From the IMG/VR virus record IMGVR_UViG_3300050821_004356, positions 1 through 64,000 of that record: DNA of 64,000 nucleotides. One strand, written 5' to 3'. The notes beneath the pieces were generated by a model, which saw nothing but the letters and a program-made list of their open reading frames with translations, searched no databases and had not been told where the DNA came from. This document shows, in pieces, positions 1-64,000 of this stretch. Source of the stretch: a virus. The position numbers were made by a program, and so were the translations under genes. Positions within the stretch are counted from its first letter, which is position 1. Each line of letters opens with the position of its first letter.

Positions 1-191
1 GTAATCTGCTAGTAGATAATTTGCTCTGATTGACTTGGAAGCTGAAATGCTAACAAGGCGGAAGCCGAAAGGCACCGTGAACGACTAAGCGAGCGAACAC
101 CCTTCGGGGTGATGCGATAGTCTGCTCTTACAGGAAACGAAACTGTAAGAGGTCGGCAGAAATGACCGACCCCGCGAAAGCGGTAACAAAC
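1..191 (+). ncRNA. Group I intron, 3' portion (left part outside window)
   Basis: This looks like the catalytic core and 3' end of a group I intron. Visible pairings: P3 as TTGCTC (21-26) with GAGCGA (91-96); a GCC-GAAA-GGC hairpin (64-73); P7 as GACTA (83-87) with TAGTC (118-122); P8 as CACCC-TTCG-GGGTG (98-111); P9 as CTCTTACAG (125-133) with CTGTAAGAG (143-151); then GGTCGG/CCGACC (151-156/166-171) and CCGC-GAAA-GCGG (172-183). The segments ACGACTA and ATAGTCTGCTCT resemble the conserved P7 strands of the T4 td intron. The 5' splice site lies to the left of the window. The 3' splice site is not fixed; a G in 192-210 is likely. Pairings were found by eye, not by a covariance model. Confidence 0.8.
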
Positions 192-221
192 GGCCTGCTA
201 TTCAATAAAGAAACTTCTTGA
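192..221 (+). CDS. Possible short 3' exon of the intron-split gene
   Basis: Just after the intron core, one frame reads G-L-L-F-N-K-E-T-S and then a stop (TGA at 219-221). If the intron ends here, it interrupts a gene within its last few codons. The 5' exon is outside the window, so the protein cannot be identified; a gene of the DNA packaging or head module is plausible from position. The exon border is inferred. Confidence 0.3.
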   Translation, partial: GLLFNKETS

Positions 222-246
222 CACGGGTTGCAACCTGTGTTAGGAT
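218..246 (+). promoter_or_regulatory. Sigma70-type promoter upstream of the GIY-YIG gene
   Basis: TTGACA (218-223), 17 bases, TAGGAT (241-246). The spacer carries the inverted repeat ACAC-GGTTGCAACC-GTGT (221-240, with mismatches). The -35 overlaps the presumed stop codon of the 3' exon. A start near 253 would place the terminator-like hairpin at 250-297 in the leader, so output could be attenuated. Confidence 0.6.
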
Positions 247-249
247 TAA

Positions 250-297
250 GAGTGGGGAAGTCTGCCTCTAACAGGCTTTCCCGACTCGCTCTTTTTT
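250..297 (+). terminator. Rho-independent terminator or leader hairpin
   Basis: The arms GAGTGGGGAAG (250-260) and CTTTCCCGACTC (276-287) pair almost perfectly and are followed by a run of six T (292-297). The hairpin directly precedes the ribosome binding site (AGAGGAG) of the homing endonuclease. It may end the upstream transcript and limit endonuclease expression. Confidence 0.7.
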
Positions 298-309
298 AGA
301 GGAGAGAAA

Positions 310-984
310 ATGCTAGTTTATTTAATCACGAATAAAAAGAACGGAAAGAAATATGTTGGTCAGCACGCAGGTAAAGACCTAGAGTCTTACTGGCGTCGAA
401 ACGTTTGGTTGGCAGAAACCGGGTACCAAGGTAAGCGTCTGTTATACAGAGCTATCCGTAAGTACGGCGCAGATGGTTTCGAAGTAGAGCCTCTTGTTAT
501 CGTTGGAACGAAACAAGAGATGGACTATTACGAGATTGGATTGATTAAGGTTTGGGACACAACCAATCCAGAAAAAGGTTATAATATCACGCATGGCGGC
601 GACGGGTCTTTGGGAGTTAAGATGAGTAAAGAGACTAGGGCTAAAATGTCCGAGTCGCGTACTGGTTTAATAATGCCTGAGAGTCATCGTCGTAAACTCT
701 CAGAACGCAATAAAGGTAACAAGTACGCTCTTGGTCGTAAAATGACCAAAGAGAATCACGAGAAATTGTTGGCTACTCACGTTGGTGCAAAACGTAGTGA
801 CGAAGCCAGAGAACGAATGCGACAGGCACAACTAGGCAAGAAACAATCCGAAGAAACAAAAGTAAAACGAGAGCCATCGTTGTTGAGAGGACGGCATACT
901 CGTTGGCATGTCAATCGCAACATCGTAAATCTCAAATGCCTACTCTGTAGGGAAGGAAGCAATAGCAATGTCATTCCACAATAG
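310..984 (+). CDS. GIY-YIG homing endonuclease with NUMOD3 repeats
   Basis: A 224-residue site-specific nuclease. The GIY-YIG module starts at the N-terminus, with YLI (residues 4-6) and KKYVGQ (about 13-18) as the two halves, followed by R/W/E residues typical of the fold. Residues ~98-180 carry several NUMOD3-type DNA-binding repeats built on SKETRAKMSES, PESHRRKLSE, TKENHEKL and SEETK. The C-terminus has the RWHVNRNIVN element often seen at the end of phage homing nucleases, with CLLC after it. AGAGGAG lies 6 bases before the ATG. The gene stands just downstream of the group I intron rather than inside it. Its end overlaps the next gene by 17 bases. Confidence 0.9.
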   Translation: MLVYLITNKKNGKKYVGQHAGKDLESYWRRNVWLAETGYQGKRLLYRAIRKYGADGFEVEPLVIVGTKQEMDYYEIGLIKVWDTTNPEKGYNITHGGDGSLGVKMSKETRAKMSESRTGLIMPESHRRKLSERNKGNKYALGRKMTKENHEKLLATHVGAKRSDEARERMRQAQLGKKQSEETKVKREPSLLRGRHTRWHVNRNIVNLKCLLCREGSNSNVIPQ

Positions 985-1678
985 ACACGTAGCCCCTGGC
1001 CAAAACACCGTAGACTTACGCAACACGCGCGCAGCCAAAGACGACGAAGAGTTGTTCACACACCACCACGATTTGCCTACTACCGAAGCGTCGGTACAGG
1101 AAATACTGGCGGGCGGCACCCCTGACTGGGTGAAGCGCCCACACGAGTTTAAAAATTTCGTTCGAGAGTCCTTCGCGCGCGAGAAAGAAATCAGCGACGA
1201 AATGGTGGAGAGATATAAGCTCGACGACCAAGAAGACCTTACGAACGCCAAGGCCCGCATGGTCAACCCGATGTCTACCGACGCGTTCATTAGAAAACTG
1301 AGAGTTAACGATATTTGCCCGATCAAATGCTTCACCGTTTACAACGGTCTTCAAGGCACAGTCGGGCTGTGGTGCATCCCGCCCAAGGTAACAGGTCGCG
1401 CTAGGTACGTGTGTTACGTACGAACGCCCGCTATGTACGAGTGGAGCCTTCTTTTACTCGACAAGCATAATTTACCAGCCGGTGAACTTCGCGGTTGGCG
1501 CACGGTCCTCGCCGAGCTAATCAAGAACGAAATCTTGACAGAGTGGCAGGCCCATCAGATTTTTGGAAATCCTTCCGAGAATAGTTGCTTCCGAAGGTAT
1601 CGTCAAACGTTGTGGGAACAACGCAACGGCAAACGATACACAGAGGATGAGCTAGCTAGTAAGGAAGTCCAAATGTAA
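968..1678 (+). CDS. Hypothetical protein, virion module
   Basis: A 236-residue protein that I do not recognise. It is charged and mixed alpha/beta with no signal peptide or membrane span. The C-terminus (RRYRQTLWEQRNGKRY) is basic and aromatic. The start follows AAGGAAG by 9 bases and lies inside the end of the homing endonuclease gene. Position between the intron-bearing gene and the tail genes suggests a structural or packaging-linked role, which is inference only. Confidence 0.75.
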   Translation: MSFHNRHVAPGQNTVDLRNTRAAKDDEELFTHHHDLPTTEASVQEILAGGTPDWVKRPHEFKNFVRESFAREKEISDEMVERYKLDDQEDLTNAKARMVNPMSTDAFIRKLRVNDICPIKCFTVYNGLQGTVGLWCIPPKVTGRARYVCYVRTPAMYEWSLLLLDKHNLPAGELRGWRTVLAELIKNEILTEWQAHQIFGNPSENSCFRRYRQTLWEQRNGKRYTEDELASKEVQM

Positions 1679-1684
1679 AGGTCA

Positions 1685-1744
1685 GTCGACGACCATCATC
1701 GTGTCGACAAAAATAAAACGGGTTGTGTACGCCAAAAGGTACAC
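1685..1744 (+). repeat. Two inverted repeats in the intergenic leader
   Basis: GTCGACGAC...GTGTCGAC (1685-1708) is followed by AAAAATAAAA. GTGTAC (1725-1730) pairs with GTACAC (1739-1744). They lie between two genes and upstream of a TAAGGAA ribosome binding site. The first could be a weak terminator and the second a leader hairpin. Confidence 0.45.
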
Positions 1745-1762
1745 GTAGTTAATAAGGAAAAT

Positions 1763-2440
1763 ATGTCAAACGTACAGAAACCGAAGTCAGTATTTGATCA
1801 GCTTGGAGAAGGTGTAGTGCCCGATGTTGAAGGCGTGCAAGCCGCACCAGCTACTCAAGCAGCAGTCGCAGGACAAACAGCGGCACCTGTCGCTGGTGTT
1901 GACGCGGGTGTACTCGGCCAACTCCTTCAGTATTTGATTTTGAAGGAAGGTCGGGAGGCACAAACGGCGCAAGAAGCCGAGAACCGTAACAAGATGCGTC
2001 AAGTACAACGTGATCGTAACGCCAAGGACTCAGATTCCAAGGCCTTGTTAAAGCAAGCGCGTTGTAAGCACTTGAAGGGCGGAAAGAAAGGTCCGAAGAC
2101 ACAGAACAAGGACTACGCGGTTTACCAACACAGGTTCATCGCGTTCACTACGTACATTCGATGCCGTATTTGCGGTATGAAGTGGTTCCCGAAGGATACA
2201 GTTGAGTATCTCGTCCGATTGGATAAACAAGAACGAGAACGTAAGATTTCAAATCACACTAAAATCGGATGGCGCGAAGCAGTCAATATGACTGACGCAT
2301 CTACCGATACTCAATCAGCATCGGAATCGATTCCGAACGTGGCACCGAACGCAACCAACATCGATCAATACGGCGCAGAATTTACCAGCCGTTTTGTCGA
2401 CAAGGAAACGGGCGAGACCATCGAAGGCGTACAAATCTAA
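1763..2440 (+). CDS. Hypothetical protein with a possible zinc site
   Basis: A 225-residue protein. The first ~60 residues are rich in Ala, Val and Gln. A charged stretch (about 70-100) leads to CKHLKGGKKG and, ~40 residues later, CRICGMKW; these Cys/His residues could bind one zinc. The C-terminus is Ser/Thr/Asn rich. ATG follows TAAGGAA. A terminator follows the gene, so it ends a transcription unit. Function unknown; head-associated or DNA-binding roles are both possible. Confidence 0.75.
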   Translation: MSNVQKPKSVFDQLGEGVVPDVEGVQAAPATQAAVAGQTAAPVAGVDAGVLGQLLQYLILKEGREAQTAQEAENRNKMRQVQRDRNAKDSDSKALLKQARCKHLKGGKKGPKTQNKDYAVYQHRFIAFTTYIRCRICGMKWFPKDTVEYLVRLDKQERERKISNHTKIGWREAVNMTDASTDTQSASESIPNVAPNATNIDQYGAEFTSRFVDKETGETIEGVQI

Positions 2441-2470
2441 AACAGGTTAACCTAGACCACAAGGTCCCGA

Positions 2471-2500
2471 GGGGCGGCGGTTCCCGCCCTATTCTTTTTT
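2471..2500 (+). terminator. Rho-independent terminator
   Basis: GGGCGG and CCGCCC form a GC-rich hairpin around CGGTT, followed by TATTCTTTTTT. It lies 30 bases after a stop codon and before a gene with its own start region, and should end the transcript of the 225-residue protein. Confidence 0.8.
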
Positions 2501-2598
2501 AAAATTTTCCAAAGGCACATGACCCTCAACTTCCTTCCAGAATTCCAACCCCCTTTTATTAGCGCGTCTGCCCAAATTTCTGCGCTAAAGGTGTTTTA

Positions 2599-3516
2599 GT
2601 GCCTGTCAAATTGGTATACACCGAACTTTACTACGATGATTTTCAACGACCGGATGAAAACCCTCTTGACCCGGCACGTTGGGTGGTTCCCCCGGTTGCG
2701 CCGGGAAATGATGAATTACAAATAGTAAACCACGAGGCTTGTACCACTAGACTTTATCAGGCTGACGGCCAAGAAGTTTTTCGACCCGCTCTTCCCGTCG
2801 ATCAATATTGTGAAATAGTTTTAGGAAACATCGTAAACTCCGACCTTCCGGGTCCTGTTCAGTATGAGAACATCCCTCTTCTCTATGTTCGTGCTGGATA
2901 TGCTCCTAATAATTTTGCGAATTTGACTCCGTGTTACGTGGCCTATTTATTTAACGACGCTAACGGAGTTGGTTGGTTGGATGTTTATCAAATAGATTTA
3001 GATATTTCAGTTCCATTCAATGTTGGACCCATTCAAGTGCCCACTTGGATTTGCGGAGACAAGTTCACCGTGGCAGTGGTCGGGAATTACGCTAGTGGAA
3101 ACATCTATGTGAGCAGAAACGGAGTGCTTATTCTAACTGTTCCGCTAAGCACCTCTCCAACTTATATTGACGCAGCGGTTACGCTTGGGAGAGCGGGACT
3201 TCAACTCTCGCAGACTGTTTCTTCGGACAATACCTCTCCTCCTACAAACACGGTGGATATTAGTATCACTCGGTGGGCGGCTGGAAGCGTTAACCTTGTT
3301 GATGTTCCGTCGAATTACAGTGTACCGGATTGTCGGGCTATAGCTCCCGCTCCAAACGCAAGTCGAAATGTTAACGGCACTTTAATTTACGATGCACAGA
3401 TATCCAGCAATCCAGCGGTTCCGAGCAAGGATAGTCGTGCTGCTGGAGTGCCAGTAGCATCGGGAACATATCCACAAAACAGCAGAGCACCGGGCGTGTA
3501 TGGCCCCGGAGAATAA
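2599..3516 (+). CDS. Putative virion decoration or receptor-binding protein (jelly-roll-like)
   Basis: A 305-residue protein starting with GTG after AAAGGTG. Residues ~1-235 look like a concanavalin-A/laminin-G type beta sandwich (YYDDFQR near the start, repeated beta strands, RNGVLILTVPL). Residues ~238-305 form a separate tail starting YSVPDCR and containing DSR, NSR and PGVYGPGE. This tail is shared with the next protein, which argues for a common attachment point on the particle. The last codons also supply the GGAGA ribosome binding site of the next gene. The role as surface decoration is inferred. Confidence 0.6.
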   Translation: MPVKLVYTELYYDDFQRPDENPLDPARWVVPPVAPGNDELQIVNHEACTTRLYQADGQEVFRPALPVDQYCEIVLGNIVNSDLPGPVQYENIPLLYVRAGYAPNNFANLTPCYVAYLFNDANGVGWLDVYQIDLDISVPFNVGPIQVPTWICGDKFTVAVVGNYASGNIYVSRNGVLILTVPLSTSPTYIDAAVTLGRAGLQLSQTVSSDNTSPPTNTVDISITRWAAGSVNLVDVPSNYSVPDCRAIAPAPNASRNVNGTLIYDAQISSNPAVPSKDSRAAGVPVASGTYPQNSRAPGVYGPGE

Positions 3517-3519
3517 TTT

Positions 3520-4401
3520 ATGAGTGTACGCACAGACGGCGTTTCAACCTATCTGACATCACCCGTAGCTGCGGTGTACAGTAGCCTCGCTAAATCAACT
3601 ATCTGCATGTGGGTTAAATGTCTGTCGTCTATTGCTGCTCTTGAGACTATACTAATAAAAGACCAAATCGTTGGTTCTCCGTGGTGCTTTGTTGAACCAA
3701 CAAACGCTATAGGCGCTGATGTTGATGATGACAGTCAAACAGCTTATCAGGTAGATTCTGCCAATAATACTATCACGCAGGGCATCTGGTTTCATTATGC
3801 TACGTCATACGACATGGTGGCTGGAGGCAAGATACAATTGTATCTAAATGGCGTTAATCTTAATGCCCTCAGCAATACAATACCACCCGGCTCGACTCCG
3901 TACGATGATTCAGCAAGCGGTTTTTCGATTGGTAATGGCGCTGGATTTCCTTTTAATGGCGAGTTATCGGATGTGCGCATCTACAATGCTGTGCTCTCTC
4001 CTTCGCAAATAGCATCCGTTGCGGCTGGCGGAACGCCAGCTTCTGCCAATTTGACAGCTTGGTGGAAGTTTTGTTCCGGTAATCTTTTAGCAGACAGTTC
4101 CGGAAATGGGAACACTTTGACGAATTTTGGGGCTGTCGCGGGCGCAACCCAACCACCGATTGATGTTTGCATAGCACCGCCGCCGTCTCTTCCATATTCT
4201 GTACCTGACTGTCGAGTTGCTCCATTCGGCCCCAATGCTAATCGTATAGTTCAAGGAACAAAGATTTACGATGTTCAAACGAGCGATAACGCAGCTATTC
4301 CGCCAGTGGATAGTCGTACATCAAAACCTGTTGATTCAAGAGTCGCGGCAAATATTCCGGAAAACAGCAGGACGCCCGGGATATATGGTCCAGGAGAGTA
4401 G
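3520..4401 (+). CDS. LamG-like virion protein
   Basis: A 293-residue protein. Residues ~1-160 match the laminin-G/concanavalin-A-like pattern: DGVSTYLTSP, ICMWVK, GIWFHYATSYD, IQLYLNG, FNGELSDVRIYN, ending LSPSQIASVAAGG. A WWKF strand with SSGNGNTLTNFG closes the sandwich (~178-200). The final ~70 residues repeat the C-terminal tag of the previous protein (YSVPDCR to PGIYGPGE). Such domains commonly bind glycans. The pair probably decorates head or tail. It starts 12 bases after a GGAGA within the preceding coding end. Confidence 0.65.
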   Translation: MSVRTDGVSTYLTSPVAAVYSSLAKSTICMWVKCLSSIAALETILIKDQIVGSPWCFVEPTNAIGADVDDDSQTAYQVDSANNTITQGIWFHYATSYDMVAGGKIQLYLNGVNLNALSNTIPPGSTPYDDSASGFSIGNGAGFPFNGELSDVRIYNAVLSPSQIASVAAGGTPASANLTAWWKFCSGNLLADSSGNGNTLTNFGAVAGATQPPIDVCIAPPPSLPYSVPDCRVAPFGPNANRIVQGTKIYDVQTSDNAAIPPVDSRTSKPVDSRVAANIPENSRTPGIYGPGE

Positions 4402-4404
4402 TTC

Positions 4405-5721
4405 ATGTCAAACAGTATTTCAGGCCAAGCCTTAGCGGGCGCAACGATCACTCTTAGCGGCACTGCGAGCGCCGTAACAACTGCGGGACCTACTGGCTTA
4501 TATAGCTTCGCAGGCCTGAACGCAGGTCCTTACATGGTCACACCAAGTAAACTAGGAATCAGATTCACTCCAGTTTCTACGAATGTGACTATTGTAGCGA
4601 TAAACATCTCTGGGGTAAATTTTTTAGGCCAACCAGTCGGAAGCCAGGGATCGACGTACACGATTCAAAATATTATTGACCGAGTAGTTTCATTCGGGGA
4701 TATCGAGCCCGTGCTAAACGTAGGCGGCACGTCGATGGAACCCGCGCTAACAATCGCTAATGATGTGTTTAACGAAATCTGCGCTACGCCTTTTCCTCAT
4801 AAATGGAACTCGGCCGATTTGCCTTTGTTCTACACTTGGTCTTGGCAGCAAGACTACGCGTTGGTGAATCCAGATGGCAGTTCGGTTTATGAATTTGAAT
4901 GGTTGGAACGTGGAATTGCGATTAACATTAGCAGCACGCAAGTACCGAAACCCTGGGTTCGCGTCGAGTGCGGGCGAAGCCTTCAAGCACGTACCGGGTC
5001 GTATACGATAACCAATAATGGCACTATGATGGGTGACCCAGGTTTCATCGTTTCGTCTTTCCCGAATAGTGAACTCTATTATGGTACTTGGGGACAACCC
5101 GATGTTTTAAGCTCGTCTTGGGGTAACAATCCTAAAGCGGGTTCTGTATATATTGGCCCGTTAGCGACGACCGCGATGCCCGCTAATCCTATCTCTCAAA
5201 TCATCGACGCAAACGGAAACCTTCTCGTAATCACGACGTTTGGCACCGAAGGCAGCGCTGCGCCGTTGGCACCAATTAGGGCCGTTCCAGGCACGCAGGT
5301 TTCGGGCTTAGGCGCAACTACAGTTTGGACGGTTGTTGATCCGAACGGCATGGGTATTCGTATCGTAGACGTTCCCACGCAAACGGGTGTTGTGTGGCAA
5401 TTCAATATTGTTGGCCAAATGGTGCCGCCGAAGTTTACTAGTCTTGATGATCTGTTAGCCCCATTGCCCGATAAGTACGAGCCTTTTTTCCGCGCGGGTT
5501 TCATAGCACAGTGCTACCGTTACTCTCCGGAAGCTAAAGTGCGCGCAAAGTTTAAAGAAGAGTGGCCGATGTGGAAGGCGTCTCTCACTGGTATGCGCAT
5601 TGCCCAAGATAGAGAATTGGAAGAGTATTCGTTTCTTCCTGACCGCACCGTGATGGGATCAGGTCGTAGCCGCAACACATTCAAGGGTGGCGCTTGGCCC
5701 TTCAATTACCCCGTTATCTAA
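4405..5721 (+). CDS. Head-tail adaptor-like protein with a Cna-B/carboxypeptidase-regulatory-like domain
   Basis: A 438-residue protein. Residues ~3-77 form an Ig-like domain of the carboxypeptidase-regulatory/SdrD type (SGQALAGATITLSG, TGLYSFAGLNAGPY, FTPVSTNVTI, GVNFLG). The rest begins YTIQNIIDRVVSFGD and ends with KFKEEWPMWKASLTG and SFLPDRTVMG, in the style of podovirus adaptor/tubular proteins. A carbohydrate-binding-like stretch sits at ~250-340. AGGAG within the previous gene serves as ribosome binding site. The assignment rests on gene order and pattern and is moderate. Confidence 0.55.
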   Translation: MSNSISGQALAGATITLSGTASAVTTAGPTGLYSFAGLNAGPYMVTPSKLGIRFTPVSTNVTIVAINISGVNFLGQPVGSQGSTYTIQNIIDRVVSFGDIEPVLNVGGTSMEPALTIANDVFNEICATPFPHKWNSADLPLFYTWSWQQDYALVNPDGSSVYEFEWLERGIAINISSTQVPKPWVRVECGRSLQARTGSYTITNNGTMMGDPGFIVSSFPNSELYYGTWGQPDVLSSSWGNNPKAGSVYIGPLATTAMPANPISQIIDANGNLLVITTFGTEGSAAPLAPIRAVPGTQVSGLGATTVWTVVDPNGMGIRIVDVPTQTGVVWQFNIVGQMVPPKFTSLDDLLAPLPDKYEPFFRAGFIAQCYRYSPEAKVRAKFKEEWPMWKASLTGMRIAQDRELEEYSFLPDRTVMGSGRSRNTFKGGAWPFNYPVI

Positions 5722-5731
5722 TTGATAAACT

Positions 5732-6679
5732 ATGTATACACTAACACAAAGTATTAATTGGTCCCAAGCTTTTTACGAGTACGCGCCTGTGACTGCGGGA
5801 CTCGGTCAAGAACCAGCAGTATCAACTGCGAATATGATTCGCGATACGCTGACTGGGCCGCCGATGACGTGGCCTTGGAATCGTGCCGTATTTCAGCTAG
5901 ATGCCCCGACGACCGTAGGTGAACAAGATTACCCAGTTCCACTGTCTTCTATTCCGGATTTTGGGTTTTTAGAAAAGGTTACGCTTACTGAAACAACAGG
6001 TGCGAACACTGGAAAAGTTTGGGAAATCAAAGACATCTACAATAACTTATCGATGTCACGAGACGCAGATAAACAACGCCCGAACTCAGCTTGCGTTTTC
6101 ACATTGTCGAGTACCCAACTGCTTTTGCGTTTCATCGGTGTACCGAATGCTGCGTATACGGTAACCTTGATATATCAAAAAAGGCCGGTTATGTTTGGTC
6201 CTTATATTATCTCGGCAGCCGGTAACGAATCTGCAGGAGACACGGTATACACAGGTACGTTTGATCCATTAGCATTTCCAGATGGGGCTGTTGCACAAAT
6301 CACTGGGTTCAAAACGAACATCGTAAACAATGGTTCGTTTGTCGTGGTTAATTGCACGGCGACAGCGCTTACTGTTGTTAACGCAGCTGGCGTAGCAGAA
6401 ACAATTACGGCGTACGCGAATAACTTTGATTGGGGTCCGATTCCGGACAGTTACCAAGATATTTACAATAATCTGTTTTTGAGCGAGATGTTCGCTGTCG
6501 AAGACGATGCTCGATCTCAAACGTATCGTCAACGTGGTATTGCAGCCTTTTTGTCCAAGGCCGAAGGTCTTACGCAGCTACAGCGTAACGCGTTTGTCCA
6601 GCAGTGGCTTGCAAGAGGTATTGAGTCAGCATCGTCAGCACAAACGGCTCAACTAGGAAGTCAGGCTCGCGGAGTCTAA
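5732..6679 (+). CDS. Adaptor/tail-tubular-like protein with an inserted beta module
   Basis: A 315-residue protein. The N-terminal (~1-170) and C-terminal (~230-315) segments resemble tail tubular/adaptor proteins: YPVPLSSIPDFGFLEKV, VTLIYQKRPV, IPDSYQDIYNNLFLSEM and an Arg/Gln-rich helix. Residues ~171-229 are a beta module (DTVYTGTF, ITGF, VNNGSFVVV, LTVVNAAGVAET) that also occurs three times in the next protein. There is no clear Shine-Dalgarno before the ATG. It lies between the other adaptor and the nozzle-like protein. Confidence 0.55.
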   Translation: MYTLTQSINWSQAFYEYAPVTAGLGQEPAVSTANMIRDTLTGPPMTWPWNRAVFQLDAPTTVGEQDYPVPLSSIPDFGFLEKVTLTETTGANTGKVWEIKDIYNNLSMSRDADKQRPNSACVFTLSSTQLLLRFIGVPNAAYTVTLIYQKRPVMFGPYIISAAGNESAGDTVYTGTFDPLAFPDGAVAQITGFKTNIVNNGSFVVVNCTATALTVVNAAGVAETITAYANNFDWGPIPDSYQDIYNNLFLSEMFAVEDDARSQTYRQRGIAAFLSKAEGLTQLQRNAFVQQWLARGIESASSAQTAQLGSQARGV

Positions 6680-6686
6680 GGAATAA

Positions 6687-9600
6687 ATGGCAAGTCTTCT
6701 CGAACAGAGCGGCGGTCAGCCACAGAAACAACCACGCTACGCGAGTGTTTTCAACTCTAGGTTTTTTACCGGCCTTTACACTCAGCGTGCGGCGCTACAC
6801 TCTGCGGCAGATATATACACTGAGAGATTTTACGGCGGTCGTCCTGAAGCTTTATGGTTAGGCGCGAACGTGGAACTTTCTAATAACTTCACTCTCAAAC
6901 GTCGCCCAGGCCTATCTCCGTTTCGTACCGGTGGCATAAGTTTCGGTATAGCGGGAGTACAGCTAGGTACGGCTGGACTTTACGCCGCGCTCGGATATTC
7001 CGGCATCACGAACACGGGTAATACGGTTATCTCTGGCGGAAATATTGGTAGCTTTCCCACGAACTCTATCTCCGGTTTCCCACCTGGCACTTTCGTTCCT
7101 CCTGCGGCCTATGTAACCGCTACCGCCCAAAACCAGACGGACTTGACTGCGGCTTTTGTTTTCTTCAACGGCCTAACACCAGTTCCAATCGGTGGCTCGT
7201 TTGGGACAACGACTTTCACCGCTACGGCTACAGGTTATAACGGCGCACCCGGTTTTGTCGGCGCTGCTTCTAGCACGCTTCATTTCACAGGCGGTACCGT
7301 AACTCTCGATGGCGCAGGTTTATCGAATCCTGTGTTCGTTTTCCAAGTCGGATCGGCTCTGAATGTCGATACGGCCGCAACTACCATCAATTTGATTAAC
7401 GGGGCATCGGCGGTCAACGTAGTTTGGGTTGTTGGGAGCGCGACTACATTTGACGCCCACACACACATTTGGGCTGGCAATATTCTCGCAACGTCAGGCA
7501 TCACTCTTAACGGTGGCACACTGACTGGTCGTGCCCTTGTCACGACAGGCCCTGTTACGATTTCATCCGCTACCAATATCAACATGCCCACGGTTCCGTT
7601 CGGACCCCAACCTGGTGGCGGTCCAGGGAATGGCTATATATACCCGACACAACCGTTAACTGCGTATTCTTTCCAATTGATTGACGGGACAATTCGCGTC
7701 ATCATCGACACTGGCTCGACAGGGCCGTCCGAATCAGATACGATCACGTCGGTGGCCGCGTCAGTAAACGGTCAAGCGGTTTACACAGGCTCATTTACTA
7801 GTGGCGCAAACAACGGCCTTCAAGGCCAATCAGTAACAGTCGCGGGTTTCACGAATAGTTCGAACAACGGCGTATTCGCGGTATTTCAGTCAACTGCTAC
7901 AACGTTAACTCTCGTGAACGCGAGTGCGATTAGTGAGTCGCACGCCGCAACAGCTGCGACAATATTCTTGACGTCCGTCGCTGCTGCGAGCGGTACAGGT
8001 GGCCCTGGTGGGACTGCGACGACCGTTTACACTGGAACGATTACCAATGGTGCGCCTACTGTATCATCGCCAAACGGAGCCTATGCTGGTCTGATATTTT
8101 TGATTTCTGGATTCGGTAACGGTGCTAATAAAGGCGCGTTTGTTTGTGTTGCGTCGACGAATACAACTCTTACTCTCGCTAATCCTAATGGCTTAATGGA
8201 AACAGCGAACGGTACTGCTGTTAGCGCGGGTGCCGTATATTGGGACCAACAGAACGGCAACGCGCAGTTACTGTTTGCTAAGTCTCCTGGTGCTGGTCAA
8301 ACACACTTTATCGGTTCTGGAGGCATTTTATTCTTCGGGGACGGCGTCGATGTCAAAAAATACACACCACTAAACGTTAACTTCCCCACAGGGAGCACGG
8401 TATCTGTTTGGAACTGGGGTATCACAGCGCCCGCTGCTCAACCAGGTATTCAAATTGTTTCTAGCGGTGCTGCGTCTACAGTGTGGCAAGCCAATACCAT
8501 TTTCTCCACGATGGGTCTAACGTATGATGCCACGAACCATCAAGTATGGCAATTGATCGGCGTCAACGCAGACCCGACAAATCCTAATATCACAAACGCT
8601 CAATTTGGAACTTCTGGTACCGGTGGCCCACCTTGGAACCAATCTTTATACGGCACGACCACTGAAACAACCGGTCTTACTTGGCAGAACGTCGGGCAAC
8701 TTGCCCCGTGGGCTCCGAGCTTTGTCTACGGAGATGCTGGCGTTAATGGAACAGCTGCACCGGTAGTTGTTTATGATTCTACCACAAGCGCCGTTTATTT
8801 GAACTTTAACGGTGGCGGCGGATTAAGTCGCAGCGGAACTGTAAAGCCGCCGTTCACTCCGACGGCTGGTTGGAACTACACCGAACAAAACGGTGCCGGT
8901 GGAACTAGCGGCGGCATAACATATAACCAGCCGCACTGGTTTTTCTTTTGCACATACGCGCAAGCCCAGGCTTGGAAGCCGTCTCATAGTTATTCGAATT
9001 GGTACGTAACGGGTGTTCCATTAGGTACTGGCGCTCGTGCTGTAGCCAACGTGGCGTTTGAACCTTTTATTTTTCCGCCTCCGACCGTTGGTTTGAATGG
9101 TAATCCTCCTACTGCGGTTTATTTACAAGTTCCGACTTCGACGGGCACGTCTGGTAGCACGTATACGCCGTTCCCAGCTGTTCCACTAAACGTGGGTCAA
9201 CAGCAAACGGATGGCCAGCTTTTGTGGCAGAACGTGAGCACGCCGTTCGGCGGCGCGCTAAGTGGCGTGTGGCATGCGTCAACAACGTACGTTCCTTGGA
9301 CAATTTCAGGCGCAGCCTTCGGCGTAATTTTTGACGGCACAAATTTACAAGTTGTGACTAAGACAAAGTCCGGCGGCCCAGATTTAAGTGGCACGGTTGC
9401 CCCTGGTACGACAATCGCGGCCGCTGTAACTACCACCGTCGCTGCAAGCACTCCATTGAGTGGAGAGGCTACATACACGTTGAGCACCGGAAGTTGGGTA
9501 AACAACCCACCACCTAATAGCTACGTAACATTCACGGGTTTTACAAATGCCGGGAACAACGGTACTTTCCAAGTTGTTTCGTCAACGAATAATTCGGTTG

Positions 9601-11516
9601 TTGTGTCTAACGCAGCGGCCGTAAACGAGACGCATACGCAAACAGCTGTTTTGAATGCTTGGGGAACAACTTATGGTGCGACTACTCAAGACGGTAATCT
9701 TACTTGGACTTGTGTAGGGCCTTCGGTTACGTGGACTGCCTCGACCATTTGGAACTTGCCATTGGTGGGTTTTGCTCCTCCACAACTAACTCAACCGTAT
9801 GGCGGGTCGTCTGTCGACGCTGCAAACGGGACGGTACAAGCTGTCATCGTTTCTGGTAAGTCGGCGTCATCCGGCCCACCCGCGTTTGGTGTTGTTGGAA
9901 CGACGACGATGGAAGGGCCATCTTCGCCGCAGCTAACATGGTATGCCGAATCTTTAGCTAGTACGAACTCTTTAGCATTTACGAAAGGGTATTCGTGGGC
10001 ATACAGCTACAAGGCCCGCGCGCTAGATGATATCTATTCTGCGCCCCCTTTAGGCGGTATTGACGGCGTGCAGCAAATTCCACCAGGTACTACACAGACG
10101 CTACCTGCGCCATTTGGCTCAGAAACTAACGCCGTGTCATCCGCGTCTCCAGCAAACGTGACGGTAGGGTCAAACGCAGGCGCTGTAATCACTGTTAGTG
10201 GCGTTTATTCAAGCGATCCACAAGTTGATACGATTATTATTTGGAGATCAGTCGACGGTGGTGGATCAAGTCAGATGTTTGAATTGACAGAAATTCCGAA
10301 CGTTGTTGGTGGCGGCGTGTGGCACTTCCAAGATTTTTTGCCTGATATCGCCAACGGAATATATCCCGGATTAAACACGTTGATCCCTGCGCCAATCAAT
10401 GGTGTTAACGATCCACCTGTGTCAACGTTCTTGCCTCAAGTTTATCACTTCCAGCGTATATTTGGAATAGACGGGCAGTTCGTAGCGTTCTCTGGCGGTC
10501 CAGACACACACGTCGGCAATCCCGACGAAGCTTTTTCTGCGGTAGATTCGTTGCCGTTTTTGGCACCAGTCAATCGCGTGGTAAAATCCGCACAAGGTCT
10601 TTTTACCTTTTTAACAAATAGCATCGAGTTCATAGGTGGCGGCCCCGCAACGTCGTCGTTCTCATCTATAACGGCCGCTCCGGGAATAGGCTTGTTAAGT
10701 TGGAACGCCCTCGACGTGTTCGCAGGCGAAATTTACTTCTTCTCGGCAGATAACCAATTCCGTGTTATGACGCCTTCGTTGAATATCACAAACGCGGGAT
10801 TTCCGATTGGGGATCAGTTCGCTAACCAGCCTACATCGGGCGCGATGTCGAGCGGGGTTAATATGACGTGGGACCCGAAGCAGGTATATGTAGCGTCATA
10901 TCAGAACGGTACCGATAACGCCATTTTTGTCGGCGATGGCAATACCGGTTGGTATAGATTGAACCCCCGCCAAGCTGGGGCGATGCCCAATACCGAGCCT
11001 GTATGGTCTCCGTACGCTATAATTACCAACGGTTGCCAAATGGTTGTGTCTGTGAATACTTCACAAGGCATTAGTCAGTTGTTGGTCGGACCACAACTTC
11101 AAAATCAAACCATCTTGGTTCGCAACCAACTTGTTTTTACCGATAACGGGACACAATATGATGCATTTTTTGAAATGGGTAACATCGTGTTGGTCAACCA
11201 AGGACAAATAGCGGCTTTGAAATTCTGCGCTTTTGATTTTAGCAACGTGAGTTTCCAACCGACGGTGAGCTATTTGTTGAATGAGATTGCAGGTAACTTC
11301 GTTCAATTTACTTTAAATCCAGTGTTTGATCCACCGTCTCTATACGGACAAACGATAACCCCAGGGTCTTATTCCCCCAACAGGTATTATTTCTCAGGCA
11401 CAGGTTCTTTGGCTCGCTGCCGACACTTACGTATTCGAGTTGATTACGGCAAGACGTCAATCGGTGATGAGATTTTTAATACTAATATTTTCGGACGCTT
11501 GTTCACAGAGGCATAA
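6687..11516 (+). CDS. Giant tail nozzle-like protein carrying a DUF3494 ice-binding-like domain
   Basis: A 1609-residue tail protein. Residues ~1-95 (FNSRFFTGLYTQRAAL, NVELSNNFTLKRRPGL) and ~1230-1609 (FQRIFGIDGQFVAFSGGP, VKSAQGLFTFLTNSIEF, MTWDPKQVYVASY, NTGWYRLNP) look like the two ends of a beta-propeller nozzle. Between them are inserts. Residues ~97-302 match DUF3494 (ice-binding/IBP-1-type solenoid): ITNTGNTVISG, SISGFPPGT, PVFVFQVGSAL, ILATSGITLNGGTLTGRAL. Three copies of a ~60-residue beta module lie at ~361-425, ~445-515 and ~925-988. Further Trp/Tyr-rich repeats (GLTWQNVG, QLLWQNV, GNLTWTCVG) fill ~590-1030. The nozzle call is inferred from order; the DUF3494 match is by motif reading. 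Confidence 0.75.
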   Translation: MASLLEQSGGQPQKQPRYASVFNSRFFTGLYTQRAALHSAADIYTERFYGGRPEALWLGANVELSNNFTLKRRPGLSPFRTGGISFGIAGVQLGTAGLYAALGYSGITNTGNTVISGGNIGSFPTNSISGFPPGTFVPPAAYVTATAQNQTDLTAAFVFFNGLTPVPIGGSFGTTTFTATATGYNGAPGFVGAASSTLHFTGGTVTLDGAGLSNPVFVFQVGSALNVDTAATTINLINGASAVNVVWVVGSATTFDAHTHIWAGNILATSGITLNGGTLTGRALVTTGPVTISSATNINMPTVPFGPQPGGGPGNGYIYPTQPLTAYSFQLIDGTIRVIIDTGSTGPSESDTITSVAASVNGQAVYTGSFTSGANNGLQGQSVTVAGFTNSSNNGVFAVFQSTATTLTLVNASAISESHAATAATIFLTSVAAASGTGGPGGTATTVYTGTITNGAPTVSSPNGAYAGLIFLISGFGNGANKGAFVCVASTNTTLTLANPNGLMETANGTAVSAGAVYWDQQNGNAQLLFAKSPGAGQTHFIGSGGILFFGDGVDVKKYTPLNVNFPTGSTVSVWNWGITAPAAQPGIQIVSSGAASTVWQANTIFSTMGLTYDATNHQVWQLIGVNADPTNPNITNAQFGTSGTGGPPWNQSLYGTTTETTGLTWQNVGQLAPWAPSFVYGDAGVNGTAAPVVVYDSTTSAVYLNFNGGGGLSRSGTVKPPFTPTAGWNYTEQNGAGGTSGGITYNQPHWFFFCTYAQAQAWKPSHSYSNWYVTGVPLGTGARAVANVAFEPFIFPPPTVGLNGNPPTAVYLQVPTSTGTSGSTYTPFPAVPLNVGQQQTDGQLLWQNVSTPFGGALSGVWHASTTYVPWTISGAAFGVIFDGTNLQVVTKTKSGGPDLSGTVAPGTTIAAAVTTTVAASTPLSGEATYTLSTGSWVNNPPPNSYVTFTGFTNAGNNGTFQVVSSTNNSVVVSNAAAVNETHTQTAVLNAWGTTYGATTQDGNLTWTCVGPSVTWTASTIWNLPLVGFAPPQLTQPYGGSSVDAANGTVQAVIVSGKSASSGPPAFGVVGTTTMEGPSSPQLTWYAESLASTNSLAFTKGYSWAYSYKARALDDIYSAPPLGGIDGVQQIPPGTTQTLPAPFGSETNAVSSASPANVTVGSNAGAVITVSGVYSSDPQVDTIIIWRSVDGGGSSQMFELTEIPNVVGGGVWHFQDFLPDIANGIYPGLNTLIPAPINGVNDPPVSTFLPQVYHFQRIFGIDGQFVAFSGGPDTHVGNPDEAFSAVDSLPFLAPVNRVVKSAQGLFTFLTNSIEFIGGGPATSSFSSITAAPGIGLLSWNALDVFAGEIYFFSADNQFRVMTPSLNITNAGFPIGDQFANQPTSGAMSSGVNMTWDPKQVYVASYQNGTDNAIFVGDGNTGWYRLNPRQAGAMPNTEPVWSPYAIITNGCQMVVSVNTSQGISQLLVGPQLQNQTILVRNQLVFTDNGTQYDAFFEMGNIVLVNQGQIAALKFCAFDFSNVSFQPTVSYLLNEIAGNFVQFTLNPVFDPPSLYGQTITPGSYSPNRYYFSGTGSLARCRHLRIRVDYGKTSIGDEIFNTNIFGRLFTEA

Positions 11517-11525
11517 AGGTATATA

Positions 11526-13364
11526 GTGGCAGATAATTCACCATCTATAAACGAAGAGGCAGGGCTTGGCCCAAACTGGAAGCCTATTGATGCGCCACCC
11601 ATAACTGGACGGCCAAGTCCACCATCAATTGGTGATATAACGCCCGTGATTCCGCAGTATTTCCAAGGTTCAATCGATCCGTCAATTCAGCACGACGTGA
11701 ACTTTGTAAACACGGCTCTTAGATCAACGAGCGCTCCTAGATTCGCTTTGATGCCTCCGGGAGTACAAAGCGTCGCGCTGACTTCTGCGCAAATTACAAG
11801 CGTAGCTAGTAGTGCTGCCTCTGCAGGTACAGGTCCCGGTCAGGGTGGCAGCGGCGGTGGTGGCGGAACAGGCGGCTCGGACTCTGATCAGATAACACTG
11901 GATATTCCGAGTATATTTACCCCTGTAACCCAAACGGTTACTTTGCCTGGGCCTTTAGAGTTTACGTTGGCTCCTGAGCCCGCCGGAACTGTTTTTTCTG
12001 GCCCCACCAACGCAGCTGTTGGTTTCGATGGCGCGTTCTTCAACACTGCGGCATCTTCTGGGGCGGGGAGTCTTACTGTTATTGGGGGAGTCCCGTCCAA
12101 TCCCAGCGGAGAGTATGCAGTTTATATTGCGGCGGGCGGGAATATCGCTGGTGCCCTTACTTTTACAGGTGCTCCTGCGGGATGGACCGTGCTCGGAGAA
12201 TCAACTGGCGTAAGTCCAGAGTATGCGATAGCGGTCCCTTCAACGGGCGTATCTGCTGTCGACACTTGGGCCGCTGGTCCGTCGGAAGCAAGTGGCATGA
12301 TCGTATACTTGAACGGCGCGTTACCATCGCTTTCTAATTTTGCTGCTGCGACACCGGGTAACACCTCCGTCTCTAAAGCATTAACGGGCATGACGGTTGG
12401 TAACAGTATTTTGGTTTTGTGTCATTGCACTCTACGCTTTTCAGTCGTCAGTGGAGTGCTATCGGATTCTCAAGGAAATACACCGATTTTACTCGGTACG
12501 GTGGGACAACCTTTTGGTGTCGGCGGCTCTATATTCGGATCACAGGTCTTCGTATACCTGATTCCTGCCGTATCGGCTGCCTCTGATACAGTGACTTTCT
12601 CTGTATCGCCAGCAAGTACATCGAACTCTTTGCGCATGGCTTTGTATGAGATTCCGCCTTCGAGCGCGATTGCGGCTATCCCTAGATTTCAGTTGCCGCC
12701 TCCTCCAAACGTTAGTAACGTCACTGGAATCTTATCTCCAGCGAACGGTGGGACGGGCGCGAATTTATCAACCACGGGTGGTCCTTCCGAAGTTGTAATG
12801 CAGACTACGGTGGGTGGTGCCTTTACGGTAGCGCAGTTAGCGGCGTCTGATTTGAGTAACGGAACCACAGGTAGTGGCGCGATTGTATTGTCCAATTCTC
12901 CCACGCTAGCAGGTAGCGTTATATTCACTGGTAAAATTACAAGTTACAACAATCTTGCCACCGTGAGTAACGGCATCCCGGAAGAAATCGCTACCATTGA
13001 TTTAATCAATCAAGCAGCCGCAATTACCCCTACGACACTATACGTGGTTACGGCGGGTCGCCCAGGTATGTATCGAATCTCTTGGGTCGCGACAGTGACT
13101 CAAGCGGACGCCGTGTCTTCTACTCTGGGACCTTTTCAGATTTTATATACTGATTTCGACACATCCGTGGTTAAAACTATGCCGGGAACGGTCGTGGCTG
13201 GCGTAGACAGCAACACTACGAACAGTACATCAACAGGAACTATTTCGGGATGCTTCATCGCCTACGTCGCGGCGTCCACCACCATTCAATATCAGATGGG
13301 CTATACGTCAGGTGTAACGCCCATGCAATACAACCTACATATAAAAGCCGAGTTACTAGGATGA
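11526..13364 (+). CDS. Tail fibre protein
   Basis: A 612-residue protein starting with GTG after AAAGG. The N-terminus (~1-60) is Pro-rich and probably docks to the tail. A Gly-rich linker (~100-120) follows. Residues ~125-390 are beta-rich with a surface-protein pattern. Residues ~395-470 contain SPANGGTGANLST, AQLAASDLSNGTTGSGAIVLSNSPTL, split here as two elements, which are typical phage fibre repeats. The C-terminal ~110 residues form a TNF/C1q-like beta head (MYRISWVATVTQ, IQYQMGYTSG). The stop overlaps the next start (ATGA). Confidence 0.75.
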   Translation: MADNSPSINEEAGLGPNWKPIDAPPITGRPSPPSIGDITPVIPQYFQGSIDPSIQHDVNFVNTALRSTSAPRFALMPPGVQSVALTSAQITSVASSAASAGTGPGQGGSGGGGGTGGSDSDQITLDIPSIFTPVTQTVTLPGPLEFTLAPEPAGTVFSGPTNAAVGFDGAFFNTAASSGAGSLTVIGGVPSNPSGEYAVYIAAGGNIAGALTFTGAPAGWTVLGESTGVSPEYAIAVPSTGVSAVDTWAAGPSEASGMIVYLNGALPSLSNFAAATPGNTSVSKALTGMTVGNSILVLCHCTLRFSVVSGVLSDSQGNTPILLGTVGQPFGVGGSIFGSQVFVYLIPAVSAASDTVTFSVSPASTSNSLRMALYEIPPSSAIAAIPRFQLPPPPNVSNVTGILSPANGGTGANLSTTGGPSEVVMQTTVGGAFTVAQLAASDLSNGTTGSGAIVLSNSPTLAGSVIFTGKITSYNNLATVSNGIPEEIATIDLINQAAAITPTTLYVVTAGRPGMYRISWVATVTQADAVSSTLGPFQILYTDFDTSVVKTMPGTVVAGVDSNTTNSTSTGTISGCFIAYVAASTTIQYQMGYTSGVTPMQYNLHIKAELLG

Positions 13365-13792
13365 TAAGACTGACTGAAACAACCCAATCGGATATAGAAC
13401 AAATTCGAGAGTGGCTCGCCTGCGATCCTTGGCACAAGGATGATTCACGAAACGTTCCCGAACTTATGACGACAGGCAACGGTTTACTTTCTTATTGTTT
13501 GCAAGATGATGAAGGACCGATAGCATACGTTAAACTTACTGAGGAAGGTGAGTTGGTTCGAATCGCTATGCAGTTCGGGCCACAAGAAGAGGTTAGTAAA
13601 AAGCGTTTAGCAGTAGGCTTAGCCGAAGTAGGTATTCCGATTATCAAGGTATTCGCGTTAGAAAATGGATTCAAAGGTTTAGTATACGAGTCTATAAGTC
13701 CGAAGTTAATATTCTTTTGTGAAAAACTAGGTTTTAAAAGCGTAGGTAACGATGACTACGCGATGCTTTTTGGGGAAAATAAAAATGTGTGA
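13361..13792 (+). CDS. GNAT-type acetyltransferase-like protein
   Basis: A 143-residue protein with the N-acetyltransferase layout: strand RLTETTQSDIEQIREWL, central PIAYVKLTEEGELVRIAMQF, a helix with KKRLAVGLAEVG, and a C-terminal SPKLIFFCEKLGFKSVGNDDYAML that fits the GNAT beta6-alpha4-beta7 end. The usual R/Q-x-x-G-x-G/A acetyl-CoA loop is not clear. It starts at the ATG overlapping the fibre stop; a longer upstream reading lies inside the fibre gene and is not used. It may modify a virion or host protein. Its place between fibre and internal proteins is unusual. Confidence 0.55.
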   Translation: MIRLTETTQSDIEQIREWLACDPWHKDDSRNVPELMTTGNGLLSYCLQDDEGPIAYVKLTEEGELVRIAMQFGPQEEVSKKRLAVGLAEVGIPIIKVFALENGFKGLVYESISPKLIFFCEKLGFKSVGNDDYAMLFGENKNV

Positions 13793-14516
13793 TCTTTTCG
13801 GGGGACCGAGCGAGGGAGAAACAACCTCCTACGATAACCAAGTAGGTATAACGAACTCAATGCGTTCTGCGTTTAACCAGCAATACGGCCAGCAACAAGG
13901 CGTGTTGGGACAGCTTAACGCACAGATCATGCGTATTCAGTCCGGACAAACAGGCCCTGGTTACGGCGGCGCTGAAAACGCGTCCAATATCGCGTTGATT
14001 CAAAATCAGGGCGCAGCACAAGCTCGCAATGCCATCCAAGCAGAACGTACACAGTCAGCCGGTGTCGGCGGTGGCGGGACAAGCGGTTTGGCTCGTTCAG
14101 CAGCTATTAACCGTCAGATTTCCGGTGGTATCGAAGCTTTGGCAGGCGCAAATACATCAAATCAATTAATCGGTGAACAAGCGGCGAATTACGCCCAAGG
14201 TCGTGCGAGTGCTCAGTCTGCCGTACAAGGTTTTCAAGCGCTCGCGGGAGACTATAATCCACTAGGGTATGCAAACGCATCAAGCAGTAGCAACCAGGCA
14301 CAGTTTGGTCAAGCCGATAAAATTAATCAACAGAAGATCGCAGCAAGTCAAGCAGAACTCGGCATGATTGAGAAGGGTGCAGCAACGGTGGCAACCGCTG
14401 GTGCGGGTGGTTTTGCCGCATTAGGTGGTGGAGAAAGTTTTGGCGAAGGTCTTTCGGACTTCGCGTCAGGGGCTTCCAATGCCACGTTTGGAACTAACTT
14501 TGGTATCAACGGATAA
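13785..14516 (+). CDS. Putative internal virion protein
   Basis: A 243-residue protein that begins MCDLFGGPSEG and is rich in Ala, Gln, Gly and Ser, with long predicted helices (residues ~20-60, 85-180) and a Gly-rich end. This composition and the position before two larger helical proteins fit the first internal/ejection protein of podoviruses. No catalytic motif is seen. The start overlaps the previous gene by 8 bases. Confidence 0.55.
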   Translation: MCDLFGGPSEGETTSYDNQVGITNSMRSAFNQQYGQQQGVLGQLNAQIMRIQSGQTGPGYGGAENASNIALIQNQGAAQARNAIQAERTQSAGVGGGGTSGLARSAAINRQISGGIEALAGANTSNQLIGEQAANYAQGRASAQSAVQGFQALAGDYNPLGYANASSSSNQAQFGQADKINQQKIAASQAELGMIEKGAATVATAGAGGFAALGGGESFGEGLSDFASGASNATFGTNFGING

Positions 14517-14521
14517 GTGAA

Positions 14522-16924
14522 ATGAATACGCCACCACAAACTGAACAAGACGGATACCAACAGCTGTCGAACGCTGTCGGACCTAATCCTGCGCCAGCTA
14601 TTCCGAATTTGGACATCGCGAACTCGATGGTTGCGACACCAGGTGGTATCCTGTTGCCGCCTCAACAAGCTCCTGCGTCTTCGGCCGCACCAACCGCTCC
14701 CGGAGCAACAAGTTCGACGAATGCTGCACCCGCGCGCGACTGGCACACACAGCTAGGGGCCGCTGCACAGAAACTCATGATCGGAGGTATGGACCCGTTG
14801 AACGCATTGGTAGCTGGCGGCGTCCACGCCCTTGCTAATCTTAACAAAACAGCGCCTAGCGATACGCCTGCGCCTAGCAACACGACCTGGGATGCTGCGC
14901 AATCAAACACTGATGCAACGCAGCCGACTACTGCACCGCGCCCGCAACCATCAAACGCCAACAAAGTTATCCACGGAGTTGAGGCTAATTTGGGTGATCT
15001 CGCATCAGCCACAGAAGGCGGCACCGCAGGTGGTCCTATTGCGGGCGCATTTCGTGTTGCGAAAGCATCTACAACCCGCCAACGCGAAGAGCAAGAAAAC
15101 AATATCAAAATGGCTACTTCGAACGCGGCTATGCTTCACGAGCAACAGCTGCTCCACAAGACTGGTGAAGACGCCGTTCAAGCATCGTTGGCAATAGGCA
15201 AGCAATCTGCGGATGAAATGTTAGCGGCCCCGCACGCTGAAACTATTGCATCAGGAAAAAACTCAGATGAAATTAAGAAAATGATCGATAGTAAGGTACT
15301 CGACCCGTCCAAAGATGCAATATTCTTGACAGGTCGTGTTCTAACTGGTACCGATCAAAACGGTTTGCCGACATATCGTTCGACTTATTCTGTAATCAAA
15401 CCAGGCGACCGCATCCACCCTAGTCAAGAAAATATAGATTTTTTGAACAAATACCTCCCAGGTCAAGATTTCAAGGGGCCTGAAGACGTAGAAGAAGGTA
15501 AAGAAGGTCAGTCGTTCGACTCACACACATACTACATGCTGAATCAGCGCGCAATGAACCGCTTCGCAGATATGCAAGCTATCGCGAAGACCTCGGCAGA
15601 GACCGAAGACAAGGTACATAAGGCCTTACTTGAAAAAGGAAGCCAGGAACTCAGTGGCAATCAATACGTACAAGCCGCCATTCGTGATGTTCCTCCAGTT
15701 AAAGGCGGCGATCCGTTTTTGTTCCAAAAGGCATTCAACATTTTGGCTCGCGAAGCTGCGCTCGATCCAAATATTGCAAAGCAACTTCCTAAGAATTGGC
15801 AACAACAGTTCGCTTATACTTATGGCGGCGGCGAAACTAAGAAGTTCGAAGACCAGATGACGCAGTTAAGCAAGCTGCAAGAGAAGGCTCAAGATACTCA
15901 AAACGACATGTTGGATATCGCGATGAACAAGCCGCAAGAGATGGAGGGCCATACGCCCGCGTTTCAAGCAGCTTTAACCAAGATAGCAAATGACGCGGCC
16001 CAACCTCCCGAGAGACGCCAGAAAGCCACCGAGCTTTTAGGTGTAGTCAAAGACATTCGAGACGGTGAAGTACAAATAGAAAAAGATAAAGCTGCCGGTA
16101 AGAAACAAGCGGAAACAGGTTTTGTTGGCGATCCTACCGCCACAACTCCGGAAGGGTTTTTAAATAGTCTTACGCCGTCAGAACAGTCGCTTGTAAAACA
16201 AATAGGAACTGGAAAAATAACACTGTCTCGTATGGATTATTTGGTTTCTCGCAAGCCAGAAGTACTTGAGGCGGTCGGAAAGGCATTCCCGGATTTCGAT
16301 TCGTCGAAGGCAGGAAGCTATCCAGCTACTTATAAAGATTTCACGTCTGGAAAGACAGCCACAGCTTTGAATGCAGGTGGCACGGCTATGGGTCACTTGA
16401 AAGAGTTATATGACCTTAACACCCCTATGAGCCATATACCTCATACACCTGCGTGGACAGCGTATCAAAACAAGGCCGATACCCTGGCGACAGAGTTGGC
16501 TAAGTTTTATGGGGACGCGACAATCCCCGCTATTGCTGCGATTAAGGAAACACTAACATCTACGTTGCCTGGTAACAGAGAATCAGCCATCAAGACTCAG
16601 GCTCAATCTATGAACGATAAGTTAGAGTCCTTTGAACAACAGTGGAAGAACGCGGCACCAAGCAAAGCTTATGAAGCACCGCTTCCGTTCATTTCTCCAC
16701 AAGCAAAGAAAGCTTTCGCCAGTTTGAATCCGATATACGCTGCTGCCCATCCAGAATTAAACACTGGAAACCAACAACAGGATCAACAAACACAGTCGCA
16801 AACTCAAGCCACTCCATCGCAAACAGCTGGCGGGGGCGTGATTGTAAATACACCAGACGGGCCTGTTTCATTCAAAACTCAACAACTAGCAGACGCGTTT
16901 AGACTTAAACACGGACTAAAATAA
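14522..16924 (+). CDS. Putative internal virion (ejection) protein
   Basis: An 800-residue, mostly helical protein. Residues ~1-150 are low-complexity Pro/Ala/Thr/Asn. A long helical region (~180-620) contains coiled-coil-like runs (QREEQENNIKMATSN, KKFEDQMTQLSKLQEKAQ). Residues ~600-770 have a more globular look (GTAMGHLKELYDLN, WTAYQNKADTLATELAKFYG). The C-terminus ends in FRLKHGLK. It sits directly before the giant polyvalent protein, as expected for ejection proteins. No transglycosylase motif was recognised. Confidence 0.6.
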   Translation: MNTPPQTEQDGYQQLSNAVGPNPAPAIPNLDIANSMVATPGGILLPPQQAPASSAAPTAPGATSSTNAAPARDWHTQLGAAAQKLMIGGMDPLNALVAGGVHALANLNKTAPSDTPAPSNTTWDAAQSNTDATQPTTAPRPQPSNANKVIHGVEANLGDLASATEGGTAGGPIAGAFRVAKASTTRQREEQENNIKMATSNAAMLHEQQLLHKTGEDAVQASLAIGKQSADEMLAAPHAETIASGKNSDEIKKMIDSKVLDPSKDAIFLTGRVLTGTDQNGLPTYRSTYSVIKPGDRIHPSQENIDFLNKYLPGQDFKGPEDVEEGKEGQSFDSHTYYMLNQRAMNRFADMQAIAKTSAETEDKVHKALLEKGSQELSGNQYVQAAIRDVPPVKGGDPFLFQKAFNILAREAALDPNIAKQLPKNWQQQFAYTYGGGETKKFEDQMTQLSKLQEKAQDTQNDMLDIAMNKPQEMEGHTPAFQAALTKIANDAAQPPERRQKATELLGVVKDIRDGEVQIEKDKAAGKKQAETGFVGDPTATTPEGFLNSLTPSEQSLVKQIGTGKITLSRMDYLVSRKPEVLEAVGKAFPDFDSSKAGSYPATYKDFTSGKTATALNAGGTAMGHLKELYDLNTPMSHIPHTPAWTAYQNKADTLATELAKFYGDATIPAIAAIKETLTSTLPGNRESAIKTQAQSMNDKLESFEQQWKNAAPSKAYEAPLPFISPQAKKAFASLNPIYAAAHPELNTGNQQQDQQTQSQTQATPSQTAGGGVIVNTPDGPVSFKTQQLADAFRLKHGLK

Positions 16925-19900
16925 ATGCCTGATCCTCAGGAAACACAGCAGCAAGATATCGGAGCCACAGGACCCGCAACTGATCTTTCAACAAAAGATT
17001 TTCCTGCGGGAACCACAGGTGTGGACGACGGCGTAGCCCATGATGTATCGGGTAAACCGCTCGGTCAAGCAGGGGCTCCTGCGCAAAAAATAGACTATCT
17101 GGCAGAAGCCGCAAAGATGGGTGGTACTCCGGTTCCATCGAAGATTGACTATTTAGCGGAAGCTGCGAAGATGGGCGGCACGCCTGTACCACCTGAGACG
17201 AAGCAAAAAAGTGCTCCGGAACAATCGCACGATCTTTTGACACGCGCACTCTCGTGGGTGATGACAAAACCGCCACAGGATAGCAGCCTCGCGTCGGTAG
17301 CTGCACAAGCGAAAGACAATACATCCTTGGCTCAAGCTAAGAATGTCTCTGACTACATCTATAACAACATTCTTGGAAAAGATACGTACCAACACAATAA
17401 TATATCGTACGACGAAAAACCAACTACAGCTTGGGGCAACGTTAAACAGCGCATGTGGGGCTGGCTGACGCAAGATGAAGTTAACAAGATTCCAGGGCTT
17501 GAGCCCGACCGTGTTCAGATGTTGAATGAACAAGGCAAGGATATACTAGGTTCAATATTTGGTAAAGAAAAGGCAGATCAACTTCGCGAACATATTCTAA
17601 ACGGCAGTTGGGTAGTTAATCAACAACCTGAGGTTTTTGCTCGTGCGGCCGCTAAGTCTGTTACGGACTTTTTCTCCCCAGGCTATTATGCGCTCGGGGC
17701 ATTTGGTAGAGTAGCCCAAGGATATCAGAAGGCGGGTCAAGTAGCAGCTGCGGCCCAAGATTGGACTAAAGCCGCTTCTGCGATGGGCAAAGCTCGTTTG
17801 CTCGGTTTAATAGGCAGCATGGGCGTTAACGTCCCGTTTGCTGCTTCTCAAGCCCACGACTTAGTGGAAAACTGGGACAAGATGAACGTTCCAGAACGCG
17901 TCGCTGCGGTATCCGGTATCGTGGGTGCGTCGATCAACGCCCACATAGGTATTAATGCGGCCGGGGGTTATAAGAAAGTCGCAAGTGATGCGGCTACTGC
18001 AACAGGTCAAGCGGCGTCCGTCGCAACACAAGCGACTAAAAAAGCGGTCGGGTCGATGACAAGTCTCGGCAAAGCGCAGGATTTTAATACAGCTGTTGAG
18101 CGTGCTAGCGATATCACAAAAGCGGGTTTTGCTGACCATCGCGCCAAGATTCAAAATGTATCTCCAGACCTGCAAGCAATTCTTAATGCAAATCCGACTG
18201 TAAATTCCCCTCAAAAATTCGCTAAAGCCATAGACGATCATATTCAGAGTGGCGAACAGGCTCTCTTAGCAGCATCGGGAGCAACTCAGCACGATATAGC
18301 GCCCGTGGTTTCAAATCTTGAAACTCGCTTAGATGATCACCTGGATAAGTTTTTCAGCGACAATCGAGGCAAGTTCGGCACTCAGGATGAGGTCGACGCT
18401 GCGAAAGAAGATATAAAGAACCGTATTATGCAACAAGCCGGTAAGAATCCAGACGGCTCATCGATCCTTCGCGCGCCTAATCTTTTCGAATCGGAAAATA
18501 TACGTCAAGGCTTGAATATAGATGCTGCACCGCAATACCGCACCGATGCCAAGCCGACTACTAACGCATACAAGGCAGGCGCGTTTGAAGCAGCCAAGGT
18601 AATGCGCGAGGTTATCGATGAAGCGTACGGTAATCGAGGCATCGACAATGTCAAAGAACGTCGTCAGAAGGAAGCTAATCTTATTGACGTTCGTGACCGC
18701 TTGGCAATGGCCCAACAGAAAGCAGAAACTATGGGCAACGGCGGGCTGTGGGACGCCTTAATAAAGCGATTTAGTGTTCCGACGGTTATTACCGCCATCG
18801 CTCTCGGCCATAACCCACTAGCTTTAGGGGCATTGGCTCCGTATCTAGCTGGCGACCGCGTATATCAAAACGTCAAGAACCCGAACATTAACGTAGAACG
18901 AGCTAAGAAACTTGCTGCCCCGAACGCATCGGCTACCGAGTTATCCTTCCGTCCCCCAACACCTAGTGGGCAGCCTCCTGCGCTAGGGACTCCACCAGCA
19001 CCTGGAACCCCGTCAACCGGTGGTCCTGTGGTGCCATCTCCTGCGCCTGTAGCGCCTCCTGTGGCCCCTGTCCTTCCTTCGCACCCATCTCAGGACAATC
19101 CTCACCCTCAAGCCGCTCCTGAGCCTCTTCCTGCACCCCATGTGCTAGCTGACCAAGCGGCCGCTGTGGCACCGGCCACGATGGAAGAGCCTGCGACCAA
19201 TCACGCCTTGAACGCCGAGTTAGCGACCCATTTTGGCGAGCCTTTGACCCATGCGACATTAGATGATCGTGTCGAACACGTTAAGAATGATGTCGAAGCA
19301 ATGCGCAAAACTGGCGTAGCGTTGACCCCGGTTCAGACCAAGGTCCTTGGGGCAATCAACGAACACGAAGCTGCGCACACAGAAGCCATCGAGCAAACGC
19401 AAAAGAAGTCTCGGGAAGACGCGTATAAAGTTGCCGAAGAATTGCACAAAATGCTCGCTCAGGAAGCGGCCGAAGAGAAGAAACAAAAGGTAGAAGAGGC
19501 TAAAAAAGCAAAGGCCGCTGAGCCACAAGAAGGACTAAAAAATAAGCAAGCTGCTGCGGCTTCTGTGCTTGATCATACCGAACCTGAAGCAAAGCCGATT
19601 GAGTATACCGACGAAGAAATACCAGTACCACAACAATATAAATATGTTAAGCCACGCAATACTCGTATACACGAGGCTGGGCATATAGTCGGAAGCCACG
19701 CTGCGGGAATGGCACCTTTAGATATCATCTCCCATTTACATCCGGAAGGAGACCCGGATGCGTTAGCGGAAGCTCGTTCCAGTTTAGATTCTTTGAAATA
19801 TACAGATGATCAAATAAAGCTTGGTAAGGATACCCTTGGTTTTGCTATACAACGTGGACAGATCGATCCCGCCAAAGTAAAGGCTAAGTTATCAGAACTC

Positions 19901-22900
19901 ACGGTACGAGCCCTCTCGGGCGGTATGGCAGAAGAGATTTACGGCGGCGTACCGTTTGAAGGAAATAAAACAACGCACGGTGATCTAGAAGGTATTAGGT
20001 CAATTTTGCGCGAGTACGGTGAGTTGTCAGACGGCGAAATAGAGCGTTTTATCGACATGCATAAGGCGCGCACGAAAAAGCTGTTGACAAGCCCGGGTAT
20101 GAGTGATATATTTAACAAGTATGCGGACAAGCGTATCGCTGGTCAAGATAACAGCCATCACCTTAACCCGGCACTAACAGCACAGATGACGGGAGAATTG
20201 GACGCACTCGGAGGTAAAAATGCAAGGCAAAGCAGTGGACAGGGCAACGAAGGAAATACTCGCGGCGCTCAAAAAGAGAACACCGGAACAGAAGGCGAAG
20301 GACGCGGTCGAGGTGCGAGCGATGTTCCAAAAACTCAGCAACGAGCCCAAGGCTTAGTTGAAAAGAGCACCGGCGACCACGATATCGATGCGGTAATTCG
20401 TAACGGCGGCGGCATTCCTGCGGGCATGCAAGATTTTGGCGAGTTTGGCAAAATCCATATGTTTCACGACCCCGAGACGGGATCAACATTAGGTTTCAAG
20501 CCTAGCGAAAAGATCACACCTCAAAACGTGGGCAAGAAGCTCGCGAAGAGTCGTGAAGATTTTGCTGCGGGCGAAAAGGCTAATGCTAAACGCGAAGAAG
20601 CTGAGAAGGTTTTGGCGACGAAACAAGCCGCTGAAAAAGAAAAGAAGCCTATGAATTTAGGCGAACCCGCTCAGGCTTACGACGAATCGAAATTTCCGTA
20701 TAGCCAACCAGTAAAAGTTACTTGGCCGGATGGTACTGTTCACGAGGACGAAGTTAAGGGGTTGAATTCGGGCCACGCCTTGGCTCGCGCTAAGTCGAAT
20801 TGGGAAGGCGCGAAAGTAGAACCAAACGGTCCAGGGACGAAGCGAACGGATATGCAAACAGAGCTCGCCAAAACTCGTGAACAGTCTCGTGCAGATCGCT
20901 CTCATGCGTTATCTGTTGACGTAGAAAAGGCGTTCAACACGAAACAAGCCGCTGAAAAAGAAGACAGCCCCGTTGTAAAAAGTCTTTTGGAAAAATACGG
21001 TGAAACTAAAGACCCGCTAGGTACCGGCTTTATTTTATCTGACGGCCGACGAGTTAACACAGGCGGCGCAGACCACGCAACAGCTGTTCGTGTTTCTACA
21101 CCGTTAGAGGAACGCAGTCCTAATAAAGATCGAGACTTAAATGATTTTATAAATCGCGAAAAGGTAGTTCGCACCAGATACCGAACAGGAAGAGGCGGCG
21201 ACGAAGTTGTTTTCTCAGTTCCTAAGGAAGGTTTAACAGAAGAACACATATCGCAGATGCGTCAAGCTGTGGGTAAAATGGGGCGTAACGGTAATGCCGT
21301 AATGGAGGTTGCCGAGCCAGATGGCGCGTCTACCCAGAAGGACTTTGTTCGCCCATCCGATATAGATTCGATGCTGCGCGAAATAGGCGCTCATCCGGAA
21401 CAAAAAGGCGATTTAGAATCGTACACGAAGCCGATGCCACTGCCCAAGGCTTTATTAGAGCACCCAGATTGGCAAGCATCGGGTATGACCGAAGCCGGTA
21501 TCCATCACCACGAATTAGCTCATGGAATTATCGGTAAGCTGGAGGGTTTTAATCAGAGGGGTATAATAAGCAACCGCCATCCGCTAGCAAAAAAAGGAGT
21601 TGGTAGAGGTACATCCATCATTGCTGCTGCATCTTTCGATCCACCTACTCAGGCTAGATCACTAGCTACTTTACCGTCATTTCTGGATAGAGCGATGGCT
21701 GGTGCCGCTGCAAACGAGGCGCTAGACAATGTGCCCAGAGATAAGAACCCGGGTCTAATAGGCGATATGGCCAATGCTCGTAGGGCCTTGAGCGCGGCGG
21801 GCTTTCCTGAGAGCGAGCACCAAGCGTTGATAGATCAATCAATTAATCGGATAAAAGAGAAGTTGACAAAGCCTGGGGTTGCTGATATAATAAGGGAAGC
21901 TGGTAGAACCAGAGAAGACAATCTTCCTGTGGAGTTTCATCACAGCGAGAATAAGGTTAACTATGTCACGGATAAAATTCGAGGGATACTAAATGGACAA
22001 CAAGATAATAACACGACAGGAATTAGCGGAACAAGAGATCAAGTTAATCGAGAGCCTATCGCCGGAAGAGAAGGCGAAGCTCCGAGAGCAAATCCGAGCA
22101 AGGCTGAAAAGCTAAAGCCATTCTCGCCGCCTAAGAACACGTACGAAGTGGAGATCACGGACCCACAAGGAAACGTACGCACAGAAAGCATACAGGCTTT
22201 GAATCACAAGGCTGCTTTTAAACAAGTGTTCGCTAAGGGTGAGGATGTTCGACAGGTCCATATCAAGAGCGAAACCAAACCGACCGTTGGTGAACCGTTT
22301 GAGACTAAACAAAAGTCTGCGGTAGCTGACGCGGCCGATGAATTCAACAAAGAAAAAGGCCGCGACGAGATTGTCCCAGGCACTTCGCACAATCCCGAAT
22401 TGGCAAAGCGCATAGCCGACGCGTACGATAAGATGCCGCACAGTCCCAATGATCCTGCGGTTGAGAAGTCCTACGATTCGTTGAAGAAGGATATTGACGA
22501 CCAGTGGGATTACGCCAAGGACAAGATGGGCATCAAGTTCGAACCTTGGAAGAAAGACGGCCAGCCGTACGCTAACTCGAAAGAGATGGTCGCCGACGTA
22601 AAGAACAATAAGCATTTGTACTTCTTTCAAGGCGGCGAATTACCTGAAGATCACCCGTTGACCGAGCAAGCAGGCGAAGGTTTGTCGTACAACGATAAGT
22701 TGCGCGCGGTCCACGATTTATTCGGACACGCTGCGCACGAGTATCAGTTCGGGCCTAAGGGCGAAGAGAACGCTTGGAACGTCCACCGCCAAATGTTCTC
22801 GCCCGCGTCTATCCCGGCCGTAACCACTGAAACGCGCGGTCAGAACTCTTGGGTTAACTACGGACAACACTTGCGCGTACCCTTTAAAGAAGGTCAAACA

Positions 22901-25393
22901 GTTCCACCAGAGCGTACCACCGGCAACGCAGCCACTGATGCTGCGATCAAACAAGGTGGCGCTATCCCAGGTGGGTTTGAAAAGGGCGACGCAGATGCCA
23001 AGGTCCCGGATATGGCGCACTTCCACGATCCGACAACGGGCTCTACCTTAGTTTTGTCGGCAGACCAACTCACGCCGGAAGCGGTTAAGCAAGAGTTAGC
23101 AAAGTCTCGGCAAACGTATTTGAAGGCCAAGCCGGAAGAGAGCCGCATACCAGAAAGGGGTCAACCTGGCTATATTCCTCCAACCGAGCGCCCGTACGCC
23201 CAAAATAAGGCAGGTTTACTGCCGGAAGAGTTCCACGTCCCCAACAATTTGAATATTGACTTGGATAAACATCCTGCTGGCGGCATCGATCCTCGCACTG
23301 GTAGCATGGAAAGCAAGCGGTACGGCTTAGAGATTCACCCCGAGGATCGAATGGTTCTCGACCACAAGCCAACTGCACAAGACTTCCAACGATACGCCAA
23401 CGAACACGCGGACGTTTTGAAGCAACATCCAGATATGAAACTCGGATGGGACACGCTTGGGGATAAGCCCGAGCTCAACATCGGCGTTTCAACCGACGAC
23501 TTGGATGCTGCGAAGAAAGTCGGGGCTAAATTAGACCAGCGCGCGATTTGGGACACCAAGGAACAAAAGGAAATACCAACTGGTGGGAAGAATACACAAC
23601 GCGAGTTCCCAGACTATTCGCTAAAGTCTCGGTTGGATGATTTGAGCACGAAGCAATCTGCAGGAAGTTGGCAGCCACCCGCCGATCTTGAAAAAGGAAT
23701 TCCCAAGGATGAGGCAGTAGAAACTCAAATACCGTTAACTAAGATTTCTGTAGGCGAAAGAGCATACAATCAAGCTACGTCTAACTACTTTAGAAAACGA
23801 GGCAGTAAAACTGAAGGGCCTATTAGCCTCGTCTATAATCCAGATAACGGGCAGTATTTAGTTGAAGACGGGATGCATCGGTTGGTACAAGCGCATCAAG
23901 AAGGTAAGACGAATATTCCTGCGAAGATTTGGTCGGGACATTCTGATATAGCGAATGTTCTTCCTGAACAAAAAATGGATTTGTCTCCTATCGAGAACGA
24001 AGATGAAGATAATTTATCCACGAAACAAAAATCAGACGAGGACTTCGAATTCGGCCATAACGTAGCCGATACTGCGGATCAACAAAAGGGAATCATCTCG
24101 ACGGCGGTTCCAGGCGGTAAGAACGCGATAGCCGATCCACACACTGAGAATGTCCACGTTGGAATGCAATCTTTGACGCCTGAAACTAAGGAAAAGATCG
24201 CTGATAAGATTCGCAAAATGCCTGGGATGAGAACTCCCGAGAATATTACGGACCCCGACAAGGTCATCGGCCGGTACATCAACCAGTTTAAAGAGAACTT
24301 GAAGGACCTTTACAACCAGGTGCCTAAAGAAACTCGCGATGCTACCGCAAAGTGGTACGAAAGCGCCAACAGTATTGCTGACAAGTTTGCTTCCAAGTAT
24401 GGTAAGAGTACGAAGCAAGGTGCCGGTGTGTTGGCTGCGATGTCTCCTCAGAAAGATTGGAACATGAACGTCGGGCTGGCCGAACGCTTGACCGACATTT
24501 ACCACACCAAAAATAACGAACCGTTGTCACCAGAGGCTCGCGTCAAGGCTCGTGAGATAGGATTAGGCGGTATGGTGGCTGCTATCGGTGATAAGACGCT
24601 TAGTCAACTTACCGAACCGTTGGAGAAGGCCGCTTTTATTCGCATTTACGACGAGGCACACAACGACCGTTCGTTTCAAAACGTTGATCCAGCAACCGGC
24701 GAATACACGAACGTTATGAAAAACAACGACGGTTCTAACTCGAAAATCGCTTGGGGCGCTTTGAACGAAATTGCGAAGGCCGTAAACATCCTCGACGACG
24801 GTAGCCGTGAGAACATCAGCCGTAACCTAGGTGGATCGCACAAGGTTCGCAACTTTTATAACAACATTATCGATCCGAATAACCCAGGCGGGCACGTTAC
24901 TATCGATACGCACGCCGTCGCTGCGGGTCACCAGCGTCCATTGAGTGGCAAAGACCCCGAGGTATTAGATAACTTCGAACGGTTGAGCGCCCTTAAGACT
25001 GGTTTGAAGGGCACGTACGCCGTGAACGCCGAGGCTTACCGTCAGGCAGCCAAGGAATTAGGTTTGCAGCCACGCCAGCTTCAATCAATCGTGTGGGAGC
25101 AAGTTCGTAAAGACTTCCCGATGGAACTAAAGTCTAACGAAACCCATAAGGCCGCCATCGACGATATCTGGAGCCAATACAAGAATGGCAAAATTACCCA
25201 AAAGGAAGCCCAGGGACAAGTCCGCGATTATGCGAAAACAGCCCGAGAGCAAATAGAAGCTAACGCAGAGAAGCCGTCTACACAGCAAGATTTTGGATTC
25301 CCTATTTTGCCTAGCAAATTCGTGAACTTTAAGAGCAAAGTCGGGCAGGAACCGGCGCTAGAATCAGGGCTTGACAAACTCGGCGGAAAGTGA
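16925..25393 (+). CDS. Giant polyvalent internal virion protein (2822 aa) with two zinc-protease motifs and a ParB-like domain
   Basis: Likely ejected with the DNA. Features in order: tandem copies of KIDYLAEAAKMGGTPVP (~56-90); hydrophobic helical segments (~225-340); a Pro-rich linker (~680-740) and charged helices (~760-880). HEAGH (~916-920) with a later HGDLEGI (~1018) resembles an FtsH/M41 peptidase. Two copies of a module with HDPETGSTL or HDPTTGSTL lie at ~1152-1212 and ~2002-2064. HHHELAHGI (~1527-1537) is a second HExxH-type site. KLRAVHDLFGHAAHEYQFG (~1923-1942) is followed by TETRGQNSWVNYG. A ParB/sulfiredoxin-like segment (~2265-2342) has PLTKISVGE and YLVEDGMHRLVQAHQEG. A conserved C-terminal region (~2387-2775) contains AAMSPQKDWNMNVGLAERL. 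There is no clear Shine-Dalgarno. Individual enzyme activities are inferred from motifs. Confidence 0.75.
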   Translation: MPDPQETQQQDIGATGPATDLSTKDFPAGTTGVDDGVAHDVSGKPLGQAGAPAQKIDYLAEAAKMGGTPVPSKIDYLAEAAKMGGTPVPPETKQKSAPEQSHDLLTRALSWVMTKPPQDSSLASVAAQAKDNTSLAQAKNVSDYIYNNILGKDTYQHNNISYDEKPTTAWGNVKQRMWGWLTQDEVNKIPGLEPDRVQMLNEQGKDILGSIFGKEKADQLREHILNGSWVVNQQPEVFARAAAKSVTDFFSPGYYALGAFGRVAQGYQKAGQVAAAAQDWTKAASAMGKARLLGLIGSMGVNVPFAASQAHDLVENWDKMNVPERVAAVSGIVGASINAHIGINAAGGYKKVASDAATATGQAASVATQATKKAVGSMTSLGKAQDFNTAVERASDITKAGFADHRAKIQNVSPDLQAILNANPTVNSPQKFAKAIDDHIQSGEQALLAASGATQHDIAPVVSNLETRLDDHLDKFFSDNRGKFGTQDEVDAAKEDIKNRIMQQAGKNPDGSSILRAPNLFESENIRQGLNIDAAPQYRTDAKPTTNAYKAGAFEAAKVMREVIDEAYGNRGIDNVKERRQKEANLIDVRDRLAMAQQKAETMGNGGLWDALIKRFSVPTVITAIALGHNPLALGALAPYLAGDRVYQNVKNPNINVERAKKLAAPNASATELSFRPPTPSGQPPALGTPPAPGTPSTGGPVVPSPAPVAPPVAPVLPSHPSQDNPHPQAAPEPLPAPHVLADQAAAVAPATMEEPATNHALNAELATHFGEPLTHATLDDRVEHVKNDVEAMRKTGVALTPVQTKVLGAINEHEAAHTEAIEQTQKKSREDAYKVAEELHKMLAQEAAEEKKQKVEEAKKAKAAEPQEGLKNKQAAAASVLDHTEPEAKPIEYTDEEIPVPQQYKYVKPRNTRIHEAGHIVGSHAAGMAPLDIISHLHPEGDPDALAEARSSLDSLKYTDDQIKLGKDTLGFAIQRGQIDPAKVKAKLSELTVRALSGGMAEEIYGGVPFEGNKTTHGDLEGIRSILREYGELSDGEIERFIDMHKARTKKLLTSPGMSDIFNKYADKRIAGQDNSHHLNPALTAQMTGELDALGGKNARQSSGQGNEGNTRGAQKENTGTEGEGRGRGASDVPKTQQRAQGLVEKSTGDHDIDAVIRNGGGIPAGMQDFGEFGKIHMFHDPETGSTLGFKPSEKITPQNVGKKLAKSREDFAAGEKANAKREEAEKVLATKQAAEKEKKPMNLGEPAQAYDESKFPYSQPVKVTWPDGTVHEDEVKGLNSGHALARAKSNWEGAKVEPNGPGTKRTDMQTELAKTREQSRADRSHALSVDVEKAFNTKQAAEKEDSPVVKSLLEKYGETKDPLGTGFILSDGRRVNTGGADHATAVRVSTPLEERSPNKDRDLNDFINREKVVRTRYRTGRGGDEVVFSVPKEGLTEEHISQMRQAVGKMGRNGNAVMEVAEPDGASTQKDFVRPSDIDSMLREIGAHPEQKGDLESYTKPMPLPKALLEHPDWQASGMTEAGIHHHELAHGIIGKLEGFNQRGIISNRHPLAKKGVGRGTSIIAAASFDPPTQARSLATLPSFLDRAMAGAAANEALDNVPRDKNPGLIGDMANARRALSAAGFPESEHQALIDQSINRIKEKLTKPGVADIIREAGRTREDNLPVEFHHSENKVNYVTDKIRGILNGQQDNNTTGISGTRDQVNREPIAGREGEAPRANPSKAEKLKPFSPPKNTYEVEITDPQGNVRTESIQALNHKAAFKQVFAKGEDVRQVHIKSETKPTVGEPFETKQKSAVADAADEFNKEKGRDEIVPGTSHNPELAKRIADAYDKMPHSPNDPAVEKSYDSLKKDIDDQWDYAKDKMGIKFEPWKKDGQPYANSKEMVADVKNNKHLYFFQGGELPEDHPLTEQAGEGLSYNDKLRAVHDLFGHAAHEYQFGPKGEENAWNVHRQMFSPASIPAVTTETRGQNSWVNYGQHLRVPFKEGQTVPPERTTGNAATDAAIKQGGAIPGGFEKGDADAKVPDMAHFHDPTTGSTLVLSADQLTPEAVKQELAKSRQTYLKAKPEESRIPERGQPGYIPPTERPYAQNKAGLLPEEFHVPNNLNIDLDKHPAGGIDPRTGSMESKRYGLEIHPEDRMVLDHKPTAQDFQRYANEHADVLKQHPDMKLGWDTLGDKPELNIGVSTDDLDAAKKVGAKLDQRAIWDTKEQKEIPTGGKNTQREFPDYSLKSRLDDLSTKQSAGSWQPPADLEKGIPKDEAVETQIPLTKISVGERAYNQATSNYFRKRGSKTEGPISLVYNPDNGQYLVEDGMHRLVQAHQEGKTNIPAKIWSGHSDIANVLPEQKMDLSPIENEDEDNLSTKQKSDEDFEFGHNVADTADQQKGIISTAVPGGKNAIADPHTENVHVGMQSLTPETKEKIADKIRKMPGMRTPENITDPDKVIGRYINQFKENLKDLYNQVPKETRDATAKWYESANSIADKFASKYGKSTKQGAGVLAAMSPQKDWNMNVGLAERLTDIYHTKNNEPLSPEARVKAREIGLGGMVAAIGDKTLSQLTEPLEKAAFIRIYDEAHNDRSFQNVDPATGEYTNVMKNNDGSNSKIAWGALNEIAKAVNILDDGSRENISRNLGGSHKVRNFYNNIIDPNNPGGHVTIDTHAVAAGHQRPLSGKDPEVLDNFERLSALKTGLKGTYAVNAEAYRQAAKELGLQPRQLQSIVWEQVRKDFPMELKSNETHKAAIDDIWSQYKNGKITQKEAQGQVRDYAKTAREQIEANAEKPSTQQDFGFPILPSKFVNFKSKVGQEPALESGLDKLGGK

Positions 25394-25414
25394 TAGTCTA
25401 AGGGGATGAGGATT

Positions 25415-25582
25415 ATGGATTACGTTTTAGACTGGTTAAAGGAAAACAACGTCCCGGCGACGCGCCGGAATTATGTCGGTTTGAATTGGCCGGGAGCAGA
25501 CTACGATAAACCTCTGCCCGCAGAACTAGAGGCGGAAATACCCGAGGAACTGCAGCATCCAGATTTTAAAGAAGTAAAATAA
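25415..25582 (+). CDS. Small acidic protein
   Basis: A 55-residue protein beginning MDYVLDWLKENNVPAT and ending with Glu-rich residues. The ATG at 25415 has AGGGG 9 bases upstream; an earlier ATG (25406) is too close to that element. It directly follows the giant protein and precedes another small gene with a strong ribosome binding site. Function unknown. Confidence 0.65.
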   Translation: MDYVLDWLKENNVPATRRNYVGLNWPGADYDKPLPAELEAEIPEELQHPDFKEVK

Positions 25583-25602
25583 AACAATAGAGGAGACACA
25601 CA

Positions 25603-25869
25603 ATGGCACACGGATTGGGAAGTGGAGACAAGTTGGCAAGGGGCGCGGTATCTGCCACGTATTTGACGACTGAGAAGAAGATTTCGGATGCTAAGTGGGA
25701 TGCGATGTTTGAGGGTTTCGATCCCGATGCATTCCAAAAGAAGGAAAACGTTAGTCGAGTTAAGGTAGAGGGTGCCGTTAATGTTAGACCGACAAGACGA
25801 GTCTGTGGTAGTGATGCCGGTGGCCGAAAGGCCCGAGTTTTGTGCATTGGCCTTGGAATGCCTGGGTAA
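25603..25869 (+). CDS. Hypothetical protein overlapping a glycosyltransferase
   Basis: An 88-residue protein with a strong ribosome binding site (GAGGAGA) before ATG. Residues 1-60 look like normal coding sequence (DAKWDAMFEGFDPDAFQKKE). The last ~30 overlap the next gene in another frame and are Arg/Gly-rich, so the 3' end may be a by-product of the overlap. Function unknown. Confidence 0.6.
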   Translation: MAHGLGSGDKLARGAVSATYLTTEKKISDAKWDAMFEGFDPDAFQKKENVSRVKVEGAVNVRPTRRVCGSDAGGRKARVLCIGLGMPG

Positions 25870-26605
25870 GGCCCACTTCCAAGTGCCGATCCACGTCTTC
25901 GTTGACGACGTCAGTCAAAAACTAAAAGATGAATTTAGCTACGTCTTCGCCAATCACGCGCCGCCTTGGGCTCATTTGCACTACCAGCCTCGGCACGTTC
26001 AAGCAACGTCCGGTTGTTGGAACATTTTGGACGTAATTCGGCAAGGTCGTGAGACCTTTAAGGCCGAATACATCTTTATGATTGAGGAAGACGTCCTCGT
26101 TCGGCCGAATATCTTTGAGTATCACTGGGACGCTTTGCAAGATGGCTCGGTCGCTTCCTGCGGACGCAAGTACATGCCCTTTTGGGACCGGTGCCCGGGC
26201 ATGTACACAAATCCGGCTTCTTGTTTGACCGGCAAGCTGGTCGACGCAATCATTCCGCACATCAATAAAGACTTTTTCGCCAACACCGGCGGGTATATGG
26301 AGGAAGTAATAGGTCACGTCGAAGGGATTCACGGGTTGGATGACGGTCTAATTCGACGTGTTTTATGGAAGAACGGCTGGAAGGCGAAGCATCAAGATGA
26401 GCCAGCTTGCTCGCACGTTGGATTTATGGCTTACGAGAACAGCTACGACTTTTGCCGAGTAGATCGCAACGCCCACATCGCTGACCGAATCGCGAACTTG
26501 CGACGTTTATTCCTAACGCTAGACCCGATCAACGGCCCTCACGCTAAGTACATCAAGGATTTGGAACCGTTGTCGGCCGAGCAGCTTACCAACCTAAGAA
26601 TTTAA
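25781..26605 (+). CDS. Glycosyltransferase, GT-A fold
   Basis: A 274-residue protein. It begins MLDRQDESVVVMPVAERPEFC, which reads as the first strand of a nucleotide-sugar fold. FMIEEDVLVRP (~residues 103-113) provides the acidic metal-binding motif. EDV, WNILDVIRQGRE and GLDDGLIRRVLWKNGW fit a transferase. The start chosen is the ATG with GAGGG upstream. It is the last rightward gene and overlaps the 3' end of the first leftward gene by 20 bases. A relation to the sugar cassette at 41-50 kb is likely but inferred. Confidence 0.75.
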   Translation: MLDRQDESVVVMPVAERPEFCALALECLGKAHFQVPIHVFVDDVSQKLKDEFSYVFANHAPPWAHLHYQPRHVQATSGCWNILDVIRQGRETFKAEYIFMIEEDVLVRPNIFEYHWDALQDGSVASCGRKYMPFWDRCPGMYTNPASCLTGKLVDAIIPHINKDFFANTGGYMEEVIGHVEGIHGLDDGLIRRVLWKNGWKAKHQDEPACSHVGFMAYENSYDFCRVDRNAHIADRIANLRRLFLTLDPINGPHAKYIKDLEPLSAEQLTNLRI

Positions 26606-26834
26606 ATACACAGCTAGGCCAGGTATATGGTTGTATCGGTCGGACACTAAAATTAAAACTCAACCAGCCTTCAATTGCTTCAGCCAGAATTTCTTCAGCT
26701 TCTTTTTCAGTCGCCCCTATAATCTCAGGCTCCGATACGTACTCTCCATAGCGATTGACTCGTACCCAACCCTTTAATCCCCATACAAATTTGTGCTTCG
26801 GTTTAAGCCAACGGACGTATCTTCCCGTGATCAT
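26586..26834 (-). CDS. Hypothetical protein
   Basis: An 82-residue protein with Trp/Tyr-rich strands and a central helix (ATEKEAEEILAEAIEGWL). It is the last gene of the leftward block, converging with the glycosyltransferase with a 20-base overlap. The start is joined to the previous gene by ATGA. Function unknown. Confidence 0.65.
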   Translation of the reverse strand: MITGRYVRWLKPKHKFVWGLKGWVRVNRYGEYVSEPEIIGATEKEAEEILAEAIEGWLSFNFSVRPIQPYTWPSCVFKFLGW

Positions 26835-27190
26835 TTAACCCTCGTAACAACGGAGCCGTCTCGTAGAGTTATCTCATCGCCGCAAATACTCTTGACATTG
26901 GTAGTAACAAACTCTGTACCGTCCGCGCGTATGACGCGAATCTTAGGACCTTCCCACTTGGGTAGGTCAACTTCTTCAGGTTTACCGACCTTACCTACAA
27001 CCCACCACTCAAATCCATCCTTGTAAAGAACCATCAAATGCTCGCTGCTCATAGCAAATTCAGCATCAAGACGGTCAACTCTGCGTACGTCATCTAAGTC
27101 CAATAAATCTGCCGTGGTCTCAAATTCAAAAACGGTCGGTACGTAATCTGGATCGTGGAAACTCGTTTTAGGGTACCAAAATGTGTTCAT
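26831..27190 (-). CDS. Hypothetical protein
   Basis: A 119-residue beta-rich, acidic protein. The end (GPKIRVIRADGTEFVTT, GDEITLRDGSVVTRVK) looks like a small barrel. It starts 1 base after the upstream stop. Not recognised. Confidence 0.65.
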   Translation of the reverse strand: MNTFWYPKTSFHDPDYVPTVFEFETTADLLDLDDVRRVDRLDAEFAMSSEHLMVLYKDGFEWWVVGKVGKPEEVDLPKWEGPKIRVIRADGTEFVTTNVKSICGDEITLRDGSVVTRVK

Positions 27191-27191
27191 G

Positions 27192-27503
27192 TTACGTGTA
27201 ATACCCCCACCCGTAGTCGCCGTAATGAAATCCTAGTTCCGACAGCGCGAGACCGTCAGGAGAGTCTTCCTTAGGAGAACATTTTTCGTCTTCCAATGGC
27301 CCGTTCAACCTTTCTGTGTGAATGTAAATAACGTCATGCTCGGCAGCGAGAAAAAATTTTGTATTTTCAGCTTCTTTCATATACGGAGCCAGCAGGTAAA
27401 GTCCTTTAATAAACCCAAATACAGACTTAGCGAGCGGGTCTTTCATGTACCGCTTGTCCGCTTCTGTTTCCACTTCCTCGATCTCGTCTTCTTCAAAACT
27501 CAT
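27192..27503 (-). CDS. Hypothetical acidic protein
   Basis: A 103-residue protein starting MSFEEDEIEEVETEADKR; the start is fixed by GGGAGGGG 7 bases upstream and by an ATGA overlap. Strongly acidic N-terminus, then a hydrophobic helix (SVFGFIKGLYLLAPYM) and a Gly/Tyr-rich end. Function unknown. Confidence 0.65.
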   Translation of the reverse strand: MSFEEDEIEEVETEADKRYMKDPLAKSVFGFIKGLYLLAPYMKEAENTKFFLAAEHDVIYIHTERLNGPLEDEKCSPKEDSPDGLALSELGFHYGDYGWGYYT

Positions 27504-27676
27504 TGATCCCCTCCCGCCATCGGGCACAATCCCTTATCGAAACAACGTTGCTGGCAACCCTTGTCGTGTGTTTGAAAGCACTGGCCGTGGCACTGGCGGC
27601 TCATGTAGAACAGCACACCCGCGTAAATAAGAATCACCAGCCACGTCGCCATAAATCCTAAAAATACTGACCTCAT
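27500..27676 (-). CDS. Small cysteine-rich membrane protein
   Basis: A 58-residue protein. One membrane segment (residues ~3-24, FLGFMATWLVILIYAGVLF) is followed by a Cys/His-rich tail with C29, C33, C41, C45 and C51. GGGAGG lies upstream of the ATG. It overlaps both neighbours by ATGA. The tail could be disulphide-bonded or bind metal. Function unknown; an envelope-acting accessory protein is possible. Confidence 0.65.
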   Translation of the reverse strand: MRSVFLGFMATWLVILIYAGVLFYMSRQCHGQCFQTHDKGCQQRCFDKGLCPMAGGDQ

Positions 27677-27762
27677 CGTCGTGCCTCCCTTGCTTCTTGT
27701 AACTTATCCCATGCCCACTGTTTCCCAGTGAGGATGAAAATCCATTTGTAAATGTAGAACAT
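27673..27762 (-). CDS. Very small protein
   Basis: A 29-residue reading (MFYIYKWIFILTGKQWAWDK and on) joined to the preceding gene by TGATG and to the following one by ATGA. It has an aromatic, hydrophobic N-half and a basic C-half. Support comes only from its exact fit in the overlapping gene chain. Confidence 0.4.
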   Translation of the reverse strand: MFYIYKWIFILTGKQWAWDKLQEAREARR

Positions 27763-28118
27763 CAGCTGTGCCCGGTTGCGTCGGGAATTGATGTGGTCTT
27801 CCCGTGCCAGCTATCTTGGCACGCTTGATTACAGTATATGCCTCGTAAAGCTGGCGCGTTTGACCCGCACGTTGCGCACTGCACCGGAAACATCCGAGTA
27901 TGAGTATGCCAGTCGATCACGCCCTGAGTATAATCACAGGGGTGTTCGCATATATTACACGACACCGACTTCTCGATTGGCTTCGGCGCGAGAATGTATT
28001 CAAGGTCATCGGCGCAAGAGTTGTAAACAGCCTCGTTCGCGGCCGTGGAAGACGCTACGCGGGTGCGCCACTTCTTCACCAGCCAAACCAGTTGTTCACG
28101 CAAACTTTGGTCGCTCAT
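27762..28118 (-). CDS. Zinc-finger-like hypothetical protein
   Basis: A 118-residue protein. The N-terminus is helical (REQLVWLVKKWRTRV). The C-terminal half has CNICEHPC, CATCG and CNQAC, giving a likely treble-clef or two-zinc module at ~53-105. Joined to the next upstream gene by ATGA. Function unknown, possibly nucleic-acid or protein binding. Confidence 0.65.
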   Translation of the reverse strand: MSDQSLREQLVWLVKKWRTRVASSTAANEAVYNSCADDLEYILAPKPIEKSVSCNICEHPCDYTQGVIDWHTHTRMFPVQCATCGSNAPALRGIYCNQACQDSWHGKTTSIPDATGHS

Positions 28119-28252
28119 CTTCCTTGCCCCTTAATCTGGCTCATAATTTGCACAAGTTCGGCCACTTGTGCGGCGAGTTCTCGAAGGATGGCTTCCTGCC
28201 TATTCAGTACGGGTATGTAAAAATCGTCCTTTCGTATTTGTTCGGCTGTCAT
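28115..28252 (-). CDS. Small helical protein
   Basis: A 45-residue helical protein (LNRQEAILRELAAQVAELV) lying between the integrase and a zinc-finger protein, overlapping both by ATGA. Function unknown. Confidence 0.55.
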   Translation of the reverse strand: MTAEQIRKDDFYIPVLNRQEAILRELAAQVAELVQIMSQIKGQGR

Positions 28253-29142
28253 AGTGTGAACCCCAATCCGGCCTTTACGGCCCACTGCTTACGTGCTTGA
28301 ACATCGGGACCAAATTTAATGTACCGTTCTGAAATGTCGCTCGCCGCGTGACCGGTCCAAAACTTCATGAGCATGCGAGGGACGCCAACGGTTTCCAAAT
28401 ACGTTTCGCGGAAGCGACGCAAAGAGTGAAAGCCTGGGATTCCGACCTTTTCCAAGTGGCTGTACGCAGACATTTGGCGAACAACGCCGCCGTTAGCCGA
28501 GCGAAACAGAAGGCCGTCGGTGTGAGGGATATGTTTAGTCAGGAAGGCGTTCAATTCGGGGGTCAAGTCGACGATACGAGTACCAGCGATGGTTTTGGTG
28601 CTGTCCTGGGTGTGCCCCTTTACTATCGTTTTGGTGACGGAGAGGGTCATATTCTGGCGATCCCAGTCAGAAGCGGTCAGGGCGAGCGCCTCGCCCACGC
28701 GTAGCCCAGTTCCGGCTAGAAGAGCGTAAAGGGCTTTATCTTGTCCGGAAGCTTGTTTAATAGCCGCCTGGATGGCGCTAGGAGCGGCGCAGGGAGCTTT
28801 TTGTTCGGATTGCGATATAACAGGCAAATCAAGGAATTCAGAGTTCCAGGAGCGCTCGTAGAGCCTATTTCCGTTCGCGTCGACAGCAGAGGCCACTATT
28901 TGCTTTAAAACGTTGAAGGTGACGCTAATTGTGCTAGCGGATAGACCGTTTTCGGATAGTTTTTGAACAAAGGCCTTTACGAGCCCGTTATCAATTTCCG
29001 AAAGGTCCTTATGACCAAAGAAAGGCAAAAGCCACTTATCCAGTTTACATTGATAGGAAGCCACGGTAGCTGATGCCACTGGGTTGCGGCGACGGGTTTG
29101 AATCTGCGTCATGTACGTATCGGCTTGCTTTTTGAAATTCAT
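28249..29142 (-). CDS. int: Tyrosine recombinase / integrase
   Basis: A 297-residue protein. A SAM-like core-binding domain (~1-90) precedes the catalytic domain. Catalytic residues are visible: R148 (GTGLRVGEAL), H239 and R242 (GFHSLRRFRETYL), H265 (WTGHA) and Y274 (SERYIKF). The start ATG at 29142 was chosen over an upstream reading because a consensus promoter ends 7 bases before it and there is no ribosome binding site. This gives a leaderless message. It suggests ability to integrate or resolve DNA. No repressor or attachment site was recognised in the window. Confidence 0.88.
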   Translation of the reverse strand: MNFKKQADTYMTQIQTRRRNPVASATVASYQCKLDKWLLPFFGHKDLSEIDNGLVKAFVQKLSENGLSASTISVTFNVLKQIVASAVDANGNRLYERSWNSEFLDLPVISQSEQKAPCAAPSAIQAAIKQASGQDKALYALLAGTGLRVGEALALTASDWDRQNMTLSVTKTIVKGHTQDSTKTIAGTRIVDLTPELNAFLTKHIPHTDGLLFRSANGGVVRQMSAYSHLEKVGIPGFHSLRRFRETYLETVGVPRMLMKFWTGHAASDISERYIKFGPDVQARKQWAVKAGLGFTL

Positions 29143-29149
29143 AATAGAA

Positions 29150-29178
29150 ATCGTAACACAAACTACGATGCTTGTCAA
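29150..29178 (-). promoter_or_regulatory. Integrase promoter, leaderless type
   Basis: On the minus strand: TTGACA (29178-29173), 17 bases, TACGAT (29155-29150). The integrase ATG begins at 29142, 7 bases beyond the -10, so transcription should begin at or next to the start codon. Confidence 0.7.
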
Positions 29179-29181
29179 GCA

Positions 29182-29844
29182 CTATTTTTTATACCCTGCG
29201 TACTCTAACAAGGGACCCATCATACGGATGCCTCGCAACGCGGTATTGCAATCGTGGCACAGCCAACCTCTGAATAGTCCGGTTTCGGGGTCGTGGTCAT
29301 AATGCCACCAGCCGACACCGCGTGGTTCTTTGGGATGCAGACACCCTTTGTTCCAACAACGTGGGTTTAAAATCTGCTCAGCCATCAGCGTACGAGTCTC
29401 AGCAACTCGATCATCCGACATATTGTGGTGTCTCGACATTCTACCTAATCGGCAATCGTTATAGTGGCCCCAAGCCGACGCAGTAAACCAGTCTCGACTA
29501 TGAAGCAAACGACAAAAATTACACCATTGCAAACCGTCCTCATTAATAAAACCGTCGGGTACTCTACCTATTCCCCAATATCTCCCACGACTTCCATTCT
29601 CTGTGGGTTTTAATTTTTTCCAAGCAGCATACCAATTACATATCGGTATATACAAAGCATAACCGCAAACATGGGTTGCATGAACAGTCTGCCCATTTCC
29701 TTGGTAGTCTTTTGGTATATCGTTAGGTTTAAGTATGTCCGAGACTGTCCATTCTGAGGATAATCCAGGGAGCTTTTTCAAATCGTTAAGGCGCGATGCC
29801 CCTTCCTCAATCTGTCTTGTTTTTACGCCTCGCGATTTTGCCAA
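29182..29844 (-). CDS. HNH / endonuclease VII-like recombination endonuclease
   Basis: A 220-residue nuclease. The C-terminal part shows the endonuclease VII signature HYDHDPETGLFRGWLC followed by HDCNTALRG, with further zinc-type Cys pairs (CNFC, CWNKGC). The N-terminal 80 residues may bind DNA. It starts with TTG 9 bases after AGGAG. It stands alone between an unknown gene and the integrase, as expected for a free-standing homing endonuclease. Confidence 0.8.
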   Translation of the reverse strand: MAKSRGVKTRQIEEGASRLNDLKKLPGLSSEWTVSDILKPNDIPKDYQGNGQTVHATHVCGYALYIPICNWYAAWKKLKPTENGSRGRYWGIGRVPDGFINEDGLQWCNFCRLLHSRDWFTASAWGHYNDCRLGRMSRHHNMSDDRVAETRTLMAEQILNPRCWNKGCLHPKEPRGVGWWHYDHDPETGLFRGWLCHDCNTALRGIRMMGPLLEYAGYKK

Positions 29845-30014
29845 GGTTAGTTTCTCCTAAAATTTGTGCGTGCTTTATATCATTCTTACTAGAGTTCCCA
29901 CGCACGGTATATAGCAACACGGGTTACAGCCCTGTGCTCGGTAACAAGCTAGCCGCTATTTACCTATCTCTAGATCAGCCGGTAGCTATCCGGCAACATC
30001 GTTAAAAAGGAATG
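29845..30014 (-). other. Structured leader upstream of the HNH gene
   Basis: Three inverted repeats: GCCGG/CCGGC (29978-29994), CACGGG/CCCTGTG (29918-29936), and GTGCGTG/CACGCAC (29866-29872 and 29899-29905). The last ends just before the AGGAG. Such hairpins could hold back translation. No gene is supported here. A tRNA-like look was considered and rejected. Confidence 0.5.
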
Positions 30015-30686
30015 TCAGTATAATCCACCTTTGGCAACGGCTCTAAATCGTCTTGAAGTTTTTCTCTCGGTTTGCTCAACAGGTTCATCCAAATTCACCA
30101 ACTCGGCGTTTGTTTGGTAGTCCGCGTATTCGCTGATGGTTGCAACCACGCCCTCTTCTCCCAGTTTGAAAACGGCTTTGTCTTTAAGTTTTTCGCTCTC
30201 GGACTGTTTGGCTAATTCGAGCTCCACCATCTTTTTAAGCAGCGCGGTAGCCATAGCATCTTTCATTTCTTCATCTGCTTGCTTGTGTTCAGGTCCGTCT
30301 AAATTGAATGCGGAATAGTTTTCTTCTTCAGGCGTGTATTCGCCGAGAGAGCCTGTGGGGTATGACACTTCAGCCTCTTTTTGCTCCGGAACCCTATCTG
30401 CCCCATAAGCTACGAGCGCCGAAGTAGGCTTAGCTCTGTGAACGCCTTGTTTTGCCCTGTCGATGTAAATCGATGGATTCACGCTTCCGAGCTCGTTAAC
30501 TTGCTGCGGAGCACCCTCTGTTTGTTCCTGTGCGGGAATACTTACCTGTTCTGTGACCGCTTCGAGTGCAGATTGTTCCTGTTCGGTAACATCTTTCGGA
30601 AGCGGTACTAATTCGACGAATTTTCCATCGACCACCACTCGGCGATCCTGCCTCGGGCTGCGCTGCCAATTGTTCATCCAACTCAT
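30015..30686 (-). CDS. Hypothetical acidic protein
   Basis: A 223-residue, Glu/Gln-rich, probably partly disordered protein. It has a helical segment (~135-170, DEEMKDAMATALLKKMVELELAK) and a basic end (RKTSRRFRAVAKGG). Good GGAGG 5 bases before the ATG. Function unknown. Confidence 0.65.
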   Translation of the reverse strand: MSWMNNWQRSPRQDRRVVVDGKFVELVPLPKDVTEQEQSALEAVTEQVSIPAQEQTEGAPQQVNELGSVNPSIYIDRAKQGVHRAKPTSALVAYGADRVPEQKEAEVSYPTGSLGEYTPEEENYSAFNLDGPEHKQADEEMKDAMATALLKKMVELELAKQSESEKLKDKAVFKLGEEGVVATISEYADYQTNAELVNLDEPVEQTERKTSRRFRAVAKGGLY

Positions 30687-30859
30687 ACTTGCCTCCAGTG
30701 CGTAGGTTCGTAATACACATACATGCTCATATCTTCAAAAAACCACAAGCGGTCTTGACGTATCAGTTTAACTTCGTTTCGAACACCGCGACCGTCGTCA
30801 ATCTTGGTCTCTACAACTTTGCCGTCAGGGGCGGTCGAAATCGGTTGCCAGTCGCTCAT
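30683..30859 (-). CDS. Small DUF551-like protein
   Basis: A 58-residue protein starting MSDWQPISTAPDGKVV, the hallmark opening of the DUF551 family common in phages, and ending EPTHWRQV. ATGA overlaps at both ends. Function unknown. Confidence 0.65.
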   Translation of the reverse strand: MSDWQPISTAPDGKVVETKIDDGRGVRNEVKLIRQDRLWFFEDMSMYVYYEPTHWRQV

Positions 30860-31059
30860 TTAACCCCCAATGCGCGACGTAACGCGCCCTTTGCTTCCTC
30901 GCGACCTTGCTCGATTGCACCTAGTATGATCATCGCCGTTTCGTAATCTATTTCTTTTTCAACCCAGCCGCCGAACGAAACAGGTTCTCGATACCGCAAG
31001 CGGTAAATTAAAGCTACCCCATCGTCTGTCTTTACTTCTATTGACGTTTTGTAAGCCAT
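30856..31059 (-). CDS. Hypothetical protein
   Basis: A 67-residue protein starting MAYKTSIEVKTDDGVALIYR. The start is set by a TGATG overlap with the upstream gene; a longer reading lies inside that gene. Beta N-half, helical C-half (TAMIILGAIEQGREEAKGALRR). Not recognised. Confidence 0.6.
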   Translation of the reverse strand: MAYKTSIEVKTDDGVALIYRLRYREPVSFGGWVEKEIDYETAMIILGAIEQGREEAKGALRRALGVK

Positions 31060-31490
31060 CAGATTAGTCCGTCTAACGCGCCCTTTTTGAAGAGCATCGT
31101 CATGCAATTTTGAAACTCGGGGCCGTGGAATAAATCTATATCGCGAGTCGCAACGTGGCACATTTCGTGATACAAGGTCTCCTGGGTCGTGGCTGGCGCA
31201 ACGTTCACGTACGGGTCCAAGCGGATGCGGCAGCCTTGCTCGTTGCAAATCGTATCGCCCATCGCCTTAGCGTACCGCAAATTGGCCCAAACAATTTCAA
31301 TTTGCGAACCCTTGGGAAGCTGGTCGTCGAAGTAGTCCTTGTTTGCTTCCAGGTACCATTTTAAAAGCTGCACCTGAGAGACGCCTCCTGTGATAGGGCC
31401 GTCGGTTTTCTCTCGCGCAACATGCTGAGTAGTCCAAAAATAAGCGAATGCTAGGAGAATGGTCAACAAGATTTTAGTTCTCAATCGCAT
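31059..31490 (-). CDS. Membrane-anchored SprT-like zinc protease
   Basis: A 143-residue protein with an N-terminal signal or anchor (RTKILLTILLAFAYFW, ~4-19). The rest fits the SprT-like domain: YFDDQLPKGSQIEIVWA early, then LYHEMCHVAT (HExxH, ~107-116) and HGPEFQNCM, which supplies the third zinc ligand. SprT-family proteins act on DNA-bound proteins in the cytosol, but this version would face the periplasm or be membrane tethered. A role in cell-wall or envelope protein cleavage is inferred. Confidence 0.7.
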   Translation of the reverse strand: MRLRTKILLTILLAFAYFWTTQHVAREKTDGPITGGVSQVQLLKWYLEANKDYFDDQLPKGSQIEIVWANLRYAKAMGDTICNEQGCRIRLDPYVNVAPATTQETLYHEMCHVATRDIDLFHGPEFQNCMTMLFKKGALDGLI

Positions 31491-31779
31491 TAGCTTCCTT
31501 TAACAATTTTCGTAAGATACCGATAGCCTCGGTAAAATCTTCGACCGGGCTCGCGTCACTTGAATACGGGTCGGTCGTTGCGGTCCAGAGTTGTCCAGCG
31601 TATTCCTCCAAACGTTCGTCGCTAATCACCGGCTTGTGCAGCCAAGCGAATGCCTTCTTGATAGTCTCTGAAATTTCTTTCTCTGTCATACCGGCATCCA
31701 ACATGTCTTGGCGCATGTTTTCGCCTGCGCGACGGCTGATATCCTCCCCAGCTTTGAGTATTTTTGGATCAATTGCCAT
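31474..31779 (-). CDS. Hypothetical helical protein
   Basis: A 101-residue acidic helical protein (RRAGENMRQDMLDAGMTEKE). It starts directly after the upstream stop, whose codons carry the GGAGG ribosome binding site, and its end overlaps the next gene by 17 bases. Function unknown. Confidence 0.6.
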   Translation of the reverse strand: MAIDPKILKAGEDISRRAGENMRQDMLDAGMTEKEISETIKKAFAWLHKPVISDERLEEYAGQLWTATTDPYSSDASPVEDFTEAIGILRKLLKEANAIEN

Positions 31780-32217
31780 TTAAATTTCCTCCGGTCGCTT
31801 CAAAATCACATCAGCTAAGGTTGGAAATAATTTTGCGAGTTCTCGACGCGTGACAACTCCGTTTGGGTAAGCGTCGTCGAGTCGAGTTTGCTCTTCTTGC
31901 CACCTAATTTTCTTGCCTCTTGCTGCTGTTTCTTCGCTGGCTGGGAGAACATTTTCTACTTGACCCATTGAGATCGTATCAACGCGGTTATCGCTTTTTC
32001 CGTAACGAGGCATCCAAGTTCCGATGACGAATCGACCGTTGTAACCAAAGGATTTTCCAGCCTTAAATTTTGTTAAGTCTTCCAACGGATCGCTGGTTTG
32101 AAGACAGCCTCGGTCGTCTAACCACGGCGTTTCGTATTCGGTAAAAACGCGCAAAGGATAAGTAATCTCTACAGTTTTTCCGCTCTTTAACACTAGTACT
32201 ATATTGGTATCTTCCAT
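31780..32217 (-). CDS. Hypothetical protein
   Basis: A 145-residue protein with a beta N-terminus (IVLVLKSGKTVEITYPL) and a helical end. Its last codons (RPEEI) contain the GGAGG used by the next gene. The upstream neighbour ends the same way. Not recognised. Confidence 0.6.
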   Translation of the reverse strand: MEDTNIVLVLKSGKTVEITYPLRVFTEYETPWLDDRGCLQTSDPLEDLTKFKAGKSFGYNGRFVIGTWMPRYGKSDNRVDTISMGQVENVLPASEETAARGKKIRWQEEQTRLDDAYPNGVVTRRELAKLFPTLADVILKRPEEI

Positions 32218-32864
32218 TAAATTTCCTCCGGTCGAAGCGCGCGAAACCAGACTTCGGGGATCGAATAATTTCCCTCTTTGCCGTTGTGGCTGTAGCAGAA
32301 AGGCGACCCCTTTGGAAAATTGCTGGTGGTGAATTGCGTGATTCGCACGACAGCTTTATCTATCCGATAAGGTTCGCCGTTTACGGAATCCCATTTGGGA
32401 TTATTAGTCAAAGCCATAACGAACTGTCCGACGCGAAACTTCGGCTTGGCGGGCACGGGAACGGGTCTGTCGAGACCGCTACCCCAGAAATTATTCGGGT
32501 TTATGAAATGCTTTCCGAGATCGTAATAAAGGTTCTCGCCCATCCTTCGCACGAGCTCGTCGTAACGCACTTGAATATCGTCTCGTTGCAATTTTAAACC
32601 GTCGATGCGGGAGCGCCAGGTCTCGGATATATCGTTCAAGCGGATTATTTCGAGTCCTAACCTATTATTTTCTGCTGCAATACTACCGTAGCTCTTCTGT
32701 CCACCGCGCGCCTCGTCTTCCAGCGCCACAGCGAGGTCGTTCTTCTCTTTCAGCGCTTGCGCCAAGTGCTTCGATTGGGTTTGAGATATACCGCTGAGAC
32801 GAACAATCTCATCAAGTAAGTCATTGCGAGACCAAGTGCTATCGATATGAGTTTTCATTGGCAA
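32217..32864 (-). CDS. Coiled-coil protein with a C-terminal SH3-like region
   Basis: A 215-residue protein. Residues ~10-115 are a coiled coil (AQALKEKNDLAVALEDEARG, LQRDDIQVRYDELVRRMGEN). The C-terminal ~75 residues have a small barrel pattern (KFRVGQFVMALT, YRIDKAVVRITQF). The end (RPEEI) again encodes the next ribosome binding site. Function unknown. Confidence 0.6.
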   Translation of the reverse strand: MPMKTHIDSTWSRNDLLDEIVRLSGISQTQSKHLAQALKEKNDLAVALEDEARGGQKSYGSIAAENNRLGLEIIRLNDISETWRSRIDGLKLQRDDIQVRYDELVRRMGENLYYDLGKHFINPNNFWGSGLDRPVPVPAKPKFRVGQFVMALTNNPKWDSVNGEPYRIDKAVVRITQFTTSNFPKGSPFCYSHNGKEGNYSIPEVWFRALRPEEI

Positions 32865-33121
32865 ACCTCACACATAGACCCGCCGTATCTACATTCTGGG
32901 CAGATAGGCTGTAATCCCGGAATACTATAGGGAATTGACGCTACGGGCTGTTTTTCTTTTGACGGCGTATGATGCCCATCCAAGCAATACTGGACACACT
33001 CGATTGCCACTTTGGGATATCCTCCAGCGAAGTTGCTGCTGGCGTTAGATTTGCACTGTGCGCAAATTTTGAAATGCTTCATCAGTTCGTGTGCTGCCGT
33101 ATACCAACGGTCCAAAGTCAT
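32855..33121 (-). CDS. Small zinc-ribbon-like protein
   Basis: An 88-residue protein with CAQC near residue 20 and C-terminal CPEC...CEVC, a likely zinc ribbon. It starts at ATG after AGGAG. Function unknown. Confidence 0.6.
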   Translation of the reverse strand: MTLDRWYTAAHELMKHFKICAQCKSNASSNFAGGYPKVAIECVQYCLDGHHTPSKEKQPVASIPYSIPGLQPICPECRYGGSMCEVCQ

Positions 33122-33131
33122 TGTATTCTCC

Positions 33132-33272
33132 TCACATTCCTGTCAGTGTCCAACCTAATGCCCAAACAATTATGGTACTGATAATGACGGCATCAATCAC
33201 CGCTATCGTTATCTTTTCATTCCTCGTCATCTTCGGTAGCTGTAGTCGCTGGCTGAAGTTCAGTATTCTCAT
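33132..33272 (-). CDS. Tiny single-span membrane protein
   Basis: A 46-residue protein with one membrane segment (~22-40, AVIDAVIISTIIVWALGWTL). The ATG at 33272 lies 8 bases after a consensus promoter, so the message would be nearly leaderless. An inner ATG (33230) would give 32 residues with the same span. It overlaps the 3' end of the upstream gene in another frame. Function unknown; a holin-type role cannot be excluded. Confidence 0.5.
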   Translation of the reverse strand: MRILNFSQRLQLPKMTRNEKITIAVIDAVIISTIIVWALGWTLTGM

Positions 33273-33672
33273 AGGAATTCACCTTATCATCATTCTCAAG
33301 ACTTGTCAAGTGATTTTTTACAGTTTCTAAGCCGACGCAATACTCGGCCAAGGCGTTATACGCTTCATCATATGTCGAAAAAGGACCGTTCTCCAAGGCC
33401 CATGTTTCTTCGTAGAACCAAAACGTGCCGTCCGCGTGTTCATGCAGTGGATCGGGGCCGCCCTCGAAGTTACAAACCGGTTTGCTTTTGTCGCGCAACA
33501 AGTCGGCATCGGCCAAGACGCCGAGCGGCTTCACTAGCATCAATTCCATATTGGTGGATTTACCCCTGCGATAGACGACCACCTTTTCGCTGTTTAAATT
33601 TTGAGGCAGTGCTTCGCCGTCAGCTAAGATAACATGGGCTACAATGCCGCCCTGGCCTTTAGCTACTACCAT
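33217..33672 (-). CDS. Hypothetical protein
   Basis: A 151-residue protein with a beta N-half and an acidic, probably disordered end (LQPATTATEDDEE). It carries a promoter inside its 3' coding region. Joined to the AAA ATPase gene by a 14-base overlap. Function unknown. Confidence 0.6.
   Translation of the reverse strand: MVVAKGQGGIVAHVILADGEALPQNLNSEKVVVYRRGKSTNMELMLVKPLGVLADADLLRDKSKPVCNFEGGPDPLHEHADGTFWFYEETWALENGPFSTYDEAYNALAEYCVGLETVKNHLTSLENDDKVNSYENTELQPATTATEDDEE
33281..33309 (-). promoter_or_regulatory. Sigma70-type promoter, leaderless type
   Basis: On the minus strand: TTGACA (33309-33304), 17 bases, TAAGGT (33286-33281). It lies within the end of the upstream gene and 8 bases before an ATG (33272) of a tiny membrane protein. 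It would drive the downstream small-gene run. Confidence 0.65.
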
Positions 33673-34870
33673 TATTTTTCTCCCTCTTTTCGACCATCAA
33701 AGCCTGCTGTAAATCAGCTATCGTCATACGCTTATCAAGGTATTTCTGTGGGCAGGTGCCTTCGAAGAAGCGGCTGTACAACGTTTGTTTTTGCTTGTCG
33801 TTGGCATACGTGATACATAGTTGTAAGTCAACTCTGCCTGGGCGGATCAAAGCGGTGTCTAAACTCTCTTTGTGGTTCGTGGTCAGGATGAAGATCGCGC
33901 CGTATGGGGACAACAGACCGTCCATAACGTTCAAAAGACCGGATAACGTAACACCGTTTTTATCTTTTGATGCTTTTGTCTTTTTCGTGCGGCTATGTGA
34001 TGCGTGAACCCCGTCGACATCTTCGACAATTATGAACGAGTTCGGTTCGACAGTCTTGGATGACTCCATCAAAGATGTATCGGTCATATCCGCTAATTTC
34101 AAAATATAAATATTGGCATTGAATTTTGCCGACAACCCCGCCACCAAACTAGTTTTGCCCGTCCCCGGAGGCCCATAGAACAAAAATCCCTTGCGGTATG
34201 GTATACCCATTTCCGCATACCATTCTTTTTTGGCTTTAAACTCGACGATTTCTTGTATTACTTGATCCTTGTCTTCTTCGGGCAAAATAACAGTGTTGAT
34301 CCCACGGGGCTGAAAAGCGTGAATCTCCTGCCATTCACCCCAAGAACCCCAAGCATAAAGTTCAGGTTTCTTTTCTTCTTGCTTGACGAACTGATTAAAA
34401 ACATCGTCCATTAATTTTCGAAATATATCCTGCTTCCGGCCTAATGTCTTTAGTGTTATACTCTCCGAACGAGTAGTCATGGATATACCGCCCGCCATTT
34501 TAGCTTTCTCTTCCGAACGAAAAAATGTTGCAGACAGAACTCTCCCTCGGTAAAGCATCCAATGATGACCAGGTGCTGGAACAACTGCGTACGACCGCGC
34601 GCCTTTGTTGTATACATCCAGGTGTCGGGTACGTTTCATAATGCGTTGGTTTTCCAACCACAGTTTAGTCCAATAGTATGCTTTTTGGTCGTCGGTGACC
34701 GTTATGGTTACGGTTGTTTGATGGACTATCCAGGCCCAAATTTTAGCCGGTATAGAACGAAGCGCCGCAATAACGCTGCCAAGGGCCATTAATAAAATGC
34801 CGCCGCTCGCGAACTGATTCGGATTGTGCAAAATAGATGTGTAAACCGCGTGAAGAAGCTCTCGTATCAC
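33659..34870 (-). CDS. BCS1-like membrane-bound AAA ATPase
   Basis: A 403-residue protein. An N-terminal hydrophobic span (~22-40, GGILLMALGSVIAAL) and a ~160-residue middle domain precede the AAA core. The core has Walker A GPPGTGKTS (~231-239), Walker B FIIVEDVDG (~275-283), sensor TTNH, and RPGRVD with the arginine finger. The HFKA-type middle domain and the AAA core together match the BCS1 type, known in mitochondria for moving folded Rieske protein and also found in bacteria. A role in moving or remodelling a membrane-linked protein during infection is inferred. Confidence 0.8.
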   Translation of the reverse strand: MIRELLHAVYTSILHNPNQFASGGILLMALGSVIAALRSIPAKIWAWIVHQTTVTITVTDDQKAYYWTKLWLENQRIMKRTRHLDVYNKGARSYAVVPAPGHHWMLYRGRVLSATFFRSEEKAKMAGGISMTTRSESITLKTLGRKQDIFRKLMDDVFNQFVKQEEKKPELYAWGSWGEWQEIHAFQPRGINTVILPEEDKDQVIQEIVEFKAKKEWYAEMGIPYRKGFLFYGPPGTGKTSLVAGLSAKFNANIYILKLADMTDTSLMESSKTVEPNSFIIVEDVDGVHASHSRTKKTKASKDKNGVTLSGLLNVMDGLLSPYGAIFILTTNHKESLDTALIRPGRVDLQLCITYANDKQKQTLYSRFFEGTCPQKYLDKRMTIADLQQALMVEKREKNNGSS

Positions 34871-35058
34871 TTTGCCCCCACTGGAATAGGTTCTGCCAAT
34901 CTCTCAACGACATCGGCCGTGTGCCGCAATCTGTGACCGTTACTCAAAATGATATAGTACCACAAGCCGCCTTCGGTCTTCTTCGCTAAGAACACGCTAG
35001 TCGGGTCGGCCTTCATTCGCCAGCTTGTGTAGCCTTTGTCTATTCGTACCAGGCTCAT
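34867..35058 (-). CDS. Hypothetical protein
   Basis: A 63-residue beta-rich protein (TSVFLAKKTEGGLWYYIILS). ATGA joins it to the ATPase gene downstream and the next gene upstream. Function unknown; the coupling suggests related expression with the ATPase. Confidence 0.6.
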   Translation of the reverse strand: MSLVRIDKGYTSWRMKADPTSVFLAKKTEGGLWYYIILSNGHRLRHTADVVERLAEPIPVGAK

Positions 35059-35342
35059 ACCAAATAGCTGTTCAACTTTCCGGGTCCGACTTGATCCTTC
35101 CGACGAGACTCGATCTTCGTGTTGTCTAAAACAATGGCAAGAGCCGCTGCCAACGCATTGTCGAGGCCCGCATGCGTTTTCTTTTTGATGTCGCCAAAGT
35201 CGACGCCGCCCATCACGAAACCCTTGCCCGCGTATGGCTTGTTAGCCGCGCGCTTCAGTTCTGCACGAAGCTGGCGGTGCGACATCGTTTCGACCGCTTG
35301 TGGAACCACAGCCTCTACTGCGACTTTCTTTTCGTCAGACAT
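35055..35342 (-). CDS. Hypothetical protein
   Basis: A 95-residue basic protein starting MSDEKKVAVEAVVPQ after GAGAAAGG. It has a helical centre (SHRQLRAELKRAANKPY) and an Ala-rich helix. Not recognised. Confidence 0.6.
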   Translation of the reverse strand: MSDEKKVAVEAVVPQAVETMSHRQLRAELKRAANKPYAGKGFVMGGVDFGDIKKKTHAGLDNALAAALAIVLDNTKIESRRKDQVGPGKLNSYLV

Positions 35343-35344
35343 GA

Positions 35345-35458
35345 TTACCAAACCTTTCTCAGGAAATGAATAGCGATGAAAGCAATTGTACCCCACGCAA
35401 TCAACCAAATTAAAAGCATCACAACCGTTCCTACGGCACTAAATTTAATAATGTTCAT
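35345..35458 (-). CDS. Tiny single-span membrane protein
   Basis: A 37-residue protein with one long membrane segment (~8-30, VGTVVMLLIWLIAWGTIAF) and basic end residues. AGGAGG lies just before the ATG, a strong site for such a small gene. Function unknown. Confidence 0.6.
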   Translation of the reverse strand: MNIIKFSAVGTVVMLLIWLIAWGTIAFIAIHFLRKVW

Positions 35459-35466
35459 GTTTCCTC

Positions 35467-35754
35467 CTAGAAATTTTCTGCTTTCGGATGCGCGACCGAC
35501 CAGGTCGAACGGTACGCTGGCCTAACTCGGTAGTTGTGAACGTCTACGCCGTTGTGTAAGCGATTTTTACCAGCGTAATTTGGTAGCTCCTGGGTCAACT
35601 GTTTCCCGTCTTCACCGAGCACCGGCTCGACGCCACTAAACTTTACGGCTTGCCGTTCAAACGGATCATCGCTTGTGCGAAGCGCTTGAAACAATCTATC
35701 ACGTTGGGCCTTGTCGGTCGATGTGTAAACTTCGTATTCGTGTTTTGGGTTCAT
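35467..35754 (-). CDS. Hypothetical protein
   Basis: A 95-residue protein; charged helix first (TSTDKAQRDRLFQALRTSDD), then a Tyr/Arg-rich end. ATGA overlap upstream. Not recognised. Confidence 0.6.
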   Translation of the reverse strand: MNPKHEYEVYTSTDKAQRDRLFQALRTSDDPFERQAVKFSGVEPVLGEDGKQLTQELPNYAGKNRLHNGVDVHNYRVRPAYRSTWSVAHPKAENF

Positions 35755-35969
35755 TGGCGATCATCCTTGTGTAGCTTCAAAAACTCGATAACTTCTTGCG
35801 TGCAAGCGATATCGAAAATTATACCTGCATTTGCCATACTCCAGGTGTATTTGCGCCACGGAGCGTAGTACTGGATAAAACCGAGTAAATCGTCACTGGT
35901 TGATTTTATCAGCCAGCGCTTTGTAAGCTTGCCAGGATTGGGAGATTCTAGGAATTTCAGAAAGTTCAT
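35751..35969 (-). CDS. Hypothetical protein
   Basis: A 72-residue mostly helical protein (DDLLGFIQYYAPWRKYTW). ATGA overlaps on both sides. Not recognised. Confidence 0.6.
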   Translation of the reverse strand: MNFLKFLESPNPGKLTKRWLIKSTSDDLLGFIQYYAPWRKYTWSMANAGIIFDIACTQEVIEFLKLHKDDRQ

Positions 35970-36160
35970 GCGAGCCTCAAATCCTTGATATCGTGGGTAG
36001 CCTTTTCTGCAAATCCGACTGGGCCGCCTTTGTCGAATTTAACAGCTAGGTTAGTGGAACCACGGCGGGAGTGCCATACGTCGACGACTGTGCCCAGGCC
36101 GTATTTAGGATGCTTGATTCTTTGCGAAACGCTTAGCTTTACCGGTTTATTCGTCGACAT
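35966..36160 (-). CDS. Small Tudor/KOW-like protein
   Basis: A 64-residue protein with RIKHPKYGLGTVVDVW, the motif seen at the C-terminal Tudor-like end of UvrD/PcrA helicases and similar small barrels. AGGAG before the ATG lies in the preceding gene. It may bind RNA polymerase or nucleic acid. Moderate call. Confidence 0.55.
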   Translation of the reverse strand: MSTNKPVKLSVSQRIKHPKYGLGTVVDVWHSRRGSTNLAVKFDKGGPVGFAEKATHDIKDLRLA

Positions 36161-36341
36161 TGTTTTCTCCTAATGGTACGCGTTCTGCACCTTGACATAC
36201 CCAATAAAACAACAAAGAACAAGCGAGAGGATAATCCGTATTCATGAGCCGTCCGTCTTCCGACGTTACTATAGACGTCTCCTCGCTAAATTGCACGACG
36301 TATTTACCTGGTGGCAGTTTCTGTTCGTCAGTCAGTTTCAC
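36147..36341 (-). CDS. Hypothetical protein
   Basis: A 64-residue protein if it starts at the GTG (36341) that overlaps the stop of the tiny membrane protein upstream as GTGA. A longer reading from 36437 would lie across that gene and is less likely. Begins KLTDEQKLPPGKYVVQF. Function unknown. Confidence 0.5.
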   Translation of the reverse strand: MKLTDEQKLPPGKYVVQFSEETSIVTSEDGRLMNTDYPLACSLLFYWVCQGAERVPLGENNVDE

Positions 36342-36430
36342 GATAGCACCAACGTCATCAAATACGCGCCACCTAGTAACCCGAAGAACAACACGGTGCC
36401 CAACAACATGCCTAATTCTATGCTCGTCAT
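36338..36430 (-). CDS. Tiny single-span membrane protein
   Basis: A 30-residue hydrophobic protein (MTSIELGMLLGTVLFFGLLG and on). No clear ribosome binding site. It is supported by composition and by the GTGA junction. Similar in size to three other tiny membrane proteins nearby. Confidence 0.4.
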   Translation of the reverse strand: MTSIELGMLLGTVLFFGLLGGAYLMTLVLS

Positions 36431-36479
36431 TTGCCAAACGGCGGGTAAATTAGTGCAGCTACAAAAGCCGTGTGTTTCC

Positions 36480-36740
36480 CTAGTCAGTTTCAAGGTCGCC
36501 GCCTTCTTCGTCGTCTTCATCGCCGTGATACTCATCGTCGTAGTAGTAGACCTCGGATGGTTCCAAGATAACTGCGCCGCAATCGTCGCAAGCCAGCCCA
36601 TGTTCTTCGAAATCAGATGCCACCGTTGATTCGAGAATTTGGTCGGATACCGGCAACTTTCGTTTGTCGCCGCAATTGACGCACACGATACCGCCATCAG
36701 TAAGATAGCCAGCAGGTGTGAAATATTCGCTCGACATCAT
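36480..36740 (-). CDS. Zinc-ribbon-like acidic protein
   Basis: An 86-residue protein with CVNCG (~20) and CDDCG (~51), a classic two-knuckle zinc ribbon, and a very acidic Tyr/Asp/Glu tail. ATGA overlap with the gene before; GGAGG upstream. Function unknown. Confidence 0.65.
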   Translation of the reverse strand: MMSSEYFTPAGYLTDGGIVCVNCGDKRKLPVSDQILESTVASDFEEHGLACDDCGAVILEPSEVYYYDDEYHGDEDDEEGGDLETD

Positions 36741-36883
36741 AATCTATCCTCCAAAGGTTTAGAATGCTTCGGTGCCTTATTGCGCTTGTCCTCGATCTTG
36801 CGCGTTGCACCCGGCTTTGCGGCCTGGTTACGGGCTGCGCGGCGGGCTTCGATTGCCTTATCGAATTGGCGCTTGTATCTCAC
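36737..36883 (-). CDS. Small basic protein, GTG start
   Basis: A 48-residue, Arg/Lys/Ala-rich protein (RYKRQFDKAIEARRAARNQ). The GTG at 36883 comes 6 bases after a consensus promoter, and a stop lies in frame just upstream, so a leaderless start is likely. The basic charge suggests nucleic-acid binding. Function unknown. Confidence 0.55.
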   Translation of the reverse strand: MRYKRQFDKAIEARRAARNQAAKPGATRKIEDKRNKAPKHSKPLEDRL

Positions 36884-36889
36884 AAAGAC

Positions 36890-36918
36890 AGCCTACCACG
36901 AGCTCAATCCGATGTCAA
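36890..36918 (-). promoter_or_regulatory. Sigma70-type promoter, leaderless type
   Basis: On the minus strand: TTGACA (36918-36913), 17 bases, TAGGCT (36895-36890), then 6 bases to a GTG start. The -35 overlaps the stop codon of the tiny membrane protein upstream. Confidence 0.6.
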
Positions 36919-37013
36919 GACTTATTTTTCGGAGGGCCGATGACGTAAAGCGCGGCCACTTCGAGTAAGAGCACGACTGCTACAACCACAACCAATCGTA
37001 GTAAATCAGTCAT
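36915..37013 (-). CDS. Tiny single-span membrane protein
   Basis: A 32-residue protein with a Val/Leu-rich membrane segment (LLRLVVVVAVVLLLEVAALY) and a short basic end. ATGA overlap with the gene before. A holin-type role is possible given the endolysin 1.5 kb upstream, but nothing proves it. Confidence 0.55.
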   Translation of the reverse strand: MTDLLRLVVVVAVVLLLEVAALYVIGPPKNKS

Positions 37014-37300
37014 AGTTTTCCTGCCTCCCTCGCCAACCTGGCGTTTTCCATACGCTTGCGATAAACCCTATCCATAATCCAATTGGTACTTTCGATAGCT
37101 GCGTCTTCCGACAGCTTATGATCAACGCGTAGATGAATAATCAGCCTTAGATGGTATCGGACTTGTAGAAGTCGATGGCAGTCTACGCACCGAGCTACTT
37201 CTTCTCCTGCGTGTCGATCTACTTCTATTACCGGGAGTGGCTTTGAAAGCCACTTCTCACACGCTCTTACCCACTCCCATTCACGAATCAAGCTCAACAT
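37010..37300 (-). CDS. Hypothetical protein with a zinc-like Cys/His cluster
   Basis: A 96-residue protein. CVDCHRLLQVRYHLRLIIH suggests a C2H2-like site at ~37-55. Arg-rich helical end. It has its own promoter 24 bases upstream. Function unknown; DNA binding is possible. Confidence 0.6.
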   Translation of the reverse strand: MLSLIREWEWVRACEKWLSKPLPVIEVDRHAGEEVARCVDCHRLLQVRYHLRLIIHLRVDHKLSEDAAIESTNWIMDRVYRKRMENARLAREAGKL

Positions 37301-37323
37301 GTCCCTGTGTAACCTCTACCTAG

Positions 37324-37352
37324 ACCGTATCATTCTTACGTCCCTTTGTCAA
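37324..37352 (-). promoter_or_regulatory. Sigma70-type promoter
   Basis: On the minus strand: TTGACA (37352-37347), 17 bases, TACGGT (37329-37324). The next ATG is at 37300, so this one gives a short leader of ~17 bases. Confidence 0.65.
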
Positions 37353-37872
37353 GGAAAATCTCACACCAGAGACATAAATTAGATAATTCGTAGAAATAAG
37401 TAGGCTGGCGGCATGTTGAACACGTAGTCGAAGGCGAGGTTGACGGGACGTAGGCTTTCTCAAACGGAGGCATCGGCAGCAGGTCTTCAGCGCCAATGTA
37501 ATCGAAATCTTGTCCAGGCTTTGGCGGAATACTAACTGCGATATAAGTCTGATCATGTACTTCTTTCTTCTTTCGCTTTTTCTTCTCTTTGTCTTGTTCT
37601 TCTTTGATCGGGGCGAACTTGGCTCGGACCTCTGCGTTTATACGCTCTGTTTCAGTCAAACGCAAATACGCTTGGTACGCATCTTCAGCAATCGTCAAAC
37701 CGGACGCTGGCTTGTTCTCGCGAAGCTTGTTCAAAACCGTTAGCTTGCTAGTGTACCAAATTCTGTTCAAGCCTTCGTAACGGAACCCGGCGGCTTTGAC
37801 CGCGTTGTAGTCCCCGTTAAAATCCGTTGTGAACTCTGCCTCAAAACTCCCGGCGTTGTAGCGGATATTCAC
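37336..37872 (-). CDS. HARP-like domain protein with a C-terminal zinc knuckle
   Basis: A 178-residue protein. The first ~55 residues (FTTDFNGDYNAVKAAGF, GLNRIWYTS) resemble the HARP-type repeat of SMARCAL-like helicases, a DNA-structure-binding element. A Lys-rich coiled coil (~90-105) and a C-terminal CSTCRQPTY...CLWC zinc knuckle follow. No helicase motif is present, so it may be a free DNA-binding adaptor. The HARP match is by eye. Confidence 0.5.
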   Translation of the reverse strand: MNIRYNAGSFEAEFTTDFNGDYNAVKAAGFRYEGLNRIWYTSKLTVLNKLRENKPASGLTIAEDAYQAYLRLTETERINAEVRAKFAPIKEEQDKEKKKRKKKEVHDQTYIAVSIPPKPGQDFDYIGAEDLLPMPPFEKAYVPSTSPSTTCSTCRQPTYFYELSNLCLWCEIFLDKGT

Positions 37873-38135
37873 TACGTTTCTGTGTTTCTCGCCATATCAA
37901 TCAAGGCCAACTTATTCTCAAGACTGGCGTTCTCTTTACGCAGCTGATCCAATCCTTCGGACAAGACCGTCCACATCGCGCGAACCTGTTCTTTGTACTC
38001 GTTTTCATCCTTGGCGTCTTGCGTGGTTTCGTCCGACCAGTCCTCGTCTAGTTCTATTGGCTCGGCTTCACTGTCGATAAACCCTTCTACGAATCCTTGA
38101 GCGTACACAATTATCGAAATTTTATGCGAATCCAT
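37872..38135 (-). CDS. Hypothetical coiled-coil protein
   Basis: An 87-residue acidic protein with a C-terminal coiled coil (LDQLRKENASLENKLALID). Its stop touches the start of the HARP-like gene. Function unknown. Confidence 0.6.
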   Translation of the reverse strand: MDSHKISIIVYAQGFVEGFIDSEAEPIELDEDWSDETTQDAKDENEYKEQVRAMWTVLSEGLDQLRKENASLENKLALIDMARNTET

Positions 38136-38481
38136 TTGATCCCTCGTCTAAACCCATATTTCTTCTCTTTTTCTTAATTTCATCTTGCTCTCTCTTCCAA
38201 ATTTCGTGATGGTTTCTAAAATAGTTTGAGTTGGCCAAGTTTAAGTTCATAAAGGTAATAGCCGAATACAAATCATGGCAGGTGGCGCAAACGTCCCCTA
38301 TGTTGGGAGCAGCGTACGTAGTGAGTCGAAGAGACGAAATTGGCCATTTACAGTACGGATTGGCGCATTTCTTAGTGAGCAGGCGAAATAGGCCGTCCAG
38401 CATTTGGACATTTTTAAGCACAATTTCGTTCGCGCCCTCTTCCCCGATCTTCCATTCCAACTTGCGGTTGGCGAAGGGCAT
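38122..38481 (-). CDS. Zinc-binding hypothetical protein
   Basis: A 119-residue protein with CANPYC and CATCHDLY (~39-72), a likely zinc site, and a Lys/Arg-rich end. Overlaps the endolysin stop by one base. Function unknown. Confidence 0.6.
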   Translation of the reverse strand: MPFANRKLEWKIGEEGANEIVLKNVQMLDGLFRLLTKKCANPYCKWPISSLRLTTYAAPNIGDVCATCHDLYSAITFMNLNLANSNYFRNHHEIWKREQDEIKKKRRNMGLDEGSNGFA

Positions 38482-39005
38482 TAGCTATTTATCCGGCGTA
38501 CCCAATCGACAAAATCTTCTTTCTCTTCTGGTTTGGCTACGGTAACATTGAACGCATGCGTCACAAACGACGTTTTATACGCTTGGAGTAAAGAGTTTTC
38601 TTCAGATTGGTTCACGGCGCTAAGGGTGTTAGGCCCAAAATTCCCATCGACTGTTACATCAGAAAATGTAGGGGCCAAAACCGCTTGAAGTATTCTAATG
38701 GCCGTACCCACTCCGAACAAAACGCCCAGATCGAACAATTTGTTCGCCACGATCTGAGACTCGATTTGCGAATAAAGAGTTTTCCAAAAATGTTCTTCGT
38801 AGTACGCTATAGCTTGATCGGGCGTTAAGTCCTTGATCACGACCCCGGGCAAGTCTACTGCAGTGATGCCGTATTTCGTGCCTATGAGTTCGCCTTGCCC
38901 GATAACTCCGCTAGACCAGTTCGCGTGGTCGTGGGGGCTGTCTTGATATCCGCCTTCGTGCTCGGGATCGATTGTAATGAGTACCGCCGTTCTAAAGTCA
39001 GCCAT
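38481..39005 (-). CDS. Endolysin, GH108 N-acetylmuramidase
   Basis: A 174-residue enzyme that cuts the glycan strands of peptidoglycan at the end of infection. The catalytic Glu is in HEGGYQDSPHD (~16-26), with TKYGITAVDL following, as in family GH108. The C-terminal half (DGNFGPNTLSAVNQ) is the peptidoglycan-binding part of the family. Length is normal. No signal peptide is seen, so a holin-like partner is needed; the tiny membrane proteins downstream are candidates. Confidence 0.88.
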   Translation of the reverse strand: MADFRTAVLITIDPEHEGGYQDSPHDHANWSSGVIGQGELIGTKYGITAVDLPGVVIKDLTPDQAIAYYEEHFWKTLYSQIESQIVANKLFDLGVLFGVGTAIRILQAVLAPTFSDVTVDGNFGPNTLSAVNQSEENSLLQAYKTSFVTHAFNVTVAKPEEKEDFVDWVRRINS

Positions 39006-39006
39006 T

Positions 39007-39642
39007 TTATTCTCCTAGTTCATACGTGCTAAGTTCCGCCACGCAAGTGAATTTTGTGCCTTGGAACTCAAAACTTTTGTCTACGTGATAGTGACCAAAG
39101 ACCCACTCTTCCGGAACGTGCGCGTCTAACATCACTTGCAGCGCCTCGGCTGTTCGAGACATTGTGCAATCGGCCTTTGCTGCGAAGTAATCACCGGACA
39201 AAGAGTGAAGCATAATCTTCGCGGCATTTGAAGGTGCTTCGTGAGAGACCACAAACCTGGGTTTAACCTGTTTGTAAAGGTCGATTGCCTCTTGAAGTTC
39301 CGTATAGCTGAGCTCTTCGTCGGCCCACCAGCTGACGCCCGGGGTGCGCCAGATACGGTCTATGGAGAACGCGCCAGCTAGAAAGAATAACTTGTCCTCT
39401 GGTAGGTATCCGTAATCGCCCGCGTAGCCTACCGTCGACCTGCACTTCGCCGGGTCATCGTGGTTACCACGAATCCACTTGTGATCACCATTCGTCTGAA
39501 TGTCTTTGTGGAGGCCTGGGGTGCCAGCGAATCCGATACCCATGTCACCAATTTGAAAAGTTCGCTGTCCTGCGTACTTCTGACGCAGCATCTTCTGATA
39601 CCGGTCGGTATGACCGTGAACATCCCCTATAACTGTTATCAT
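39007..39642 (-). CDS. Metallophosphatase (calcineurin-like)
   Basis: A 211-residue enzyme with all family motifs: GDVHG (6-10), GDMG, GNHD (~59-62), SHEAP, and GHYHVD (~186-191). Two metal ions are bound by these residues. Phage members remove phosphates from proteins or nucleotides. It is next to a second metallophosphatase. Confidence 0.88.
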   Translation of the reverse strand: MITVIGDVHGHTDRYQKMLRQKYAGQRTFQIGDMGIGFAGTPGLHKDIQTNGDHKWIRGNHDDPAKCRSTVGYAGDYGYLPEDKLFFLAGAFSIDRIWRTPGVSWWADEELSYTELQEAIDLYKQVKPRFVVSHEAPSNAAKIMLHSLSGDYFAAKADCTMSRTAEALQVMLDAHVPEEWVFGHYHVDKSFEFQGTKFTCVAELSTYELGE

Positions 39643-40217
39643 TGGTTTTCCTCTATTGGGCCGCGCGCTTGATATTTATCGGGATTCGCAATAAACTTGT
39701 CGAATTCTACTGGCATAAGATTCGTGTACTCGCAAGAAAACAGACGTTGCCAGGGATTCTTGAGTCGTCTCATAAAATCAGCGCCTAGCAGTTTCTTATC
39801 GCGTTCGATGCGTTCGGGGCTAGAGAATCCGTGCCAGATGTTATGCAAATGCCCGTGGATGTTCAATTCGCATCCGTCTGCAAGCGATGTGCTCGGCTCG
39901 TGAGTCAGCCACATGCTACGGAATTTCAAGCCATCGCACGCGAAGTCAAAACCGTGCTCCATCCACCACGAGCAGCTATGTTGGCGATCATGATTGCCGC
40001 GTATCAGTATCTTACGACCCGGCCACGCTCGTATCATCCACTCCCAGTCCGCATACTTCCCTATGCCCACGTCACCTAGATGTATCAACGTGTCTTCTGC
40101 CTTCAACGTGTTCATCATGTTTCGATGTATGATCTCAGAAAAGTTTGGCGGCCGCTGGCAATACGTTTGCATCGCGGTGTGCTTTAAGTGACTATCCGAA
40201 AACAAGTAAAAGCTCAT
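39639..40217 (-). CDS. Metallophosphoesterase
   Basis: A 192-residue enzyme with SDSHLKH (7-13), GDVGIG, RGNHD, THEP and HGHLH. The ATG at 40217 overlaps the stop of the tiny membrane gene upstream (ATGA); a TTG four codons earlier is less likely. The subtype differs from its neighbour (SDSH opening), so it is probably not a recent duplicate. Confidence 0.85.
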   Translation of the reverse strand: MSFYLFSDSHLKHTAMQTYCQRPPNFSEIIHRNMMNTLKAEDTLIHLGDVGIGKYADWEWMIRAWPGRKILIRGNHDRQHSCSWWMEHGFDFACDGLKFRSMWLTHEPSTSLADGCELNIHGHLHNIWHGFSSPERIERDKKLLGADFMRRLKNPWQRLFSCEYTNLMPVEFDKFIANPDKYQARGPIEENQ

Positions 40218-40342
40218 AATTTTATCCAAGTCACGTTATGCTTAGGCTTGTGTGGGAAAAACACGTTTAACGTGTAAACCACCGCTTCGGCCACAGTCAA
40301 AAACAAAATCGTTGATAAAAGAATACTAGCCGCCAATCTCAC
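40214..40342 (-). CDS. Small single-span membrane protein, GTG start
   Basis: A 42-residue protein with a membrane segment at residues ~3-26 (LAASILLSTILFLTVAEAVV). GTGA joins it to the gene before and ATGA to the phosphoesterase after. Function unknown. Confidence 0.55.
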   Translation of the reverse strand: MRLAASILLSTILFLTVAEAVVYTLNVFFPHKPKHNVTWIKL

Positions 40343-40620
40343 AGTTCCGCCCCCTCAGGCCAGCGACTTTTAAACGCTTGTTTTTCGTCTATACAACCTG
40401 GGCACCGATCAAAGGCCACGTCTATGGCCACGTTTAAATCATCCTGGGAAGACAGTATATGTGCGTTTACCGGGATTGTTTTTAAATGTTTCGCGCACTT
40501 TACAAAATACTCATTACCGACGGGGTTAAAAGAAGACGCTGGAACTACCCACAAGGTGCCTCTGCGGTCCACCCAATTCGAAAAAGACGAGTCGTGCCTG
40601 AGATTATAATAAGCCATCAC
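40339..40620 (-). CDS. Hypothetical protein with a CPGC pair
   Basis: A 93-residue protein. CAKH (~42) and CPGC (~74) could form a zinc site. Joined by overlap to the peptidase-like gene. Function unknown. Confidence 0.6.
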   Translation of the reverse strand: MMAYYNLRHDSSFSNWVDRRGTLWVVPASSFNPVGNEYFVKCAKHLKTIPVNAHILSSQDDLNVAIDVAFDRCPGCIDEKQAFKSRWPEGAEL

Positions 40621-40961
40621 CTTTTCCTCAAATATTTACATATGCGTTCCGTTATATAGCCAATATGGTATGCTGGTGTTTCCCCTTTCAGTTTAATACC
40701 GACAAGTTTCATCATACTTTCAACAACGTGGAACGCCTCGTGGGCCGCTGTTCCAATAGACGCATCGGGGTTTAAGAACACGAAACAAACTTTTCCACCC
40801 GCATATATCGTAATCGCATCCGCTTCGCTGTCGCTATCATCAGCCAAATCTGCGATGTCTGAATACTTCTTGATAGATTTTTCTATATCGTCCGTTATTT
40901 CTACGTGGACGGTGAAATCAGAGAATACTGGAAATTTTATGAGCTCGATTCTATTTTTCAC
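40617..40961 (-). CDS. Putative zinc metallopeptidase
   Basis: A 114-residue protein with AAHEAFHVVESMM (HExxH at ~73-77) followed ~20 residues later by ETPAYHIGYI, the pattern of small phage metallopeptidase-like proteins. No signal peptide. It ends the sugar cassette and overlaps its last glycosyltransferase by ATGA. Confidence 0.6.
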   Translation of the reverse strand: MKNRIELIKFPVFSDFTVHVEITDDIEKSIKKYSDIADLADDSDSEADAITIYAGGKVCFVFLNPDASIGTAAHEAFHVVESMMKLVGIKLKGETPAYHIGYITERICKYLRKR

Positions 40962-41632
40962 CTTGCACTCCCTGTATACTGGTCGTATTGAATATTCACG
41001 ATCTTCTGATAGTATTCGTACATCATTTCAGGCACGTACTTCTTTTGCAAAGCACTAGATAGATGCAACGTGACTGTATCCTTATCCATCGCCGCGCCGG
41101 GATGCCATCGGTATCCTTGATGGAACACAGGTCTGATGCCCGCTTCCTTCAAAGCGTGGGCAACGAAGACGTCCTCGGCAGCTGTTTTGATACTACCAGC
41201 TTCCGCAATGATTGTCAAGGCCTTTTTAGATAGCCAATAACCGGCCCCACCTGAGCAAAATTCGATTCGTTCAGGCTCAAATCCCGAGACGTTGACGTCT
41301 GCGTTTTCGCCTCCAAAATAGTCGTGACGCTGAAATCCACTGAAAAGGAACCTGTATGGATTCACCAATGTATCTACGTCGCATTTAAAAACACAATCAT
41401 AATCGTGTGCTAAGGCCCAACGGCAGATTGATTGGGTTTTTACGGATAAATCACCGTATCCGTCATCGACGGTAAGTTGAACCTCGTCTTCTTCTAGTGA
41501 CTGAGCTAGCGGCCAGCCAATGAAAAATTTGTGTTCTACGATAAATAAATCCTTCAACCACGTTTCATGTTGGGCTTGATGTTTATCTCGGTCGCGGTGA
41601 CAGGACTCAATGGCAATTAAGAGACGCGTCAT
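40958..41632 (-). CDS. GT31-like glycosyltransferase
   Basis: A 224-residue member of the five-copy group in this cassette. The N-terminus LLIAIESCHRDRDKH and HETWLKDL match the group, with KCDVDTLVNP as the D-x-D site (~96-98) and FCSGGAGYWLSKKA as the acceptor-side motif. No signal or membrane segment, so it acts in the cytosol. ATGA joins it to GT2. Confidence 0.8.
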   Translation of the reverse strand: MTRLLIAIESCHRDRDKHQAQHETWLKDLFIVEHKFFIGWPLAQSLEEDEVQLTVDDGYGDLSVKTQSICRWALAHDYDCVFKCDVDTLVNPYRFLFSGFQRHDYFGGENADVNVSGFEPERIEFCSGGAGYWLSKKALTIIAEAGSIKTAAEDVFVAHALKEAGIRPVFHQGYRWHPGAAMDKDTVTLHLSSALQKKYVPEMMYEYYQKIVNIQYDQYTGSAR

Positions 41633-42414
41633 CTGGTTTCTACCTCGGGGAGACGGTCAACTTTGTACTCCACAATCGGTTTTTTAAACTGCATCTGCGC
41701 GTCTTGGTGAGAAGCTATGTGAGCCTCTTGCATATACTCCAAAGTCGAGGCCGGATGCCTTATAGCTTTAAAAAACTCAGGACAAATGGTGTCTCGATGT
41801 ACTTTCGGATACCTAGGTAGATTAAGGTCCGATGTATTGCTAGTGTGGCGTCGAACAACCAACATGCGGCCTGGATCAGCTATCGCCAACTGGTCCGCTA
41901 ATCGCGCCCTTCGAGAAAAAACGCTATCTTCTCCGAAAGAAACATCTGGATAAGGGTGTTCCCGCCACCACGTTTTATCGTAGCACTGACTAGACCCAGA
42001 CGCAAAATACGGTGGACCGCCTGCGTTACGATAAAATAAACCAGTAGCCTCGTCGTAAATTATACTAGTATTGTAGCCTGTCACTGCTTTACCGGATTTT
42101 AATAGCCGCTGCACTTGGTCTTGAAGGCGGAACGGGGAGCTCCAATCGTCATCGTCTAGATTCGCGATGATTTCGCCGCGCGCTAGTTCTGCACCTAAGT
42201 TGCGCTTTGCGCCTGTTGGCATTCGTCTATCGAGATAAACCCACCGTATTCGATTATCATCTGGATATACCGAAGGCCGTCCGAAGCTACTATCGTCAAC
42301 AATTATAAGTTCAACGTTTGGGTATGTTTGCTGCATAAAGCAACGGATTGCCGTTGGCACATACTGGGCGCGGTTATATGTCGGCATCACTAAGCTAACT
42401 AGCGGGTGGGACAT
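41629..42414 (-). CDS. GT2-family glycosyltransferase
   Basis: A 261-residue enzyme with the GT2 start VSLVMPTYNRAQYV, the nucleotide-binding IIVDDSS, and NLDDDDW as the metal site (~90-96). FGEDSVFSRRARL provides the ED motif for the catalytic base. No membrane span. It lies inside the sugar cassette. Confidence 0.88.
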   Translation of the reverse strand: MSHPLVSLVMPTYNRAQYVPTAIRCFMQQTYPNVELIIVDDSSFGRPSVYPDDNRIRWVYLDRRMPTGAKRNLGAELARGEIIANLDDDDWSSPFRLQDQVQRLLKSGKAVTGYNTSIIYDEATGLFYRNAGGPPYFASGSSQCYDKTWWREHPYPDVSFGEDSVFSRRARLADQLAIADPGRMLVVRRHTSNTSDLNLPRYPKVHRDTICPEFFKAIRHPASTLEYMQEAHIASHQDAQMQFKKPIVEYKVDRLPEVETR

Positions 42415-43264
42415 TCGGAGCTCCTGAATGAGTAGTCGAAATCTTGGGCGTCCATGATTCGATAATTGCTTTTGCTACGTTTCCAGTCCTATCAATATAG
42501 CTTAACGCTTTTTGATAGTTTTCTTCAATCACTGCCTGCTTCTGGGCATACAGTTCCGGCGTTAAGCCATGTATTATTTCTACTAACTCTTTCATGCTAT
42601 CGAAGTGTAGTATACCGTCCTTATTGAAAAACTCCCCAATATTAGGACAGCCCCAGTAGATTGGTAGAGTCTTAGTTGCAAAGGCATCGAGCAGCTTTTC
42701 GGAAAAATAGTTGTTATGTTGCGCGTTCTCCATAGTGATAGTGTATTGAAAAGGCACTAATAAGCTGTGCTTGGTCGCGAGATAAGGTGGTGATTTATAC
42801 TTTGTGACTGGCAAAGGCACAGTCCACTTTTTATTTTGATGGCATGGAATCGTTGCGGGTAAATAATTATATACATCTAGTCGATAGTTGTGCCCGTAAC
42901 ATGAATTTTTAGAACTTGTTATAAAAGACACTTCGAATTTCTTTTGCGACGTGTCGGGCTCCTTGGCCCACACGCTCGCCATCGGGAACAACTTGGCATT
43001 CGCGCATCGGCTCAAGACTTCTTGATCCCACGTCAAAATGAGGTCGTAGAATTCGTGATTTCTAATAAGCTTTTCTTGGTTATCAACAATTTCCCTCGGC
43101 TCTGTGCCCCAAAAAACACGGTAAGGCTGTTTATCTTCAAAATTGAAGCAGTCCACAGAAACGCTGACACCCCAATTAAATTCAGGCAGGTTCAATTCAA
43201 AATTACCATATGTGACGGCCTTGTACATTTTTTGTTCCCTCATCCAATCTGCTCGTTCGCTCAT
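42395..43264 (-). CDS. GT10-family fucosyltransferase-like protein
   Basis: A 289-residue protein. The GT10 signature is clear: YTITMENAQHNNYFSEKLLD, then FATKTLPIYWGCPNIGEFF (~175-215). This region binds GDP-fucose or a similar GDP-deoxyhexose, which matches the nucleotide-sugar genes next to it. It starts at the ATG overlapping the upstream stop. The N-terminal acceptor domain is short. Confidence 0.85.
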   Translation of the reverse strand: MSERADWMREQKMYKAVTYGNFELNLPEFNWGVSVSVDCFNFEDKQPYRVFWGTEPREIVDNQEKLIRNHEFYDLILTWDQEVLSRCANAKLFPMASVWAKEPDTSQKKFEVSFITSSKNSCYGHNYRLDVYNYLPATIPCHQNKKWTVPLPVTKYKSPPYLATKHSLLVPFQYTITMENAQHNNYFSEKLLDAFATKTLPIYWGCPNIGEFFNKDGILHFDSMKELVEIIHGLTPELYAQKQAVIEENYQKALSYIDRTGNVAKAIIESWTPKISTTHSGAPNVPPAS

Positions 43265-43926
43265 CTATTTTTCTCGTACATGTTCTGCATCCACTTAGAT
43301 GCTGGGTTATAAGTCTCGAAATTACCAGGCTCGCTGTGGTAATGCCAAGAAATTTCTCTTTGAAATCCAAGAATCTTCCCAGCCGCAATCCCACGTTTAA
43401 TACGCGGCCCTAACGACTGCCCGACATACATATCCTCAGTCCAACGACCGGGATCGGTGGCCACAACTATCTCAGCTGCCTTGCGAGATACAAAATATCC
43501 ATAACCACCGGATGCCCAAGGATAGAAGTTAGGGACCGCTTCTCCATACCAGTCAAGAGTAAAAGTTGTGCCAAGCATGACGTTGCCCGTTTCGAACAGT
43601 CCAAAGTAATCGTAGTTCTCGAAGTGACACTTCATCAAACGTTCGGGGATCAAAAAAGTGTCATTGTCCGCTAAAAATGTATAATCGTATCCTTGTTGTA
43701 TAGACCACCGCAAAATCGCATGAGTCTTATGCTGTAAATGCTCATAATCGTCTCGCGTAGGGATTTGAACTGTACCTTCTACGGCGTTGTTCAGTGCGCG
43801 GTCGTACCCAACGAAGAAAAGCAAATCAGCCCCGACAACGTCCTTACCCCATGTTTCTAAAATAGCTTGGTGCGCGCCTCGATCCGAATCCCAGACACAC
43901 GATTTAATAGCGATTAAAGTTCTCAT
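43261..43926 (-). CDS. GT31-like glycosyltransferase
   Basis: A 221-residue paralog with TLIAIKSCVWDSDRGAH, LETWGKD, LADNDTFLIPERL (D-N-D metal site, ~102-104), WASGGYGYFVSRKAAE and TEDMYVGQSLG. Closest in look to the next paralog downstream. Cytosolic. Confidence 0.82.
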   Translation of the reverse strand: MRTLIAIKSCVWDSDRGAHQAILETWGKDVVGADLLFFVGYDRALNNAVEGTVQIPTRDDYEHLQHKTHAILRWSIQQGYDYTFLADNDTFLIPERLMKCHFENYDYFGLFETGNVMLGTTFTLDWYGEAVPNFYPWASGGYGYFVSRKAAEIVVATDPGRWTEDMYVGQSLGPRIKRGIAAGKILGFQREISWHYHSEPGNFETYNPASKWMQNMYEKNR

Positions 43927-44669
43927 TTAAACTTACCATGTTTCTCGTACATCTCGTACTGCCAACCGCAACCGGGAAAATATGATTCGCTGTTGTGAAC
44001 ATCCCGGTAATGAAAGGATGCGTTGTTCCACAAATCATCGAGATTGGTGGCCCATATCTCTCCCGATTCAATCGCAGGACCTAAGGCCTGACCGGTAAAA
44101 GGCCCAATGTCCCAATGGCTAGGCGTTGCGTTCAAAACTATCTCAGCCGCTTTGCGACTTAAGAAATAGCCTACGCCGGGATTTGGATACGGATAGACCC
44201 TCCAATCGGACGTTGGGTTACGCGTTGGGCTGTGCGGCCACATCTGGTACGTGGTTCTTGTGCCAATTGGCGTGTCGAGCGGGAAGAAGCATCCAGAGAT
44301 GTCATACCTGGCGAAGTCTAGCGCCATTAATTTGCTAGGCACCATAAAGGTGTCGTTCTCACATTCGAACGTGAAATCATATCCTTGTTGAAGCGACCAA
44401 CGAAGATTTTCCTTTATATTTTTTTGCCAATAGTCTATGCAGCATCCTTCAACACACTGCCACCAAGGGTGCTCGCATGTCTTCGGCTGCTCCCAATCGA
44501 TTAGCACCTCGTCAGGTTTCGGTTGATAATCGGGCGAACGACGGCCGACAAAGAATCGCAAGTCGGCACCAGCTGCCGCGACGTCTTTGCCCCAGGTGCT
44601 CCGAATAGCGTCATGATTACCGTTTTCGGCGTCTCCTTGACAACTACAGACTGCTATAAGAACTTTCAT
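43923..44669 (-). CDS. GT31-like glycosyltransferase
   Basis: A 248-residue paralog with VLIAVCSCQGDAENGNH, RSTWGKDV, ECENDTFMVPSKL (E-N-D in place of D-x-D) and GVGYFLSRKAAEIV. The altered metal motif may still work. An extra Cys/Trp-rich insert (CEHPWWQCVEGCC) lies at ~83-95. Confidence 0.8.
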   Translation of the reverse strand: MKVLIAVCSCQGDAENGNHDAIRSTWGKDVAAAGADLRFFVGRRSPDYQPKPDEVLIDWEQPKTCEHPWWQCVEGCCIDYWQKNIKENLRWSLQQGYDFTFECENDTFMVPSKLMALDFARYDISGCFFPLDTPIGTRTTYQMWPHSPTRNPTSDWRVYPYPNPGVGYFLSRKAAEIVLNATPSHWDIGPFTGQALGPAIESGEIWATNLDDLWNNASFHYRDVHNSESYFPGCGWQYEMYEKHGKFK

Positions 44670-45862
44670 CTAGACGACCACAATAAATATCTGTCAATAA
44701 CACTAGCGACATATCTAATATCGTCTGCATCGAGTCCTTGGTGAATCCCTATCATAAAGCCATCGCGGGCCAAACGTTGGGAAATCGGATACTGTTCAAT
44801 TAGTCCTGGGAAAAGTTTCCTATACGCAGGACTTTCCAACAACGGAAACATATAACGGGTCTCCACGCCGCTTTTTTCTAAAAACATAAGCAACTTTTCT
44901 CTATCTACACCTGGCTTACAAGTCATTGGAAACATCATGTAAGCGTGCGTAAAGCCCTCGGGAGTATATGGAAGCCGTAGGTATTGCTGCTGGGGCGATA
45001 GCAAACTTATCAACAAATTAGCGTTGAGTTGTCGTCTCATTTCATTTTGTTCGAACCGCTCTAGTTCTGACAGGGCTATAGCCGCTTCAAGTTCTGTGGC
45101 TCTGTAGGAGTAACCTATTCGATCAAACTTGAATCTGCGCTCGATGATATTTTGAAGTGCGGAGCCCGACAAGCCGTCATCGGCGTCGATGTTTGTATAG
45201 ACAGAATCCCGGCCGTGAGCCATCAGTGACCGACACAACTCAGCTATCTTATCGTCGTTGGTCGTAACCAGGCCACCAACCCCTCCGACTACGTGGTGAT
45301 TGACGTACGTACTGAAACACGCCGCGTCCCCGAAGCTGCCTACTAATCGACCTCTGATGCTAGAACCTACAGCTTCACAAGAGTCCTCGATAACCTGAAG
45401 CTTGTGGTTTTTAGCGATCTCCATAATATAATCCATATCAGCTGGTAAACCGAACAGGTGTACCGGGATGATGCAACGCGTTCGCGACGTCAGCTTCGCG
45501 TATATCGCGGATGGCCTCATGTTATACGTGATTGGGTCCACGTCGACGAAGACGGGCACTAGGTTATTCTGGATGACGATGTTACTTGTGGCGATGAACG
45601 TTGTTGCCGGTACAAGCACCTCGTCGCCGTCTTGGTATCCATGTGTTTCCTTCAGCGCAGCCAAGGCGACTTGAAGCGCCGAGGTTCCGCTATTCATGAA
45701 GATGCCATGCTTGCAGCCGTGCATCAACGAGAACTGGCTTTCGAATTTTTGCGTGAAGAAGCCGTATGACAACCGATTGTTGTCCAATGCGGCGTTTACA
45801 TATTCTTTACCTTTGTCGCTAATGTTTAAAGTACCTAATGTTATCTTACGCTGTTGTACCAT
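44666..45862 (-). CDS. DegT/DnrJ-family PLP enzyme with His in place of Lys (ColD/RfbH-like dehydratase?)
   Basis: A 398-residue fold-type I PLP enzyme: FMNSGTSALQVAL (phosphate loop), LQVIEDSCEAVGS (Asp binding the PLP ring), and ACFSTYVNHHVVGGVGGLV. In aminotransferases the residue before the last loop is Lys; here His189-His190 occupy that place. The same HH pair is known in ColD and RfbH, which remove the 3-hydroxyl of a nucleotide sugar instead of adding an amino group. With Gmd and an Fcl-like reductase adjacent, a GDP-3,6-dideoxyhexose (colitose-type) product is plausible. No iron-sulphur Cys cluster of RfbH type is seen. The function is inferred. Confidence 0.75.
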   Translation of the reverse strand: MVQQRKITLGTLNISDKGKEYVNAALDNNRLSYGFFTQKFESQFSLMHGCKHGIFMNSGTSALQVALAALKETHGYQDGDEVLVPATTFIATSNIVIQNNLVPVFVDVDPITYNMRPSAIYAKLTSRTRCIIPVHLFGLPADMDYIMEIAKNHKLQVIEDSCEAVGSSIRGRLVGSFGDAACFSTYVNHHVVGGVGGLVTTNDDKIAELCRSLMAHGRDSVYTNIDADDGLSGSALQNIIERRFKFDRIGYSYRATELEAAIALSELERFEQNEMRRQLNANLLISLLSPQQQYLRLPYTPEGFTHAYMMFPMTCKPGVDREKLLMFLEKSGVETRYMFPLLESPAYRKLFPGLIEQYPISQRLARDGFMIGIHQGLDADDIRYVASVIDRYLLWSSR

Positions 45863-46758
45863 TCTATTGTCCTTGACAGCCCTGCTTCCAGCAAGGTGTT
45901 TGCTTCAAATCCAAATTCTTTAGCTCGACTAATATCGAGAACACGGCGAGGCTGGCCATCTGGCTTGGATGTATCCCAAAATATACCGCCTCTAAATCCT
46001 GAGAGCACCGTTATTTTCTGCGCTGTATCAAATATGCTGACTTCTCGACCTGAGCCCAAGTTAACAGGTTCCGCTTTATTGTACCGCTCCATTGCTAGTA
46101 TGATAGCATCGGCCGCGTCCTCGACGTATAGAAAATCACGAGTAGCTTTCCCGGTTCCCCACAATACGATATGCTCTTTGCCAGCGTTTACTGCGGTTGC
46201 TATTTTACCAATCATCGCAGGGATAAAGTGGGAGTCTTCTCCGAAATTGTCGCCTGGGCCGTACAGGTTCGTCGGTAACAAGTGAATGATATTCATGCCG
46301 TACTGCTGGCGGTAAGCCTGACCCATCGTAAGCAAGGCTCTCTTGGCTACGCCATATGCGGCGTTAGAGCCTTCTGGATATCCGTTCCACACATCTGACT
46401 CTACCAACGGGACCGCTGCGTCTCGGGGATACTCACAGGCACTGCCTATTTGGACAAACTTCCGAATCCCATAGGCTCGCGCACCCTCGATCAAATTCAT
46501 ACCTATCATCAAATTATCATGAAAGAACTTTCCTGGTAGTGCGATATTAGCACCGATGCCGCCAACTGCGGCCGCTAAGTTGATAACAATCTCAGGTTCC
46601 ATCCTTCGATACATTTGATCCGCTTCGTGAAAATATCTAAGGTCGTGGGTTTTTAGTTTCGGAACAAGAATATCGTAACCACCGTGTTCCCATAAACGTT
46701 GAACGACGTGCTTACCGAGAAAACCGTCGCCACCGGTGACCACAACTCTAGTGCTCAT
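45841..46758 (-). CDS. GDP-fucose (or colitose) synthase-like epimerase/reductase
   Basis: A 305-residue NAD(P)-binding SDR. VVVTGGDGFLGKHV is the dinucleotide site; NLAAAVGGIGAN, GSACEYP, YGVAKRALL (Tyr/Lys pair) and LLPTNLYGPGDNFGEDSHFIPA match GDP-L-fucose synthase. The Cys (GSACEYP) and His (SHFIPA) used for epimerisation are both present. ColC of the colitose pathway has the same layout, so the exact product depends on the DegT-family neighbour. Overlaps that gene by 22 bases. Confidence 0.85.
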   Translation of the reverse strand: MSTRVVVTGGDGFLGKHVVQRLWEHGGYDILVPKLKTHDLRYFHEADQMYRRMEPEIVINLAAAVGGIGANIALPGKFFHDNLMIGMNLIEGARAYGIRKFVQIGSACEYPRDAAVPLVESDVWNGYPEGSNAAYGVAKRALLTMGQAYRQQYGMNIIHLLPTNLYGPGDNFGEDSHFIPAMIGKIATAVNAGKEHIVLWGTGKATRDFLYVEDAADAIILAMERYNKAEPVNLGSGREVSIFDTAQKITVLSGFRGGIFWDTSKPDGQPRRVLDISRAKEFGFEANTLLEAGLSRTIEWYNSVR

Positions 46759-47462
46759 AATCCACCCTCGTAGACGGAATGAAGTGAAATCATTTGTTGA
46801 GTATCATAAACGGCGGGACAGTTAGCAATATGCGATGTAATCACCCGGTTGCTTTTGCGAGGTGGGTCATCCCTGTCCAAATTTGTATACCGCTCATCGT
46901 GGCTAAGTTTGATTCCGTTTGCCTCCATCACATCACCTGTCCATTCATCGTAATTCCATTTGGTAACTGGCGCGTTGATTAAGAATTGCATCGCGCGCTT
47001 GCTTAACCAGAAACCGGGGCCACCACCCAAAGCTGTACGCTCGTCATTTGCGGTACCGAGATAATCGAACTTTTCGAATCCACTTTCCAATAGTCTTTCT
47101 GGTACAACGTATGTATCGGTAAGGCATTGGAAAATGTAATCGTATCCGTTTTCTAAAGCCCAGCGACAAGCTTCTCTAAGCTTAAAGCTTGCGTGCGAGT
47201 AACTATCCGGGATACGCAAAGCGACTTCATCCTCTCGAAGAACGTAAGTCCGAATGTCTGTGTCTTCGTATAGTCTTTTGTAATACAGCCAATCACTATT
47301 GTGCCAAGACTCTATCGCGTAGTTGTCTCCTATAACCGGCGTGCCGTCCCCCATAAAGAACTTATAGTTCTCAACATTTTTCAACCATGTATCGCGCATC
47401 ACTTGATTCTGACCGCCTACGGCGTGCTTGACACAGCTTAGAATAGCGATCAAGAATTGCAT
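46755..47462 (-). CDS. GT31-like glycosyltransferase
   Basis: A 235-residue paralog with [39 protein letters not shown] (only the last Asp of D-x-D kept) and [13 protein letters not shown]. The loss of the first acidic residue could lower or change activity. It lies between gmd and the reductase. Confidence 0.78.
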
Positions 47463-48400
47463 TGTAGTTCTGCGTCCATCATCATCTTTACTAATTCACG
47501 AAATTTGAATTTTGGTTCCCACCTGAGAATACGTTTTGCTTTCGATGGATCGCCGAGCAAGAGATCGACCTCTGTTGGACGATAGTATTTCGGGTCTATC
47601 GCGACATATGGACGCCAGTTCATACCAAGATAACCGAAAGCTTCATCGAGAAAATCTCGCACCGAATGCGTCTCACCGGTGGCGATAACGAAGTCATCCG
47701 GAGTCTGTTGCTGCATCATCAAATACATCGCTTCGACGTAGTCCCCGGCGAACCCCCAGTCACGTTTGGCATCCAAATTACCGAGAACAAGTTCGTTTTG
47801 AAGACAGCGCGATATGCGGACAGCTGCTTTAGCAATTTTTCGGGTCACGAATGTCTCGCCACGTCTCGGGCTTTCATGATTAAAGAGAATTCCATTGCAA
47901 GCAAAGGTACCGTATGCCTCGCGGTGATTTATTACTGTCCAATAAGCGAACTGTTTAGCGATGGCGTATGGGCTACGAGGATGAAACGGGACGGTCTCAT
48001 CAACAGCTGCCCCATAAATCCCACCGTATAATTCACTAGAGCTTGCTTGATAAAACTTAATGCCCTTCCCTTTAATAGCCTCTAGGATATTAAGAGTTCC
48101 TATAGCAGTGGATTCGGCCGTGTAAACCGGGATGTCGAACGAAACTCTAACATGCGATTGAGCGGCCAAGTGGTAGATTTCATCCGGCTTTACTGTGTTG
48201 ATGATATTCGTTGTCGAACTGCCATCAGTAACATCCCCATAATGCAAGTATAGGCGGTCGAATATGTGATCGATGCGCTCGGTATTAATGCTGCTCGACC
48301 GGCGGATGATACCATGCACATCGTAGCCTTTTGACAGTAATAGCTCGGCGAGGTACGATCCATCCTGACCTGTAATGCCAGTGATAAGAGCTCTCTTCAT
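47450..48400 (-). CDS. gmd: GDP-mannose 4,6-dehydratase
   Basis: A 316-residue SDR that turns GDP-mannose into GDP-4-keto-6-deoxymannose. Clear motifs: [19 protein letters not shown] at the N-terminus, [27 protein letters not shown] (Tyr/Lys), [37 protein letters not shown]. It is slightly shorter than common bacterial forms. The ATG at 48400 overlaps the upstream stop (ATGA). It feeds the reductase and DegT-family gene of the same cassette. Confidence 0.93.
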
Positions 48401-49191
48401 AAGCGCACCCACCTATCGGGTATCAAATCCTTGGTGTCTGTTCCATTAACAAACCACTTCCTGGGGAATACGCAAACACGACCTGGGTAGGCTCCCGCCC
48501 AGTCATCACCTAACCACGCTCCCCACCAACTGAACGATGAATTTGCCCCGATGCCGTGACGGCAGCAAGACATCAGATACAAATCATCGTGCATTGACGA
48601 TCCTCGAAAACTAGCTATTTCTAAATCCGGAAAGAGGAGCTTACAGTAGTCAGGGTCGTCGCTGAATACATAAAATTTAGGATTTTGAACTTTCTCTCGA
48701 ACGTATTCAATCGCTCGTTGATAGTAATTCGTGTCCTCCAAATTGCCGTGAACCGCGCTTGTACTCGGGTTAGTGTAGTCCCCGCGCCTTACGTGGATAA
48801 AGACGCTTTCTTTTTCGGAGAGTGCGTTGCCGGTGCCAACTGTCAACGGACTAGGATCGGTTTTCAATGTCAGTTCTGTACGTATAAAATACGAATAGTC
48901 CTGGAAGTACTTTTCGCTTTGCCAATAGCCACAAAGATACGCGTTAGACGGTTGACCTAATGCTTTGCCATCAAAATTAAACGATGCTTCGGTGTATAGA
49001 CTAGTTGCACTAATCGGGTTGACAAGCGGGTTGACAAGCTCTTCGTTGACGTTGTATTTATCTAAGGCATAATCCCGGGTTGACCTCGCCCAATGAAACT
49101 GAACAGGCTCATTACGACGAAAAGACAACGCGCGGCCGAATGCGTACATGAACATCTGATTTCCTAAGCCGCCTGTCAATCGAACGATCAT
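48397..49191 (-). CDS. GT11-family alpha-1,2-fucosyltransferase-like protein
   Basis: A 264-residue protein with GT11 motifs: [18 protein letters not shown] (~4-21), [13 protein letters not shown] (~130-142), [10 protein letters not shown], and [12 protein letters not shown] (~217-228). It is expected to transfer fucose or a close deoxyhexose from GDP, the nucleotide sugar made by the neighbouring genes. No membrane span. Confidence 0.9.
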
Positions 49192-49901
49192 GCTACCAGT
49201 ATCCCCTTCTTGAAAAGATTGTCAAAATCGCCACCGACCTCTGCGGTCATCTTCATATATTCCGGTTTGTACGGCATACTGACCTTTGGATAGTGTGATG
49301 TGCCTAAAACACCAGGTGTAAAATTTGTAGCCTTGAGCATGTGACTATCGATCATCGGTGCAAGCGTTTGACCCGTCTGAAGGTCTTCGGCCCAAAAAGT
49401 TGGCGGTGTAGAACCAACAACGTCGGCTGCCCTCCGACTTAAGAAATAGCCCCAACCGCCTGATGCCCAAGCCCTGCACTCTGGGTAGCTACCGTACGCG
49501 TCGGTATACGAAAACGGCGCGCCGCCAGGTAGTTGATTGTTTTTAAACCAACCTGCGTAGTCGTACCACTTAAAATCAGACATCAAAAATGCCCTCGCGT
49601 TGATATACGTATCTGTGTCGCAAAGGAAAACTCGCTCGAACGTCTTGCCCATAACCCATTGACATATGCGCCTGGTCTTGATGGGCAGCGATTCGTAGTC
49701 ATCCCGACAGTCGACGACCACTTCGTTTGAAACGTACCGACGGCAACGGCGGGTATCTTGCTGTGTCGGGTCAGTACCAACGAAGAAATAGGTCTCTACA
49801 CCGAGCGCCTTAAGGTCGCGAGCCCAAGTGGACCTAATTGCGTCGTGGTAGCCCCTGTCGAGGTCCTTGTGGCAGGATTTTACGCAGACGGCTAAGTTCA
49901 T
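49188..49901 (-). CDS. GT31-like glycosyltransferase
   Basis: A 237-residue paralog and the first transferase of the cassette: LAVCVKSCHKDLDRGYH, RSTWARDL, LCDTDTYINARAF (D-T-D site, ~94-96), WASGGWGYFLSRRAAD, FWAEDLQTGQTL. Joined to the DHH gene by ATGA. Confidence 0.82.
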   Translation of the reverse strand: MNLAVCVKSCHKDLDRGYHDAIRSTWARDLKALGVETYFFVGTDPTQQDTRRCRRYVSNEVVVDCRDDYESLPIKTRRICQWVMGKTFERVFLCDTDTYINARAFLMSDFKWYDYAGWFKNNQLPGGAPFSYTDAYGSYPECRAWASGGWGYFLSRRAADVVGSTPPTFWAEDLQTGQTLAPMIDSHMLKATNFTPGVLGTSHYPKVSMPYKPEYMKMTAEVGGDFDNLFKKGILVA

Positions 49902-50941
49902 CCTTGTCTCGATCTTGTGACGGCATCCATCGGCAATATGCTAGTTGCATCATAGATTGTTTTTCTAAACGCGTCGTTTGCTGCTTTTTCTACTTGCTTC
50001 TGACTTTCAAATAGAATGTCGTTTGCCAATTTCTGCATGTATGACGGACGACCTATAATCTGATCGACCAAGTCTCTACCTTCCTGCAAAGGTAATTGAA
50101 AACCGGCCGCATGAAGATGTCCACCCCCGTTCCTACGTTTAGCAATCGCTGAAACATCGATATCGCCAACCGAGCGCAACGAAAATTGAATCACGCCGTC
50201 ACCACGTTCGAACCAAGTGATCCCGACCTGCGATTCGTTCGCTAGTTCGTGTCCGATTTCAGAACAACTAATGTACTGAGCGTTTGCGATGCCTGCGGTC
50301 AGGCCGTCGATTGTGCCAGGCTGTCGATTCTTGACGACGTTGCCAACATAGTATTCGATTTGACGAAGAGCACCGGAGCCATACGTTACTGCCTCTTCGA
50401 TATTAATATTTGCTAGTGCGTCCCACGCTTCTACGGTATAGGGCTGGGTCATCAAATAGGCCGCAACCTCTTTTGCATTTGGTAGTGCGTTGCGCCATAA
50501 GTCGCGATCTTCGACGTAGTTCACCCACCACGGACGCTGGTGAGATGTGTTGGTCCAGCGGACACCATTCAATTCATAAGGCTCTGCTTGATTGCGGTCT
50601 TTGCCGAATAGGTAGTCCCACGCCAACCCTGCGCCTGATCTATTCATGTCGAACGTGGCGTAAGACACACCAGCCAGGTTTGCTTGAGCGGTCAGGTGAT
50701 GATCCAAAATTCTAAAAGACTTTGCGACAGACGCGAGATTATCATTCTCTAACCTCGTCCTGAAACTAAAGTCTGTCATCAATACGTCTTTGCCTCGAAG
50801 AGACTGAATCAAGGTGTCAATATATTCGGCCGATTTGCCGTGGTCGAGGAAAATCATCTCGGCCTCGGGGTACTTCTTTTTGGCGATGTAGGCGGCCGCG
50901 AAACCGTCGGGACAGCTTGCATGAGAAAGTATAACGTCCAT
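49898..50941 (-). CDS. DHH-family phosphoesterase
   Basis: A 347-residue enzyme. The N-terminal DHH domain has ILSHASCPDGFAAAYI, LMTDFS and ILDHH (~79-83). The C-terminal DHHA1 part has GDIDVSAIAKRRNGGGHLHAAGF. Family members include NrnA-like nano-RNases and RecJ-like exonucleases. The size and GGGH motif favour an NrnA-like enzyme acting on short oligonucleotides or pAp, an inference. Confidence 0.85.
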   Translation of the reverse strand: MDVILSHASCPDGFAAAYIAKKKYPEAEMIFLDHGKSAEYIDTLIQSLRGKDVLMTDFSFRTRLENDNLASVAKSFRILDHHLTAQANLAGVSYATFDMNRSGAGLAWDYLFGKDRNQAEPYELNGVRWTNTSHQRPWWVNYVEDRDLWRNALPNAKEVAAYLMTQPYTVEAWDALANINIEEAVTYGSGALRQIEYYVGNVVKNRQPGTIDGLTAGIANAQYISCSEIGHELANESQVGITWFERGDGVIQFSLRSVGDIDVSAIAKRRNGGGHLHAAGFQLPLQEGRDLVDQIIGRPSYMQKLANDILFESQKQVEKAANDAFRKTIYDATSILPMDAVTRSRQG

Positions 50942-51231
50942 TATTTTATAGCCTCCACATTTTCAATGCGCCTTATTCTCATTGTAGAATCTGGCGGCAA
51001 CACAACTCTAAACTTGATAAAACTAGAATCAGGGCAGTCGCAAACGTCTACCACCAAAATCTGTACACCGTCACAGCAAGGGCAGTTCGCAATCAGGGAT
51101 CGACTATTCCTAGGACCATCTTCGCGCATGCCGCCGCAAATGCAATCCCTCCAATCTTTAGTCGGCTGCGTATAGTTCTCAGGCTTAGCAAATAGATGTG
51201 TATGCTTTCCGATTAAATCTTCGTGTCCCAT
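50941..51231 (-). CDS. Cysteine-rich hypothetical protein
   Basis: A 96-residue protein with CICG (~31) and CPCCDG...CDC (~50-66), suggesting a zinc ribbon of the kind used to bind nucleic acid. Touches the DHH gene start. Function unknown. Confidence 0.6.
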   Translation of the reverse strand: MGHEDLIGKHTHLFAKPENYTQPTKDWRDCICGGMREDGPRNSRSLIANCPCCDGVQILVVDVCDCPDSSFIKFRVVLPPDSTMRIRRIENVEAIK

Positions 51232-51234
51232 TGT

Positions 51235-51405
51235 TTACCCCTTAAGGTTCAAAATAAAATTTTTATCGAAAAACAGTGCCGGAACGCTTCCGAGTTCGGA
51301 ATGATTAATAGGTTCCGGTTTATAGGGACAAAACCAATCGTGCAATTTTATCAAGCTTAGTCCAATCAGCTTACCCAAACCTATCGCAGCTGTAACAGAG
51401 AGCAT
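51235..51405 (-). CDS. Small hypothetical protein
   Basis: A 56-residue protein (MLSVTAAIGLGKLIGLSLIK and on) with a hydrophobic N-half that could sit on a membrane. It fills the gap between two genes, with its ATG directly after the upstream stop (TAAATG). Function unknown. Confidence 0.55.
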   Translation of the reverse strand: MLSVTAAIGLGKLIGLSLIKLHDWFCPYKPEPINHSELGSVPALFFDKNFILNLKG

Positions 51406-51816
51406 TTAGAATTTCTTCCCGTTCTTTTTCTTTCGCTCTTTATCAGAGTGATCGGCGCGAGTAGCATTGTACGCCATTTTCTCAACGTACGCGCCACCCA
51501 GGTCGTAGCCGTGACCAGTCGCGTAATCTAGAATACGGATGAACGCGTCTGCTAATTCTACTTCTGCCATCTTTCTATGTGGCAATTTGTCATCCATCAA
51601 ATCCTTGCGCTCGCCTTCCATCGCTTCAGCGATCTCACTGACGATGAGCATCAATTGTTCGCCACGGTTGCGCTTAATACGTTTGCCTGTTTTAAGACTA
51701 ATCCACCACTTCCGATTGGCTGTATGTACCTCTGACCCTATCTTATTAATAAAATAGTGTGCGTTACCTTTGAATATTGCATCTAGGCATGTATCGTGAT
51801 GTAGCTCTTTAGGCAT
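51406..51816 (-). CDS. MazG-like nucleotide pyrophosphohydrolase
   Basis: A 136-residue protein with the MazG helical pattern: LMLIVSEIAEAMEGERKDL (E-x-x-E metal site) and VELADAFIRILDYA (E-x-x-D) ~25 residues later. The family removes pyrophosphate from nucleotides or ppGpp-like alarmones. The N-terminal 45 residues are an addition. Lys-rich end. Confidence 0.82.
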   Translation of the reverse strand: MPKELHHDTCLDAIFKGNAHYFINKIGSEVHTANRKWWISLKTGKRIKRNRGEQLMLIVSEIAEAMEGERKDLMDDKLPHRKMAEVELADAFIRILDYATGHGYDLGGAYVEKMAYNATRADHSDKERKKKNGKKF

Positions 51817-52363
51817 TTTTTACCTCTTCCGTATCACCTACGGCCTTTGTCTTAGGCAACGGAAAGCCTTTTCTTTTTGAGCATTTATCCGCAAAAGTTT
51901 TATTCAAACCCAAAATTTCGGCTGCCAATTCGCGCGCGTCTTTCAAGTCTTCCTGCGTGTACTCGTCCGGGATCAGTTTACGAACCAACTCGATGAATTG
52001 CAGCTTACGCTTGCTCGGGTGCGGATTCTTACGTTTCTTAGCGAAGTAGGCAGCGCCAACGATTGACTTCGGTGTACCATTTTGCCCAGGCAGCGGAACT
52101 ATCGCGTATTGAATAGAAAATTCACCGGTCTCAACGTCTTCGTCGATCCATAGCTGCTTGAATTTCTGTTCGCACTTTTGGCTAGAGCGGTGACGGGAGC
52201 GGCACACTTGGCACTTAATCATTTTTCCGAGCTCAGGGTGTCGTTCGCTATAGCTACGAAGTCGTATAGCAGCGAGCGCGGCATCAGCTGCCAGGATAGC
52301 TTCGACACTAGCTTTAAAATCGAATTCTTCGACGACGTCTTGAACTTCAGGATTTTCGTTCAC
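51809..52363 (-). CDS. Hypothetical protein with a small zinc motif
   Basis: A 184-residue protein starting with GTG after GGGG. CQVCRSRHRSSQKCEQ (~51-66) suggests a zinc knuckle. A helical end (LVRKLIPDEYTQEDLKDARE) follows. Not recognised. Confidence 0.6.
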   Translation of the reverse strand: MNENPEVQDVVEEFDFKASVEAILAADAALAAIRLRSYSERHPELGKMIKCQVCRSRHRSSQKCEQKFKQLWIDEDVETGEFSIQYAIVPLPGQNGTPKSIVGAAYFAKKRKNPHPSKRKLQFIELVRKLIPDEYTQEDLKDARELAAEILGLNKTFADKCSKRKGFPLPKTKAVGDTEEVKNA

Positions 52364-52792
52364 TTAGGTGCCCCTTTTTCTTCTCTGATGAGGACAATAG
52401 CCGTAGTGTCCTTTAGAAAAATTACAGTTCATACAAAGAACCAGTAGTCCCAGATTCTTAGGAAAATTTAGTTTTTTAAGCCACCGATAAATACCGGCGG
52501 CTCCACCCGGTATAGACGCTCTGTGCCTTTGCCCGTCTCCCCGAGAGTGTTCCAGTGTAAGAAACTCAATATCCCGAGCTCTACAACAAACACAAACTCC
52601 ACCATAAGTGTTTATAACGAGTCGTTTAAGTTTTCGCCGCCCTTTTCTACCTTTCTCTCCGCATCGCCTGCACAATGACGCGCGTTTAGCAGAAATTTTT
52701 CTTATGCCGCACTCACCACACAGACCTAGTCTTTTCATCTTACGACGGTGCTTGGCGCTATACAGCTTTTGATTCGGGTCGCCCCGACTCAT
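52364..52792 (-). CDS. HNH endonuclease with N-terminal zinc ribbon
   Basis: A 142-residue protein. CGECGIRK...CRRCGEK (~25-44) forms a zinc ribbon. The HNH-like core has CVCCRARDIEFLTLEHS, then YRWLKKLNFP and LCMNCNFSKGHYGYCPH. This type is frequent as a free-standing phage homing endonuclease. ATGA overlap upstream. Confidence 0.78.
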   Translation of the reverse strand: MSRGDPNQKLYSAKHRRKMKRLGLCGECGIRKISAKRASLCRRCGEKGRKGRRKLKRLVINTYGGVCVCCRARDIEFLTLEHSRGDGQRHRASIPGGAAGIYRWLKKLNFPKNLGLLVLCMNCNFSKGHYGYCPHQRRKRGT

Positions 52793-53478
52793 ATCGTACG
52801 GCCGTAATCAAATCTTCGACCTTCGACTTTCCAATACCAACTTTTGTTCTTAGTGCCGTCCGAGAACGTAATCGACCCAGGTGGATAACTTTTTACTTCG
52901 TCTTTGGGTTCGGAAAGTCCAGGCGTTAAAACCTCTCCTGTTTTTTCGGTTCTTAGCCGAGCACCCATTAAACATCTGTTCAAGGGGCCAAACCACGCCA
53001 GCGACTCTTGGATCATGACTTCGTATTCCTTTATGCGTTCTACAGCATATTTGAGATCGTCCACGAAGGCGCGTATGATGTGTTTTTTTTCTATCGTCGC
53101 TACGCGAGGCGTTTTGGCCCGCGTGTTCCTCCGATACTTCTTATTCTTCACGTCTACTGACATCTGACTCATTAAAACGATGTCATTATTGTACGTTTCT
53201 ATTTCTCTTAGACCATTGACTTTGCCTGAACCGGCGCACAACGCGCAGTTCTTTTTCTCGACGTCCGTCATAGCTTCGCAAAAGGAACAATCTTCGATCA
53301 CTTCTACCGGCGTGCGCTTGACTACAACCCATTTGGCCTGATTCGTCTTAATCAGTTCGTTGGCGTACGCATATTCGACCATCTTCTTACAACGGCACTT
53401 CGGGGCTGGCGGGGCCGATTCGCCCGTTGCGACCATCTCTTGCCCTAAACAGCCTTGGTGCATCTTCACTTTCTTCAT
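52789..53478 (-). CDS. Zinc-binding hypothetical protein
   Basis: A 229-residue protein with CRCKK near 30 and CSFCEA...CALCAGSGK (~64-85, DnaJ-like Cys-x-x-Cys-x-Gly spacing). The rest is helical and charged. The region DGTKNKSWYWKVEGRRFDYG at the end is distinctive. Start is ATG (MKKVKM); an inner ATG five codons on is possible. Function unknown; in the recombination module. Confidence 0.6.
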   Translation of the reverse strand: MKKVKMHQGCLGQEMVATGESAPPAPKCRCKKMVEYAYANELIKTNQAKWVVVKRTPVEVIEDCSFCEAMTDVEKKNCALCAGSGKVNGLREIETYNNDIVLMSQMSVDVKNKKYRRNTRAKTPRVATIEKKHIIRAFVDDLKYAVERIKEYEVMIQESLAWFGPLNRCLMGARLRTEKTGEVLTPGLSEPKDEVKSYPPGSITFSDGTKNKSWYWKVEGRRFDYGRTI

Positions 53479-53481
53479 TTT

Positions 53482-53889
53482 TTATGGGGTCCGACTGCTT
53501 ACTTTCCTTTGGAGGGGTGTTTTAGGGGCATAACCCCGGGTTCTGGTGCCAGAGCCGTCGGCTCTTTTGCCTTTTGAAGCTCTATAAATGCTTCTAATCA
53601 CACCTTTTATTCTCTCTTCTGTGCTCCCTAGCTCTTCTGCTATTTGCGACCGAGTATACCCCATTCTAAAGTAAAGATGTATAACAGTAGCCCAGCGTCC
53701 AGCTGCCTCCCGTTGATTATCATTACTAGCTAGCTTAGGAAATGATTGCAAGAGCAACCCTCGAATAAACTTGTCGTCCTTCGTCCAACCCGGCGCAGTA
53801 CGTTTATAAGTACGAGCGCCCACTGTTTGGTGTCCACCGTTTAAAAAAGATTCATTCCTATCTAATGATCGCCTCAATTGAGAATTCAT
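53482..53889 (-). CDS. Helix-turn-helix protein (sigma region 4-like)
   Basis: A 135-residue protein. RWATVIHLYFRMGYTRSQIA with EELGSTEERIKGVIRSIYRA (~67-105) is a helix-turn-helix like that of sigma region 4 or small phage regulators. Basic ends. It could direct transcription or bind DNA ends. Function inferred only from the fold. Confidence 0.55.
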   Translation of the reverse strand: MNSQLRRSLDRNESFLNGGHQTVGARTYKRTAPGWTKDDKFIRGLLLQSFPKLASNDNQREAAGRWATVIHLYFRMGYTRSQIAEELGSTEERIKGVIRSIYRASKGKRADGSGTRTRGYAPKTPLQRKVSSRTP

Positions 53890-54188
53890 AGACCTGACCT
53901 TAATATTTTGAGAATCTCTTCTTTGTTCTCATGGCCTTTTAAATCCTTTGCCGCGTTTTTCAACTTGGTTTCTTTTGCTTTACTAGCATAGAGAGGAGCG
54001 CGCGGTAGCTTTTTACGACTTGAATATCCGCCTCTCCAGTAAACGATAGGGTCTGTTCCTCTATTGCCAGATTGACTGGTTCCGTCGAGCCCACTTCGCC
54101 CTGGTAGGTTTTCTTCAAACTGCTGCTCTTGAAAAAACACGTCTTGTGGTGCCGGTGGGCAAATCGTTATCTTTATATTCTTACTCAT
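53886..54188 (-). CDS. Hypothetical protein
   Basis: A 100-residue protein starting MSKNIKITICPPAPQ, with GGAGG upstream in the end of the nuclease gene. Gly/Arg/Ser-rich centre, probably disordered, and a Lys/Glu-rich helix at the end. Function unknown. Confidence 0.6.
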   Translation of the reverse strand: MSKNIKITICPPAPQDVFFQEQQFEENLPGRSGLDGTSQSGNRGTDPIVYWRGGYSSRKKLPRAPLYASKAKETKLKNAAKDLKGHENKEEILKILRSGL

Positions 54189-55386
54189 CTGCTCCTCCAT
54201 CGTCCTCTTTGAAAAGGTCGTCCAAACTACTGTCGTCGGATTTCGTGAAATTCTGCTGTTTGAACATTTCGTCTTTCAACACGAAGGCTCTAAAATACGG
54301 ATCGGCGCTATCGTCGTGGGGATATCTGACTGAGTACTTGTTCGGATAAGACTTCCTGTGCCAAGCGTTCACGATATTAATAATCTGCTGACCGGCTATT
54401 TCTCCTGCGTCATCTGCGCTTTCCTTTGTAACAAATCCAGCGTTGAATTGCAAGCGTTGTTTTGTTAAAACGTCTACCGAGACTCGGGCTCCGAATTGTG
54501 CCAACCACGCGTCTCTGCGTTCCTTGGCCACTTTAGTTTGGTCGGTCTTACCGTCTGCCTTCTTACCTTGTGCTCGCTCCATATCTTCAATTAACGAATC
54601 GTTAGCAACAAGAATAGCGTGGTCTTCGTCCATTTGAGCTATGACTGCCTCTTGTCCTGCTTTGAAGATACCAGCGTCTTCCAAGAGTGTAACCGAATAA
54701 CCTTTTTGAAGAGTATGGGCCTTCTTGACGAAAGTCAAAAGTGCGACGTCTCGGATACCGGTTTGCCAGCTGTAGCGTCGAAGCTGGGTATCATAAGCGG
54801 CGATGCCGTACGCTTCCGGAAAGTCCACACCAGATGTTTTGATATCAATAATTATTGGGCGTAGTGGGCCGTATTCTGGTTTCCAAATCAATTTAGGCAA
54901 TAGTGGATGGTTCGGATCGACGTATGAGACAATGTCGAGTTTTCCCATATCTGTAATCTCACCATAAAGTGGGTCGCCTGGGAACACCTCTTTTTCAAAT
55001 TCTTTTTGAAACAGCGTGGCACCGCCTAGAGGAATCGGCAACTCAGGCTGACGGATGATGTAGAGCTTAATCATCTCGATGCCAGTCTTGTACAGCGTGG
55101 GCCAATCTTTTTCAACTTTCGTATATTGAAGTTCTTTATTGGGCGCGTGAACCTGCCACTTCTCTATAAAGTGTTGAACCGCGCCTGTGCCGTCGTGTTC
55201 GTGATGCCATTGCACGGCCTCTTCGATGGCCTTACCAAACTCGAATCTGGCGCGGTTGTTCTTTTCACGCCAACCCTCGATTTTTTGAAGATAATATCCA
55301 TATGGCGACCTGTCGTAGGTGTTGCCCGCGCTGTAACTGTGACGTCTCCACGGTTGGCCTTTAGCATTGATATAGAGAAAAGCCAT
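54181..55386 (-). CDS. PD-(D/E)XK nuclease (RecB/Cas4-like)
   Basis: A 401-residue nuclease. FEFGKAIEEAVQWHHE gives the entry His/Glu, GKLDIVSYVD (~148-157) the metal Asp, and IIIDIKTSG (~183-191) the D-x-K pair, followed by AAYDTQLRRYSWQTG (QxxxY). This is the layout of RecB-type exonucleases. The C-terminus is acidic. With the nearby helicase and annealing-like protein it probably processes DNA ends. Confidence 0.85.
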   Translation of the reverse strand: MAFLYINAKGQPWRRHSYSAGNTYDRSPYGYYLQKIEGWREKNNRARFEFGKAIEEAVQWHHEHDGTGAVQHFIEKWQVHAPNKELQYTKVEKDWPTLYKTGIEMIKLYIIRQPELPIPLGGATLFQKEFEKEVFPGDPLYGEITDMGKLDIVSYVDPNHPLLPKLIWKPEYGPLRPIIIDIKTSGVDFPEAYGIAAYDTQLRRYSWQTGIRDVALLTFVKKAHTLQKGYSVTLLEDAGIFKAGQEAVIAQMDEDHAILVANDSLIEDMERAQGKKADGKTDQTKVAKERRDAWLAQFGARVSVDVLTKQRLQFNAGFVTKESADDAGEIAGQQIINIVNAWHRKSYPNKYSVRYPHDDSADPYFRAFVLKDEMFKQQNFTKSDDSSLDDLFKEDDGGADE

Positions 55387-55658
55387 CAGCTGTTCCTCGG
55401 GTCAGTGAAAGTGAAGCGGCCATCGATTCTGTTTTCCTCGTAGTTGTGGCCTTCGTAATAGATTTCATCATAACCATCGGCATCGGCGTCGTCAAAGTCA
55501 GCTTGTAGCCACCGCTCGAATTCGCCTTCCATTCCAACCTCTACGAAGTAGTCGTGCCCGCTATCGTCCGACTGAATCGAGTAGCGACGCTCCGCTGGCT
55601 TGGCTGGTCGTTGACCCGACCGGAGTCGAGTCCTGTTGCCCTTTTGCCCTATTCTCAT
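55386..55658 (-). CDS. Small acidic protein overlapping the helicase gene
   Basis: A 90-residue reading. Residues ~25-90 (YSIQSDDSGHDYFVEVGME, FDDADADGYDEIYYEGHN, FTFTDP) look like a real conserved acidic protein. The first ~24 residues, which overlap the helicase end in another frame, are Arg-rich and may not be translated; ATG at 55532 with GAGG upstream is another possible start. Function unknown; DNA mimicry is possible but unproven. Confidence 0.6.
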   Translation of the reverse strand: MRIGQKGNRTRLRSGQRPAKPAERRYSIQSDDSGHDYFVEVGMEGEFERWLQADFDDADADGYDEIYYEGHNYEENRIDGRFTFTDPRNS

Positions 55659-57276
55659 AATGTTTTATCTCCCCTTGAAAATCATTTAAAAATTCGCTGC
55701 GTACCGTGTCAAAACTTATGTGCAAATTATCAGCTGCGCGCGAGCAAGCGACGAAGAAAATTCGCTTTTCTTCTAATATCTCGCCATCTTTGTGCGGCAT
55801 CATACCTTGCTTACATCCGATTACGAAAACGTTCTTGTATTCTCTTCCCTTAGCTTGGTGGACTGTTGTCAAGGTCAAGGTCGGATTCTTGTCGCGATGT
55901 TCGTAGCTCGGGGACTTAGCTGCCTCGCAAGCGTACGTCAGTTTACGCAACCAGTCCAAAAATTCCTTCACGGTGCCACGGTTCGCAGATAGCTTGACGA
56001 TATCAGCTAGGTTCTCGACGGGCGGCTTTTCGTTTGGCCCGCCGGTGTTTCGATATATGTGCGTCAAGTTGTTTACGCGCATCTGCTCTTCCATCACATC
56101 GTAAGCCTTGCGACCGGAGTCTTTGAACTTCTTGGTCAGTTCGAGTAGGTGCTTAACCTCGTCTTTCTGCCAAAGGTCTTTCTGACCTAGGATCATCGTT
56201 TTGATCCCGAGCGCCATAGCAGCTTTTTGAAAGGTGCGAAGCTGACGGTTTGTGCGAGCAATGATCGCGGTGTTGTTAAAATCTTTCGATTCGTTTATTT
56301 GATACAATACGTGGACAACCTCTTGGAGATCGTCATCATACTGAGTGAAGGACGGGTCTATTCCCCACTCTCGCATTGACACCATATGGCTAGCAAGTCC
56401 GTTGTCGACAGGGATGATTTTTTTGAGGAAGGCCACGATAGCGCCTGTGCTGCGGTAATTGTTTCCGAGATATAACGTAGTAGCTCCGGGGAAATGGGTG
56501 GCAAAGTTAGTAAGGTTGCCAGCCACAGCACTGCGCCATTCGTAGATGAGTTGGTTTTCGTCTCCCACCACGAATATATTCCCACCGTAGAGAAGTTGTA
56601 GCAGCCTGAACTGGACAACGTCGGTGTCTTGACATTCGTCCACGCATATGTACTTTCGTATATATCGAGATCGTACCTCATCGTTCGTCTCCAACAGCTT
56701 CACTGTTTCGTCCATCAAACTCGAAAAGTCCAGCCAGCCTTGTTCGCGACATTTCTTTTCATAGTCACGGTAAGCAGCCGCGTAAAAGAACATGCTTCCC
56801 TTCTTAGTGGTGTCGCAATACGTGTCTTCTATCGCTTGCTCCGGACTGATATTAGATGCCTTCCACTCGGCTATCTTATCTCTCAACGAACGAAAAGATG
56901 TGATCGCTGGGTACATCTTCATCAAATCTCTGAGCAGCTGAAAGTCCTGGCCGTAACTCGGAAGCACGAACTCGCCGACCTTGAACGGTAGATGCTGCTT
57001 TTCTTTCATAATGATATCTAGAGCCAGCGAGTGAAACGTCCTAAAGACTTTCTCCGCTCCAAATAGACCGACTTTCTCGACCATATTTTTTGCTGCTTCG
57101 TTCGTAAAAGTTAAGTTCAAGATATCCGTTGATGGGATTCGATGTTTGGATATCATATCCAGGTATCGGCGAATCAAGACGGTAGTCTTGCCTGATCCCG
57201 GGCCTGCAATCGTAACTACGTTGCCGCTGATTGCGTCAGCGCAAGTCTGTTGGTCATTGTCTAGCGAATGAATCAA
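55561..57276 (-). CDS. UvrD/PcrA-like superfamily 1 helicase
   Basis: A 571-residue 3'-5' type helicase. Motif I is IAGPGSGKTTVLIRR (~22-36); motif II is VDECQDTD; motif III VVGDENQLIYEWR; motif V TVHQAKGREYKNVFVIG; motif VI FFVACSRAADNLHIS. Shorter than bacterial UvrD because the 2B region is reduced. Starts with TTG overlapping the upstream stop (TTGA). The last ~40 residues are Ser/Gly-rich and overlap the next gene. Confidence 0.92.
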   Translation of the reverse strand: MIHSLDNDQQTCADAISGNVVTIAGPGSGKTTVLIRRYLDMISKHRIPSTDILNLTFTNEAAKNMVEKVGLFGAEKVFRTFHSLALDIIMKEKQHLPFKVGEFVLPSYGQDFQLLRDLMKMYPAITSFRSLRDKIAEWKASNISPEQAIEDTYCDTTKKGSMFFYAAAYRDYEKKCREQGWLDFSSLMDETVKLLETNDEVRSRYIRKYICVDECQDTDVVQFRLLQLLYGGNIFVVGDENQLIYEWRSAVAGNLTNFATHFPGATTLYLGNNYRSTGAIVAFLKKIIPVDNGLASHMVSMREWGIDPSFTQYDDDLQEVVHVLYQINESKDFNNTAIIARTNRQLRTFQKAAMALGIKTMILGQKDLWQKDEVKHLLELTKKFKDSGRKAYDVMEEQMRVNNLTHIYRNTGGPNEKPPVENLADIVKLSANRGTVKEFLDWLRKLTYACEAAKSPSYEHRDKNPTLTLTTVHQAKGREYKNVFVIGCKQGMMPHKDGEILEEKRIFFVACSRAADNLHISFDTVRSEFLNDFQGEIKHYENRAKGQQDSTPVGSTTSQASGASLLDSVGR

Positions 57277-57512
57277 TGTACTTCGCTCACTAGAGAATTA
57301 ATAGACTGGCCCTTCGCGCGCTTCTCTTCGCACAACTTTACCAATGATTCGTATAGCTCAAGTTTATGAGCGTCGGTACAATTACCGAAATTAACAACCA
57401 TCGGCTCCGGATCGCCTGCGAACGCAAAGCCGCATATAACGACCTTGTGCCGGTTGGCTAAGCGTAAGAGCTCTTCTACTGCGGTGTGAACTAACTGTTG
57501 TTCTGGACTCAA
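57273..57512 (-). CDS. Hypothetical protein
   Basis: A 79-residue protein, TTG start after AGGAG, TTGA overlaps at both ends. Beta-strand KVVICGFAFAGDPEPMVVNF then a helix (KLELYESLVKLCEEKRA). Function unknown; expression is tied to the helicase. Confidence 0.6.
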   Translation of the reverse strand: MSPEQQLVHTAVEELLRLANRHKVVICGFAFAGDPEPMVVNFGNCTDAHKLELYESLVKLCEEKRAKGQSINSLVSEVH

Positions 57513-58045
57513 TTTTGATCTCCTGCCTTTCTTACATACCGTACGTAGAAACGACGATTGTTTGCTTGTTCTTTAGCGGTAGCCCATTTACAATTCTCAG
57601 GTTCATAGTTGCCGTCAACATCCTTGCGCTCGATACTTAAACCTATAGGCTTCTCGCCCATGTCAGCCAGAAAGTTGTCAAACGAATCAATCCAGCGTTG
57701 ACACATTGTAATCCCACGCCCGCCATAGTGTTGATAGCCGACATTTTTAGGATTAAAACACCTTGCTTTTATTGATACCCACGTAGTATAAGTACGAGTA
57801 GTTTGACTATTTTTAGCGTGCCCGTGTTTTGTAAGCCGCTCTTTATTTGATTTACTTGTTGCTTCACTGCACAAACAACCGCAGCTTTTTGTGTGACCGT
57901 TTTGAACGTGGGACCGCAGTATCCGTTTCTCAGTTCCACACTCGCAACGAAACAGGTATAGCCACTGATTACTGCTACTGCGAATTGCGTCTACTGGCAT
58001 CAGCGTGAGCCGTCCGTATTTGTCTCCCGGACTCATATTAATCAT
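57509..58045 (-). CDS. HNH/AP2-type homing endonuclease
   Basis: A 178-residue protein. The first part has a zinc-type unit (LFRCECGTEKRIL, SCGCLCSEA). The second has TWVSIKARCFNP, YGGRGITMCQRW, SIERKDVDGNYEPENCKWA, the common phage homing-endonuclease core. It starts inside the end of the previous gene; ATG at 58045 or 58036. Confidence 0.78.
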   Translation of the reverse strand: MINMSPGDKYGRLTLMPVDAIRSSSNQWLYLFRCECGTEKRILRSHVQNGHTKSCGCLCSEATSKSNKERLTKHGHAKNSQTTRTYTTWVSIKARCFNPKNVGYQHYGGRGITMCQRWIDSFDNFLADMGEKPIGLSIERKDVDGNYEPENCKWATAKEQANNRRFYVRYVRKAGDQN

Positions 58046-58475
58046 CTAAGTGCCCGTCTTCTGCAGAAACAAACTTAAATACGCCGTGCGGGTCCTTGTC
58101 GCCTTCGAACTCTATTTGCACAATATCGCGAGTCCAGTTCGTCGGGCAAGTGTGCTCATCGTAGTAGTATCGCGAGTCTTCTGCGTATTCTTCCGGTGTG
58201 TCGTTCTGAGAGTGTGAGTACTTCCAAGCGTTTACCTTGACTGTGATTTTGGGTTCGGTAATAGATTGAAGGGTGATTGTAACCGGGGTATTCGTCCAAC
58301 CTGTCAAAGACGTTTCGAAGTCGAACTCCGAGACCCTCTCTATTTTAAAGTTAGCTTGGCACTTGGAGCACGACCAAGTTGTTTTAAAACCGATAACCAA
58401 GTGATCGGCCCGCGAGGAGCCTTCGATACAACCTGGGCACGGAACGTATAGCTGGGTTTTTGCTTGAACGACCAT
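58038..58475 (-). CDS. Zinc-ribbon hypothetical protein
   Basis: A 145-residue protein with CPGC (~13) and CSKC (~36), a zinc ribbon, then an acidic beta-rich part. AGGAG precedes the ATG. Function unknown. Confidence 0.62.
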   Translation of the reverse strand: MVVQAKTQLYVPCPGCIEGSSRADHLVIGFKTTWSCSKCQANFKIERVSEFDFETSLTGWTNTPVTITLQSITEPKITVKVNAWKYSHSQNDTPEEYAEDSRYYYDEHTCPTNWTRDIVQIEFEGDKDPHGVFKFVSAEDGHLDD

Positions 58476-59951
58476 TTATTTTGCTCCTATCACGTCGTTG
58501 ATATACTTAACCAGATTCTGCGGCGAGTTACGCGATAAGAAGTCGGGAAAGAACGCTTTGAATTCCTCCCAATCGTCAACCGTCATGTGCGAGGTAGCCT
58601 TGCCCGACTGTCTCTCGGCAAAGAGCCGCAGTTTGGCGCTAGCTCCTCCGATGCCTTCGCTGGGCCGCATCCCTGCCATCGGGAGTACGTTATTGGCGTA
58701 CTCACGCAAGAACACGCGGTAGCCTTCTTCTTGTTCCTTCGTCGGCTTGCCTGGGAAGTCTGTACCCTGATTGGGTACAAGCGTACCCGAAATGGGTACA
58801 GACGATAACGAAGAGATTGGCGGCACCGTTGGTGTTGGGGGCGTCAGAGCTTCATGGGGTGTTCCTGCATACTTAGGGGTTTCGGCGAGAGGAGGCACAG
58901 CTGGATTCGCTTGCGTTGGCACAACCGGATTAGCTTGCGTTCGCATAGCCTCGTTAATTTGAAATGCCACAGCCGCCGGAATAGTGCCTAAAGCCTTCGC
59001 TGCTTCGACAATTATCGGATCAGTGGCTTGAGCAGGTGGCGTAGAAACTTGTCCCGGTGAAGACATGTCAACCGTGTTTCTCTTTTTATTAGGTCCCCGT
59101 GGTTTGCGGGCCTTCTTAACAGGCTCTGTCGATGCTGTTTCACTTGTTTGGGGTGTTTCAACGTTTGCTGAAACAGGTGTATATAATGAGCCCGGTAATC
59201 CTGCTTCGGCTTCGGCCAAAACCTGTTTCGTTACGTCTTTGCTGTGCAGTTGTCGGATGGCCTCGTCGCGCATTTCCTGCATAGACGGCTTGGCTGACTC
59301 TGGTGCTTTCAAGTTATTATAAGAGCCATAACGATCTGGGTCGATTGGCTTCTCGTGTGCGATAGTTCCTTCGTTATGATTAATTGTAGTCGAGACGGTC
59401 ACGTCTTTACCAGGTGCTGGGTTCGGCGAAATCTTTGGCATCGGTGGGAAGACTACCGAAGTGCTAGCGAGTTGCACGTCCGGTGCAGGCGCAGATAGCG
59501 GCGCGTCTTGATTCACTTCAGAATAATCGAGAATTCCCAAACCTACAAACTTTAACGTTAATCGACGTCCCGCCCGGGTCTCTGCGGTCGCCACAGCTGC
59601 TGCAAGCTTCTCGCCCTTGAGACCTTCGGTAGAGTGTGCGCCGACTGCGATCTCTTGGCGACCGTTTTTATCTTTACCTACGGCTGTGAAGCTGACGTAA
59701 CCAGGGCCGTCGTGCTGCGTCAAGCTGATAACGTTGATCTCGCGCTGACTGCGCAAAACATCGGTGGTGCCTCGGCGAGCATATAGCTGCAGCTTTTTCA
59801 TACCTGTGCCTTCGTCGGCGATCCACAAAATGTCGAACCAGTTAGTGGCCGGATCGAGACCGAAGAATTCGGAGACGTCGCGTTTGTATTGGTCCCGCTG
59901 TGCGTCGTTCAACGTCTCAAGATTGTAGACGATACTAAAATTTTTGCTCAT
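58476..59951 (-). CDS. Putative single-strand annealing / recombination protein
   Basis: A 491-residue protein. Residues ~40-155 have the conserved pattern of phage annealing-type proteins: LYARRGTTDVLRSQREI, YVSFTAVGKDKNGRQEIAVG, AAAVATAETRAGRRLTLKFV, GLGILDYSEV. A long Pro/Thr/Ser-rich linker (~165-400) and a helical C-terminal domain follow. The ATG at 59951 overlaps the upstream stop and has GAGGAG before it. The linker may recruit partners. Family placement (RecT/Rad52-like) is tentative. Confidence 0.5.
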   Translation of the reverse strand: MSKNFSIVYNLETLNDAQRDQYKRDVSEFFGLDPATNWFDILWIADEGTGMKKLQLYARRGTTDVLRSQREINVISLTQHDGPGYVSFTAVGKDKNGRQEIAVGAHSTEGLKGEKLAAAVATAETRAGRRLTLKFVGLGILDYSEVNQDAPLSAPAPDVQLASTSVVFPPMPKISPNPAPGKDVTVSTTINHNEGTIAHEKPIDPDRYGSYNNLKAPESAKPSMQEMRDEAIRQLHSKDVTKQVLAEAEAGLPGSLYTPVSANVETPQTSETASTEPVKKARKPRGPNKKRNTVDMSSPGQVSTPPAQATDPIIVEAAKALGTIPAAVAFQINEAMRTQANPVVPTQANPAVPPLAETPKYAGTPHEALTPPTPTVPPISSLSSVPISGTLVPNQGTDFPGKPTKEQEEGYRVFLREYANNVLPMAGMRPSEGIGGASAKLRLFAERQSGKATSHMTVDDWEEFKAFFPDFLSRNSPQNLVKYINDVIGAK

Positions 59952-60151
59952 GCCTTCTCCTCGTTCAACATTTGACAAATGGCCTCTGCAACGGCCACCG
60001 TCTTTTCTCTATTGCGAAACATCCCCATTGTCACTTCGACTGCAATGTCGTTGGGATAAACTTGCTTTCCCATCGGCGAAATCCTGTCTCGAATCACTAT
60101 GTTCGATTTCGGGTTGCCATCTGAGTCAACAGTATAGCGGTCAATCTTCAT
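59948..60151 (-). CDS. Hypothetical protein
   Basis: A 67-residue protein (beta N-half, helix VAVAEAICQMLNEEKA). ATGA overlaps both neighbours. Function unknown; co-expressed with the annealing-like protein. Confidence 0.6.
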   Translation of the reverse strand: MKIDRYTVDSDGNPKSNIVIRDRISPMGKQVYPNDIAVEVTMGMFRNREKTVAVAEAICQMLNEEKA

Positions 60152-60372
60152 GATTTTGCCTCGATGTCCTTACCGATTGCCTTTAGTTGCTTCAGACTGT
60201 ACGACTTGACATCACCGTATGGCGCGATGATTATCGGAACCAGAAATTTAAGCTTGATGGCTTCACCGGCGCGGACTAGCGTCTCTGCTGCGCGATGGTC
60301 TCGGACAACAACGATATCGCCAAACTTCAAACGCAAACGTTTAATCTCTATCAGCAGCTTCTTTTTGCTCAT
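60148..60372 (-). CDS. Hypothetical basic protein
   Basis: A 74-residue protein starting MSKKKLLIEIKRLRLKFGD after GGAG. It opens the gene run driven by the promoter at 60392-60420. Function unknown. Confidence 0.65.
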   Translation of the reverse strand: MSKKKLLIEIKRLRLKFGDIVVVRDHRAAETLVRAGEAIKLKFLVPIIIAPYGDVKSYSLKQLKAIGKDIEAKS

Positions 60373-60391
60373 ATTTTCTCCAATTTAAACG

Positions 60392-60420
60392 ATAGTACCA
60401 TGACTTTTGTAGCTTGTCAA
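60392..60420 (-). promoter_or_regulatory. Sigma70-type promoter
   Basis: On the minus strand: TTGACA (60420-60415), 17 bases, TACTAT (60397-60392), then a ~20-base leader with GGAG before the ATG at 60372. It lies right after the stop of the polymerase gene, so it starts a new unit for recombination genes. Confidence 0.75.
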
Positions 60421-60421
60421 G

Positions 60422-61474
60422 CTATTTGTGATAGAACGAATCCTGAAATCCATCTGCACCTAAAAGTAAGCCCGGTGCCCAATCGACAGGCGCGCTCATA
60501 ATATCGATCATGTCGTTTACCCCTGGGCTGAACGGATCGTTGGGAACCAAGCATAGGCCTTCGTCGTGAAAGTGACCGACCACGGGGCAATCAATTTTCT
60601 CGAATTCTAGGAGCTTCACGGCCAAGACGTCGCGGGCAATTCCCTGGACTGCGTTTTGATATTCGTGACCACCGTGCGTGTGGATAGACGTCCATTTGCC
60701 GGTTGTCTGATCTTCGGTTGCGTACCACAAAGCCGGTCGGTACACAGGGCCGCCTTCTTTGTCTGTCCAAGGCATCAACGTGTTTTGAACATATGCGTCT
60801 AGATAATGAAGCCTTCTACCTGATGGTAGCGTCATTCGCATAATTGGGTTGCGGCCGGTTACGTTCAGCCTATCGATCTTTACGCAATTATTAGGACCAA
60901 GATATCGCACGGTAGCTGGATGCGCCGGGTCCATTACGTCAAGAATTGCTTCTTCGAATTTAACCCATATGCCCTTTACGTTATCACCGAATCCGTTGCC
61001 ACAAATCTCAGGATAAGCGTTTCTAAAAACTTCGGTACCTGTGTGGGCCTCTTGTAAACTCATGTCGATGCCCATACCTCGCGCGTACCCGAATAGCCCG
61101 GTGCGAACTCGGTCGTATATTTTCTCGCCTGTTACCTCGTCAATGTAAGATGCTTTACCTTGCCCCCAACCGCCACCACCCATGCGATAAAGAGACGCTA
61201 AAACTGGAACCTTAGCCTTTTGTCGTTTTATCTTAGCCTCGGTTTTGGCTTCTTTACCGTTACGACCTTCCTTGCTCGCCCAAAGCGTTTCGTACGGCGT
61301 CGAATACAGCTTGGCGGCAAAAGATAAATAGGGATCGCGGCCGTTGCGATGGAATTTATCAAATTGATCTGTATACGGTTGAAATACATTAAGTAGTGAT
61401 GGACATTCAGCAAGCCAACTTCCCACCCTGGTTTCTATAGCGTTGAGGTCAGCCGCTTGAAGACGGGTGCTCAT
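60422..61474 (-). CDS. Family A DNA polymerase, C-terminal half (palm/fingers)
   Basis: A 350-residue protein that starts just before motif A (QAADLNAIETRVGSWLA, ~7-23). The O-helix region KVPVLASLYRMGGGGWGQG and motif C GHFHDEGL (~307-314, with the catalytic Asp) are present. The N-terminal exonuclease half is encoded 770 bases upstream in a separate gene. The ATG overlaps the stop of the HNH gene (ATGA). Both halves together make a normal polymerase, so they likely assemble in trans. Confidence 0.88.
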   Translation of the reverse strand: MSTRLQAADLNAIETRVGSWLAECPSLLNVFQPYTDQFDKFHRNGRDPYLSFAAKLYSTPYETLWASKEGRNGKEAKTEAKIKRQKAKVPVLASLYRMGGGGWGQGKASYIDEVTGEKIYDRVRTGLFGYARGMGIDMSLQEAHTGTEVFRNAYPEICGNGFGDNVKGIWVKFEEAILDVMDPAHPATVRYLGPNNCVKIDRLNVTGRNPIMRMTLPSGRRLHYLDAYVQNTLMPWTDKEGGPVYRPALWYATEDQTTGKWTSIHTHGGHEYQNAVQGIARDVLAVKLLEFEKIDCPVVGHFHDEGLCLVPNDPFSPGVNDMIDIMSAPVDWAPGLLLGADGFQDSFYHK

Positions 61475-62040
61475 TGTTTTTCCCTAGCGTAATCTTCCAT
61501 CTCGGCTGCCCAATTAGCCACTTTCATGATTTGTACAGGGGTTGCGTTTGACTTAATCATATTCGCTAATCTGGATATTACAAAGCAATTTTCTTTTGTG
61601 TACCCTAACTCTGGAGCGAATCTATCTAAACTAGCTGAATCGCTCTGTGGAATTCGACAGGACAGGTTGTACGGCATACCCAATACAGGGCAAACACCAT
61701 CGCCAATTAAATAAAGAATATTTTCTTTAGTAATCGTACACGGTACCCCCTTCCTCTTAGCTCTTGATTTTGCGCAGTATAATAGTCTAGTTGCCATAAC
61801 GCTAAAACCACCGCACTCTTTACACGATTCTACTTGTCTTGAATGCTCACAGATGCCGTTGCCTCGACAAATTCGGCAGCGGTCTTTTCTGACAACGTGG
61901 GTACACAAAGAGCCCCCACCGCAATTCTCGCATAGGCTTTTACGTTTACCGTGTTTACAAAAATCTGAGCCCCCGCAGTCTCTACAGTAGTATTTTAGTT
62001 TACCGTGAACGCAGGTATTTCTCTTGGTCAATGTGGTCAC
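61471..62040 (-). CDS. Zinc-repeat homing endonuclease-like protein
   Basis: A 189-residue protein from a GTG that overlaps the upstream stop (GTGA), with GGAG before it. Four Cys/His units of the type CVHGKLKYYCRDCGG repeat over ~9-80. The C-terminal part (ILYLIGDGVCPVLGMPYNL, SLDRFAPELGYTKENCFVIS) matches a family of phage HNH/endonuclease-VII-like proteins. It sits inside the split polymerase region, as expected for a homing endonuclease. Confidence 0.7.
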   Translation of the reverse strand: MTTLTKRNTCVHGKLKYYCRDCGGSDFCKHGKRKSLCENCGGGSLCTHVVRKDRCRICRGNGICEHSRQVESCKECGGFSVMATRLLYCAKSRAKRKGVPCTITKENILYLIGDGVCPVLGMPYNLSCRIPQSDSASLDRFAPELGYTKENCFVISRLANMIKSNATPVQIMKVANWAAEMEDYAREKQ

Positions 62041-62243
62041 TTTAACTCCGTATAAGCCAGCCATTGAAGTGCTGTGTCTTGAAGCATGTGGGCGATCCAC
62101 AAAGGGACGTGTTTACGGTGAACAAATATTACAGTATCCGGTTCCCCATGCCAAGCTATCATCTGCCGAGCTCTTTCGATTGCTGACTCTTTTGTGTCGT
62201 ACAAAGGCTCGCCATCTTCTTCGCTGAATCCTGAGAATGCCAT
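62037..62243 (-). CDS. Small protein inside the split polymerase
   Basis: A 68-residue protein (MAFSGFSEEDGEPLYDTKES and on), with a Trp-rich helical end. It starts within the polymerase stop (TAATG) and ends in the HNH start (GTGA). Function unknown. Confidence 0.6.
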   Translation of the reverse strand: MAFSGFSEEDGEPLYDTKESAIERARQMIAWHGEPDTVIFVHRKHVPLWIAHMLQDTALQWLAYTELK

Positions 62244-63469
62244 TATTTGCTCCCGGGCGCAACGAACACAGTGCGCAATAATGATTTTATAACTTCTAAT
62301 ACGTTTCCGTATTTATCCTTAATTCCCTGGTAGTCTTCGGCATATATAAGCCGTCTCGCTTCCACGATCACTTCCATCTCTTCGAAGTCGTATCCGTTTA
62401 CGTTCTTGGGCGGCGAAGGCCGGGGAAAATTTTGAGGCTGCATACCGGCACCTGACCACCTGCCGCAACGAGAACTCCCGAGATATATGAACTGATTACG
62501 ACACACGCCGTCTGGGCAAATGTGGCGCATAATGGCTGCCAGTTTGGTATAGCTATTAGAACCAGCTGTCAATCTGGCCGTGAGAACCGTACGGCATTCT
62601 TCTGTTAAAACAATTTCAGAGTCACTCAATACGCTTTCAATGAAACTCTTATTCAACGTATTGTACGGATAACCACGTTCCCTAACCCAAGGGAGCAACT
62701 GATCTCGGCTGTTGGCATTCGCCAAACCTGTTAGTTTATTTTGACTTTCGAGCGAGTCGGCTTTTGCTTTTAACGCAATCTTGTACGCCTTTTGCGCAAA
62801 TTCTAAATCAGTGGGCACGCCACGGTCGTTCACCGTCTGATCGAATATCCAAAGCTTGCGTTCGAACTCAGGCATCGGCATCGCTTCCAAAATCTCTAAT
62901 CGGCGCATCACTTCTTCTTCAGCGTCGACGTCGCGCTTACAATAATCTGCGAACTGTTCCCACTCAACCGGATGACTGTTCCAATCATTGAAGTAAGGCT
63001 CGCCTTGCGGTTCACCTTTCTTCTTTTTCGGATACTTCGGCTTACTGAATAAATCGATCAAAGCGTCACCGCGTTTATCCTTCGTTAAGTGCGCCGGTAC
63101 GTTTAAGATTTCGCATACAGACTCCAAGTCCGCAGGAAGGGTTAGATAACGAGCGCCAACTTGGGGGTCTATGAATCGTTCGGGCGGGAGTTTGATACTG
63201 AGCAAAAACTGCAAGCAATAGCGTTCGAAGGCGCTATTAAACGCTTCGACTAAAACACTAGGATCGAGCAACGCTGCGCGTAACTCTTCGGGCATCGGGC
63301 CTTGGTGCGGCTGCCAGAGCTTCGTGACGGTTTCACTTGGAAGCTTGTAAGCCATCATCAAGATTCGAGTCAGCGGATGACAGATATAATTATAGAGACC
63401 GACGCCCTTCTGGCCGCCGATCTCGAAGAGTCCGCGTGTTTCGAAGTCGATTTTTAGCACTTTTTGCAT
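62243..63469 (-). CDS. Family A DNA polymerase, N-terminal half (3'-5' exonuclease and thumb)
   Basis: A 408-residue protein. The DEDDy exonuclease motifs are visible: LKIDFETRG (Exo I, ~5-13), LVEAFNSAFERYCL (Exo II), and FADYCKRDVDAEEEV (Exo III). Further on, YLGSSRCGRWSGAGMQPQNFPRP (cut here in two: YLGSSRCGRWSG and MQPQNFPRP) is the thumb/palm entry of family A. It ends LLRTVFVAPGSK, exactly where the C-terminal gene resumes before motif A. Confidence 0.88.
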   Translation of the reverse strand: MQKVLKIDFETRGLFEIGGQKGVGLYNYICHPLTRILMMAYKLPSETVTKLWQPHQGPMPEELRAALLDPSVLVEAFNSAFERYCLQFLLSIKLPPERFIDPQVGARYLTLPADLESVCEILNVPAHLTKDKRGDALIDLFSKPKYPKKKKGEPQGEPYFNDWNSHPVEWEQFADYCKRDVDAEEEVMRRLEILEAMPMPEFERKLWIFDQTVNDRGVPTDLEFAQKAYKIALKAKADSLESQNKLTGLANANSRDQLLPWVRERGYPYNTLNKSFIESVLSDSEIVLTEECRTVLTARLTAGSNSYTKLAAIMRHICPDGVCRNQFIYLGSSRCGRWSGAGMQPQNFPRPSPPKNVNGYDFEEMEVIVEARRLIYAEDYQGIKDKYGNVLEVIKSLLRTVFVAPGSK

Positions 63470-64000
63470 TTAGACTTCTTCAACGTCCCTCTTAATTAGC
63501 ACTTGAGTGAAAAAAGGGTCGCCTTTCTTGCCGGTGCCTTCTTGACGAATGATTCCTGCCTTCACGAGTCCGTAAAAAGCTGTGTTCCACATCGACGTTC
63601 CTGCTCTGTCGGCATGACATAATCTCATTAGCTCGCGCGTCAACAGCCGACCTTTGTGCATTTCTAGCTTCGCACGAATGCGCATTTGCAAGGCTGCTTC
63701 CCTGGTGTCGGCATCATAGGACTTCAAGAATTCCTTCACAGCAATTTCATACCGCACAATGTCAACGCCGCGATCCACGCACTCGTCGTCTATAGAATCG
63801 AGCCCCAGGTCAACCGCTAGAGCCAAGGCCCACTTAACAGCGCGGTCGGTGTACCGGCTACCCTTTGCAACTAGCTGCTGCAAATTAGGATTGTTAATAT
63901 TTTCTAACTCGAACGTGCCCCTTTGAACTGCTCGGTCGATTAACTGGCGAGTCTTCGACGATCCTGATAAAAAATCCGTTGTAACTTTTAATCTTTGTGC
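63470..64000 (-). CDS. DUF3987-like primase/helicase, C-terminal part (partial)
   Basis: An open reading frame of at least 176 codons runs off the right edge; the visible TTG at 63883 is only one possible internal start. The segment YTDRAVKWALALAVDLGLDS and the following helices match the C-terminal helical bundle of DUF3987-type phage primase/helicase proteins. The end (FTQVLIKRDVEEV) is winged-helix-like. Identification is tentative because the catalytic part is outside. Confidence 0.5.
   Translation of the reverse strand, partial: AQRLKVTTDFLSGSSKTRQLIDRAVQRGTFELENINNPNLQQLVAKGSRYTDRAVKWALALAVDLGLDSIDDECVDRGVDIVRYEIAVKEFLKSYDADTREAALQMRIRAKLEMHKGRLLTRELMRLCHADRAGTSMWNTAFYGLVKAGIIRQEGTGKKGDPFFTQVLIKRDVEEV

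Follow-up and report, generated by a model that had tools for sequence, protein, structure and literature searches.

The window analysed here (bases 1–64,000 of a 111,567-base IMG/VR virus record) contains a single, intact open reading frame for a 1609-aa tail protein (Table 1), into which a domain with, almost certainly, the DUF3494 fold of ice-binding proteins has been inserted. We propose that tailed phages captured the DUF3494 beta-solenoid and have since exchanged it as a display module among their virion proteins, the copy described here being a putative autonomous insert in a tail-protein loop of a Tunturi 3-related podovirus. The domain would be exposed on the particle and, less certainly, a Ser/Ala-x-Thr ladder on its B-face would order water as it does in ice-binding proteins. 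Particles could thereby cling to ice, or to the interface of ice and unfrozen water, in freezing soil, and such attachment could retain virions near surviving hosts and limit freeze-thaw damage. We regard this proposal as a whole, from capture through exchange to adhesion of particles to ice, as evenly balanced between right and wrong, and its parts differ considerably in strength.

The identity of the domain is the firmest part. A Pfam search of the 1609-aa protein matched PF11999 (Ice_binding) as the sole family, with 2–206 of the 208 profile positions aligned at 100 bits (E=1.9e-28), well above the curated cut-off of 28.7 bits, and a search of 14 control genomes with the same profile gave zero matches. 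A sequence search of the PDB gave significant E-values to ice-binding proteins only (5UYT, 3e-17; 7BWX, 4e-16; 6EIO, 1e-15). The AlphaFold2 model of residues 91–307, computed with 66 phage relatives in the input, has a mean pLDDT of 95.7 and a pTM of 0.92 and forms a capped beta-solenoid with a helix at residues 147–161. Foldseek matches this model to 31 PDB chains at E≤0.001, all of them DUF3494-type ice-binding or antifreeze proteins, the best being the ice-binding protein 6EIO (TM 0.83, E=7e-13), and the predicted structure has the discontinuous beta-solenoid braced by a helix that characterises the DUF3494 fold. A chance low-complexity match can be ruled out because of the E-value, the empty controls and the confident fold. 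The original prediction was of a complete DUF3494 beta solenoid embedded in a phage tail protein instead of being encoded by a separate gene, and it named a PF11999 profile search and a structure prediction as its checks; the profile match at residues 102–296, the presence of both the solenoid and its capping helix, and the position of the domain inside an intact reading frame all bear it out.

It had also been supposed that the domain replaces a loop of the tail protein, and here alignment with domain-free orthologues leads to a correction. A scan using the last 388 residues of the tail protein identified three orthologues (L096, L097 and L098) with 54–55% aa identity, and PF11999 searches of their records gave zero matches; L096 and the tail protein are 43% identical across residues 422–1603. 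The segments that flank the domain in the window, RRPGLSPFRT (to T81) and YPTQPLTAYSFQ (from Y319), are fused directly as RRPGLSLFSTTTYPTPPDYTFAFPQ in the aligned L096 and L097, the junction being RRPGLSPFRT/.../YPTQP in the window and RRPGLSLFSTT/YPTPP in the domain-free orthologues. The orthologues thus join the equivalent of residue 81 to that of residue ~319, which makes the domain an insertion and not the substitute for a loop. Its location varies within the family: L003 and L004 have it at the same site as in the window, L045 and L084 have it between ...LLLGP and ...RN/RD, close to the C-terminus (equivalent to approximately window residues 1468–1490), and in L055 it occupies another loop, ahead of TGWYRLNPRQ. 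These alignments show one tail-protein family to include an empty state and three insertion sites.

The tail protein gene follows a series of virion genes, in the order SU10-type portal, major head protein, SU10-adaptor and tail homologues, and then the 1609-aa tail gene. The terminase (phrog_38, E=5e-38), the SU10-type portal (E=2.5e-16) and the major head protein (E=1e-7) are encoded at the other end of the record, and the head genes at record positions 96001–111567 (L015) continue into the tail genes at window positions 1–16924, a layout that is consistent with a circularly permuted genome. The sole cultured match to the tail-protein family is gp19 of Tunturiibacter phage Tunturi_3 (PP885686), which aligns with 97% of the C-terminal L096 query at 34% identity, and is 43% and 33% identical to the window protein over residues 1–81 and 1150–1609 respectively. 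Tunturi_3 gp19 lacks the DUF3494 domain, but the gene order matches, with the window genes starting at 4405, 5732, 6687, 13250 and 13752 collinear with Tunturi_3 genes 12, 13, 19, 22 and 23. Tunturi 3 is a podovirus isolated on the tundra acidobacterium Tunturiibacter psychrotolerans from Finnish tundra meadow soil in the Arctic, and its relatives include contigs from Stordalen peat permafrost (PMC11924767). On the strength of this relationship we think it somewhat probable that the window phage also infects Acidobacteriota and inhabits cold soil. The earlier description of the tail protein as nozzle-like fits the gene order, but remains unproven because the model of the tail core (residues 851–1609) is poor (pLDDT 42.7) and the cultured homologue is annotated as a 'head decoration protein'.

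Table 1. Coordinates of the DUF3494-bearing tail protein, its parts and related features (window positions unless marked as record positions).
Feature	Coordinates	Strand	Basis or remarks
SU10-adaptor-type protein	4405..5721	+	Tunturi_3 gp12 homologue
Tail protein with one ~70-residue YTG module	5732..6679	+	Tunturi_3 gp13 homologue
YTG module in the neighbouring tail protein (5732..6679)	6215-6418		
Tail protein, 1609 aa, bearer of the inserted domain	6687..11516	+	Tunturi_3 gp19 homologue
Inserted segment, ~237 residues (82-318)	6930..7640	+	Absent from the L096, L097, L098 and Tunturi_3 orthologues
DUF3494 / PF11999 Ice_binding domain, residues 102-296	6990..7574	+	Pfam E=1.9e-28, AlphaFold2, Foldseek
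Predicted solenoid capping alpha helix, residues 147-161 (model residues 57-71)	7125..7169	+	AlphaFold2 model
B-face S251-A252-T253-T254	7437..7448	+	PDB-search alignment; S251 and T254 align with AnpIBP S153 and T156
YTG module copy 1 in tail protein, residues 355-423	7749..7955	+	E=8e-29
YTG module copy 2 in tail protein, residues 440-511	8004..8219	+	E=2e-24
YTG module copy 3 in tail protein, residues 919-987	9441..9647	+	E=6e-27
Second DUF3494 protein, 357 aa, begins directly with the domain	record 92339-93412		

Several neighbouring genes contain small modules of their own. At its N-terminus the SU10-adaptor-type protein bears an additional CarboxypepD_reg-like (Ig-like) domain (residues 6–73, window 4420–4623), which is absent from Tunturi_3 gp12 and would be a further decoration of this virion. 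The adjoining genes at 2599–3516 and 3520–4401 code for proteins that share a C-terminal tail of ~65 residues (SVPDCR...PENSR.PGIYGPGE), which is perhaps a virion anchor, and one of the two has a LamG/ConA-like lectin domain (E=1.7e-17). The YTG module is a beta-rich segment of ~70 residues (VYTGTF...GF.N..NNGTF...TTLTL.NA.G..ET) with no Pfam match; 37 related loci, some of them overlapping, have 88 copies of it spread over 56 ORFs, and it constitutes a second shuffled virion module.

The DUF3494 domain itself is widely distributed among phage proteins. An alignment-based scan of IMG/VR viral contigs found 101 relatives and 80 of these were retained; with the full window protein added and truncated and bacterial rows dropped, phage-type DUF3494 is found in 71 distinct phage-contig proteins. 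With the domain masked, grouping by similarity at E≤1e-10 over 60 aa sorts these into at least 25 groups that share no detectable similarity outside the domain, the count being a minimum because shared small modules fuse some of the groups. Inspection of the sequences shows that the bearers include a tail-fibre-like protein of 577 aa, a tailspike-like protein of 1160 aa with a pectate-lyase-type start, a protein of 2098 aa that has five putative Ig repeats, and another of 1712 aa that has an fn3 domain. Individual virus records have as many as six copies (G006), with five in G004 and three in each of G002 and G013. Three loci (L062, L067 and L082) encode two DUF3494 domains within one protein of 824–837 aa, and L082 has a third in a neighbouring ORF. 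The record studied here has a second DUF3494 match outside the window, at record positions 92388–92939, scoring 125 bits in the record scan versus 104 bits for the window copy, and the gene that follows it encodes a collagen-like, tail-fibre-like protein.

A domain that is present or absent among orthologues, sits in differing loops, and recurs in unrelated virion-type proteins has the behaviour of a shuffled module. It might nonetheless serve long virion proteins only as a structural spacer or stabiliser, with no particular ligand, as could be supposed from its insertion near other small beta modules (YTG) and from its dispensability, there being orthologues that lack it. However, the bearer proteins function without the domain, and the surface columns of one of its faces are conserved over 67 copies in unrelated proteins, which a spacer does not need, and we consider this role improbable. 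As to how the module moves, many neighbours of the domain genes in loci L003–L094 encode HNH, homing or endonuclease VII proteins, but endonucleases are also frequent among the control genes of those loci, without clear enrichment next to the domain genes, and mobility driven by homing endonucleases is therefore not claimed.

Signal peptides distinguish the phage proteins from their cellular relatives. As called by a simple heuristic they are present in five of 72 phage-contig proteins and convincing in two (L057 and L085), whereas 25 of 28 cellular rows have Sec signals and two of the three that lack them are truncated. No signal peptide was found in either the tail protein or the second-copy protein, both of which thus differ from the secreted microbial ice-binding proteins. 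This bears on the suggestion that the domain belongs to an auxiliary gene guarding the infected host from freezing, the interpretation given to PF11999 in three Arctic vOTUs (PMC11515562). As far as the available text of that paper and of PMC8407431, which notes one antifreeze protein in Southern Ocean viruses, extends, the genes are treated as auxiliary and concerned with host cryoprotection, and a location in the virion is not proposed. These polar marine viral contigs encode the same Pfam family (PMC11515562) or the same general class of protein (PMC8407431). A cryoprotectant of this type would be a stand-alone secreted protein, and we reject the suggestion as very improbable for the window gene, given that its DUF3494 domain forms part of a 1609-aa tail protein without a secretion signal.

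Phylogenetic comparison also sets the phage copies apart. A maximum-likelihood tree separates all 67 phage copies from 22 proteobacterial copies by one branch (support 100/95), and the same branch holds after addition of five ice-binding sequences of solved structure (support 99/89). A single capture by phages is likely, within a cellular sample drawn from one phylum and the PDB. Taking together the insertion, the at least 25 kinds of bearer protein, the scarcity of Sec signals, and the one-sided tree, we conclude on sequence grounds that the domain is in all probability a mobile virion-display module and not a host cryoprotection gene; tool results and genomic context together make it very probable that DUF3494 is displayed on the virion.

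What the displayed domain binds is less clear-cut, and the evidence comes principally from its B-face, whose positions were assigned from the alternation of strand residues and the column scheme of AnpIBP (7BWX), not from coordinates. In AnpIBP the B-face substitutions S153Y and T156Y bring thermal hysteresis down to 17% (PMC7277481). The position equivalent to S251 is Ser in 63 of the 67 phage copies and that equivalent to T254 is Thr in 64 of them. For the eight B-face positions that point outward across four rungs, the commonest residue has a mean frequency of 0.83 versus 0.68 for all columns, a level reached by 328 of 20,000 random column sets with core positions included. The window copy itself is less regular; its columns 2 and 4 read P-T, G-T, A-T and A-N, with T-H on the bottom rung, and although Thr occupies column 4 in three of the five rungs, Pro289, Asn226 and His199 interrupt the pattern, at sites where the other phage copies have mostly Ala, Thr/Asn or hydrophobic residues. 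The second copy in the record has a complete ladder of A-T, S-T, S-T and T-T, very close to the A-T, S-T, S-S and T-T of 6EIO. A survey of 50,669 DUF3494 sequences associates Ala in column 2 with pure-ice habitats and Ser, Gly or Thr with sediment and rock, and reports that the family is also present in ice-free habitats, and that sequences from rock and sediment likewise often have Thr on this face (PMC12337378). Column 2 of the phage family is mostly of the sediment and rock sort.

The ice-binding face thus appears to be preserved in kind, but with Pro, Asn and His on its B-face and a column 2 that in the phage family is mostly of the sediment and rock sort, the window copy may bind weakly or have another target. 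Ice binding by the domain is plausible but unproven, and we would put ice as its main target at slightly less than an even chance. The original prediction suggested that particles might gather at ice or brine surfaces; retention of the AnpIBP B-face positions agrees with this, whereas the three interrupting residues do not, and the nearest named relatives are from tundra soil, not sea ice. That prediction also raised a host surface adhesin or glycan as the target, either of which the domain may bind. A broader possibility, which we hold to be appreciable if the less probable, is that DUF3494 is a general virion adhesive for a host glycan, an extracellular polymer or soil particles. Its presence in tail-fibre-like and tailspike-like proteins would suit such a role, as would the lectin-like (LamG), collagen-like and Ig-type modules alongside it in the same phage, the additional bulky or polar residues on the B-face of the window copy, and the description of DUF3494 from ice-free habitats and in proteins for surface adhesion and substrate binding (PMC12337378). 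However, conservation on the surface is highest in the Ser/Ala-x-Thr ladder at the known ice-binding face, which would be odd for a binder of diverse glycans, and the profile for the ice-binding-like adhesive family (PF20597) gave no match at E≤0.1, nor at E≤0.01 in a second Pfam search.

The domain has the fold and belongs to the sequence family of the type 1 ice-binding proteins EfcIBP (6EIO), AnpIBP (7BWX) and IBPv (5UYT), but the phage copies form their own branch, and the window copy differs in lying inside a tail protein without a Sec signal and in the Pro, Asn and His residues of its B-face. Among viruses, the only DUF3494 folds in the BFVD viral-protein library are three from Hyperionvirus, which is a giant virus and not a tailed phage. 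A tblastn search of 50,697 phage records (INPHARED) with two phage-type and one cellular DUF3494 sequence gave zero matches; homologues in Synechococcus phage S-SKS1 are mentioned in PMC11515562 and were not recovered at tblastn sensitivity. No paper pairing DUF3494 with a phage, and no published phage virion DUF3494, was found in the open-access literature searched. The earlier statement that no phage virion ice-binder had been described therefore stands for that literature, the 50,697 phage records and BFVD.

A parallel may be the Ig-like domains of phages, which are likewise optional modules found in different loops of many unrelated virion proteins, and which are held to retain phages in mucus. 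The fold is different and the proposed target is ice and not mucin glycans. By this analogy, phages of freezing soils could wear DUF3494 as shuffled ice-adhesion modules, an 'adherence to ice' counterpart of mucus adherence, an idea that we offer tentatively and think a little more doubtful than not. Should the domain bind ice, we would know of no earlier ice-binding module borne by a virion, and phages would gain a physical tie to the interface of ice and unfrozen water in the soils of tundra and permafrost. With a target other than ice, it would still represent a widely shuffled display domain of soil phages defined by its fold. In either case DUF3494 genes on viral contigs, so far annotated as host cryoprotection, would need a different interpretation, and the cultured relative growing on tundra Acidobacteriota offers an entry point for experiments.

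Two other parts of the window are of some interest. A single ORF of 2822 aa (window 16925–25393) closes the virion block, and no similarity was detected between it and the unannotated 1070-aa gp25 at the matching place in Tunturi_3. Further to the right, a minus-strand block (40958–49901) contains genes that, by reading of their products, resemble glycosyltransferases, an NDP-sugar epimerase/dehydratase and an aminotransferase, and may encode a phage sugar pathway.
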